This document shows positions 1 to 35,090 of a stretch of DNA of 35,090 bases, one piece after another. The notes beneath the pieces were generated by a model. That model was not told the DNA's origin. It worked only from the letters and a program-made list of their open reading frames with translations, and made no database searches. The stretch's first letter is position 1; each line of letters opens with the position of its first letter. Source of the stretch: Dehalococcoidia bacterium (GTDB taxonomy: Bacteria; Chloroflexota; Dehalococcoidia; GIF9; UBA5629); assembly GCA_016930155.1 (NCBI GenBank), contig JAFGHL010000016.1:1-35090 (forward strand). Direction: 5' to 3'. The translations under genes and the position numbers were made by a program.

Positions 1-2702
1 CCGAAGGACTCCCAGGCCTCGATCTCAAACACCATATTTTTCTCAAACGGCCTGTCCAGCACCTGCAGTGGACCGAAGAGGTGCTGCTCCTCGCATTCCA
101 GCCCGATGCTGTGGCCGATAGCCATGGTCAATCCCTCTGGCTTCAATTTTTTATAGAAAGTATCGGCCTCCGTGTTTAGCTGTTTAATATTCACACCGGG
201 TTTGACGTTTTTTTCGTAATACTCCTGCAGCACTATGAGGCGATCGATAATCTCCTTCGCTTCCGAGGGAACAGCTCCGATGACAGCGTGACGGTTAACG
301 TCGGAGACGTATCCTTTATAAACCGCGCCAAAATCGAAGCGGCAGATATCACCCTTTCTAACCACTGTGCCGATGCCCGGCGCCTCGGGATCCGATTCAC
401 CTATGCTGTGCGTCAGATGGTCCCATCCCTCGGCGCCCTCCTCAATAATTGTTTTGCGCGCCAGCAACAGAAAATCATTATCCGTCATGCCTTCCCTCAT
501 AGTTTTGATGCAGGCGGAGACAGCCTTCTCTGTGATCTGGGTAGCCTTTTCAATCAGGTTGATCTCCTCGTCGCTCTTGATCAAACGCATCTCCAGGAGG
601 ACATCGTCCGCCGTGACTATTTCTGCAGCGGGATTTTTCTGGACCAGATGGTCAAGCAAATACTTGGGAGCATACGACTCAACTCCGACGCGTTTGCCTT
701 CCAGCCCCCATTTCTTAATCTTAGACATGACGGCACGCGCGGTCTCTTTCTGCCCGATAGTACCCTTGTGATCCGCTATCCATGAGAACTTGTCCACGCT
801 TTGAAAAAGGTCCCAGTTAAACAGCGCAGAACCGCCGTCGCTGTTGACAACCACGACATTGGGATACTGGTTGCTCAGTGCAAATAAAATGGGATTGGGA
901 CTGGCGTGCAGTACTGGCATACCACTGGTATAAAAAACATTGACGGGAGAGGTGACAATCATCATTTCCAGGTTATACCTGTGTAGTACCTGCTCCATCC
1001 TATTCTTGTTGAAACCAACCGCTTTCACCCGTTTCACCTCCGGCAAGTTCTTATTAATAGGGATATGCTCTGCAAGTTTATGTAAAATACTCTCGGTCCC
1101 GGCCTTCTTCTCGACTGCGGCCAGGTCCGAGCGGGTAACGGCTTTTCCGGTCTGGGCAGACAGATATCCCATCAGCACCGCAGTAATCGCGCTCTTAGCA
1201 TGTTCAGGAGCAAATTCCGGCTCCCTGTTCTCCAATATGCATTGCGCGAAATATTCATCCTCGCAGCGCATGGATATGTTGTAATACGAAGGGAATGGGC
1301 CGTGCTCGATATCGGGCTCGTACCACTGGTTTTTATTCTCCCCCATAGCCTCATGGCTGGAATAGATACGCACTGCCTTATCCCACATGTGATTTTCAAG
1401 TATTGTGCCTTTGCTACCGTATATCTCCAGGCTGTTGAAAGCAGGCGTAACCTGTGTGAAGCTCACAACCACTTCACCCATGACACCATTGCGGAAGCGG
1501 ACCAATGCCATGGCATTATCCTCCGCTTTCTCGGGCAAATTGGTAGCCTGTTTGGAAAGCGTCACGTATACGGATTCCACCTGATCGTCAAGGATCCATT
1601 CCAGGGTGGCGAACTTATGCGCCCCCATATCCATGAAGGACCCTCCACCCGATTTAATCGGGTCTCCTTTCCATGAATTAGGTTGGGTCATGCCCTCTAT
1701 CTCGCTGACCCCCTCGTAGGCTCGCACCAGATGGACATCACCGATAAGCCCCTGTTTAATGGCATCGTGAATATACTGATGCGCCGGCAAAAAGCGATGG
1801 TTTTCGGCGATCATAAATTTTACTCCAGCATCTTTTGCCGCCTTAATCATGCGGTCGCAATCTTCAGTCGTTGTGGCCATAGGCTTTTCGCATAGAATAT
1901 GCTTGCCCGCAGCGGCTGCCCGCGCTACGAGGTCGGCATGATGGATGTGAGGCACCATAATCAGCACTGCATCGATGTCACTTTCGAGGAATTTGTCAAG
2001 GTCGCTGAAAGCCTGCATCTTATTGGCCCTGTACCTTCTTGCCACTTTTTCCGCATGCTTCTGGTTCTTATCATATACCGCCACAAACTTAAGATTGGGT
2101 GAATCCTCACAGGCCGACCTGTGGAAATCCCAGACCGATCCCGCTCCGATGATGCCGAACTTAACATATTTGCCCTTGGTATCCTTGCCCGACTTGCGCT
2201 GGGAGGCTGTTTTCTTTTGAGATGCTTCGGCAGTGCCGCCTCCTGGTGCAGGCACCTGCCCGGGCTCCATATCCAGATCCTCCCGTATCAGATCGACCAG
2301 AGTGCGAAACTTGATCGCATCGGGCAGGCTACCATCCACCTTCAAGTCACCATTCATATATGCCACGGTGGCATCAACCTGGCCCGTAAAAACGCCGGCG
2401 CCCAGCACAGCGTCCATCTCCAGAATTATATCGGGAGCCTCAATATCCCCCTCGCCCATCTCGAAGCTTCCCCCCTGGATGCTCAACCAAAAAGCGGGAT
2501 AATTCAATAGCCTGAATTGGAACTTGCGGTTGAATCCCCTCACCTCGTCTTTGGTTTCGTCGCAGCTGTTGGCAACCTGCGTGAAAAGCGTTAAGAAATC
2601 CCGAAGGTCCTTTAATCCGAAGGTTCCACCTTCAACCTTCTCCAGCATCCGCTGCTTCAGACCTTCATCAATAGGTTGTTTGCTATCTATCTTCCATCCC
2701 AT
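1..2702 (-). CDS. SCP2-like / Gfo-Idh-MocA oxidoreductase / M24 metallopeptidase fusion protein (partial, runs off left edge)
   Basis: I read this frame codon by codon from ATG at 2702 to the window edge and found 900 codons without a stop, so the C-terminus lies outside. Residues 1-148 resemble an SCP2 sterol/lipid-binding domain (acidic beta strands, then a GDLKVDGSLPDAIKF-type end). Residues 149-180 are a Gly/Pro/Lys-rich linker. Residues 181-530 form a Gfo/Idh/MocA dehydrogenase, with the GIIGAGSVWDFH nucleotide loop, E272-K273-P274 and a GGG...D358...H362 active-site stretch. Residues 562-900 form a creatinase-type N domain plus M24 catalytic domain. Four of the five usual metal ligands are visible: D790 (FDFG), D801 (SDVNR), H864 (GHSIG) and E895 (FEIEAWE); the fifth would lie past the edge. 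AAAGGAGGG lies about 15 bases before the ATG. The three activities are normally separate proteins. The substrate is unknown. Confidence 0.85.
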   Translation of the reverse strand, partial: MGWKIDSKQPIDEGLKQRMLEKVEGGTFGLKDLRDFLTLFTQVANSCDETKDEVRGFNRKFQFRLLNYPAFWLSIQGGSFEMGEGDIEAPDIILEMDAVLGAGVFTGQVDATVAYMNGDLKVDGSLPDAIKFRTLVDLIREDLDMEPGQVPAPGGGTAEASQKKTASQRKSGKDTKGKYVKFGIIGAGSVWDFHRSACEDSPNLKFVAVYDKNQKHAEKVARRYRANKMQAFSDLDKFLESDIDAVLIMVPHIHHADLVARAAAAGKHILCEKPMATTTEDCDRMIKAAKDAGVKFMIAENHRFLPAHQYIHDAIKQGLIGDVHLVRAYEGVSEIEGMTQPNSWKGDPIKSGGGSFMDMGAHKFATLEWILDDQVESVYVTLSKQATNLPEKAEDNAMALVRFRNGVMGEVVVSFTQVTPAFNSLEIYGSKGTILENHMWDKAVRIYSSHEAMGENKNQWYEPDIEHGPFPSYYNISMRCEDEYFAQCILENREPEFAPEHAKSAITAVLMGYLSAQTGKAVTRSDLAAVEKKAGTESILHKLAEHIPINKNLPEVKRVKAVGFNKNRMEQVLHRYNLEMMIVTSPVNVFYTSGMPVLHASPNPILFALSNQYPNVVVVNSDGGSALFNWDLFQSVDKFSWIADHKGTIGQKETARAVMSKIKKWGLEGKRVGVESYAPKYLLDHLVQKNPAAEIVTADDVLLEMRLIKSDEEINLIEKATQITEKAVSACIKTMREGMTDNDFLLLARKTIIEEGAEGWDHLTHSIGESDPEAPGIGTVVRKGDICRFDFGAVYKGYVSDVNRHAVIGAVPSEAKEIIDRLIVLQEYYEKNVKPGVNIKQLNTEADTFYKKLKPEGLTMAIGHSIGLECEEQHLFGPLQVLDRPFEKNMVFEIEAWESF

Positions 2703-2751
2703 GGTACTCTGCCAAAGCCCTCCTTTATGTTAATCGATCGCTTATAAACAG

Positions 2752-2779
2752 ATCATAATGATAATTTTGTCACGTCCAA
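2752..2779 (-). promoter_or_regulatory. candidate sigma-70 promoter of the fusion gene
   Basis: On the minus strand TTGGAC (2779-2774) is followed after 16 bases by TATGAT (2757-2752). Transcription would start near 2745, about 43 bases before the ATG at 2702. The call rests on hexamer match and position only. Confidence 0.4.
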
Positions 2780-2797
2780 TATAACATAGCACGATAT

Positions 2798-2816
2798 ATT
2801 CTATTCAAGATAGAAT
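2798..2816. repeat. 7-bp inverted repeat upstream of the fusion gene
   Basis: ATTCTAT and ATAGAAT are separated by TCAAG. The repeat lies about 20 bases upstream of the candidate -35 of the fusion gene. It could be a regulator site or a weak hairpin. It has no T-run and is AT-rich, so it may be chance. Confidence 0.3.
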
Positions 2817-3079
2817 CTCCTGTCGAAAACATACCTGGACCAATATTGACACAAAAGCCAGATATTCATTCATGACTAATACGGCCCAGCTGTTTAAAAA
2901 TTGATTTAAAATACTGACTACCAGTCGAATTAGTACAGATGATCACCAATTTAGCGTCCGCATATGTCCGTTAGCTTTCAACGAGATATGGTGTTCGATC
3001 CGGTAATAATCACATCGCCCCATTTAGACCGGAGGCCCGATCAAACTCAAGATTCTGCATAGTAGTGAAAACCTCTGTC

Positions 3080-3105
3080 GGTTATCCGTGATTAATCATA
3101 TAACC
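3080..3105. repeat. nested palindrome at the 3' end of the URO-D gene
   Basis: GGTTAT and ATAACC flank a perfect 10-bp palindrome, TGATTAATCA. The structure overlaps the TAA stop of the URO-D family gene. It could form a weak transcription-ending or mRNA-end hairpin, but there is no T-run after it. Confidence 0.3.
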
Positions 3106-4285
3106 CCGCTTGAATTTCCTTCACTGTTTTAAGTATTTCCCTCATGTTCTCCACCGGCATGGTAGGCTGAAACATGTGTGTCACGCCGAGTATATGTCTA
3201 CCGTGAATTTTTCCGATACGGTAACTCTGCAGGATACTTTCCCTTATTTCCTGTGGGCTCATTTGCTCACCAAGTTGCGTATCTATTCCGGTAATGAATG
3301 CCAGTCTATCTCCATACTTCTCATAAGCCGATTGAAAATCATTACCTGCCTTGGGCTGAAATGCCTGCAAGGCATCAAGCTCTGCTTCCACATAATAATC
3401 GAGGAAGGGAGTTTGGAATCCACAGGAATGCAGGATAGCAATCGCACCGGCATCATGAATAGCCGCTATAATGCGCTTGAGATGCGGGTAAGTGAACTCC
3501 TTCCACATCTGCATCGATATCAATGGACGACCTGTATAACCATAGTCGTCATAGATAAATATCATATCAGCGCCATTCTTCACGCAGCAGCGGGCCAGAT
3601 CTATCGACCAATCACCGAAGCGCTGCATGAACTGCTTGACCTCAACCGGATTATCATATAACGCCATCATGAAAGGAGCCATACTCCAAATCTGAGTGCT
3701 GAATAGATCTTGTACTCCGAAGCCTTCCATCATGATACTTGCTCCGGGGTAAGCTTTCCTCACCTTTCTTAACGCACTGAAGCATTTATCATCGGTAAAG
3801 TCTGGAAACCTGTAGTCCTTTAAATCTGTGGCCGTCTTGATAGCAGGTTTCTCGATGTCCCAATATATCCCACCCCCCAATCCTCTGACGCTGCCAAAAG
3901 CGTCCAAAACCTTGAGCTGACCATTCTCGAAGTAAATACGCTTGACAGTATAACCAGTGCCTACAATTTGAAACGATATATCGGCCCCCAATTCCAGTAC
4001 GTATATATGATTCCCGTAATCATTGAGAAAGTAAGGCAATGCCCTCCATATATTCGGCGCATTGAACTCACCGCCTCTGTGGTATTTTCTCCACAGGAAA
4101 TGCGCCAGGAAGTTCCAGTAGATATTATGGCCCGGCTGTATCTCCGTCATCATGCGGCACACTGTGTGTGGGTTAAACCAGTACATTACAGGTACACGAT
4201 CAACGGGCAAACCTTTGATCGCAGCATGTACACGTTCCTTGGAAGTCATCAGCCCCTTGGGCATATTAACGCGCTCAATCCTCAC
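3092..4285 (-). CDS. uroporphyrinogen decarboxylase (URO-D) family protein, probable corrinoid methyltransferase component
   Basis: This 397-residue protein has the URO-D fold pattern: a SKERVHAAIKG start, an IYDDYGYTGRPLIS strand (D246-D247) and LHSCG (H286, C288). Relatives such as the MtaA/MtbA/CmuA proteins move methyl groups between a corrinoid protein and a thiol or folate using zinc held by HxC and a later Cys. Here the third ligand position reads VTH (H370) instead of Cys, so the zinc set may be His-Cys-His. The start is GTG at 4285, with AGGAGG eight bases upstream. It sits downstream of a corrinoid protein gene and a GPH symporter gene on the same strand. A true uroporphyrinogen decarboxylase is unlikely because the protein is longer than HemE and no haem genes are nearby. 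Confidence 0.75.
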   Translation of the reverse strand: MRIERVNMPKGLMTSKERVHAAIKGLPVDRVPVMYWFNPHTVCRMMTEIQPGHNIYWNFLAHFLWRKYHRGGEFNAPNIWRALPYFLNDYGNHIYVLELGADISFQIVGTGYTVKRIYFENGQLKVLDAFGSVRGLGGGIYWDIEKPAIKTATDLKDYRFPDFTDDKCFSALRKVRKAYPGASIMMEGFGVQDLFSTQIWSMAPFMMALYDNPVEVKQFMQRFGDWSIDLARCCVKNGADMIFIYDDYGYTGRPLISMQMWKEFTYPHLKRIIAAIHDAGAIAILHSCGFQTPFLDYYVEAELDALQAFQPKAGNDFQSAYEKYGDRLAFITGIDTQLGEQMSPQEIRESILQSYRIGKIHGRHILGVTHMFQPTMPVENMREILKTVKEIQAGLYD

Positions 4286-4387
4286 TGTATTTTCCTCCTC
4301 TGCCGATTATTATATTTCACGCGAAATTCTATCCATCAACTATAGCAGCTCCACGCCAACGCATTTTTATCCAGGCCTCATAATTAA

Positions 4388-5743
4388 TTATGAAATGGCA
4401 TGTTTTGTTTCGAGATCGCTGCGTATCTGCTTATGCAAAGTTTCATCAAGCTTATACCATTGCATGACTATTGCGCCAAGCACGCACAGGATGAATGGCA
4501 TTACAGTCAACAACAAACGTATCGCCATTAGAGAACCTTCCGACTGTTGAACATTTGGTATATACCCTGAATACTCTAAAGCAAATCCAACGATTAATCC
4601 CGATATCGAGCCCGCCGCTTTTATTGTGAAATTATATAGCCCGTATTGAAAACCTTCGCAACGGGACCCGGTTTTCCACTGGCCATAATCGACTGTGTCG
4701 GGTGTATTGGATAAAAAGCTCAGGGACAATCCGCAAAAGAAGAACCCTGCAAGTATAAATAAGGGAAGCAGAAATAGTATATTGGGCTCCGAGTTAAAAA
4801 AATTAGCGAGTAGCGTCAGACCAAATCCGATAAAACCTATTTGATAGACCAATTTCTTGCCTATTTTTTTGGAGATTATCACCCACAAAGGCATCGAAAC
4901 TGCGGCAACGGCAAACAGGCAAATAAATGCGATGGGTATAAATGATTCAAACGGTACACAGTATTTAAAAAAATAATTCATAACCATGACGACCATGGTA
5001 AAAATGGTAAACTCTATGCAGACCACGGCTATCAATATCAAGTATGGTTTGTTTTGCTTGATCAAACCGAAGCCTTCCTTGAATTTATAGCGGTGCTCAG
5101 CCGATACCGTATGCTTTTCGCGGCTTACCAGACCTGTAATAATCCATATTACAGCTACTATGATTCCAATTATTATGGCCAGCTTTGAAAACCCCGACGC
5201 TTGGTTTGCGCCATCTGAAAATAAGTTCACCAGCGGCAAAAAGGCCCCGCCTAACAATAACAAAGTAACCATACCGAAGATTTTAGAATACGCCATAATC
5301 TTCGTTCGTTCATGTGTGTCCATAGTCATGTTCGGAACCATAGAAAAATAGGGCATGGTGGTAAAGCTTTGGAGAGTCCAGGCAAGCAGCGCGATAACGG
5401 TAAAATAAATCTCCTTGCCAATCACAGAGAAATCGGGAACCTGGAAAAGCAGGCTAAAAGAGATGCCCAATGGTATTGCTCCAATCAATATTAACATCCT
5501 TTTACTGCGCACAAAATCACTGAGATAGCCCATAAAGAAATCAGCGAAGGCATCCCATGCTCTGGGAATCGCCATTATGAGTCCGCCGACAGCGGGGCTG
5601 ATAAGCGCCACGTCGGTCAAGAAATACATAAGATAGAAACTGATCGAACTATATACTACCTCACCTGCCATTCCACCTATACCATAACTCAATTTTCCAG
5701 AGAACGATACCTCCTCTTTCACTATATCCGCAGTCTTTTTCAT
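4388..5743 (-). CDS. GPH family (MelB-like) cation symporter
   Basis: This 451-residue protein has about 12 hydrophobic segments. It opens with the GPH pattern LSYGIGGMAGEVVYSSISFYL and continues with AWDAFADFFMGYLSD, the usual loop after helix 2. Members of the glycoside-pentoside-hexuronide:cation symporter family import sugars, glycosides or uronates with H+ or Na+. AGGAGGA precedes the ATG. It lies between the corrinoid gene and the URO-D gene, all in one orientation, so it may import the methylated or glycosidic substrate whose methyl group these proteins process. The substrate cannot be told from sequence. Confidence 0.85.
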   Translation of the reverse strand: MKKTADIVKEEVSFSGKLSYGIGGMAGEVVYSSISFYLMYFLTDVALISPAVGGLIMAIPRAWDAFADFFMGYLSDFVRSKRMLILIGAIPLGISFSLLFQVPDFSVIGKEIYFTVIALLAWTLQSFTTMPYFSMVPNMTMDTHERTKIMAYSKIFGMVTLLLLGGAFLPLVNLFSDGANQASGFSKLAIIIGIIVAVIWIITGLVSREKHTVSAEHRYKFKEGFGLIKQNKPYLILIAVVCIEFTIFTMVVMVMNYFFKYCVPFESFIPIAFICLFAVAAVSMPLWVIISKKIGKKLVYQIGFIGFGLTLLANFFNSEPNILFLLPLFILAGFFFCGLSLSFLSNTPDTVDYGQWKTGSRCEGFQYGLYNFTIKAAGSISGLIVGFALEYSGYIPNVQQSEGSLMAIRLLLTVMPFILCVLGAIVMQWYKLDETLHKQIRSDLETKHAIS

Positions 5744-5846
5744 AACAACATCCTCCTACATAATCAAAAGGGCCGCATCCAGCCGCCCAGGAAGCGACCA
5801 ACCGAATCTCCAACTAGTGAAATGTATATGGCAACAGCGTAAATTG

Positions 5847-5868
5847 ACTGATCTGTCACTGATCCGTC
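5847..5868. repeat. tandem 11-bp direct repeat upstream of the symporter gene
   Basis: ACTGATCTGTC and ACTGATCCGTC follow each other directly with one mismatch, in the 127-bp gap between the corrinoid and symporter genes. One helical turn per repeat would suit a regulator binding as a direct-repeat dimer. It could also be chance. Confidence 0.3.
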
Positions 5869-5870
5869 AT

Positions 5871-5982
5871 TTATCCATACGTGTGATTGCAAAAGGCCAG
5901 TGCCGCCTCAGCCGCCGAGACGGCATCCGGCTCATAGCAGTCAGCGCCGATTGCAGAACAAAATTCAGGTGTAATAGGAGCA
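5871..5982 (-). pseudogene. out-of-frame C-terminal tail of the corrinoid protein gene
   Basis: In the frame one base off from the upstream gene, the minus strand reads APITPEF, CSAIGADCYEPD, AVSAAEAALAF, NHTYG and TAA at 5873-5871. This is the family-typical last helix-strand-helix of the B12 domain, which closes over the nucleotide tail of the cofactor. Its conservation implies that the shift is very recent or is a base error. Confidence 0.75.
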
Positions 5983-6516
5983 GCCGCCCACCATAATTTT
6001 CACATTCTCACGTTTGTTATTGGCAGCAAAGATTTTAACGACGTTTTTCATTTCATTCATCGTGGTTGTCAGCATGGCTGAAAGGCAAACGATATCCGCA
6101 TGATTTTCCTGTGCAGCCTCATAAAATTTCTGCGGGGGTACATCCACACCAAGGTCAATCACTGTCATGCCCTTGCTTTCCAGCATCATCTTGACAAGAT
6201 TTTTCCCTATGTCATGTAAATCTCCCTTGATAGTCCCAATAACGGCGGTACCCCTGGAAGCAATTCCTGCCGCAATCAGGTGAGGTTTGAGCATTTCGAT
6301 ACCTTCATTCATAGCGCGGGCGGAAATTAAGACCTCCGGAATAAATACCTCGTCGTTTTTAAATTTCTCGCCTATTATGTCCATTCCGGCCATAAGCCCT
6401 TCGTTCAGGACTTTCTCGGGTGCAATGCCTTCACCCAATGCCTGCTGAACCAATGCTTTAACCTGTGAAGCCCGTCCTTGCTGAAGTAACTCACTTATAT
6501 TTGTTAAAATGCTCAT
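5965..6516 (-). CDS. corrinoid (B12-binding) methyl carrier protein, C-terminus cut by a frameshift
   Basis: The 183-residue frame has the usual two domains of MtaC/MtbC-type carrier proteins: a helical cap (residues 1-88) and a B12-binding Rossmann domain with GDLHDIG (D99, H101, G104), where His101 is the lower cobalt ligand. It also has the SAMLTTTM loop and a MVGG strand. After MVGG the frame gives CSYYT and a stop, whereas this family continues with GAPIT/GAPVT and about 35 more residues. Dropping one base (A at 5982, plus strand) restores GAPITPEFCSAIGADCYEPD and a normal end at 5871, for about 214 residues. The start follows AAGGCGGG. It is presumed to carry the methyl group for the URO-D family methyltransferase encoded downstream. 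Confidence 0.85.
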   Translation of the reverse strand: MSILTNISELLQQGRASQVKALVQQALGEGIAPEKVLNEGLMAGMDIIGEKFKNDEVFIPEVLISARAMNEGIEMLKPHLIAAGIASRGTAVIGTIKGDLHDIGKNLVKMMLESKGMTVIDLGVDVPPQKFYEAAQENHADIVCLSAMLTTTMNEMKNVVKIFAANNKRENVKIMVGGCSYYT

Positions 6517-6644
6517 GATAATCCCGCCTTACCAACTCATTCATCATATTCCAAAAGCATTGCTAAATATATAAATTTTTTTTGTCTTTTATAATTTTCT
6601 TTTGATATTCTGGTCTGTAATAGTGCATATTTTATCGGTCAAGG

Positions 6645-7095
6645 CATCCTGTCTTCATAAGCGAATATTGCAAGACAGTTATAAAGGCGGGGGTCAACGT
6701 CGTAATTATGATGGAACCGCTTCTGGTCTGTTTTCTTCTTCATTTAAGGACAGGTTTTTATCGCAGTGTATTAAGAAGATTGTAGAAGCCGTTCAGGATC
6801 AGGATTTTATCAAAATTTGCACTAACTGCGGGAATTCCATTATTAGAAAAGTGGTAGACTCAATCCTTTTAACAGGTGCTTCAGTCTATCGCTTCGGCAA
6901 CGCCGGCAAAAGAGGCGAGCTGATGAATAATATCCCATTTCACACCACAGCAATGGGAAATGTTGATCCGGCAGGACAATTCCGCAATGGAACCTCCTGA
7001 ATTCGTGCGCCAGGCTACTCTGGCATATTGAATAATTGCAGCAGATAGACCAATTTTGTTATTTTTCGGGCTATGATATTCCCCATATTGAACAT
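6645..7095 (+). pseudogene. decayed URO-D family methyltransferase gene (C-terminal half)
   Basis: Stretches of a URO-D methyltransferase can be followed across three frames. They are YCKTVIKAGVNVVIMMEP (6681-6719 at its end), then after a shift ASGLFSSSFKDRF and IKKIVEAVQDQDFIKI, then NCGNSIIRKVVDSI and MGNVDPAGQFRNG (6956-6991). After another shift comes PEFVRQATL, then LNNCSR, a stop and TNFVIF, then a further shift to SGYDIPH. The zinc motif HNC has become TNC (6821-6829), and the N-terminal half is missing. The longest intact frame (6602-7000) is a chance mosaic and not a gene. The strand is opposite to the adjacent corrinoid gene, so the two were once divergent. Confidence 0.75.
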
Positions 7096-7167
7096 GAAAT
7101 CAATCGACCGTCACCGATCAATACGAGCAACATCTGTCCTGATACCGGCTGGAAAATGGCCGTACCT

Positions 7168-8601
7168 TCAGCGTGATATCGTGAAAGATTTCACTTCATT
7201 GTGTTCGGGATCGCGAAATACCAGCGTTGCTGCGTCCTGCGCTATGGTTGTATCCACAAAAGCCTGCTGATTTCCCTTATACCAGACGCTGGCCGGCGAA
7301 ACATATGACCTCTCGGGATCGGGTAAGCCGCCGAAGGCGCCGCAAATTACGTATGTAACATTGTTTTTCTGCAACAATTCGAGCAGGTGGTTATGTCCGC
7401 TGAAGACAAGATCGACATCATATTTTTCGAATAATGGCACTAACTTCTCGATCATTCCTTTATCATCGTACCAGTGCCACATGTCCCATACACCGCCGGA
7501 GGAATAGTAGTAACAATGGCTCATTACAATGCACCAGTCGTCAGCAGGTATGGTTAAAAGTTGCCCCTCCAGCCAGGCTTCCTGCTCCGGCGTATAGCTA
7601 TCAATCCCCCATTCAAGATCAAGAAGCAGGAAATGAACATCGTCTACATCGATACGCTGCCAGAGACGGGATCCGGTTTGGATTTCCATCGGTTGGGGTG
7701 ACATGTATTCCTCATATAAATTAACGCCTCCAAAGAGCGTATCGTGGTTGCCCACAACAATCCTTGTGGGTAGTTTAGAAGTGGTTGAAGAGAACGCTTG
7801 GATAGCCTTTTCCCATTGGGCATCGTTAAAGCCATGCTCAACCAGATCACCGAGGAAGAAGAACATCCGATAGTTATGCTCGGGGTCGGCAATCTGCCGC
7901 AACATCTTGCCCGTCAGATCGTTACGAGCTGTGCCGGCGCCGAAATGAGCATCGCTTCCTACTGCAAAGTGGAGAGGCTGTCCTTTACCCGGCATGGTGG
8001 TAAAGTGAACAGGCACAGAATCATTTAAGCTGTACCAGTATCTCGTGGATGGCTGAAGGTCTCGCAGCATAAAAGCATGTTGTTGTGAAACATTGTCCTC
8101 CTTTTCGACATAGCTGCTGTCATCTTTGCCCCATTTCAACATATTTTGCGTAGGATTGATGGTCCAAAATGTTACAGCTAAATCGGGAATTCCATTTTTA
8201 CCAGCGACATCCGCCATCATAAGTTGCACCGCCTTATCGCCCACACGCTGCGAAGATTGGGGTATCAGCCATCCCATCAGCAAAGACGAGATCAGGATGG
8301 TAATAATTGCAATAATCCAGATATAAGTTGAAGGGAGACGGATTTTCCCCTTAGTTTTCCGTGAAGCTATGTACACATCCATAACCGCCAGCAGCGGCAA
8401 CGCAATCGTACAGAACATCAATACGATAAAGGCAATTCGGAAGACGCCATTGACTTCAAACAGACCCATCGTTCCATGCTGGCTAAAAGCCCAGATGAGG
8501 AAGGAAAGCAATAGCAGGGTCCCGGCTGCGACCGCCGCAAACCACAGCAACTTTTTCCAGGTCGGCATGGCCTTTATGTATTCTTTAGTATCTTTCCACA
8601 T
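7168..8601 (-). CDS. membrane-anchored metallophosphoesterase (purple acid phosphatase-like)
   Basis: This 477-residue protein has three N-terminal membrane helices (about residues 17-40, 53-79 and 92-113) and then a fibronectin-like strand region (140-202). A calcineurin-type metallophosphoesterase domain follows with all the expected metal ligands: SDAH (D217, H219), GDLVEHG (D252), GNHD (N285, H286, D287), MSH (H362) and GHNH (H403, H405). It should hydrolyse phosphate esters on the outer face of the membrane. GGAGGTTATT precedes the ATG. It follows a PAP2 phosphatase gene 46 bases upstream, so the two phosphatases are probably cotranscribed. The natural substrate is unknown. Confidence 0.88.
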   Translation of the reverse strand: MWKDTKEYIKAMPTWKKLLWFAAVAAGTLLLLSFLIWAFSQHGTMGLFEVNGVFRIAFIVLMFCTIALPLLAVMDVYIASRKTKGKIRLPSTYIWIIAIITILISSLLMGWLIPQSSQRVGDKAVQLMMADVAGKNGIPDLAVTFWTINPTQNMLKWGKDDSSYVEKEDNVSQQHAFMLRDLQPSTRYWYSLNDSVPVHFTTMPGKGQPLHFAVGSDAHFGAGTARNDLTGKMLRQIADPEHNYRMFFFLGDLVEHGFNDAQWEKAIQAFSSTTSKLPTRIVVGNHDTLFGGVNLYEEYMSPQPMEIQTGSRLWQRIDVDDVHFLLLDLEWGIDSYTPEQEAWLEGQLLTIPADDWCIVMSHCYYYSSGGVWDMWHWYDDKGMIEKLVPLFEKYDVDLVFSGHNHLLELLQKNNVTYVICGAFGGLPDPERSYVSPASVWYKGNQQAFVDTTIAQDAATLVFRDPEHNEVKSFTISR

Positions 8602-8647
8602 AATAACCTCCAGCAGACAGCATTAGCTTTAAGTATAACAAGCTGCT

Positions 8648-9538
8648 TCAGTTGGCAGCCGGCGCCAGTCGCATAAGCCGGAAGAGCCAGGGAGCTCCAA
8701 GGACTATCCATACACCGATCAGCGCATAACGTATAAAACGGAATATAGCGCCGAATACAGTCCCGTCAGGTGGGAAGATCGCCTTGAGTCCCATGTAAAG
8801 CGCCAACACGATAATAAAACCTACCAGAAAACGTAATAGACGATGCCACCATGGACCGCGCACGCTGAACGAGACGTAGCGCCGGGCAAATACCAGACCG
8901 CCGGCTATCCCGAACAACGTGCCCGCGCTGGTGATTGCATCATTAGTCTGATTCAATAGAAGCAACAACAGCGGGACCCCCATAGCCACTAAAAGCTGCA
9001 GCCATAGATTAAGCCCGGACAGCCACTTTTCCAGTGGAAATCTGGCCATAATATAAACGGCCAGTAATATCAGGCCGATAATCCAGCCGGCGAACACGTC
9101 CGTAGGAAAATGCACTCCCAGATAGATGCGTGAAAACCCGATAAGAAAGATAATCAAAATGGCAATGATAGTGAACCAAACCTTGTGTACCCTTATTGCG
9201 ATTGCTCCCCATGCAGTAACTGATAATTGCGCATGCCCGCTCGGCAATCCAAAACCTTCTGCCTCGCATAACTTAAGTCCAGGGTTCAGTTCGAAAGGCC
9301 GGGGATGCTGAAACAGCTCTTTTAAAAAGATATTGATAGAGTTTGAAAGCATAAAGAAAACGGCTAGCACTGCCCCGAAACTATAGTCGATACACCATAC
9401 GATCACGGGGAACAGGAGCAGGTAAAACTGCTCATCGCCCAGTAACGTGATAGCGCTGAAAACCCTGTCAAGTACGGGACCATGTGCTTGCTGGATCACT
9501 ATGATCAGATTTATTCCCCATTGCCAGATAGCTTCCAC
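8648..9538 (-). CDS. PAP2 family membrane phosphatase
   Basis: This 296-residue polytopic protein carries the three PAP2 signatures in order: K73...R80-P81 (KELFQHPRP), P99-S100-G101-H102, and S136-R137 ... H143 ... D147 (SRIYLGVHFPTD). Such enzymes dephosphorylate lipid phosphates or undecaprenyl diphosphate at the outer membrane face. The C-terminal third adds four more hydrophobic helices beyond the core. The start is GTG at 9538, with AGGAG six bases before it. It is followed by a metallophosphoesterase and preceded by an unknown two-helix membrane protein on the same strand. Confidence 0.88.
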   Translation of the reverse strand: MEAIWQWGINLIIVIQQAHGPVLDRVFSAITLLGDEQFYLLLFPVIVWCIDYSFGAVLAVFFMLSNSINIFLKELFQHPRPFELNPGLKLCEAEGFGLPSGHAQLSVTAWGAIAIRVHKVWFTIIAILIIFLIGFSRIYLGVHFPTDVFAGWIIGLILLAVYIMARFPLEKWLSGLNLWLQLLVAMGVPLLLLLLNQTNDAITSAGTLFGIAGGLVFARRYVSFSVRGPWWHRLLRFLVGFIIVLALYMGLKAIFPPDGTVFGAIFRFIRYALIGVWIVLGAPWLFRLMRLAPAAN

Positions 9539-9580
9539 TTTCCTCTCCTTTAATCCTATATTGGCTTATATACTGAACGC

Positions 9581-10318
9581 CTATTCTACGATAGCAGACG
9601 GATGCGGCTGGAAGGGATGTATACGCAAATAATGTGAATAGAGGTAAGGGTAGTTGGACCTGAGGTGCTGCATGTAATTCAACCAGTGGATTATCAGATG
9701 CCTGTAAACACGCTTTATATCTTCGTTTATATGCGCGGCGTCTTTTGGTATCAGATTGACCAGTGAAGGCCTGGAATCGAGCTCCTCGGTAAGATGAAAC
9801 TCGGAAAGCAGCAGGTCTGAAAAACTCTCGTGCTCGAGCACGTTGGGGTTCTCGATGAGCGTTAGCATGAAGGACCTCTTGCTGCGCAGGAAATCCATAA
9901 GTCCCGCTATGTCCATACCCTCAAAGCCCACCAAGTTATTCTTCTCAACGAATTGACGGGCTTTTTTGAAATCCGTATCTTTCCAGTCAGCCTTTACGTG
10001 AAGGCTATCGATAATCCGGCCTTTTTGCGGAGTGGCGTTCAGCAGCATGGCTGCAAGCGGGTTGCCCACCTCTGAAAAGAAGGCGCTGATGACCATGTTG
10101 AGCTTTGCCATCTTCTCCTCTCTTTCACGGCGGCTCAGTATCCGCTCCACCACGATGCCCACCAGCAACACTTCCAGCGGTAGAAATGCCAGGTCGTGCA
10201 TTAAGAATATAAATATGTGATGCTCATCATGAAAAATAAGGTAATGAGTGCAGTACAGGCTGAGCGACACCACTACAAGTATCAGGGCGATCCAGATTAG
10301 TCCTTGCTGCTTTTTCAT
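9581..10318 (-). CDS. membrane protein of unknown function with cytosolic helical domain
   Basis: I do not recognise this 245-residue protein. It has two N-terminal membrane helices (about residues 9-26 and 37-60), a basic, charged stretch (RILSRREREEKMAKL) and then a soluble, mostly helical domain without cysteine clusters or nucleotide motifs. The layout resembles small membrane sensors or stress proteins, but no function can be assigned. It is encoded 42 bases upstream of the PAP2 gene on the same strand and may share its transcript. Confidence 0.7.
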   Translation of the reverse strand: MKKQQGLIWIALILVVVSLSLYCTHYLIFHDEHHIFIFLMHDLAFLPLEVLLVGIVVERILSRREREEKMAKLNMVISAFFSEVGNPLAAMLLNATPQKGRIIDSLHVKADWKDTDFKKARQFVEKNNLVGFEGMDIAGLMDFLRSKRSFMLTLIENPNVLEHESFSDLLLSEFHLTEELDSRPSLVNLIPKDAAHINEDIKRVYRHLIIHWLNYMQHLRSNYPYLYSHYLRIHPFQPHPSAIVE

Positions 10319-10397
10319 CGCTTTTGTTCCTTTATGTGAACCGGGAGATTATCAAACACAATATCGCATTCTCAGCCCGGTTAGTCTGTGATATCGG

Positions 10398-11471
10398 TCA
10401 CGCAGTTATATCGTCCGGCCTGACCTCTATTCCCGCCCGGGCCGATTGCAGCACCGCCAGTCCGAACTGGAGCACCGATTTGCCCGTCGGGCCGTCCAGA
10501 ATAGGTTCTCCCCCCTTTCTCAACACATCGATCAGGTGTCTGGTGCAATCGATAAAGCCGCACGACCAGTCCACCCGGTCCACCGGCACCGGTATAGTCT
10601 TGCCGTCCTTAAAGATCATAACTTCGGGCAGATCCACTGTCCTGGCCGTGTAACGGTTAATAAAGATCATGCCCTTATCGCCGATTATTTCAATCCTGTC
10701 GTCGTCAACATAATAGTCGGACGAAATCTGCGTATTGGGTGTATGCTCCACATCAAAGACCCCATAGCGCCTCGGCGACTTGAACTGGAACATCATGGTG
10801 GCAGGCGCATCCAGATACACGCCGGGCATTACTTCCGTACGATCGATCCATGCCTTGACTCTCTCAACAGAACCCATCAGATAGTGCGCCAGCGAGTACA
10901 GGTGATATCCATGGTCGAATACCATGGGGCCTCCCCCGCACTGTTCCTCGTTGAAGCGCCATATCCAGGCGTCCATGGGAATCTCCCAACCACAGTCCAT
11001 GATTCCCGTGCTCACGTGCATTCGCAGCATCTGCGGCTCGCCGATCTCCCCTGCCGTTAACAGCTTTTTTGCCATCACCGCAGGCGGATAAAAGACGAAC
11101 GTCTCATATATACGGAGTATCACGCCGGCTTTCTTGGCCGCCTCAATCATGCGGTCGGCCTCGGACACACAGGTAGCCATGGGTTTCTGCACGCTGACAT
11201 GCTTGCCCGCAAGGCAGGCCTCAACCGTCATATCCGCATGAAGATGGTGAGGCAGGAGCAGCTCAACCAGATCAACATCTGGATCGGCAAGTACCTTCCC
11301 GTATTCTGTGTATATCTTATCCACTCCCCACTGCCGGGCCTGTTTTTCAGCGATCTCCTTATTCAGGTCGCACACTGCCACTATGCGTGCGTCCGATATT
11401 CCCTGATATCCCAACTGGTGCAGGCCTGAGATGCGTCCACATCCCACAATAGCAACACCGATCGGTTTCAT
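10398..11471 (-). CDS. Gfo/Idh/MocA family NAD(P)-dependent dehydrogenase
   Basis: This 357-residue protein has the Rossmann start VAIVGCGRISGLH (residues 6-18), the acidic end of strand 2 (D35) and a HVSVQKP motif (Q95-K96-P97) where most relatives have EKP. It then has GGGPMVFDHGYH, with the catalytic-type Asp and His. Members oxidise or isomerise sugars and cyclitols, for example inositol dehydrogenase. GGAGGAG precedes the ATG. It is the last gene of a six-gene catabolic operon, which suggests a sugar- or cyclitol-oxidising step. The Glu-to-Gln change beside the catalytic Lys is unusual and may alter substrate or rate. Confidence 0.88.
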   Translation of the reverse strand: MKPIGVAIVGCGRISGLHQLGYQGISDARIVAVCDLNKEIAEKQARQWGVDKIYTEYGKVLADPDVDLVELLLPHHLHADMTVEACLAGKHVSVQKPMATCVSEADRMIEAAKKAGVILRIYETFVFYPPAVMAKKLLTAGEIGEPQMLRMHVSTGIMDCGWEIPMDAWIWRFNEEQCGGGPMVFDHGYHLYSLAHYLMGSVERVKAWIDRTEVMPGVYLDAPATMMFQFKSPRRYGVFDVEHTPNTQISSDYYVDDDRIEIIGDKGMIFINRYTARTVDLPEVMIFKDGKTIPVPVDRVDWSCGFIDCTRHLIDVLRKGGEPILDGPTGKSVLQFGLAVLQSARAGIEVRPDDITA

Positions 11472-11491
11472 ACTCTCCTCCCCAGGGTCTT

Positions 11492-12124
11492 TCAGCCCTT
11501 TATTCTGTCTTTTAATGAACTCAGTATCGCTGTGTCGCTGCCTCTACATGATCCCATAGTTTTTATCAGGCCCGGATAGGCTGCTACCGGCGATACAACT
11601 TCGACGGGTAACTTCGCAAGTATCTCCGTCATTTTATGATGGGTAATCCGGTTAAGCCTGCCCAGCAGCTCCCTTGACTCCCGTTGAGATTTCTGCCTGT
11701 GGATCGGATATCCTGAGCCCGGCTCAACGCAAAACAGCTTCTCAAATATAAATTTTAGATTGGCCTCGCCTGCCCAGCCGTATCCCTGGTTGAGCATAAG
11801 CGAAATGCAGTTTCCTCCATTTATCTGCGTGAACAACCAGGCGTCTAAAGGTGTGAGTATGTGTCCGCAGGTGACACCGGGATACTGCATAACGGAGTTG
11901 AGGAAACCCTGCCCGGTCCCACACCCGCCTACCACAAAATCCACCGTCCCGGCGTTGAGCAGGACTGCGGCCATCAGTCCCGTGTGTATATAGGAAAGCT
12001 CGGGCTTCTCGCCGCTCCTCTTCATACCGGCGTTGATTACATCGTGACCCAGCCCATCCAGAGCAGCCAGTATATCCGCATTCCGGTCCGCCGCGCTCGT
12101 CTCATTTATTACGGCTATACGCAT
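11492..12124 (-). CDS. RpiB/LacA/LacB family sugar isomerase-like protein
   Basis: This 210-residue protein has the family core: a first strand MRIAVINE, the VDFVVGGCGTGQGF loop that carries the catalytic Cys in RpiB, and a VTCGHILTPLDAWL segment. It is about 60 residues longer than typical RpiB (about 150), with a C-terminal extension. RpiB/LacAB enzymes interconvert aldose and ketose phosphates; one member in sulfoquinovose transketolase clusters is reported to isomerise 4-deoxy-4-sulfoerythrose. Here it directly follows a split transketolase (12-base gap), which suggests it converts the transketolase aldose product into a ketose for a second round. AAGGGGAG precedes the ATG. Confidence 0.8.
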   Translation of the reverse strand: MRIAVINETSAADRNADILAALDGLGHDVINAGMKRSGEKPELSYIHTGLMAAVLLNAGTVDFVVGGCGTGQGFLNSVMQYPGVTCGHILTPLDAWLFTQINGGNCISLMLNQGYGWAGEANLKFIFEKLFCVEPGSGYPIHRQKSQRESRELLGRLNRITHHKMTEILAKLPVEVVSPVAAYPGLIKTMGSCRGSDTAILSSLKDRIKG

Positions 12125-12136
12125 CTCCCCTTCACC

Positions 12137-13081
12137 TCATGCCTTTTTCCTGTCGATCACTGACATGGCTGAATTAACTATGTCGGATACGCCCATACCA
12201 CAGGCGTCCATGATCGATTCCGGGTCCGGCCCCGTGCGTGCGAACGTATCATGTATCCCTACCATGGACAGAGGAACCGGCCGGACAGCAGCCAGCGCTT
12301 CGGCCACAGCCGATCCGAGGCCGCCGATCACAGTGTGCTCTTCGGCCGTTACAATGGCGCCCGTATCCGCCGCCGCTTTCAGTATCAATTCCGTATCGAG
12401 CGGCTTGACGGTATGTGTCTCGATAACACGTGCCTGTAGCCCTTTGGAGGCCAGCGCATCAGCCGCCTGCATGCTGCGGCCCATCATGGAGCCGCATGCC
12501 ACAATCGTTAAGTCATTCCCCTGCCTGCGCACTATGCCTTTTCCGATAGATAGCTCGTCATCCGGGCTGGATACGGGCAGGGTGGCGGCACGGTTAAGCC
12601 TGAAGTATACAGGACCATCGAATTCCGCTATCAGGGGCACGAAAGCGGCGGCCTCATTGCCATCGGCCGGGACAATGACCGTAATCTCAGGCAGGGACCG
12701 CATGATCGCTATATCGCTGATGGCGTGGTGCGTGGGACCATCCTTGAAGTCTGATACCCCTGCGTAGCTGGAGGCGATCTTGACATTGGTTCTGGCGTAA
12801 CAAACGCAGGTGCGCACCTGTTCCAGAGCGCGCAGTGCCGCCAGCGCTGCGAATGCATTGGCGAAGGGGACCATACCGGCCAGGGCCAGTCCAACGGCGG
12901 CATCGATCATACAGGGCTCGGCAATACCGAAATTGAAAAAGCGGTCCGGGAAGCGTTTCTCGAAGAAATTGGATAGCGTAGAGGAAGCTGTATCGACATC
13001 CAGCGCCACCACCTTTGGATTGACCGCGCCATAGTCTGCCAGCGCGCGCCCGTAGGCCTCTCTCATAGACAGGTTAGCCAT
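12137..13081 (-). CDS. transketolase, C-terminal subunit
   Basis: This 314-residue protein contains the pyrimidine-binding half of transketolase (VALDVDTASSTL, FFNFGIAEPCM with the catalytic Glu, GPTHHAISDIAIMR) and the transketolase C-terminal domain. Split transketolases of about 280 plus 310 residues are common in bacteria and archaea, and both subunits are needed for TPP binding. It starts two bases after the stop of the N-terminal subunit gene, with GGGGAGGG upstream. The placement in a catabolic operon, not a Calvin or pentose set, suggests a dedicated substrate. Confidence 0.93.
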   Translation of the reverse strand: MANLSMREAYGRALADYGAVNPKVVALDVDTASSTLSNFFEKRFPDRFFNFGIAEPCMIDAAVGLALAGMVPFANAFAALAALRALEQVRTCVCYARTNVKIASSYAGVSDFKDGPTHHAISDIAIMRSLPEITVIVPADGNEAAAFVPLIAEFDGPVYFRLNRAATLPVSSPDDELSIGKGIVRRQGNDLTIVACGSMMGRSMQAADALASKGLQARVIETHTVKPLDTELILKAAADTGAIVTAEEHTVIGGLGSAVAEALAAVRPVPLSMVGIHDTFARTGPDPESIMDACGMGVSDIVNSAMSVIDRKKA

Positions 13082-13083
13082 AG

Positions 13084-13923
13084 TCAGCTGCCCTCCCCGG
13101 ACAATTCAGCCATGGCCGCTGCGTATTGTTCTTCATTGGGCGGTATCCCGTGCCATTGCGCTTTGTTCTCCATAAAAGATACACCCTTGCCCTTGACCGT
13201 TCGGGCTATGATGACTACCGGCCTGCGAGTCATGCTTGCGGCATCTTCAAGCGCACTCAATATCTGTCCCATATCGTGGCCGTCGATGGATATGACTTCC
13301 CAGCGGAAGGAGCGCCACTTATCGGCGAAAGGCTCCATGGGCATGATGTCGTGCACAGCCCCATCGAGCTGCACATCGTTATAATCCACGATGGCTATCA
13401 GATTGCCCGGATTAAACTTTGCGCAAGCGTTTGCGCTCTCCCAGATGATGCCTCCCTGGCACTCGCCGTCGCCCAGCAGCACATAGGTGTGATAATCCCG
13501 TTTCTGCAGACGGGCCGCCAGGGACAGGCCAAGTCCGATAGCGATGCCGTGCCCGAGTATGCCGCTGGTCATATCCACACCGGGTGTCTTAAGACGGTCG
13601 GGATGCCCCTGCAACTGGCATTCCAGCTTACCCCAGTGCTCCAGTTCCGATTCCGTAAAGTAGCCGCGGCGCGCCAGGGCTGAGTACAATAGAGCCGAAG
13701 CATGCCCCTTGCTGAGAATGAAATGGTCCCTGTCCTCCCAGTCCGGCTTTTTTGGATCGATGCGCAGCACCTTGAAATACAGCGCGGCCACAATATCGGC
13801 CGCCGAGAGGCAGCCGCCTGGATGGCCTGCCTGCCGCCGGTAGATCATGGTCAGGCTCTGCCGTCGCAGGTAATTGGCCTGCGTTTTCAGATCGGCTATT
13901 ACTTTATCACCGTGGTTTTGCAT
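13084..13923 (-). CDS. transketolase, N-terminal subunit
   Basis: This 279-residue protein is the TPP-diphosphate-binding half. It has GHPGGCLSAADI, DRDHFILSKGHA, GHGIAIGLGLSLA and the thiamine motif LLGDGECQGGIIWE ... IAIVDYND. The ATG at 13923 is preferred, with AGGG seven bases upstream; a TTG just before it is the other option. It is paired with the C-terminal subunit encoded two bases downstream. The enzyme transfers two-carbon ketol units from a ketose donor to an aldose acceptor. Confidence 0.93.
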   Translation of the reverse strand: MQNHGDKVIADLKTQANYLRRQSLTMIYRRQAGHPGGCLSAADIVAALYFKVLRIDPKKPDWEDRDHFILSKGHASALLYSALARRGYFTESELEHWGKLECQLQGHPDRLKTPGVDMTSGILGHGIAIGLGLSLAARLQKRDYHTYVLLGDGECQGGIIWESANACAKFNPGNLIAIVDYNDVQLDGAVHDIMPMEPFADKWRSFRWEVISIDGHDMGQILSALEDAASMTRRPVVIIARTVKGKGVSFMENKAQWHGIPPNEEQYAAAMAELSGEGS

Positions 13924-13938
13924 CAATCATCCCTGTCT

Positions 13939-15843
13939 TTATAGCCCGATATCATGCCGCAATGCCTGCGTGCTTTCACACCAGTTCCCCACATTCCATC
14001 GCCCATATACACCCATGCCACCCAACTCATTATCACCGAAGTAAACGGGAACATGTATCAGCGACAACCCGTCATAGGCATAAGCCCTGTCAAGAGCAGC
14101 CCTCAGTCCATCCGGTGAAGAACCTCCGTCAAGCGCGAGGACGCCTTTAATAGAGGCCGCCCACTTCACATAGTCAACTTCGACAGAATCGCCTGTGGCG
14201 AACTCATGACCGTACTGCGCCATCTGCAAGCCGGTGATGGCCGCCATCCTGCGGTTGTCAAGCAGCAGGATACATCCTCGCGCACCATGCTGAACTCCGT
14301 CGATCAGTATCTGCGGATTCATAGTGAAGGATCCATCACCCGAAAATGCCAGACCGAAAAACTTTTTATCCGATGCGGCGGTGGCAAGCAAAGCTGATAC
14401 GGCAAATCCCATATAGCTGGCGCCAGTATCATTCAGCGTCTGTCCGGGTGCTTCGTCTTCAATTATCTGGAAGGCGTTGGCCTGCACGTCGCCGGCATCG
14501 AAAAACTTGATAACATCTTCTTTGCTTCTTGCCCAGTCATCCGCTGTTTTGATAACTGCCGGCTGCGTGAGCACATCTTTCTTCCAGACATCATCGTAAA
14601 GCAGCGGACGTTCATAGCGCTCCTGCTTGAATTTATTCCACTCGGCCCGCCTGGCGCTGCAGGAGCTCATCCACTCCGATGGTTTACCCTGGATTTTCGG
14701 TGGGACTTTACGGAGCTCCTTTAACAACCTTTGCAGAGTGAGGCCTATATCGCCGACCAGGGCGATGGAGCCGCCGCATTGCTCGTCGCTGTTGTAGTTG
14801 ACGGCAGCCTCAATCTCAGCGTTGATATTGATGACCTGCTTTACGCGCAAATAAGCGGTGCGAGAGCAGTCAGACTGGCATACGAAGCGTGTACCGACAG
14901 CCAGCAGCAGGTCCGCGTTCTCCATCGCATAGTTGCCGCATAATGTACCCTTGGAACCGCCTGCGGCCATATTGCGGGGATTGCTGTACGGCACCACGCC
15001 ACTGGCAACGGGAGAAACCACAGCTACGGCGTCGGCGAGGTCCAGCAGTTCATTGATCTCCTTCTCAGCACCCCGTGCACCACCACCCACACGTACGATC
15101 ACACGCTTCGATTCCATTAACCTTTTTGCAGCGGCAGTGTAATCTCCCTCTGCGGCTCCCATCGTGATCGATACCTTTTGCGGCAGCTCGTTGAGCACGA
15201 ATTGCCTGAGCACGACATCCTGGGTATTCATAGGTAAAAGCAGGAAGAACGGGCCTGCACGGTAGGGATGATCGACGACGGTCTGACCACGCTTCAGCGC
15301 AGTGGAAACGGCCAGAGGCGTATGCAGGGTATAGGCATGGCCCATGGTGGAACACAGCCGCAGGAAAAGGCCTTGCTCGTATTTCGGTATCTGCTGCATG
15401 TTGAACCCCTCGTCCTCGGTTGTCTCGTCGCCGAATAAATACCAGACTCCAAGGCCGTCGGAGGCAGGAACGAGCGAGGCGGCCATGGCATGAAGAGCGC
15501 CGGGACCAATGGATGTTATGACTGCTGACTTTTTCCCCGTAGCCCAGCGCAGCGCTGCTGCCGCATGAGAGGCCTCGATCTCGCTGCGAACATTAAGCAC
15601 CCTGACCAGTCCAGCCTCTTGATATACCCGCAGCACCTCTGCAACGACCGTGCTGCCATGGCCAAACACTGCAAAATAGGTGCGGACATCCTGCCTTAAA
15701 AGTCCCAGCACAACCGCTTCAGACAGTGTCAGGTCATGCCGCCGAGGGTAGCCGGCGCTGGACAGTGCGGCATCCACGCTTCCGTGCTTGACTATCGCAT
15801 TCACGCGTTCCTGGCGCGCCGCGACTATAGCATCATAAATCAC
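13939..15843 (-). CDS. IolD-like TPP-dependent enzyme (acetolactate synthase superfamily)
   Basis: This 634-residue protein has three acetolactate-synthase-type domains. The N domain has YFAVFGHGSTVVAEVL and NVRSEIEASHAAAA, with the catalytic Glu. The middle domain is at about residues 235-370. The C domain has GLAFSGDGSFTMNPQ and then LLLDNRRM, the TPP motif. Length and the FGHG start fit IolD, which opens the ring of trihydroxycyclohexane-1,2-dione in inositol breakdown, better than acetolactate synthase or sulfoacetaldehyde acetyltransferase. The similarity is distant and the true substrate could be another cyclic or alpha-diketone. The start is GTG at 15843. It lies between the aldehyde dehydrogenase gene and the split transketolase genes. 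Confidence 0.8.
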   Translation of the reverse strand: MIYDAIVAARQERVNAIVKHGSVDAALSSAGYPRRHDLTLSEAVVLGLLRQDVRTYFAVFGHGSTVVAEVLRVYQEAGLVRVLNVRSEIEASHAAAALRWATGKKSAVITSIGPGALHAMAASLVPASDGLGVWYLFGDETTEDEGFNMQQIPKYEQGLFLRLCSTMGHAYTLHTPLAVSTALKRGQTVVDHPYRAGPFFLLLPMNTQDVVLRQFVLNELPQKVSITMGAAEGDYTAAAKRLMESKRVIVRVGGGARGAEKEINELLDLADAVAVVSPVASGVVPYSNPRNMAAGGSKGTLCGNYAMENADLLLAVGTRFVCQSDCSRTAYLRVKQVININAEIEAAVNYNSDEQCGGSIALVGDIGLTLQRLLKELRKVPPKIQGKPSEWMSSCSARRAEWNKFKQERYERPLLYDDVWKKDVLTQPAVIKTADDWARSKEDVIKFFDAGDVQANAFQIIEDEAPGQTLNDTGASYMGFAVSALLATAASDKKFFGLAFSGDGSFTMNPQILIDGVQHGARGCILLLDNRRMAAITGLQMAQYGHEFATGDSVEVDYVKWAASIKGVLALDGGSSPDGLRAALDRAYAYDGLSLIHVPVYFGDNELGGMGVYGRWNVGNWCESTQALRHDIGL

Positions 15844-15878
15844 TCTTCAAAGAATCTCCTTTAACTGAGTTTAAACTA

Positions 15879-17357
15879 TTAAAATTTACGTGTCCATTCC
15901 TTGGGCCAGCGTTCGACAACAATCTTTTTCTGAGTAAAAAACTCCAGGGCATCAAGGCTCTGTCCATGCAAGTCACCGAAATGACTGTCTTTCCATCCGC
16001 TGAACGGGAAAAATGCCATGGGCGCGGCTATACCGATATTGATACCCATATTGCCAACCTCCGCCTCGTAGCGAAATTTCCTGGCAACCGCGCCACTGTC
16101 GGTAAATATGCACCCCATATTTCCATAGCGGCTGCCGTTGATAAGGTCTATTGCCTGATCAATGCTCTCAACGTAGATCAACCCCAGTACCGGGCCGAAT
16201 ATTTCGGTGGTGGCCACCTCGCCCTCAGGCGGCAGGCCGTCTAGAATTGTAGGACGCACAAAGCTGCCTTTCTCATAACCCTTGATAATCGTTCCCCTGC
16301 CGTCGGCGGGCACGCGAGCCCCTTCTTTTTCGCCCTGTCCTATCAAGTGCTCTATCCTGGCTTTGCTCTGATGCGTAATAACCGGCCCCATCTGCACCTT
16401 ATCATCCAGGCCGTACCCTACTATCCTCGTCCTGGCCGCATCGACAATGGCCTCGGTGAAACGGCCTTTCGCCTCACCTACGATTATAACCAGCGATCCT
16501 GCCAGGCAACGCTGGCCGGCACAGCCGAACGCACTGTCAGCCGTTATTCGCGCCGCCATTCCCATATCAGCATCGGGCATAATGACTATCGGGTTCTTGG
16601 CTCCGCCCTGGCACTGTGCCCTCTTGCCGGCGGCCGTGGCATGGCTGTAAACGTATTTAGCCACGGGCGTTGAGCCCACAAAGCTCACGGCACGGACGGC
16701 CGGACTATCCAGCAAAACATCCACCACCTCCTTGGCTCCATTAACAAGGTTCAAAACACCCGGAGGGAAGCCGGCCTGCTCAATCAGGCCGAACACCTTT
16801 TGCAGTGTACAGGGCACCTTTTCAGAAGGCTTGACCACATAGGTGTTGCCGCAGGCAACGGCATAGGGTAAAAACCAGAAAGGCACCATGCCGGGAAAGT
16901 TGAAGGGGGCAATCACTGCGCACACGCCCACAGGCTGCCTGACCATGGTCTCATCGATACCCCGTGCTATATCCTCGGAGTTATACCCCTGCATCAGCTG
17001 CGGAATACCGCAGGAGCATTCAACGTTCTCAATCAGACGGCGCGTTTCACCCCGCGCCTCCTCCAGCGTTTTGCCACACTCCATGGTTGTCATGCGCGAC
17101 AGTTCCTCAAAATGATCCTCCAGCAGGCTCTTCAATTTGAACAGGCACTGCACACGTTCCGTCGCCGGAGTTCTACGCCAGGCTGGAAAAGCATCAGCTG
17201 CTGCGTCCACCGTGTTTTTAACCTCTTCTGCGGTTGACATCCGCACCCGTCCCAATACCTCCCCGGTAGCAGGATTTATCACATCCTGCATCTCGCTCGA
17301 TTTGGACGGCAACCACTTCCCCCCTGTGTAATTCAATATATCAATCGCACTACTCAT
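15879..17357 (-). CDS. CoA-acylating aldehyde dehydrogenase, methylmalonate-semialdehyde dehydrogenase (MmsA/IolA) type
   Basis: This 492-residue protein has the MMSDH pattern: [49 protein letters not shown] in place of the Glu motif of hydrolytic aldehyde dehydrogenases, and AGQRCLAGS with catalytic Cys284. It should oxidise a semialdehyde with NAD and CoA to an acyl-CoA. I chose ATG at 17357 because GGAGG lies nine bases upstream; an in-frame ATG at 17381 would put that site inside the gene. As first gene of the operon it may handle the short aldehyde released by the following TPP enzymes. In inositol pathways the equivalent step is IolA. Confidence 0.9.
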
Positions 17358-17538
17358 ATGTATTAACCTCCGGGTATCCAACCAGGCCCTGTAGCTGTAA
17401 CATAATCAGGTATTGCTACTATATTTCCTCTGCGCATCGGTCTTCCGCTCCCCCTGACTTTGTCGTAATATCCAGACAATTATACATCACCGTCTGACAT
17501 TATTCCCGCTTTTACCGGGTGCTGTTTTATGATAATAT
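17358..17538. promoter_or_regulatory. divergent promoter region between catabolic operon and TetR gene
   Basis: On the minus strand a perfect TATAAT lies at 17484-17479, giving a leader of about 115 bases for the aldehyde dehydrogenase operon; its -35 is poor. CAGAC (17473-17477) and GTCTG (17492-17496) flank this -10 symmetrically. Towards the regulator gene, TATGAT lies at 17528-17533 and a CCCG/CGGG inverted repeat at 17505-17519 covers its -35 area. These repeats are candidate sites for the adjacent TetR protein. Confidence 0.4.
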
Positions 17539-18210
17539 ATGCTGGTAACGACAGAGCGTTCGGTCTGCAGGATGAGGAAAGTACGTACATTCAGCCGTGA
17601 TACGGAACTGGTGAAGCAGCGGCGCAACCATATCGTCAAGGTAGCCACCGGGCTGATTGCCAGGCGAGGCTACAACAACATCAGCACCCGCGAACTGGCG
17701 GCGGCGCTGGGCATGAGCACGGGCGGCCTTTATCATTACATTGGATCAAAGCAGGACATCCTTTATTTAATCATTAACTTTACCTCCGATCTGACCGGTC
17801 AGGCGCTGGGACGTTTTGACCAACGGATGCTGAATGAAGCGCCCTCCCGGCAGCTCAGGCAGTCGATTGAGGTTTACCTGGATATCGTGGATAGCTATCG
17901 CGACTTCCACAACTTCGTCAACCATATCATGCTGTCGCTAACCGTGAGTGAAAGGCGCATAGTCTACCAGGCTGAGTCCAGGGTGGTGGAGTATTTCGAG
18001 AAGTTGATACTGCGGGGAATTGATCAGGGCGAGTTTGTCGACAGCGATGCCAGGCTTTTGGCACATAATATCGTGGCTATGGCCAACGCCTGGGCCAACA
18101 GAGGGTGGTACTTGAAAAAGTACTACACAATTGAGAGTTATGCCAGAGAGCAGATCAAATTGCTTCTTATTCAGCTCGAGAAGACAAAAACTGCGGAAAT
18201 AATTTATTAA
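17539..18210 (+). CDS. TetR/AcrR family transcriptional regulator
   Basis: This 223-residue protein has an N-terminal TetR helix-turn-helix (ISTRELAAALGMSTGGLYHYIGSKQDILYLI) and a helical ligand-binding C domain. The start is uncertain. ATG at 17539 lies too close to the -10-like TATGAT at 17528 to fit that promoter, and ATG at 17572 (MRKVRTFSRD) fits better, though neither has a good ribosome site. It is divergent from the six-gene operon and 15 bases upstream of the 4-hydroxybutyryl-CoA dehydratase family gene, so it likely controls both units in response to a pathway metabolite or acyl-CoA. Confidence 0.9.
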   Translation: MLVTTERSVCRMRKVRTFSRDTELVKQRRNHIVKVATGLIARRGYNNISTRELAAALGMSTGGLYHYIGSKQDILYLIINFTSDLTGQALGRFDQRMLNEAPSRQLRQSIEVYLDIVDSYRDFHNFVNHIMLSLTVSERRIVYQAESRVVEYFEKLILRGIDQGEFVDSDARLLAHNIVAMANAWANRGWYLKKYYTIESYAREQIKLLLIQLEKTKTAEIIY

Positions 18211-18225
18211 TAGATAGGAGGAGTC

Positions 18226-19722
18226 ATGACAACTAACAGTAAACCTGGTACCAAAACCCTCGGCTCCAAGAAGCAGTTCATCGACAGGTTGAGCAAGATG
18301 CGCCGGAATATATATTTCGACGGCCATCTGATCGACCGTACTGATGAGTTGCAGATGGACACCATCAATATGATCGGATCGACCTACGATTTCGCCCAGG
18401 ATCCTAAGTTCCAAAATCTTGTCCTCGCCAAAAGCCATATAACCGGAAATACCATCAACCGCTTTACGCATATCCATCAAAGCACAGAGGACCTGCACAA
18501 GAAGCAGGATATGACCCGAGCCCTCTGCCAGCAGGTAGGCGGCTGCATACAGCGCTGTATGGGCATAGATGGCGCCAATGCATGCAATGCCATATCTTTC
18601 GAGGCTGACAAGCAAAACAAAGGAGCTACCGAGTACCACAAGAATTTCCTTAAATGGATCGAGTATTTCCAGAGCAACGACCTGGTCGGATGCTGCGCCC
18701 AGACCGACGTTAAAGGCGACAGGATGAAAAGACCCAGCCAGCAGAAGGACCCTGATCTATACCTCCATATCGTGGAGCGCAAGAGCGACGGCATCGTCGT
18801 AAGCGGCTGCAAGGTGCACAATTCCGAGGCTTCCACAGCTGATGAGATCATAGTCGTGCCCACACGCTCCCTGCTGCCCGAGGAAAAGGATTGGGCAGTT
18901 GCCTTCGCCATACCAGCCGACTGGGAGGGAATAAAGCAGGTCGCGACTATCCATAACCTGAGGGAGCGCAAGCATTATAAAAAGGGAGTAATGCAGGGCG
19001 CAACAGACTCTTATACTATCTTCGACAAGGTATTCATCCCATGGGAAAGGGTATTCGTGGCCGGCGAGACCATTCACGGCGCGGTGGGCGCGCTGCTTTT
19101 CGCGCTATTCCACCGCCATAGCTACTCCGGCTGCAAACCGGCCATCGGAGACCTAATGCTGGGTACGGTGGCGCTGGCAGCCGAGTACAACGGTATTGCC
19201 AAGGCCGGCCATGTCAGGGAGAAGCTGGCGGAGTTGATCATGGTATCCGAGCTCGGATACGCGGCCGGCTTCACTGCCTCGGAGATGGGTAAGCCTGAAG
19301 TCTATATGCCCGGATTCGGCTTTGTACCCTACGGACCCGGCAGTTTCATCCCCAACTCGATCTACTGCAATGTCGGACGCTGCCTGACCGGTGAGGCGGT
19401 CTATCGCGAGGCTGAGATACTCTGCGATGTGGCGGGCGGCATCCCCGCCACCTTCCCCCATGAGGGAGACTTCCTCAATCCGGAAACCAAGGCGCTGTTG
19501 GAGAAATACACCATGCGCAATCCGGACATAAAAATCGACGATGCCATCAAGCTCTGGATGCATGCAGGTGATCTGCTCTGCTCGGCATCAGGCGGTATCG
19601 CGCAGGTCGGTGGTTTCCACGGCGGCGGCTCCCCCGTTATGGAACAGATTGCCATAACAACGCAGTATGATATCGAGTCGTGTAAAAAAATGGCCAAGAG
19701 GATAGCCGGAATAGAGAGCTAA
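18226..19722 (+). CDS. 4-hydroxybutyryl-CoA dehydratase / vinylacetyl-CoA isomerase family protein
   Basis: This 498-residue protein belongs to the HpaB/acyl-CoA-dehydrogenase-fold family. The ligands of the [4Fe-4S] cluster of 4-hydroxybutyryl-CoA dehydratase (Cys99, Cys103, His292 and Cys299 in the clostridial enzyme) are matched with the same spacing: C107, C111 (GCIQRC), H296 and C303 (HRHSYSGC). The active-site Tyr and Lys at +4 and +8 from the His are also there (Y300, K304). The flavin hydroxylases of this family lack these cysteines, so a dehydratase or isomerase role is likely. AGGAGGAGTC precedes the ATG. It is cotranscribed with the TetR gene. No other 4-hydroxybutyrate gene is in the window, so a different 4-hydroxyacyl-CoA substrate is possible. 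Confidence 0.88.
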   Translation: MTTNSKPGTKTLGSKKQFIDRLSKMRRNIYFDGHLIDRTDELQMDTINMIGSTYDFAQDPKFQNLVLAKSHITGNTINRFTHIHQSTEDLHKKQDMTRALCQQVGGCIQRCMGIDGANACNAISFEADKQNKGATEYHKNFLKWIEYFQSNDLVGCCAQTDVKGDRMKRPSQQKDPDLYLHIVERKSDGIVVSGCKVHNSEASTADEIIVVPTRSLLPEEKDWAVAFAIPADWEGIKQVATIHNLRERKHYKKGVMQGATDSYTIFDKVFIPWERVFVAGETIHGAVGALLFALFHRHSYSGCKPAIGDLMLGTVALAAEYNGIAKAGHVREKLAELIMVSELGYAAGFTASEMGKPEVYMPGFGFVPYGPGSFIPNSIYCNVGRCLTGEAVYREAEILCDVAGGIPATFPHEGDFLNPETKALLEKYTMRNPDIKIDDAIKLWMHAGDLLCSASGGIAQVGGFHGGGSPVMEQIAITTQYDIESCKKMAKRIAGIES

Positions 19723-19726
19723 CGTT

Positions 19727-19761
19727 AAGAGGCCGGACATGTTAAACGTGTCCGGCCTCTT
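19727..19761. terminator. bidirectional intrinsic terminator
   Basis: A 15-bp stem (AAGAGGCCGGACATG paired with CGTGTCCGGCCTCTT, one G-T pair) closes a TTAAA loop. It begins four bases after the dehydratase stop and lies between two converging genes. The following plus-strand sequence is only moderately T-rich. It is usable from both strands. Confidence 0.85.
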
Positions 19762-19783
19762 CTATTATCTTCCTGCGGCATTT

Positions 19784-20626
19784 TCAAGCGATTTTCTTTG
19801 TTCTGCTGAAGGCCGCAGCAATCGTTTTACGGGTAAAAGGCACTATCCTGCTATTGCAATGTACCTCATCGGCCAGATAATATTTTTTGATGAAGCCGTT
19901 GCTGTCCGATGCTATCGATTGTATATCCACATATGGGACATCGATGCTTTCACAGAAAGCCCTGAGTTTTTCGTTGAATATCCTCGATATCTCACTCCGT
20001 TCCCTTGCTTTACCCGCATAAGGCAGCGCCGTGATAAACTCCTTACTGGCCGCCGGCGGTATCCCGTGTATACAAACAGAGTAACCATCATCCCTGATTC
20101 GTTGTATGGCTACCCCGTAGCGCGCAACGGTATTATCGATCAGCGTATCGATGCTGATCGTTTTGCCGCTCTTCCCGTACTGTAAATAAATATGGACTCT
20201 GGCATCTATCTCGCCGAAAACCAGAAATACAACGTCCCGCTGCTTATTCACCCTCTTTAGGAAAAGGGCCAGATACTCCGACGACCTCGTGAAGCTTCCA
20301 GTTTTAATCAAATTATGGGCCGTCGCCTGGGATATATGATGTACCAGAAAGGGGCAGCGATAGATGAACGGCATAACATGGCTGTCTCCTATGGTATGTA
20401 TGATGCAGGTATTGAACAATCCTGCCTTCAGCCTCACCAGTGCATTGAAGCCGGCCAGCGGGGGGTACTTGAAGACCATATCCAGGAACGGGAAATAGAC
20501 GGAGCCCTGCCTTTGCAACCAGGCAAGCCTGTGTAGTTCATATTTCTTCTTCAGATCATTCATGGCGGGAGAGGTCGTCCGAAACGGCAGCTGTGAAACG
20601 ACGTATATTTTCGCTGTTGCGGTCAT
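19784..20626 (-). CDS. SGNH/GDSL-fold hydrolase-like protein
   Basis: This 280-residue protein has three blocks in SGNH order: IIHTIGDSHVMPF (block I, Ser nucleophile in GDSH), VFLVFGEIDARVH (block III position, GEID in place of GxND) and YYLADEVHCNSR (block V, Asp and His). No signal peptide or membrane helix is evident, and the N-terminal 95 residues match nothing I recognise. Similar GDSH proteins are found near glycan genes and may be esterases or acyltransferases on polysaccharide. The start at 20626 lacks a clear ribosome site; ATG 21 codons later is possible. It is convergent with the dehydratase gene across the terminator. Confidence 0.7.
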   Translation of the reverse strand: MTATAKIYVVSQLPFRTTSPAMNDLKKKYELHRLAWLQRQGSVYFPFLDMVFKYPPLAGFNALVRLKAGLFNTCIIHTIGDSHVMPFIYRCPFLVHHISQATAHNLIKTGSFTRSSEYLALFLKRVNKQRDVVFLVFGEIDARVHIYLQYGKSGKTISIDTLIDNTVARYGVAIQRIRDDGYSVCIHGIPPAASKEFITALPYAGKARERSEISRIFNEKLRAFCESIDVPYVDIQSIASDSNGFIKKYYLADEVHCNSRIVPFTRKTIAAAFSRTKKIA

Positions 20627-20667
20627 ATTATCTTATCGCAAGCACCGCAGCTTATCAACACTCCTCA

Positions 20668-20696
20668 TTGGCAGCATATCATAGCAGTGCTAAAAT
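20668..20696 (+). promoter_or_regulatory. sigma-70 promoter of the membrane protein gene
   Basis: TTGGCA (20668-20673), a 17-base spacer and TAAAAT (20691-20696). Transcription would start near 20703, about 52 bases before the ATG at 20755. Confidence 0.6.
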
Positions 20697-20754
20697 GGTC
20701 ACACGTTATTTCTCGATAGGCATTCAATCGGCGAATTGAGAAGGGGGTAGTGAA

Positions 20755-21651
20755 ATGAAGACTGGATTAATGGGCTATTTCAGTAATGCACCCGCTGCCT
20801 CGACGGGTAAAAAAGTATTGCTGATCATTTTGGGAATAACGCTTTTTGTTTCTCTTGTTCTATTGGGGCCGATAATGGCGCTACAACAAACTGTTTTCAA
20901 TCCCGACTGCGTAGCTTCCTATGTAAACGATATCGATGTGCCGGCCATGACGCACAGCTGGCTCATGGAAAATGTTGCGCCCAGGAATCCAGCGCTGGCT
21001 AAATCCGTAGAGCTTGTCGTAATCAATTTTGAGCCGCAGATAAAGGAGATTATGCGATCCTGCGTACGCAGTATATACGCATATATTCTCGATAGCCTGA
21101 AGAAAGGTAAGTTGCTGGATACGGTGACAGCTCAAAAGCCTTTGGTTGACGACCTGACAGCTCATATCCAGGCTCTGATGGACCTGCCCATCCTCAGCCC
21201 TGTATTTCAAATGCTGGGCATCAATGCGGAATCTGTAACCAAATACATAGACATCAGCCAGATAAACAGCCTTTTCGACATGCTCGAGCAGCTGGCGGAG
21301 ATAGAATCGTTGGCCGTAATTCTTATGTCCGGCCTGGTACCCCTGCTGCTGCTGGTTATCGCGCTGCTTGCAGCTATTGTCCTGATAGCGCGCCGGCCAG
21401 GATTCATTTTGGGCGAACTGGGTTTGATCTCAGCTATCAGCGGGATCATGCAGTGCATCATCATTCTGCCTGCCGGCAACATGGTCAAATCGCTGATATC
21501 CCAGTTTAACCTGCCGTCGCTGATCATAGACTGGATGCTGAGATTGGTGCAGGATTTCAGCTGTATTATCATGATATACGGCGGGGCTCTTCTGCTGGCC
21601 GGCGTTGTCCTCATCTTAATTCACAGTACAATGAGAAGAACCGGGCAGTGA
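20755..21651 (+). CDS. membrane protein of unknown function
   Basis: I do not recognise this 298-residue protein. One N-terminal membrane helix (about residues 20-44) is followed by a soluble domain of about 150 residues outside or inside the membrane, and then three helices (about 188-212, 220-240 and 265-290). The soluble part is helical, with a DLTAHIQALMDLPIL segment, and has only two cysteines, so no metal site is obvious. GAAGGGGG precedes the ATG and a good promoter lies just upstream, so it appears to be a single-gene unit convergent with the FTR-rubredoxin gene. Confidence 0.75.
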   Translation: MKTGLMGYFSNAPAASTGKKVLLIILGITLFVSLVLLGPIMALQQTVFNPDCVASYVNDIDVPAMTHSWLMENVAPRNPALAKSVELVVINFEPQIKEIMRSCVRSIYAYILDSLKKGKLLDTVTAQKPLVDDLTAHIQALMDLPILSPVFQMLGINAESVTKYIDISQINSLFDMLEQLAEIESLAVILMSGLVPLLLLVIALLAAIVLIARRPGFILGELGLISAISGIMQCIIILPAGNMVKSLISQFNLPSLIIDWMLRLVQDFSCIIMIYGGALLLAGVVLILIHSTMRRTGQ

Positions 21652-21658
21652 TGGATAG

Positions 21659-22162
21659 CTAAAGGAAACGTTCGAATCTTTCTTTTTTAGCTTTGCAGAT
21701 GGGACACATCTCGGGTGGGCCGTCCCGGGCACAGAGATATCCGCATACTTTACAGCGCCACACTGGCATCGTCACCTGCAAAGGTCCCGATGTGACTGGT
21801 ACACTATTCTTACTTCGAAGCGAGCGTGGCGGACGCCTCTCAGGAATGGATGCCAGCTCCCGCTTCCCATCCAGCACGTCCTGGGAAACATACAGGGCGC
21901 AGTAGCAGGCCCCGTATTCGACCACATCCTGGTCCCTGTAATCACAGGGGCATATTATATCCAGGTCCTCGTCCTTTTTACCGCTTGCCAGGCGGCAGGG
22001 ACATGACTCATACCCGTATCGCGCCAGGTTGACCATCAGGCCTCCTACCAGGCCTCGGGCAAAGTCGGCATCGGGATTTACATGATACCCACCCGACTCG
22101 GCATCCTTTTTACACCTCAGGTAGCCATTTTCGATGTCTGCCGGGCCGATGGGGTCATCCAT
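21659..22162 (-). CDS. ferredoxin:thioredoxin reductase catalytic-subunit-like protein fused to rubredoxin
   Basis: Residues 1-100 carry the FTR catalytic pattern: CPCR (C54 cluster, C56 redox), CPCDYRD (C71, C73 cluster) and ACYCALYV (C86 cluster, C88 redox). That is a [4Fe-4S] cluster next to a redox-active disulfide. After a basic linker (105-130), residues 134-167 form a rubredoxin-type domain with WRCKVCGY and CPICK (C137, C140, C153, C156). Similar fusions are known in methanogenic archaea as ferredoxin:disulfide reductases. I chose ATG at 22162, since an upstream in-frame start would overlap the glutaredoxin gene, which ends three bases earlier. The protein likely passes electrons one at a time to a disulfide, probably on the adjacent glutaredoxin. 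Confidence 0.9.
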   Translation of the reverse strand: MDDPIGPADIENGYLRCKKDAESGGYHVNPDADFARGLVGGLMVNLARYGYESCPCRLASGKKDEDLDIICPCDYRDQDVVEYGACYCALYVSQDVLDGKRELASIPERRPPRSLRSKNSVPVTSGPLQVTMPVWRCKVCGYLCARDGPPEMCPICKAKKERFERFL

Positions 22163-22164
22163 AC

Positions 22165-22446
22165 TCACAGTTTCAGTGCCTCTTTTATCTCTTTTTCCTT
22201 GAAACCAACGATACACTTGCTGTCATTGATCACCAGCGTGGGGAAAGAGCAATCAGGATTCCATTTCTCAATCACGGCGATGGTCTGTTCCTTCTCCTGC
22301 CCGTCAAGAAGGTCAACAAACACATAGTCATACTCAACGCCCAAATCGGTCAGCAACTGCTTGGTTTTCCTGCACCAGATGCAGGTGCTCAATGCATACA
22401 GCAGCAGCTTACCCGCATTCTTTCCGCCGACATGCTCAATAGTCAT
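22165..22446 (-). CDS. glutaredoxin family protein
   Basis: This 93-residue thioredoxin-fold protein has active site CIWC (C22, C25) after a LLLYAL strand, a cis-proline segment SFPTLVI and a C-terminal GFKEKEI helix. It is a dithiol glutaredoxin with a non-classical CxxC (CIWC, not CPYC). GAGGAGAGGTTACT precedes the ATG. The following gene, two bases away, encodes an FTR-rubredoxin fusion. This suggests the glutaredoxin is reduced by that protein and not by glutathione. Confidence 0.92.
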   Translation of the reverse strand: MTIEHVGGKNAGKLLLYALSTCIWCRKTKQLLTDLGVEYDYVFVDLLDGQEKEQTIAVIEKWNPDCSFPTLVINDSKCIVGFKEKEIKEALKL

Positions 22447-22611
22447 AGTAACCTCTCCTCAATTCACCCATCTAGATCAAATTATTTTATGCTGCTAACG
22501 AATGATATCTTAATTACAAAGGCACAGGCAAATAAGTTCGATTTTGACACCACCTGCCATCACTCTGTAATATCAACAGGTATTCTCTTTTACGAGGAGG
22601 TCTTCATCGTC

Positions 22612-23187
22612 ATGAACAAATTCAAGCTGAATGCGGCCGATGCTGTTTTCCTGCTGATCGATTTTCAGAGCAACCTCGCTGTAGCCATGAAAAAGGATGT
22701 TTATAGCAATTGCGAAAACAACGTTGACCTTATTATTAAGTCATGTGAAACGATGAAAGTGCCTGTAGTCGTAACCGAGCAATACAGCAAGGGGCTGGGC
22801 AATACAGTCGATCCAATTAAGTCCAGCCTGAAGGAGCACTACAGACCGATCGATAAGCTCAGCTTTAGCTGCTGGAGCGACCAGAACTTCCAAAACAGCT
22901 TTAAAAAATTGAACAGGAAATATGTCATGGTATCCGGTATCGAAGCACACGTGTGTGTACTGCAGTCGGTGATAGAGCTGTTGGAACAGGGCTATCACGT
23001 ACACGTTATCAGCGATACTGTATGCTCAAGGTACAAAACCGATTGGAAAAAAGCACTGAAACTGATGAGGGATGCGGGCGCGGTCATCACCACTACCGAG
23101 ATAGCGGTGTTCCAGCTGTTGCAGAGGGCTGGCATACCGGAGTTTAAAGTTATCTCGCCTCTTTTTAAGAATAAGGTAGTTAAATGA
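22612..23187 (+). CDS. isochorismatase-like cysteine hydrolase
   Basis: This 191-residue protein has the family triad: D17 (LLIDFQ), K82 (IDKLSFSC) and C115 (GIEAHVCVLQS, the non-prolyl cis bond and nucleophile). Such hydrolases act on isochorismate, nicotinamide, N-carbamoyl or similar amide substrates. The eukaryotic-like short form without extra domains resembles the ISOC subgroup, whose substrate is unclear. I chose ATG at 22612 because GAGGAGG lies 11 bases upstream; an in-frame ATG 60 codons earlier adds an unrelated stretch that overlaps the divergent glutaredoxin start region. Confidence 0.88.
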   Translation: MNKFKLNAADAVFLLIDFQSNLAVAMKKDVYSNCENNVDLIIKSCETMKVPVVVTEQYSKGLGNTVDPIKSSLKEHYRPIDKLSFSCWSDQNFQNSFKKLNRKYVMVSGIEAHVCVLQSVIELLEQGYHVHVISDTVCSRYKTDWKKALKLMRDAGAVITTTEIAVFQLLQRAGIPEFKVISPLFKNKVVK

Positions 23188-23272
23188 TTGTGTTGCAACT
23201 TCCGTTTCAATTCCGGATATATTAAAATGAATGACGGTTAACAGTAATTCATAAAGGATACAGACTGAGAAC

Positions 23273-23455
23273 ATGAAAGAATCGATAATGGAGATCATTG
23301 TGTGCCCGGTTTGCAAGGGGCCGCTAGACTTGAAGGTCGATGAAAAGAACAACGGCGAGATAACGTCAGGCTCTCTTTTCTGCGCTAAGTGCAACTACAC
23401 GTATTTGATCAAAGATAGCATCCCCAACCTGCTGCCGCCTGACATGAACGCCTGA
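23273..23455 (+). CDS. Trm112-like zinc-ribbon protein
   Basis: This 60-residue protein has two CxxC pairs (IVCPVCKGPL and LFCAKCNYTY) and ends IKDSIPNLLPPD, the pattern of Trm112/YcaR (UPF0434) proteins. Relatives support methyltransferases or act as small zinc proteins. ATG at 23288 (MEIIVCPVC) is an alternative start. It stands alone and converges on the PTPS gene, whose end is four bases away. Confidence 0.85.
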   Translation: MKESIMEIIVCPVCKGPLDLKVDEKNNGEITSGSLFCAKCNYTYLIKDSIPNLLPPDMNA

Positions 23456-23459
23456 TGTT

Positions 23460-23828
23460 TCACCCCGGACGATAAAGAGCGCATGAGTCAGGCGATTCCC
23501 AGACCTCGACACTGTCAAGATCAGCAACTCCACTGAAATCAGGCTTGAGGGCATCATAGATGGTGGATGCTATATTCTCCGCGGATGGGTTGATCCAATT
23601 AAAGGGCTCGATATCATTAAGACATTGGTGATCGTATCTGGCTGTTACTTCCGCCACCTGTCCCTTTAGAGCTGTGAAATCGTAAGCAAGCCCCGTATCG
23701 TTTAACTTGCGACACATTAATCTCACAACCACCCTGTATCTGTGGCCGTGCAGCCTCTCGCACTTACCATCATAGCCACGTAGAAAGTGTGCGGCATCAA
23801 AACTTTTTTCAACTGCGATCATATACAT
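23460..23828 (-). CDS. 6-pyruvoyltetrahydropterin synthase / QueD family protein, probable FolB-replacing PTPS
   Basis: This 122-residue COG0720 protein has zinc ligands H14 (FDAAHFL) and the HGH pair in KCERLHGHRYR, and a late catalytic Asp-His region (YDHQCLND) and Glu (VEVWES). The motif reads C-E-x-x-H-G-H. QueD and PTPS-I need the Cys, while the PTPS-III group uses a Glu next to that position to cleave dihydroneopterin, the step normally done by FolB. This protein has both. It is the last gene of a folP-folK operon without folB, two bases after folK. A role in folate synthesis is therefore more likely than queuosine alone. Confidence 0.85.
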   Translation of the reverse strand: MYMIAVEKSFDAAHFLRGYDGKCERLHGHRYRVVVRLMCRKLNDTGLAYDFTALKGQVAEVTARYDHQCLNDIEPFNWINPSAENIASTIYDALKPDFSGVADLDSVEVWESPDSCALYRPG

Positions 23829-23830
23829 AT

Positions 23831-24334
23831 TCAGTCCTTCTTCCTGCCTGTACTACGCTCCCACCTTTCTATCCTGTAACCCGGCTTCAACCCTTTCAGC
23901 AGTTCCTTTATACTTTTATGTGAAGCAGGGTGAACAAAACTGGGCGCTATCTCTAACATCGGCGCTAGTACAAAAGCCCTCAGGTGCAATCGTGGGTGCG
24001 GCACATCCAGGCCAGGCTGACTAATTATATCGCTTCCGAAAAAAAGCAGGTCCATGTCTATAACACGTGGCGCTCCGGCATAGGTCCGCTCTCTTCCCAT
24101 CTGCTCCTCTATCCCGTGCAGCATCTTCAGCAGTTCCGCTGGAGTATAGTCCGTATCGACACAAGCCACGCAGTTTAGGAAATCCCGCTGTTCCTTAAAT
24201 ATCTCTGGTTCAGTCAGGAAAATTGAGGAGACAGCTACTATACGAGCATTTTGCGACAGCATGTCGATAGCAGTATCCAAGTTGGCCTCCCTGTCCCCCA
24301 GGTTGGATCCCAGGCCTATATACGCCAGTGTCAT
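23831..24334 (-). CDS. folK: 2-amino-4-hydroxy-6-hydroxymethyldihydropteridine pyrophosphokinase
   Basis: This 167-residue protein has YIGLGSNLGDRE at the start, SSIFLTEP, GRERTYAGAPRVIDMDLLFFG (the HPPK signature with the Asp pair that binds Mg-ATP) and PHPRLHLRAFVLAPM. It pyrophosphorylates 6-hydroxymethyl-dihydropterin ahead of FolP. The start codon overlaps the folP stop by four bases (ATGA), indicating coupled translation. Confidence 0.95.
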   Translation of the reverse strand: MTLAYIGLGSNLGDREANLDTAIDMLSQNARIVAVSSIFLTEPEIFKEQRDFLNCVACVDTDYTPAELLKMLHGIEEQMGRERTYAGAPRVIDMDLLFFGSDIISQPGLDVPHPRLHLRAFVLAPMLEIAPSFVHPASHKSIKELLKGLKPGYRIERWERSTGRKKD

Positions 24335-25164
24335 TTACTGCTATTCCTTCCCATAATGGCATCGCTCATACGGCAGATCATCTTCATCTGTCTCACATCA
24401 TGCACTCTCACCAGGTCGGCGCCCCTTGTGATGCCTATAGCCAGCGAGGCAGCCGTGCCCATGAAACGCTCCTCCTGTGATGAGCCTACTGTAGCGGCAA
24501 TGAAGGACTTGCGAGATGTTCCCAGCAGTACCGGGTATCCCAGTGCCCTTATTTCATCAAGCCTTCTGACTATCTCCAGGTTCTGTTCCACAGTCTTGCC
24601 GAATCCTACACCCGGATCGACTATGATATTCTCCGGCCTGACACCGCAGGCGATTGAGCGCTCAATTAGATCCTTCAGCTGCGATGTCACCGCTTCAAGG
24701 ATATCGGTAATCTTTTTACCTCTTTGATTGCCAGTCAACACAATCGGCATATTCTTTTCGGCAGCCAGCTTCACCATTCCGGATTCCACGCTATTGCCGC
24801 AGATATCGTTTATCATACAGGCCCCGGCATTCAACGCCTCTGCCGCGACCTCGTACTTGTAGGTGTCGATGCTTACCGGAACGCCTATATCTCTGGAAAT
24901 ACTACTGATGAAAGGTATGACTCTTCTTTTCTCCTCATCCGCCGATATTGAGTCGGCATCCGGCCGTGTGGATTCGCCGCCGACGTCGATGATATCGGCT
25001 CCTTCTTTAACCATCTGGATAGCCCTCCGGCGGGCAGAATCCAGCGAATCTAATCCATCTCCCGAAAACGAATCCGGCGATAGGTTGATAATGCCCATTA
25101 TATAGGTGCGCTGCCTCCACCTGAACAGGCTGTTTCCGCAACGAGTAATATCGGATGTTTCCAT
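24331..25164 (-). CDS. folP: dihydropteroate synthase
   Basis: This 277-residue TIM barrel carries IMGIINLSPDSFSGDG (pterin/phosphate loop, DHPS signature 1), IIDVGGESTRPDA (signature 2), SIDTYKYEVA, INDICG, IIVDPGVGFGKT and LLGTSRKSFI. It joins p-aminobenzoate to hydroxymethyl-dihydropterin diphosphate. ATG at 25164 begins six bases after the TetR stop; a TTG just before could also start. It heads folP-folK-PTPS. Confidence 0.95.
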   Translation of the reverse strand: METSDITRCGNSLFRWRQRTYIMGIINLSPDSFSGDGLDSLDSARRRAIQMVKEGADIIDVGGESTRPDADSISADEEKRRVIPFISSISRDIGVPVSIDTYKYEVAAEALNAGACMINDICGNSVESGMVKLAAEKNMPIVLTGNQRGKKITDILEAVTSQLKDLIERSIACGVRPENIIVDPGVGFGKTVEQNLEIVRRLDEIRALGYPVLLGTSRKSFIAATVGSSQEERFMGTAASLAIGITRGADLVRVHDVRQMKMICRMSDAIMGRNSSK

Positions 25165-25169
25165 CAATA

Positions 25170-25781
25170 TCAGCCGGGCCGCAGTCCATTGCGCAAGATT
25201 CTAATAGTTTTTTCAGCCTCGGCAATCAGGTCATAACTGCCATTTTCCATGCACCAGTCGTGAATCAATCCTTCCAGAGTTCTGATAATCAGACGCCCGA
25301 TCTCATTGGCACTCAGGTCTTTGCGTATATACTCTCGATGCTGTGATCCTTGGATCAATTTCACAATAATTTTATATATCGATCTGCTTTCAGTGATAGA
25401 CGGCTTGCCGCTCCGTTGCAGTAATGCCCTGGCCCGGTATGATACCTCTGTAAGGTCAGGACCTTTTTCAACGGTAAAACAGAGGGCTTTATTCGCCAGC
25501 ATCATCAACTTCTCCATAGGATCCACAACCGATACTAATTCGTTCGCGACAAAGTCATCGTACATTTTATCCGTCTGCGAAAACAGATCGAGAACTACCT
25601 GTTCCTTGGATCTGAAATAAACATAGAATGTACCTTTGGAAACACCGGCTTTCTTGCACACTTCGTCGACCGTTACCTGATCAAATCCCTGCTTCTCAAA
25701 TAGTCTGAGGGCAGTTCTGTAGATCCTTTGATGCGTAGCCATCGCTCTTTTTTTTCTTTCTGTTAACTTCGATTTACGCAT
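25170..25781 (-). CDS. TetR/AcrR family transcriptional regulator
   Basis: This 203-residue regulator has the helix-turn-helix VTVDEVCKKAGVSKGTFYVYF, preceded by an arginine/lysine-rich start (MRKSKLTERKKR) and followed by a helical effector domain. I chose ATG at 25781 because GAGGGAG lies six bases before it. It faces the amidohydrolase gene across 205 bases containing two copies of a GGTCA-TGACC palindrome, and it is followed within six bases by folP. It most likely controls the amidohydrolase and the MFS transporter genes; read-through would also drive the folate genes. Confidence 0.9.
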   Translation of the reverse strand: MRKSKLTERKKRAMATHQRIYRTALRLFEKQGFDQVTVDEVCKKAGVSKGTFYVYFRSKEQVVLDLFSQTDKMYDDFVANELVSVVDPMEKLMMLANKALCFTVEKGPDLTEVSYRARALLQRSGKPSITESRSIYKIIVKLIQGSQHREYIRKDLSANEIGRLIIRTLEGLIHDWCMENGSYDLIAEAEKTIRILRNGLRPG

Positions 25782-25806
25782 AATAGCTCCCTCAAAGATC
25801 ATCTTT

Positions 25807-25835
25807 ATTCTATATGTATATACACCTTAATTCAA
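25807..25835 (-). promoter_or_regulatory. sigma-70 promoter of the TetR-folate operon
   Basis: On the minus strand TTGAAT (25835-25830), a 17-base spacer and TAGAAT (25812-25807), about 19 bases from the likely start point to the ATG at 25781. The spacer contains the palindrome TGTATATACA (25815-25824), a possible operator. Confidence 0.55.
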
Positions 25836-25842
25836 TATATGG

Positions 25843-25865
25843 CTATCCTGCAATCGCAGGGATAG
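25843..25865. repeat. inverted repeat between the divergent TetR and amidohydrolase promoters
   Basis: CTATCCTGC and GCAGGGATAG can pair with one bulged base around an AATC loop. It sits upstream of both promoters and could be a regulatory site. It is too far from any gene end to be a terminator. Confidence 0.4.
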
Positions 25866-25896
25866 TCATGCTGATTAACACATTCAAATCATGTCT

Positions 25897-25907
25897 GGTC
25901 AGTGACA
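25897..25907. promoter_or_regulatory. imperfect copy of the candidate TetR operator
   Basis: GGTCAGTGACA differs from the perfect palindrome GGTCAATGACC at two positions. It lies 24 bases upstream of the perfect copy in the same intergenic region, a spacing close to two helical turns. Confidence 0.45.
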
Positions 25908-25912
25908 TTTGT

Positions 25913-25941
25913 TTGACTGCGGTCAATGACCATAGTATTAT
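25913..25941 (+). promoter_or_regulatory. amidohydrolase promoter with palindromic operator in the spacer
   Basis: TTGACT (25913-25918) and TATTAT (25936-25941) are exactly 17 bases apart. The spacer contains the perfect palindrome GGTCAATGACC (25921-25931), so a bound regulator would block RNA polymerase. The same palindrome, also four bases before a TATGAT, recurs at 28625. The adjacent TetR protein is the obvious candidate to bind it. Confidence 0.65.
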
Positions 25942-25986
25942 TAGATTTAGTATGAATTAATCCGACCTTATAACGAGGAAACATAT

Positions 25987-27066
25987 ATGAAAGACGAGAA
26001 GACAAATGTAAGCAAATTCGAACAACGCACTTTCGCCGGATTTAAGAGTCTGGCAGAACTGCCTTATTTTGAGTGGACCCGTGATGGTTTATTTAAATTG
26101 ACGGTGGACGGTTTAGAGGGGATTATAGACGGCCACGCGCATTTTGCCACCAACGGGTTGTCGGGCCCGAAACCCGATCTGCTCTTAAGGCATGCGGAAA
26201 CGAAGTATTATCTTAATCAGAATAGCCCTTTTCGGATGGACAACTATATGGGGCAGAACAACACCGAGCAGGATGTGAGCAATATGACACAGAGCCTTTT
26301 GATGCAGTTCACTCCCGAGGGCAGTGTCTGGACCACGACACATACCATCCCTAATTTGATTGCGGAGATGGACCTGTTACACATAGACAAGGCGGTTATT
26401 TTACCGCTGTCTTACGGATTTCCCTATGGCGATGACATGACTGAATGGTATCTGGATTCCATAGAGAAGTCGGGGAAAAAAGACCGTTTTATAATTTGTG
26501 GAGCAGCTAAACCGACACTGCCGGACGCCATTGAAAGGATCAAGCAGCTGAAACTGAAGGGTGTAAAGGGCATCAAGATACATCCTAATATGGCTCTTTT
26601 CAAACCAGATGACAGCCTGGCCTGGGCTTTCTACGAGGAATGTGCTCAGCTTGGGCTTCCTGTACTCGCTCATTGCGGCCTGGTAGGAAAAGAGAGTGCC
26701 GATCCGAGTAAAACGATGGGATACACGGGGCGTCATGCCGATGTACATAATTTTATGGAGTCTGTGAAGGCCTTCCCCTCACTTCGTTGGGTTCTTTGCC
26801 ACTCCGGCGGCCTGCAGAATGATCTTGTAATAGATCTTGCCAGGCATAACAGGAACGTGTGGTTGGATATACAGGGACAGAGTGTAGAAAATATCCGCAC
26901 CATGATAAAGGAGCTGGGACCGGAAAGGCTCATGTTCGGCTCTGATTGGCCGTTTTTCGCTGTGGCATCACTTATGTCAAGGCTCCTTTTGGCTACTGAA
27001 GGCGATAATACAGTCAGGAAGATGGTCTTCTCGGAAAACGCCGCGCGCTTCTGGGGACTGGGCTGA
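25987..27066 (+). CDS. amidohydrolase family (amidohydrolase_2) metal-dependent hydrolase/decarboxylase
   Basis: This 359-residue TIM-barrel protein has the metal ligands of the ACMSD/amidohydrolase_2 group: HxH in IIDGHAHF (H50, H52), LAHCG (H229), LCHSGG (H272) and FGSDWPF (D320). Members decarboxylate or hydrolyse aromatic and lactone compounds. A helical insertion at about residues 60-120 is larger than usual. GAGG precedes the ATG and its promoter carries a candidate TetR operator. Shared operator sites link it to the MFS transporter encoded downstream on the opposite strand, suggesting uptake plus first-step breakdown of one compound. Confidence 0.88.
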   Translation: MKDEKTNVSKFEQRTFAGFKSLAELPYFEWTRDGLFKLTVDGLEGIIDGHAHFATNGLSGPKPDLLLRHAETKYYLNQNSPFRMDNYMGQNNTEQDVSNMTQSLLMQFTPEGSVWTTTHTIPNLIAEMDLLHIDKAVILPLSYGFPYGDDMTEWYLDSIEKSGKKDRFIICGAAKPTLPDAIERIKQLKLKGVKGIKIHPNMALFKPDDSLAWAFYEECAQLGLPVLAHCGLVGKESADPSKTMGYTGRHADVHNFMESVKAFPSLRWVLCHSGGLQNDLVIDLARHNRNVWLDIQGQSVENIRTMIKELGPERLMFGSDWPFFAVASLMSRLLLATEGDNTVRKMVFSENAARFWGLG

Positions 27067-27253
27067 ACTGACGGTAATGTCATGTAAGTAGGGAGAGCAC
27101 CTATACCAGAGAATTGCGATAACCAATGAACGAGAGCACTCTCCCTGTAGACTCGATGCAAGTCTCATAAAAGAACAGAAGGAACCGTTAAAGCAGTACT
27201 CTTTCTATAGGATGCCAGGATGGAGCCGCTGCTTTCGGACTCTCCTGTGCTGC

Positions 27254-28555
27254 TCATGATTCTGCCTGCAGTTGTATCTTTTCTACCTTGTTGTAGTCCT
27301 TCATAAAGAAAAAAGAGCCAATAAAGAAAAGAACCGCAGCCACAACCAGAAAGGCCGGCAGCACCATCATGGCAGTCTGAATACCAGCTGCGTCGGATAT
27401 CGCTCCTATGACTATGGGAGCCAGAGACCCACCGATTAAACTGGTAGCAACCACAGACAGCCCTGCTGAAATAGCCCTGAGTCCTGGATGTATTACCTCC
27501 TGAGTGGTAGCTGCAGCGGCCGGAATAAAAGCAATAATGCTTACGCCCATCAATAAAAGGAAGATAAACTGGATATTGCCGTCAAACAGGAAGAATGCTG
27601 CGAAAGTGAATACCGCCGTTACGAATGTGGTTATTGCAGCAAAAAGAAGCCTTGAATCAATTTTTTTCTTGACCCATAAATCAGACAGGAAACCACCCAG
27701 CGGCGCCCCTACGACAGCAAGCAGCATGACCGCACCTGCCTTCAAGCCGGCCTGATCCATCGGGATGCCGGCAGTGCGATTGAAATAGGTAGGCAACCAG
27801 GTGATGAGGCCCACCGCGACAAATTGCACACCGCCCATACCGAGATAGGTGAAAATAAGAGACGGCGTCCGGACAGATTCCCTTGCGGCATCGGCCGCTT
27901 TCATCTTAACTTTAGCAGACATGTCAGCGCCTGCTTTGACGGTTTTCACCAGGTCGACAGTCTTATAGTCTTTAATAAAAAAGAACATGATCGCCACAAT
28001 TAAACCCGGGAGGGCTGTCAGACCGAACGCGGCGCGCCAGCCAAGATGTGTCGCAATCACACCTCCTACAGCTATAGCGACAGCAGTGGCAACCGGAATG
28101 GACGCGTTCCATATACCCATCATGCGGGCACGCTTTTCAACAGGATAAAGTCCGGTAATCATGGCAGTGCCACCGGCCGCGTAACCTGCCTCACCGATAC
28201 CTAAAAACGTCCTGGCGACAAATAACTGACCAAAATTGGCCACGAATGCGCACGCCATGGAAGCTATACTCCAACAAACAGCCATAATGCTAATAGTCTT
28301 TCTGCGACTCCAGCGGTCAATAATTATCGAGGCGGGAAACACGAGTATTAAAATCGACCAGTATACCGTCGAAACTAATAGCCCGCTCTGCATGTCGGTC
28401 AGTCCCCATTCCTTCTGGATATAGGGGAACATCGATGACACCATGTAGCGGTCAACCACATCAAAGAAATATAGCAAGAAAAGAAGCACAAAAATATAAG
28501 TCCTGTGGCCGTTCGAAAGAGAATATCCGCTGACAACAGTCCCTTTATCGTCCAT
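27254..28555 (-). CDS. MFS transporter
   Basis: This 433-residue protein has about 12 membrane helices. It has the MFS loop 2-3 motif (IIIDRWSRRKTI), the RTFLGIGEAGYAAGG helix 4 motif typical of the anion:cation (ACS) and related groups, and a long central cytosolic loop rich in Lys and Ala. Such carriers take up organic acids or aromatic acids. I chose ATG at 28555, with GAGGAG nine bases upstream, over a start 32 codons earlier whose extension is basic and unlike the family. GGTCAATGACC lies 70 bases upstream, as in the amidohydrolase promoter. Confidence 0.9.
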   Translation of the reverse strand: MDDKGTVVSGYSLSNGHRTYIFVLLFLLYFFDVVDRYMVSSMFPYIQKEWGLTDMQSGLLVSTVYWSILILVFPASIIIDRWSRRKTISIMAVCWSIASMACAFVANFGQLFVARTFLGIGEAGYAAGGTAMITGLYPVEKRARMMGIWNASIPVATAVAIAVGGVIATHLGWRAAFGLTALPGLIVAIMFFFIKDYKTVDLVKTVKAGADMSAKVKMKAADAARESVRTPSLIFTYLGMGGVQFVAVGLITWLPTYFNRTAGIPMDQAGLKAGAVMLLAVVGAPLGGFLSDLWVKKKIDSRLLFAAITTFVTAVFTFAAFFLFDGNIQFIFLLLMGVSIIAFIPAAAATTQEVIHPGLRAISAGLSVVATSLIGGSLAPIVIGAISDAAGIQTAMMVLPAFLVVAAVLFFIGSFFFMKDYNKVEKIQLQAES

Positions 28556-28624
28556 TTTCAACTTCTCCTCATTCCTGTTTCTGGCCCGACAGCAGCTTGT
28601 TATACCGCGATTTTTATATACTTT

Positions 28625-28635
28625 GGTCAATGACC
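28625..28635. promoter_or_regulatory. second perfect copy of the candidate TetR operator
   Basis: GGTCAATGACC here is identical to the copy at 25921. It lies in the divergent region between the MFS gene (minus) and the aconitase-type gene (plus). On plus it is followed after four bases by TATGAT (28640-28645), mirroring the amidohydrolase promoter, though the -35 match (TATACT) is poor. On minus TTGACC overlaps it. It could act on either or both genes. Confidence 0.6.
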
Positions 28636-28815
28636 TCAGTATGATAAACAATTTCTACCAAAATGTAAACCTTCGCAAGATTCTTATGCTGAAAGCAGGT
28701 ATTCGTAACCTTGTGAATTCTATGGAAGACGTCTCAGGTAAACAGGCAAAATCAATTATGATAAAATATACACTCTCACGTCCTTTTTATAGAGAATGTT
28801 TCAGGATTGATCTAA

Positions 28816-30069
28816 ATGGGCAAAACTATCAGTGAGAAGATATTAAGCAACAAATCGGGTATTGATGCGCGAGCAGGAGATATCGTCATCTCTGCTGTGG
28901 ACCTGGTATTCGTGCAGGACACGACTGGTCCGCTCACAATAAGGCAGTTCAAATCAGGCAAGAAGCAGACGCTGGCCTCACCTGCAAGAACAGCCCTTTT
29001 CATCGACCATGCCAGCCCCAGCCCCAGCCGGCAGCTTTCGAACGACCATATCTTTATTAGAGAATTCGCTGCCGAGACGGGCTGTCTGTTATTCGATGCC
29101 GGCTGCGGCGTCTGCCACCAGATCGTGGCAGAGAAGCTGGCCAGGCCGGGCGACGTTATCGTGGGCGCCGATTCGCACACGGTGACCGCCGGCGCCATGG
29201 GAGCCTTCGCAACCGGGATGGGATCAAGCGACGTGGCCGTGGCCATGTCACTGGGCAAGACCTGGTTCAGGGTGCCTGAGACGATCCGCATCGAGGTGAC
29301 GGGTAAGTTCTCCAAATGTGTGGGCGCCAAGGACCTCATCCTGTACCTGATCGGATTGATCGGAGCGGATGGCGCGACCTACAAGGCTCTCGAATTCACG
29401 GGAAATGCGGTGGACTCTATGCCCATGTGGCAAAGATTGACAATCTCTAATATGGCTATCGAAGCCGGCGCCAAGGTGGGACTATTCCCATCCGACCGCA
29501 TCACACGGGAGTACCTGAAAAAACTGGGCAGAGGGAATGATTACAAACCCATATTTACGGACCCCGATGCGATATACGAGCGTACGGTCAATGTTAAAGC
29601 GGATAAGCTGGAGCCGATGGTCGCCAGGCCGCACACAGTCGATAATACGACCATAGCAAAGTCTCTGTGCGATATAAAGGTTGACCAGGTGTTCATCGGC
29701 ACCTGCACCAATGGACGGCTGGAGGATATGGCTGAAGCGTCCTCTATACTAAAGAATAAAAAAATACGCGCGGGAGTCAGGCTGATCGTATGCCCGGCCT
29801 CACGAAAAATATATAGCGAGGCCATCAACGCCGGCTACATCCAGAATATCGTTGAGGCTGGCGGTATCATTCTTCCTCCAGGTTGCGCCGGCTGCCTGGG
29901 ACTGCACCAGGGCGTATTGGGGGACAAAGAGGTCTGCCTCTCCACGGCCAACCGCAACTTCAAAGGCCGTATGGGCAATCCCGAAGGGCTTATATACCTG
30001 GCGAGCACTGCTACTGCCGCGACATCTGCACTGACGGGCAGAATAACCGATCCTCGAGAGGTGCTGTAA
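28816..30069 (+). CDS. aconitase / 3-isopropylmalate dehydratase family, large subunit
   Basis: This 417-residue protein is of LeuC/homoaconitase type, with [4Fe-4S] ligands C297 (IGTCTNGR), C357 and C360 (PPGCAGCLG), and the substrate loops DHASPSPS and GADSHTVTAGAMGAF. With the separate small subunit it hydrates and dehydrates citrate, isopropylmalate or homocitrate. The next genes encode isocitrate dehydrogenase and fumarase, so an aconitase role in the oxidative TCA branch is favoured over leucine synthesis. The stop overlaps the small-subunit start (TAATG). AGGA lies nine bases before the ATG. Confidence 0.92.
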   Translation: MGKTISEKILSNKSGIDARAGDIVISAVDLVFVQDTTGPLTIRQFKSGKKQTLASPARTALFIDHASPSPSRQLSNDHIFIREFAAETGCLLFDAGCGVCHQIVAEKLARPGDVIVGADSHTVTAGAMGAFATGMGSSDVAVAMSLGKTWFRVPETIRIEVTGKFSKCVGAKDLILYLIGLIGADGATYKALEFTGNAVDSMPMWQRLTISNMAIEAGAKVGLFPSDRITREYLKKLGRGNDYKPIFTDPDAIYERTVNVKADKLEPMVARPHTVDNTTIAKSLCDIKVDQVFIGTCTNGRLEDMAEASSILKNKKIRAGVRLIVCPASRKIYSEAINAGYIQNIVEAGGIILPPGCAGCLGLHQGVLGDKEVCLSTANRNFKGRMGNPEGLIYLASTATAATSALTGRITDPREVL

Positions 30070-30575
30070 TGGGAGCAACCATTCTCAAAGGCAGGGCGTT
30101 TAAATTCGGCGATGATATATCCACCGACCTGATCATTGCCGGTAAATACGCTCACCTGCGCAGCAACCTACCCGAGCTGGCCAAGCATGCCATGGAAGAC
30201 GCCAATCCCGACTTCATCAAGCTCGTCAAACCCGGTGATTTCATCGTGGCCGGGTCCAACTTCGGCCTCGGGTCCAGCCGGGAACATGCGCCGCTGGTGA
30301 TAAAAATGGCGGGCGTGAGCGCCATCCTTGCCAAATCATTTGCACGTATCTTCTTCAGGAATGCCATCAATCAGGGCGTGCCTGCACTGATATGTCCGAC
30401 AGATAAGATCGCCGATGGGGATAACCTCGAGATCAGCCTGGACGAGGGTATCATTCGCAATATCACCAGGAACGAAAGTTACAGCTTCACCAGGATACCG
30501 GCCGCCATGTTGAGTATCTTGAACGAAGGTGGATTGATCCCCTACATCAATAAGCACGGCGATTTGAAACTCTGA
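30069..30575 (+). CDS. aconitase / 3-isopropylmalate dehydratase family, small subunit
   Basis: This 168-residue swivel-domain protein has KFGDDISTDLIIAGKY, GSNFGLGSSREHAPL (active-site Ser and Arg) and FARIFFRNAINQG. The substrate-discriminating loop after strand 1 reads KYAHLRS (residues 26-32). It is not the YLVM-type loop of isopropylmalate isomerases nor an exact YLRT homoaconitase loop, so specificity is open. It begins within the stop of the large-subunit gene. Confidence 0.92.
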   Translation: MGATILKGRAFKFGDDISTDLIIAGKYAHLRSNLPELAKHAMEDANPDFIKLVKPGDFIVAGSNFGLGSSREHAPLVIKMAGVSAILAKSFARIFFRNAINQGVPALICPTDKIADGDNLEISLDEGIIRNITRNESYSFTRIPAAMLSILNEGGLIPYINKHGDLKL

Positions 30576-30603
30576 ATTTCAGGACACTAAGGGGTTATGT
30601 AAA

Positions 30604-31686
30604 ATGACTTACCGCGTTACGCTGATACCGGGAGACGGCATCGGTCCCGAGATCACTCGAGCCACAGTCAGTGTGCTGGAGGCCACGGGCATTGACTTCG
30701 ATTGGGAGATACATACCGTCGGCGAGGCGGCCGTTGAGAAGTACGGGACCCCCCTGCCCGAAGCAACCCTCGAATCCATCAGGAAGAACGGTGTCGCGCT
30801 TAAAGGGCCTGTAACCACTCCCATCGGCAAGGGGTTCCGCAGCGTAAACGTCGCGTTGCGCAAGCAGCTCGACCTGTACGCCTGTCTGAGGCCCTGCAAA
30901 AGTTATCCCGGCGTAGTAACCACGTTGTACAGGAACGTGGACCTTGTGATTGTCAGGGAGAACACGGAGGACCTCTATATAGGTATCGAGTTCGCCAGGG
31001 GAACTGCTGAGGCCTCACAGCTCTATGATCTGATAATGCAAAGTTACAAGGGCAGCCTGGATAGAAATTCGGGGTTCAGTATAAAGGCTATCTCTGAGCA
31101 GGGGTCACGCCGTATCGTTAAGTATGCCTTCGATTATGCCCGCAAATATGGCCGGAAGAAGGTCTCGGCAGTTACCAAGGCCAACATACTCAAATATACC
31201 GACGGACTGTTCCTTTCCACTGCCAGGGAAGTTGCCAGGGGATATCCGGAGATAGAGTACGAAGAGGTCCTGGTCGATGCGCTGTGCATGCAGCTCGTGC
31301 GCAATCCGCAACGTTTCGATACGCTGGTACTTCCCAACCTCTACGGCGATATTATCTCGGACCTGTGCGCGGGACTGGTGGGTGGTCTGGGACTGGCGCC
31401 CGGCGCCAACATTGGCGATGGGCTGGCTATATTCGAGCCCACGCACGGGAGCGCCCCTAAATACACCGGTTTGAACAAAGTCAGCCCGATGGCGCAGATG
31501 CTCTCAGCCGTACTGATGTTGAGATACATGGATGAAACTTCTGCAGCCGACAGGATGGAAGCTGCCATCAGCGCCGTAATAGCCGAGGGGAAAAAGGTTA
31601 CCTACGACCTGCGCAGAGACCGCAACGAGCCCAGCGCAGGCACGTCCCAGGTCGCTGAAGCAGTGATAGAAGAGCTTAAAAAGTAA
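30604..31686 (+). CDS. NAD-dependent isocitrate/isopropylmalate dehydrogenase family, probable isocitrate dehydrogenase
   Basis: This 360-residue protein has LIPGDGIGPEI, the substrate loop FRSVNVALRKQLDLYACLRP (S80, N82, R86, R96), VRENTEDLYIGIE (R118-D123), VTKANILKYTDGLF (catalytic Lys) and NLYGDIISDL. The S-x-N loop and ENTEDLY are typical of isocitrate (or homoisocitrate) dehydrogenases and unlike LeuB. It lies 28 bases after the aconitase small subunit. It likely yields 2-oxoglutarate for glutamate synthesis. Confidence 0.9.
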   Translation: MTYRVTLIPGDGIGPEITRATVSVLEATGIDFDWEIHTVGEAAVEKYGTPLPEATLESIRKNGVALKGPVTTPIGKGFRSVNVALRKQLDLYACLRPCKSYPGVVTTLYRNVDLVIVRENTEDLYIGIEFARGTAEASQLYDLIMQSYKGSLDRNSGFSIKAISEQGSRRIVKYAFDYARKYGRKKVSAVTKANILKYTDGLFLSTAREVARGYPEIEYEEVLVDALCMQLVRNPQRFDTLVLPNLYGDIISDLCAGLVGGLGLAPGANIGDGLAIFEPTHGSAPKYTGLNKVSPMAQMLSAVLMLRYMDETSAADRMEAAISAVIAEGKKVTYDLRRDRNEPSAGTSQVAEAVIEELKK

Positions 31687-31733
31687 TATAATCAGCACGG
31701 AGATAAATTGTCCGGCCCCTTTCTAACATTGTT

Positions 31734-32579
31734 ATGCGAAGAATCCAGTGCCGCGCCATCACCGAGACCGTCGCTTCGCTCTTCCAGGACGCCTGCATCC
31801 ATCTGCCTCCCGACGTTATTGCTGCATTGAAGCGCGCAGCCAGGTCGGAGAAATCGACTCTCGGCAGGCAGACCATGAAGTCCATCCTTGAGAATGTGGC
31901 CGCGGCGGAGGATCATCTTCTACCTGTCTGTCAGGATACCGGCACAGCAGTAGTTTTTCTGGAATTGGGTCAGGACGTGCATATTGTCGGCGGCGACCTC
32001 ACTGCGGCGATCAATCAAGGGGTCAGGAAGGGATATGCAGATGGATATCTGCGTAAATCAATGGTACACAGACCATTCTCAGCCCGGAAGAATACAGGAG
32101 ACAACACTCCAGCCGTGATACATACCGAGATCGTGCCCGGCGAAGGGCTGCGGATATGCGTATTACCCAAGGGTGGTGGCGCGGAGAACTGCTCCAGACT
32201 TACGGTTATGCCACCCTCCCTGGGACATGAGGGCATCGCAGAATATGTGGTCCACCTGGTTGATGAATGCGGCTGCAACGCATGTCCCCCCTTGATACTT
32301 GGTATCGGGATAGGAGGGACTACCGACCAGACCATGCTCCTGGCTAAGAAGTCGCTTCTGCGCAAGACCGGATCGCATAATGTGGATCCGGAGATAAGTA
32401 AGCTGGAGAGAAAAATATTGTCAGATGTAAATTTGCTGGGCATAGGCCCCATGGGCTACGGAGGCAGTATAACCGCCATGGCCGTGCATATAGAAGTATT
32501 CCCTGCCCATATAGCCAGCATGCCGGTCGCGGTTAACATGCAATGCTGGTGCTCGCGGCACAGGGAAGCAACACTCTGA
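31734..32579 (+). CDS. class I fumarate hydratase, alpha subunit
   Basis: This 281-residue protein has the iron-sulfur fumarase/tartrate dehydratase alpha pattern: LPVCQDTGTA (C66), the LPKGGGAEN loop, CNACPPLILGIGIGG (C184) and a C-terminal QCWCSRHREA (C271). C66, C184 and C271 are the probable [4Fe-4S] ligands. It hydrates fumarate to malate. The ATG at 31734 has no clear ribosome site, but its first residues (MRRIQCRAITETV) match the family start. No malate dehydrogenase gene lies between it and the isocitrate dehydrogenase gene. Confidence 0.92.
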   Translation: MRRIQCRAITETVASLFQDACIHLPPDVIAALKRAARSEKSTLGRQTMKSILENVAAAEDHLLPVCQDTGTAVVFLELGQDVHIVGGDLTAAINQGVRKGYADGYLRKSMVHRPFSARKNTGDNTPAVIHTEIVPGEGLRICVLPKGGGAENCSRLTVMPPSLGHEGIAEYVVHLVDECGCNACPPLILGIGIGGTTDQTMLLAKKSLLRKTGSHNVDPEISKLERKILSDVNLLGIGPMGYGGSITAMAVHIEVFPAHIASMPVAVNMQCWCSRHREATL

Positions 32580-32581
32580 AT

Positions 32582-33136
32582 ATGAAAACACGATGCATTG
32601 CTCTACCTATCTCCGATAAAGATATCAAATCGTTGAAATGCGGCGACAGCGTGCTGCTAACGGGCAGTATGCTGACCGCGCGTGATACCTCGCACAAAAA
32701 AATGACAGAGGCGCTGGCCGCCGGGGAGTATCTGCCCTTTGACCTGAATGGACAGACCATATATTACACAGGTCCGACGCCGGCCCGTCCTGGGCACATA
32801 GCAGGCTCGGCAGGCCCGACCACGAGCAGCCGCATGGATAAATATACTCCGTTGCTGCTCGAGCATGGACTGAAATGCATGATAGGCAAGGGAAGAAGGT
32901 CGGCTGAGGTCAAAAAGAAGATGCTGAAAAGCGGGGCGGTATACATGGCGGCCATTGGAGGCGCCGGGGCCCTGCTCTCCCGCTCGATAAAAAAAATCGA
33001 ACTCATCTCTTATCCTGAACTGGGAGCAGAGGCCATATACCGACTTGAAGTCAGGGACTTCCCTGCCGTGGTGATAAATGATATCTATGGAGGGGACCTT
33101 TACGACAGCGGCCAGGCCGCGCACAGAAGAGTCTAG
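32582..33136 (+). CDS. class I fumarate hydratase, beta subunit
   Basis: This 184-residue C-terminal-type subunit has GPTPARPGHIAGSAGPTTSSRMD and MIGKGRRS, then AVYMAAIGGAGALLSRSIK and ELGAEAIYRLEVRDFPAVVINDIYG. It pairs with the alpha subunit, whose stop is two bases upstream. I chose ATG at 32582 (MKTRCIAL) over an in-frame ATG 13 codons earlier, which overlaps the alpha gene. It converges with the Nudix gene: both stops are TAG, read from one CTAG palindrome. Confidence 0.92.
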   Translation: MKTRCIALPISDKDIKSLKCGDSVLLTGSMLTARDTSHKKMTEALAAGEYLPFDLNGQTIYYTGPTPARPGHIAGSAGPTTSSRMDKYTPLLLEHGLKCMIGKGRRSAEVKKKMLKSGAVYMAAIGGAGALLSRSIKKIELISYPELGAEAIYRLEVRDFPAVVINDIYGGDLYDSGQAAHRRV

Positions 33137-33669
33137 TCAGCCGGCGTCATCGAGAGGTATTTCAGCAGGCCGGCAATGCTCTTGGCATCGCAGATCTCTC
33201 CGTTATCGATCATGCCGACAATCTTTTCAACGGGGACTTTCACAACATCGATCTCATCGGTGTCCTCGGCCACCAGTCGGCTCTCCTCCAGCTCTGAGGC
33301 CAGAAAAACATGGATATATTCGGTGCAATAACCGGGTGCCGGGTAGAATCCTCCCAGCCTGTTAATCTTGTGGGGAAGGCAGCCTATCTCCTCCTGCAAC
33401 TCGCGCCTGACACACTCCTCCGGACTCTCTCCGTCCTCCACCACGCCCGCGGGAATTTCCAGCAGTTCTTTACCCGTAGGCACCCTGAACTGACGCACCA
33501 TTACGACGTTGCCGTGTCCATCCAGCACAACGACGGCAATGGCATCCCTGTGCTGTACTATCTCGCGGATAACGATCTCGCCTTTGTTTTTCTCCACTTG
33601 GCTCTGGATGAGCTTAACGGCCCGGCCTTCGTAGATCGTCTTTGATGAGATCAATTTCTCTCTGCTCAT
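33133..33669 (-). CDS. Nudix hydrolase, ADP-ribose pyrophosphatase type
   Basis: This 178-residue protein has a full Nudix box from G75 to C97 (G75, E81, R89-E90-L91, E93-E94, G96), preceded by VVMVRQFRVPTGKELLEIPAG, which is typical of ADP-sugar pyrophosphatases, with the 15-residues-later P pattern (GGFYPAPGY). It hydrolyses ADP-ribose or related ADP-sugars to AMP. It starts inside the stop of the acetyltransferase gene (TGATG) and is last in the NAD kinase operon, a setting that fits NAD turnover. Confidence 0.92.
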   Translation of the reverse strand: MSREKLISSKTIYEGRAVKLIQSQVEKNKGEIVIREIVQHRDAIAVVVLDGHGNVVMVRQFRVPTGKELLEIPAGVVEDGESPEECVRRELQEEIGCLPHKINRLGGFYPAPGYCTEYIHVFLASELEESRLVAEDTDEIDVVKVPVEKIVGMIDNGEICDAKSIAGLLKYLSMTPAD

Positions 33670-34133
33670 CAGTCCACCACCACATCCAGCACAAGCGCTA
33701 CTTCGTCGCAGTCGGGAAATTTAGGACAGCTGTAGCATTCCGCCCAGATTTTTCGCGGCAGATCCATCTTTTCAACCATTTTAAATCCCTGTTTCTGGAA
33801 AAAGCCGGGCTTATAGGTCAGGCAGAATATGCGCGGTATGCCCAACGATTTAGCCTCCCCGATACAGGCCTTGACGAGCGCCGCCCCCATGCCTTTTTTA
33901 TGCCTGTTCTCATGTACGGCCAGTGCCTTTACCTCAGCAAGGTCGGCCCAGCTGATATGCAGGGCGACGCAGGCCACGACACTGCCGCTGCTGTCACGTA
34001 TGACAAAGAAATCCCTCAGATTTTCGTACATCTCACTGAGAGCGCGTGGTAGCATCTCGCCCTTACCCGCGAATTTATTGACCAGCTCGTGCATCTTCTT
34101 TACATCGCCAATTGTCGCTTTCTCAACTTTCAT
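33669..34133 (-). CDS. GNAT N-acetyltransferase, short N-acetylglutamate synthase-like
   Basis: This 154-residue GNAT protein has VALHISWADLAEVKALAVHENRHKKGMG (motif A, acetyl-CoA loop H-K-K-G-M-G) and FQKQGFKMVEK (motif B). The C-terminal LPRKIWAECYSCPKFPDCDEVAL resembles the short ArgA-type amino-acid N-acetyltransferases, which carry this Cys-rich end. It would acetylate glutamate at the start of arginine synthesis. It overlaps NAD kinase by four bases (ATGA) and the Nudix gene by one. Confidence 0.85.
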   Translation of the reverse strand: MKVEKATIGDVKKMHELVNKFAGKGEMLPRALSEMYENLRDFFVIRDSSGSVVACVALHISWADLAEVKALAVHENRHKKGMGAALVKACIGEAKSLGIPRIFCLTYKPGFFQKQGFKMVEKMDLPRKIWAECYSCPKFPDCDEVALVLDVVVD

Positions 34134-34972
34134 AATGACTTTCCTTTCAACTTGAATACCAGTGTCTTATAAAAACTGCCTCTCGGCCTCAGACGCAGAA
34201 AGCGCGAGGTCTGCTCAGCCAGGCGTACCTCGACTTCGTCACCGCTTTTCAACTGCTCCTCCACCTGTCCATCCATGCTTATCATCGCTTCATGATTGGT
34301 AAACGCCTTCAGCGCAATTTTTGTTGAAGGCGACAGCACGATAGCCTTATCCATGTTTAAATGCGGGCAAACAGCCTTCATCAATATATCACGCGATTCA
34401 GGGTAAAGGATGGGGCCATTGGCAGCCAGGGAGTAACCTGTACTGCCGGTAGCGGTGGAGATTATAACAGCATCGGCACGATAGGTAGTAAATATCTCCC
34501 CGTCGATGGCAACTTCGACATTGATCAGACGAAGGAACCTGCCCCGCCCAATCACCACATCGTTCAGGGCATGGTAGGTATTTCCCGAAGACCTGACTAT
34601 CGCTTTCAGCACTGATCTCTGCTCGATCCAGCCCGCGCCTCCGATAATCTCAACCAGCTTATCCCGCGCTTCGCCTGCCTCCAGTTCGTTCATAAATCCC
34701 AGATTGCCGAAATTCACGCCAAGTATGGGTATTTCTTGCGGATAGATTATTCGTGCAGCCCGCAGTATGGTGCCGTCGCCCCCGACGCTGATAACAAGGT
34801 CGGACCCGGCCAGCGCTTGCCTGGCATCACCCTCGTCCCACGATGAGTGTATCCAGCATTGCATACCCTTAGACTTGAGGAATTCTACGATATCGCGGGC
34901 GAAACGTTCAGATTTCTCAACCTTGGGATGATATAAAATGCCTATCCTTTTCACAGTGCAGTAGACTATCAC
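34130..34972 (-). CDS. nadK: NAD kinase
   Basis: This 280-residue protein has ISVGGDGTILRAA (G64-G65-D66-G67-T68), GVNFGNLGFMNE, ALNDVVIGRG and the glycine-rich ISTATGSTGYSLAANGP loop, all hallmarks of ATP-NAD kinase, which makes NADP. The first possible start is GTG at 34972, with GGAAG three bases upstream; GTG at 34954 (VKRIGILYHP) is as likely from alignment with the family N-terminus. It heads a three-gene overlapping operon. Confidence 0.93.
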   Translation of the reverse strand: MIVYCTVKRIGILYHPKVEKSERFARDIVEFLKSKGMQCWIHSSWDEGDARQALAGSDLVISVGGDGTILRAARIIYPQEIPILGVNFGNLGFMNELEAGEARDKLVEIIGGAGWIEQRSVLKAIVRSSGNTYHALNDVVIGRGRFLRLINVEVAIDGEIFTTYRADAVIISTATGSTGYSLAANGPILYPESRDILMKAVCPHLNMDKAIVLSPSTKIALKAFTNHEAMISMDGQVEEQLKSGDEVEVRLAEQTSRFLRLRPRGSFYKTLVFKLKGKSL

Positions 34973-35057
34973 GAGCTTCCGGCAGTGTCAAATATGACAG
35001 AGTGTATGGTTACTGTCTCTGATTTGTCGGTTTTGAGTTAGAGAGACCTTGCAAAAC

Positions 35058-35063
35058 ATTATA
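35058..35063 (-). promoter_or_regulatory. candidate -10 element upstream of the NAD kinase operon
   Basis: TATAAT on the minus strand (GGTATAATG) lies about 85 bases before the likely start codon. No good -35 was seen 16-18 bases upstream, so the call is weak. Confidence 0.3.
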
Positions 35064-35090
35064 CCGCTATCCTTGATATAGATTTTAATA

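Follow-up and report, generated by a model that had tools for sequence, protein, structure and literature searches.

Gene content and distribution of the operon

The stretch of DNA analysed here, a window of 35,090 nucleotides, stems from an assembly of 2.6 Mb assigned to Dehalococcoidia, with a completeness of 98% and a contamination of 7.95% (contig C56 in our collection). Its minus strand carries six intact genes without internal stops, which are separated by gaps of 35, 12, 2, 12 and 20 bases. In the direction of transcription, the aldehyde dehydrogenase (ALDH) gene is followed by those for an IolD-like ThDP enzyme, the N- and C-terminal halves of a transketolase (TK), an isomerase and a Gfo/Idh dehydrogenase:

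15879..17381, minus strand: predicted CoA-acylating semialdehyde dehydrogenase of the MMSDH (IolA) type; TTG start at 17381, ATG start possible at 17357; TIGR01722
13939..15843, minus strand: ThDP enzyme, distant sister of IolD; TPP_enzyme N, M and C domains; best NCBIfam match IolD, below cut-off
13084..13926, minus strand: split TK, N-terminal (ThDP-binding) half; Transketolase_N, 191 bits
12137..13081, minus strand: split TK, C-terminal half; Transket_pyr and Transketolase_C; assigned by motif table, tree and relative 6yaj
11492..12124, minus strand: predicted ketol-isomerase of the DhuI (PRK09273) family; LacAB_rpiB domain; NF006753
10398..11471, minus strand: Gfo/Idh/MocA dehydrogenase (GFO_IDH_MocA); PF01408, PF22725 and PF02894
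17539..18210, plus strand: divergent TetR protein (PF00440), a possible regulator only, beyond a 157-base intergenic region

A tightly packed set of six genes had been proposed for this region, and both the spacing (2-35 bases) and the family assignments agree with our annotation. No kinase is present among the operon genes, in support of the earlier description as an unassigned catabolic operon lacking such an enzyme; this includes the apulose kinase that the apiose transketolase pathway has beside apiose isomerase and apulose-4-phosphate transketolase. The gene order is kept in four genomes of the same genus (G006, G003, G002 and G001), with several copies cut by contig ends. In a genome of another genus (G018) the operon genes are reordered and accompanied by a GPH permease. 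As the genes recur in congeners and in a second genus, the operon is not the result of chance, contamination or a binning artefact. Only 5 of 393 genomes and 2 of 225 genera in the class have the IolD-like gene, so that the operon ranks as an accessory module.

Synteny of the TetR gene with the operon was not seen in G003 or G018. A GPH permease encoded in the window (4388-5743) seemed a possible transporter for the operon but was rejected, as it sits in a separate gene group next to corrinoid and MtaA-like proteins; a homologue adjoins the operon only in G018. Viral contigs queried with the isomerase gave no relatives.

Family assignments of the operon enzymes

The ThDP enzyme had been described as IolD-like. 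IolD is indeed its best match, and it has the IolD-specific motifs (the FGHG histidine, SIGPGA, LQQ, GxSxMG and LQ), which the acetolactate synthase encoded in the same genome lacks. However, it reaches only 138 bits with the IolD model TIGR04377 (cut-off 715) and is 25-28% identical to annotated IolDs. On these sequence grounds we assign it to a separate sister family of IolD. An AlphaFold model was confident (pLDDT 84.7) and displayed the AHAS/POX fold; Foldseek returned AHAS, glyoxylate carboligase, 2-hydroxyacyl-CoA lyase and pyruvate oxidase as equal matches at 18-20% identity, so that the structure comparison did not single out one nearest enzyme.

A scan of bacterial and archaeal genomes, with one genome per species, confirmed 222 relatives of the ThDP enzyme. 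The best 80 of these are 49-88% identical and come from Chloroflexota, Planctomycetota, Latescibacterota, Gemmatimonadota, Hydrogenedentota, Spirochaetota, Armatimonadota, Desulfobacterales, Rhizobiales, clostridia and others, the family spanning at least ten bacterial phyla. Annotated copies are also found on alphaproteobacterial plasmids. For annotators and enzymologists this provides a handle on a family whose members the databases leave unnamed or far below the IolD cut-off.

The isomerase does carry the LacAB_rpiB domain, as its original label 'RpiB/LacAB-like' implied, but its family is a different one: it passes the DhuI-family model NF006753/PRK09273 (202.7 bits, cut-off 137) and fails the RpiB model (22.9 of 135 bits). 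The solved structures nearest to it are 3ono (48% identical), gbs1892 (4u8e, 41%), 2ppw and 3c5y; gbs1892 we take to be the streptococcal DhuI. By these sequence measures the enzyme is a member of the DhuI family and not an RpiB. As a predicted aldose-ketose isomerase it presumably acts, by analogy, on an unphosphorylated aldehydo acid. DhuI has the RpiB/LacAB fold and is the non-homologous isofunctional counterpart of KduI, to whose family IolB belongs (PMC12838403). The DhuI-DhuD / KduI-KduD pathway of unsaturated uronates shares with the operon a DhuI-family isomerase, DhuI itself being a ketol-isomerase of unphosphorylated uronates. In contrast to this pathway, the window has no KduD/DhuD, and a TK comes after the isomerase. 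In a gut clostridium (L077), the isomerase homologue has near it a reductase resembling KduD/DhuD (275 of 369 bits).

The C-terminal halves of 17 operon-type TKs from several phyla and of 24 housekeeping TKs of relatives were aligned, the structure 6yaj, a split TK from Carboxydothermus, serving as reference. Identity is 74-90% among the operon copies and 41-46% between the operon TK and the housekeeping split TKs of relatives. The phosphate-site histidine H461 (E. coli numbering) is replaced in all 17 operon-type sequences, by Tyr in 15 and by Asp in two from clostridia. The housekeeping enzymes have His at this position in 24 of 24 cases, in a GEDG loop. All TKs in the alignment retain R358, S385 and R520, which from the sequences would be consistent with a phosphorylated acceptor. 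The window enzyme accordingly reads R-S-F-Y-R, with Tyr in place of H461. In a phylogenetic tree the operon TKs form a single group apart from the housekeeping TKs (support 90/87), a separation to be regarded as moderately supported because of long branches. Motif, tree and paralogues taken together argue against a housekeeping role, and we classify the operon TK by sequence as a divergent, dedicated paralogue. The prediction that neither the TK nor the isomerase is a housekeeping enzyme is thereby borne out: the TK falls outside the housekeeping clade, and two true RpiBs are encoded elsewhere in the genome. At position 469 Chloroflexota operon TKs have Asp, and those of other phyla Ala or Asn. 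In the transketolase family, the alpha-hydroxyl of the aldehyde is contacted by D469.

The ALDH, a member of the Aldedh family, scores above the MMSDH cut-off of TIGR01722 (535 vs 448.5 bits), and its best solved relatives are MMSDHs. The carboxylate-binding residues Arg124 and Arg301 and the catalytic Cys302 are kept, and the general base Glu268 is replaced. Together with the MMSDH match this residue pattern predicts a CoA-acylating enzyme of the MMSDH type, with a carboxylated semialdehyde as substrate and a CoA ester as product. The suggestion that the pathway releases a short aldehyde that is made into acyl-CoA gains support from this pattern, as a reading of the sequence. At residue 305 the enzymes of the window genus and of G018 have Gly or Ala instead of Ile or Leu, and the pocket may therefore differ.

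For the Gfo/Idh dehydrogenase, the best models are levoglucosan and inositol dehydrogenases, both scoring far under cut-off.

Gene neighbourhoods of the ThDP enzyme

Gene content was compared across 86 loci with the ThDP enzyme. The isomerase is present in 16 of the 17 loci with a TK vs 13 of the 69 without one; these and the following counts are not phylogenetically independent, and a 9 kb limit drops some genes, such as the TK C-half and MMSDH of L089. An SSADH-type dehydrogenase accompanies the IlvD/EDD dehydratase in 17 of 23 loci vs 2 of 63 loci lacking IlvD. IlvD and TK never occur together (0/86), and none of the 23 IlvD loci has a TK or the isomerase. The ALDHs that were scanned follow the same division: in TK loci they are of the MMSDH type (the window, L038, L045, L070 and L089) or of the SauS type (L105, 557 of 600 bits), and in IlvD loci (L040, L057, L097 and L115) of the non-acylating SSADH type. 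Several TK loci have no ALDH nearby. Loci of the spirochaete type pair the isomerase with a BKACE and an acyl-CoA synthetase, BKACE being found in L086, L094, L103 and L108. The ThDP enzyme carries interchangeable downstream modules, either isomerase, TK and CoA-acylating ALDH or SSADH and IlvD/EDD.

The upstream genes also come in sets. Gfo/Idh occurs with GPH or ABC import, a Zn-dehydrogenase together with an XDH-type molybdenum hydroxylase occurs with TTT or DASS import, and a TRAP variant has a HIBADH-like dehydrogenase and an AP_endonuc_2 protein. As the transporters vary this widely, the substrates may differ among loci. A gene cluster (c14) in GC-rich loci was discarded, since it had no family match and looked like antisense ORFs over the dehydrogenase and molybdenum enzyme genes.

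The absence of IolE, IolB and IolC, first noted for the window, extends to the neighbourhoods of the ThDP enzyme in all 86 loci. KduI/IolB is missing from the six genomes searched, including that of the window. In the genomes searched, IolE reached at best 22 of 290 bits and IolC about 159 of 300, neither passing its cut-off; the best IolC-like match in the window genome (146 bits) proved to be a GatZ/KbaZ-PfkB fusion.

A candidate kinase-free route and its alternatives

Given these assignments, we see about an even chance that the operon breaks down a sugar-like compound, a cyclic polyol or a uronate-type acid, without a kinase and via the dedicated TK to acyl-CoA. In such a route, the Gfo/Idh dehydrogenase would oxidise the substrate to a ketone, which the ThDP enzyme would cleave or open, leaving an acid that ends in an aldehyde group, OHC-CHOH-CHOH-R'-COO-. 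From this aldehydo acid the DhuI-type isomerase would make the 2-ketose HOCH2-CO-CHOH-R'-COO-. The TK would then move a C2 unit to glyceraldehyde-3-phosphate, so that xylulose-5-phosphate forms and OHC-R'-COO- is released, and the MMSDH-type enzyme would form the acyl-CoA; with R' = CH2, malonate semialdehyde would yield acetyl-CoA and CO2. For the sequence of isomerase, TK and CoA-acylation the balance tips slightly in favour, and the ThDP reaction is the least certain step.

Each downstream enzyme sets demands on its substrate: TK calls for a 2-ketose with a C3 hydroxyl, MMSDH for a carboxylated aldehyde and IlvD for a 2,3-diol beside a carboxylate, and an aldehyde is required by both SSADH and the isomerase. 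One product, OHC-CHOH-CHOH-R'-COO-, would fit them all. With R' = CH2, TK and MMSDH would lead to acetyl-CoA and SSADH and IlvD to 2-oxoglutarate, while BKACE would, after further isomerisation, receive 2-deoxy-3-ketopentonate. 3-Keto-2-deoxypentonate has been proposed as a BKACE substrate in deoxyribonate oxidation (PMC6365646), and the pairing of isomerase and BKACE in some spirochaete-type loci would fit a 2-deoxy-3-keto acid; that pathway, however, has no IolD-like enzyme or TK and is a parallel for one downstream module only. If the product had six carbons, as with 5-deoxyglucuronate derived from inositol, the branches would end at malic semialdehyde and at 4-hydroxy-2-oxoadipate, and no aldolase for the latter was seen in the operons read. 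The five-carbon product is therefore favoured, as its branches end in central metabolites; a five-carbon intermediate with malonate semialdehyde as the freed aldehyde is nevertheless a tentative assignment that we hold at somewhat under even. Two observations run against it. A C5 product from an IolD-like reaction requires a decarboxylation or an unusual ring, and Chloroflexota TKs keep D469 though malonate semialdehyde has no alpha-hydroxyl. The TK loci without an ALDH close by and the range of transporters count against the route as a whole. A scheme in which TK would act twice on 5-keto-2-deoxygluconate was rejected, as the C4 ketose left by the first cleavage has no C3 hydroxyl and the second cleavage, to malonate semialdehyde, is chemically impossible.

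Classical inositol catabolism (IolG, E, D, B, C, J and A) is the nearest source of parts: the operon has an IolD-related ThDP enzyme, a Gfo/Idh dehydrogenase and an MMSDH (IolA). It differs in lacking IolE, IolB, IolC and IolJ, in having a TK and a DhuI-type isomerase instead, and in the low identity of its ThDP enzyme to IolD. By gene content, the operon takes parts from inositol catabolism without having the genes that define it. A kinase-free version of that pathway could still be imagined. Gfo/Idh would form an inosose and the IolD relative 5-deoxyglucuronate without IolE; the isomerase would replace IolB to give 5-keto-2-deoxygluconate, and the TK would replace IolC and IolJ, with xylulose-5-phosphate and malic semialdehyde as products, the latter to be oxidised by the ALDH. 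The IolD-family motifs, the IolA-type ALDH, the weak match of the Gfo/Idh protein to inositol dehydrogenase, one of its best, and the isofunctionality of DhuI with the IolB-containing KduI family (PMC12838403) speak for this, but malonate semialdehyde suits MMSDH better than malic semialdehyde, the SSADH and IlvD loci would require the aldolase missing from the operons read, and carboxylate transporters (TTT, DASS, TRAP) are ill-suited to a neutral cyclitol. With IolE, IolB and IolC also found in none of the 86 loci, we regard this route as unlikely.

More doubtful again is a reading in which the likeness to IolD reflects only ancestry and the ThDP enzyme serves a uronate or aldarate pathway as an ordinary decarboxylase or carboligase of 2-keto acids. 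The even fold matches would suit such an enzyme, as would the acid transporters of many loci, and decarboxylation would account for the step from C6 to C5; against it stand the IolD-specific motifs missing from the genome's acetolactate synthase.

The sulfo-transketolase pathway (SqvD, SqwGH, SqwI and SqwD), to which a resemblance had been pointed out, is likewise kinase-free and uses a dedicated split TK, an RpiB-superfamily isomerase, a short anionic aldehyde and, in one variant, a CoA-acylating aldehyde dehydrogenase. The resemblance holds for the combination of split TK, isomerase and CoA-acylating ALDH in one operon, but not for the active site. The sulfofructose transketolase motif is R-A-F-D-R, vs R-S-F-H-R (PMC11659671), and RAFDR is absent from the window TK, which still has Ser at position 385 and has Tyr at 461. 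The operon would work like the sulfo-transketolase pathway, yet is not a member of it; it also has the IolD-like ThDP enzyme and Gfo/Idh in addition and no sulfo enzymes. A sulfonated sugar as substrate, with sulfoacetaldehyde and sulfoacetyl-CoA as end products, is accordingly very improbable, despite an enzyme logic equal to that of SqwGH, SqwI and SqwD (PMC11659671), the homologue of SauS, the acylating sulfoacetaldehyde dehydrogenase, in L105 and the GPH permeases: the window ALDH is of the MMSDH type, the BKACE and IlvD modules are sensible for carboxylates only, and neither sulfoquinovosidase nor SQ isomerase is found among the operon genes. Finally, an incomplete or decayed inositol operon into which ordinary pentose-phosphate genes have landed is largely refuted, although parts resemble IolG, IolD and IolA, by intact ORFs kept across genera, by the non-housekeeping TK and isomerase and their recurrent pairing in other phyla, and by the searches for IolB, IolE and IolC described above.

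The preferred kinase-free route can be extended, as a possibility we rate below even, to a new, phylum-wide family of sugar-acid pathways built round the ThDP enzyme as gateway. This IolD sister would catalyse a new reaction, in which a ketol or keto acid yields a -CH2-COO- acid together with an aldehyde, and feed exchangeable modules: isomerase, TK and CoA-acylating dehydrogenase; dehydrogenase and IlvD, leading to 2-oxoglutarate; or isomerase and BKACE. No paper on the operon's gene combination was found in the open-access literature, though an earlier description is possible. Our results suggest that TK-based, kinase-free cleavage reaches beyond sulfosugars. The gene is present in cultured gut and marine strains, among them Phaeobacter piscinae, Labrenzia, Salipiger, Anaerotruncus colihominis, Mediterraneibacter and Faecalicatena, so that the question of the substrate is testable now.

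Kinase–aldolase fusion and a possible non-classical inositol locus

The IolC-like match in the genome that carries the window is a fusion protein:

Locus L173 (contig C11), 4664-6925: GatZ/KbaZ-like aldolase subunit fused to a PfkB kinase, 753 residues

Frames of 760 residues in two congeners (G002 and G003) resemble this fusion, which possibly combines the kinase–aldolase step in one protein.

True IolD and IolE were found together on a plasmid of Rhizobium daejeonense:

Locus L152, 3524-14775: true IolD and IolE, with IolG, a non-acylating aldehyde dehydrogenase (SSADH), an aldolase/citrate-lyase protein and dehydrogenases

Within this locus, no IolB, IolC or IolJ was present near IolD and IolE, and it perhaps represents a further non-classical inositol route.

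Other settings of the IolD-like gene

The IolD-like enzyme, a distant sister of IolD, also occurs in a variant cluster on a Salipiger plasmid:

Locus L148, 11941-22255: variant cluster with the IolD-like enzyme

Also encoded there are a TRAP transporter, a HIBADH/tartronate-semialdehyde-reductase-like dehydrogenase, an HbpS-like protein, an AP_endonuc_2 isomerase, an SSADH and a dihydroxy-acid dehydratase. In four Rhizobiales loci (L082, L093, L099 and L104), the IolD-like gene is accompanied by an XDH-type Mo-hydroxylase and TctC; by eye, their neighbours include, in varying mixtures, apparent amidohydrolase, maleylacetate-reductase-type, 3-hydroxyacyl-CoA dehydrogenase or branched-chain ABC genes.

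Further genes in the window

17539-19722, plus strand, divergent from the operon: TetR regulator, then an HpaB-family protein
3092-6516, minus strand: MtaA/URO-D-like methyltransferase, GPH symporter and corrinoid-binding protein, mutually adjoining
28816-33136, plus strand: aconitase/isopropylmalate-isomerase-type large and small subunits, isocitrate/isopropylmalate-type dehydrogenase and two-part fumarase-type hydratase

Judged by its sequence, the HpaB-family protein is possibly not a hydroxylase but an enzyme of the 4-hydroxybutyryl-CoA dehydratase type. The methyltransferase group looks like a methyl-transfer system with a dedicated transporter. The open reading frames of the aconitase/fumarase-type group, assigned by eye, form a single run.
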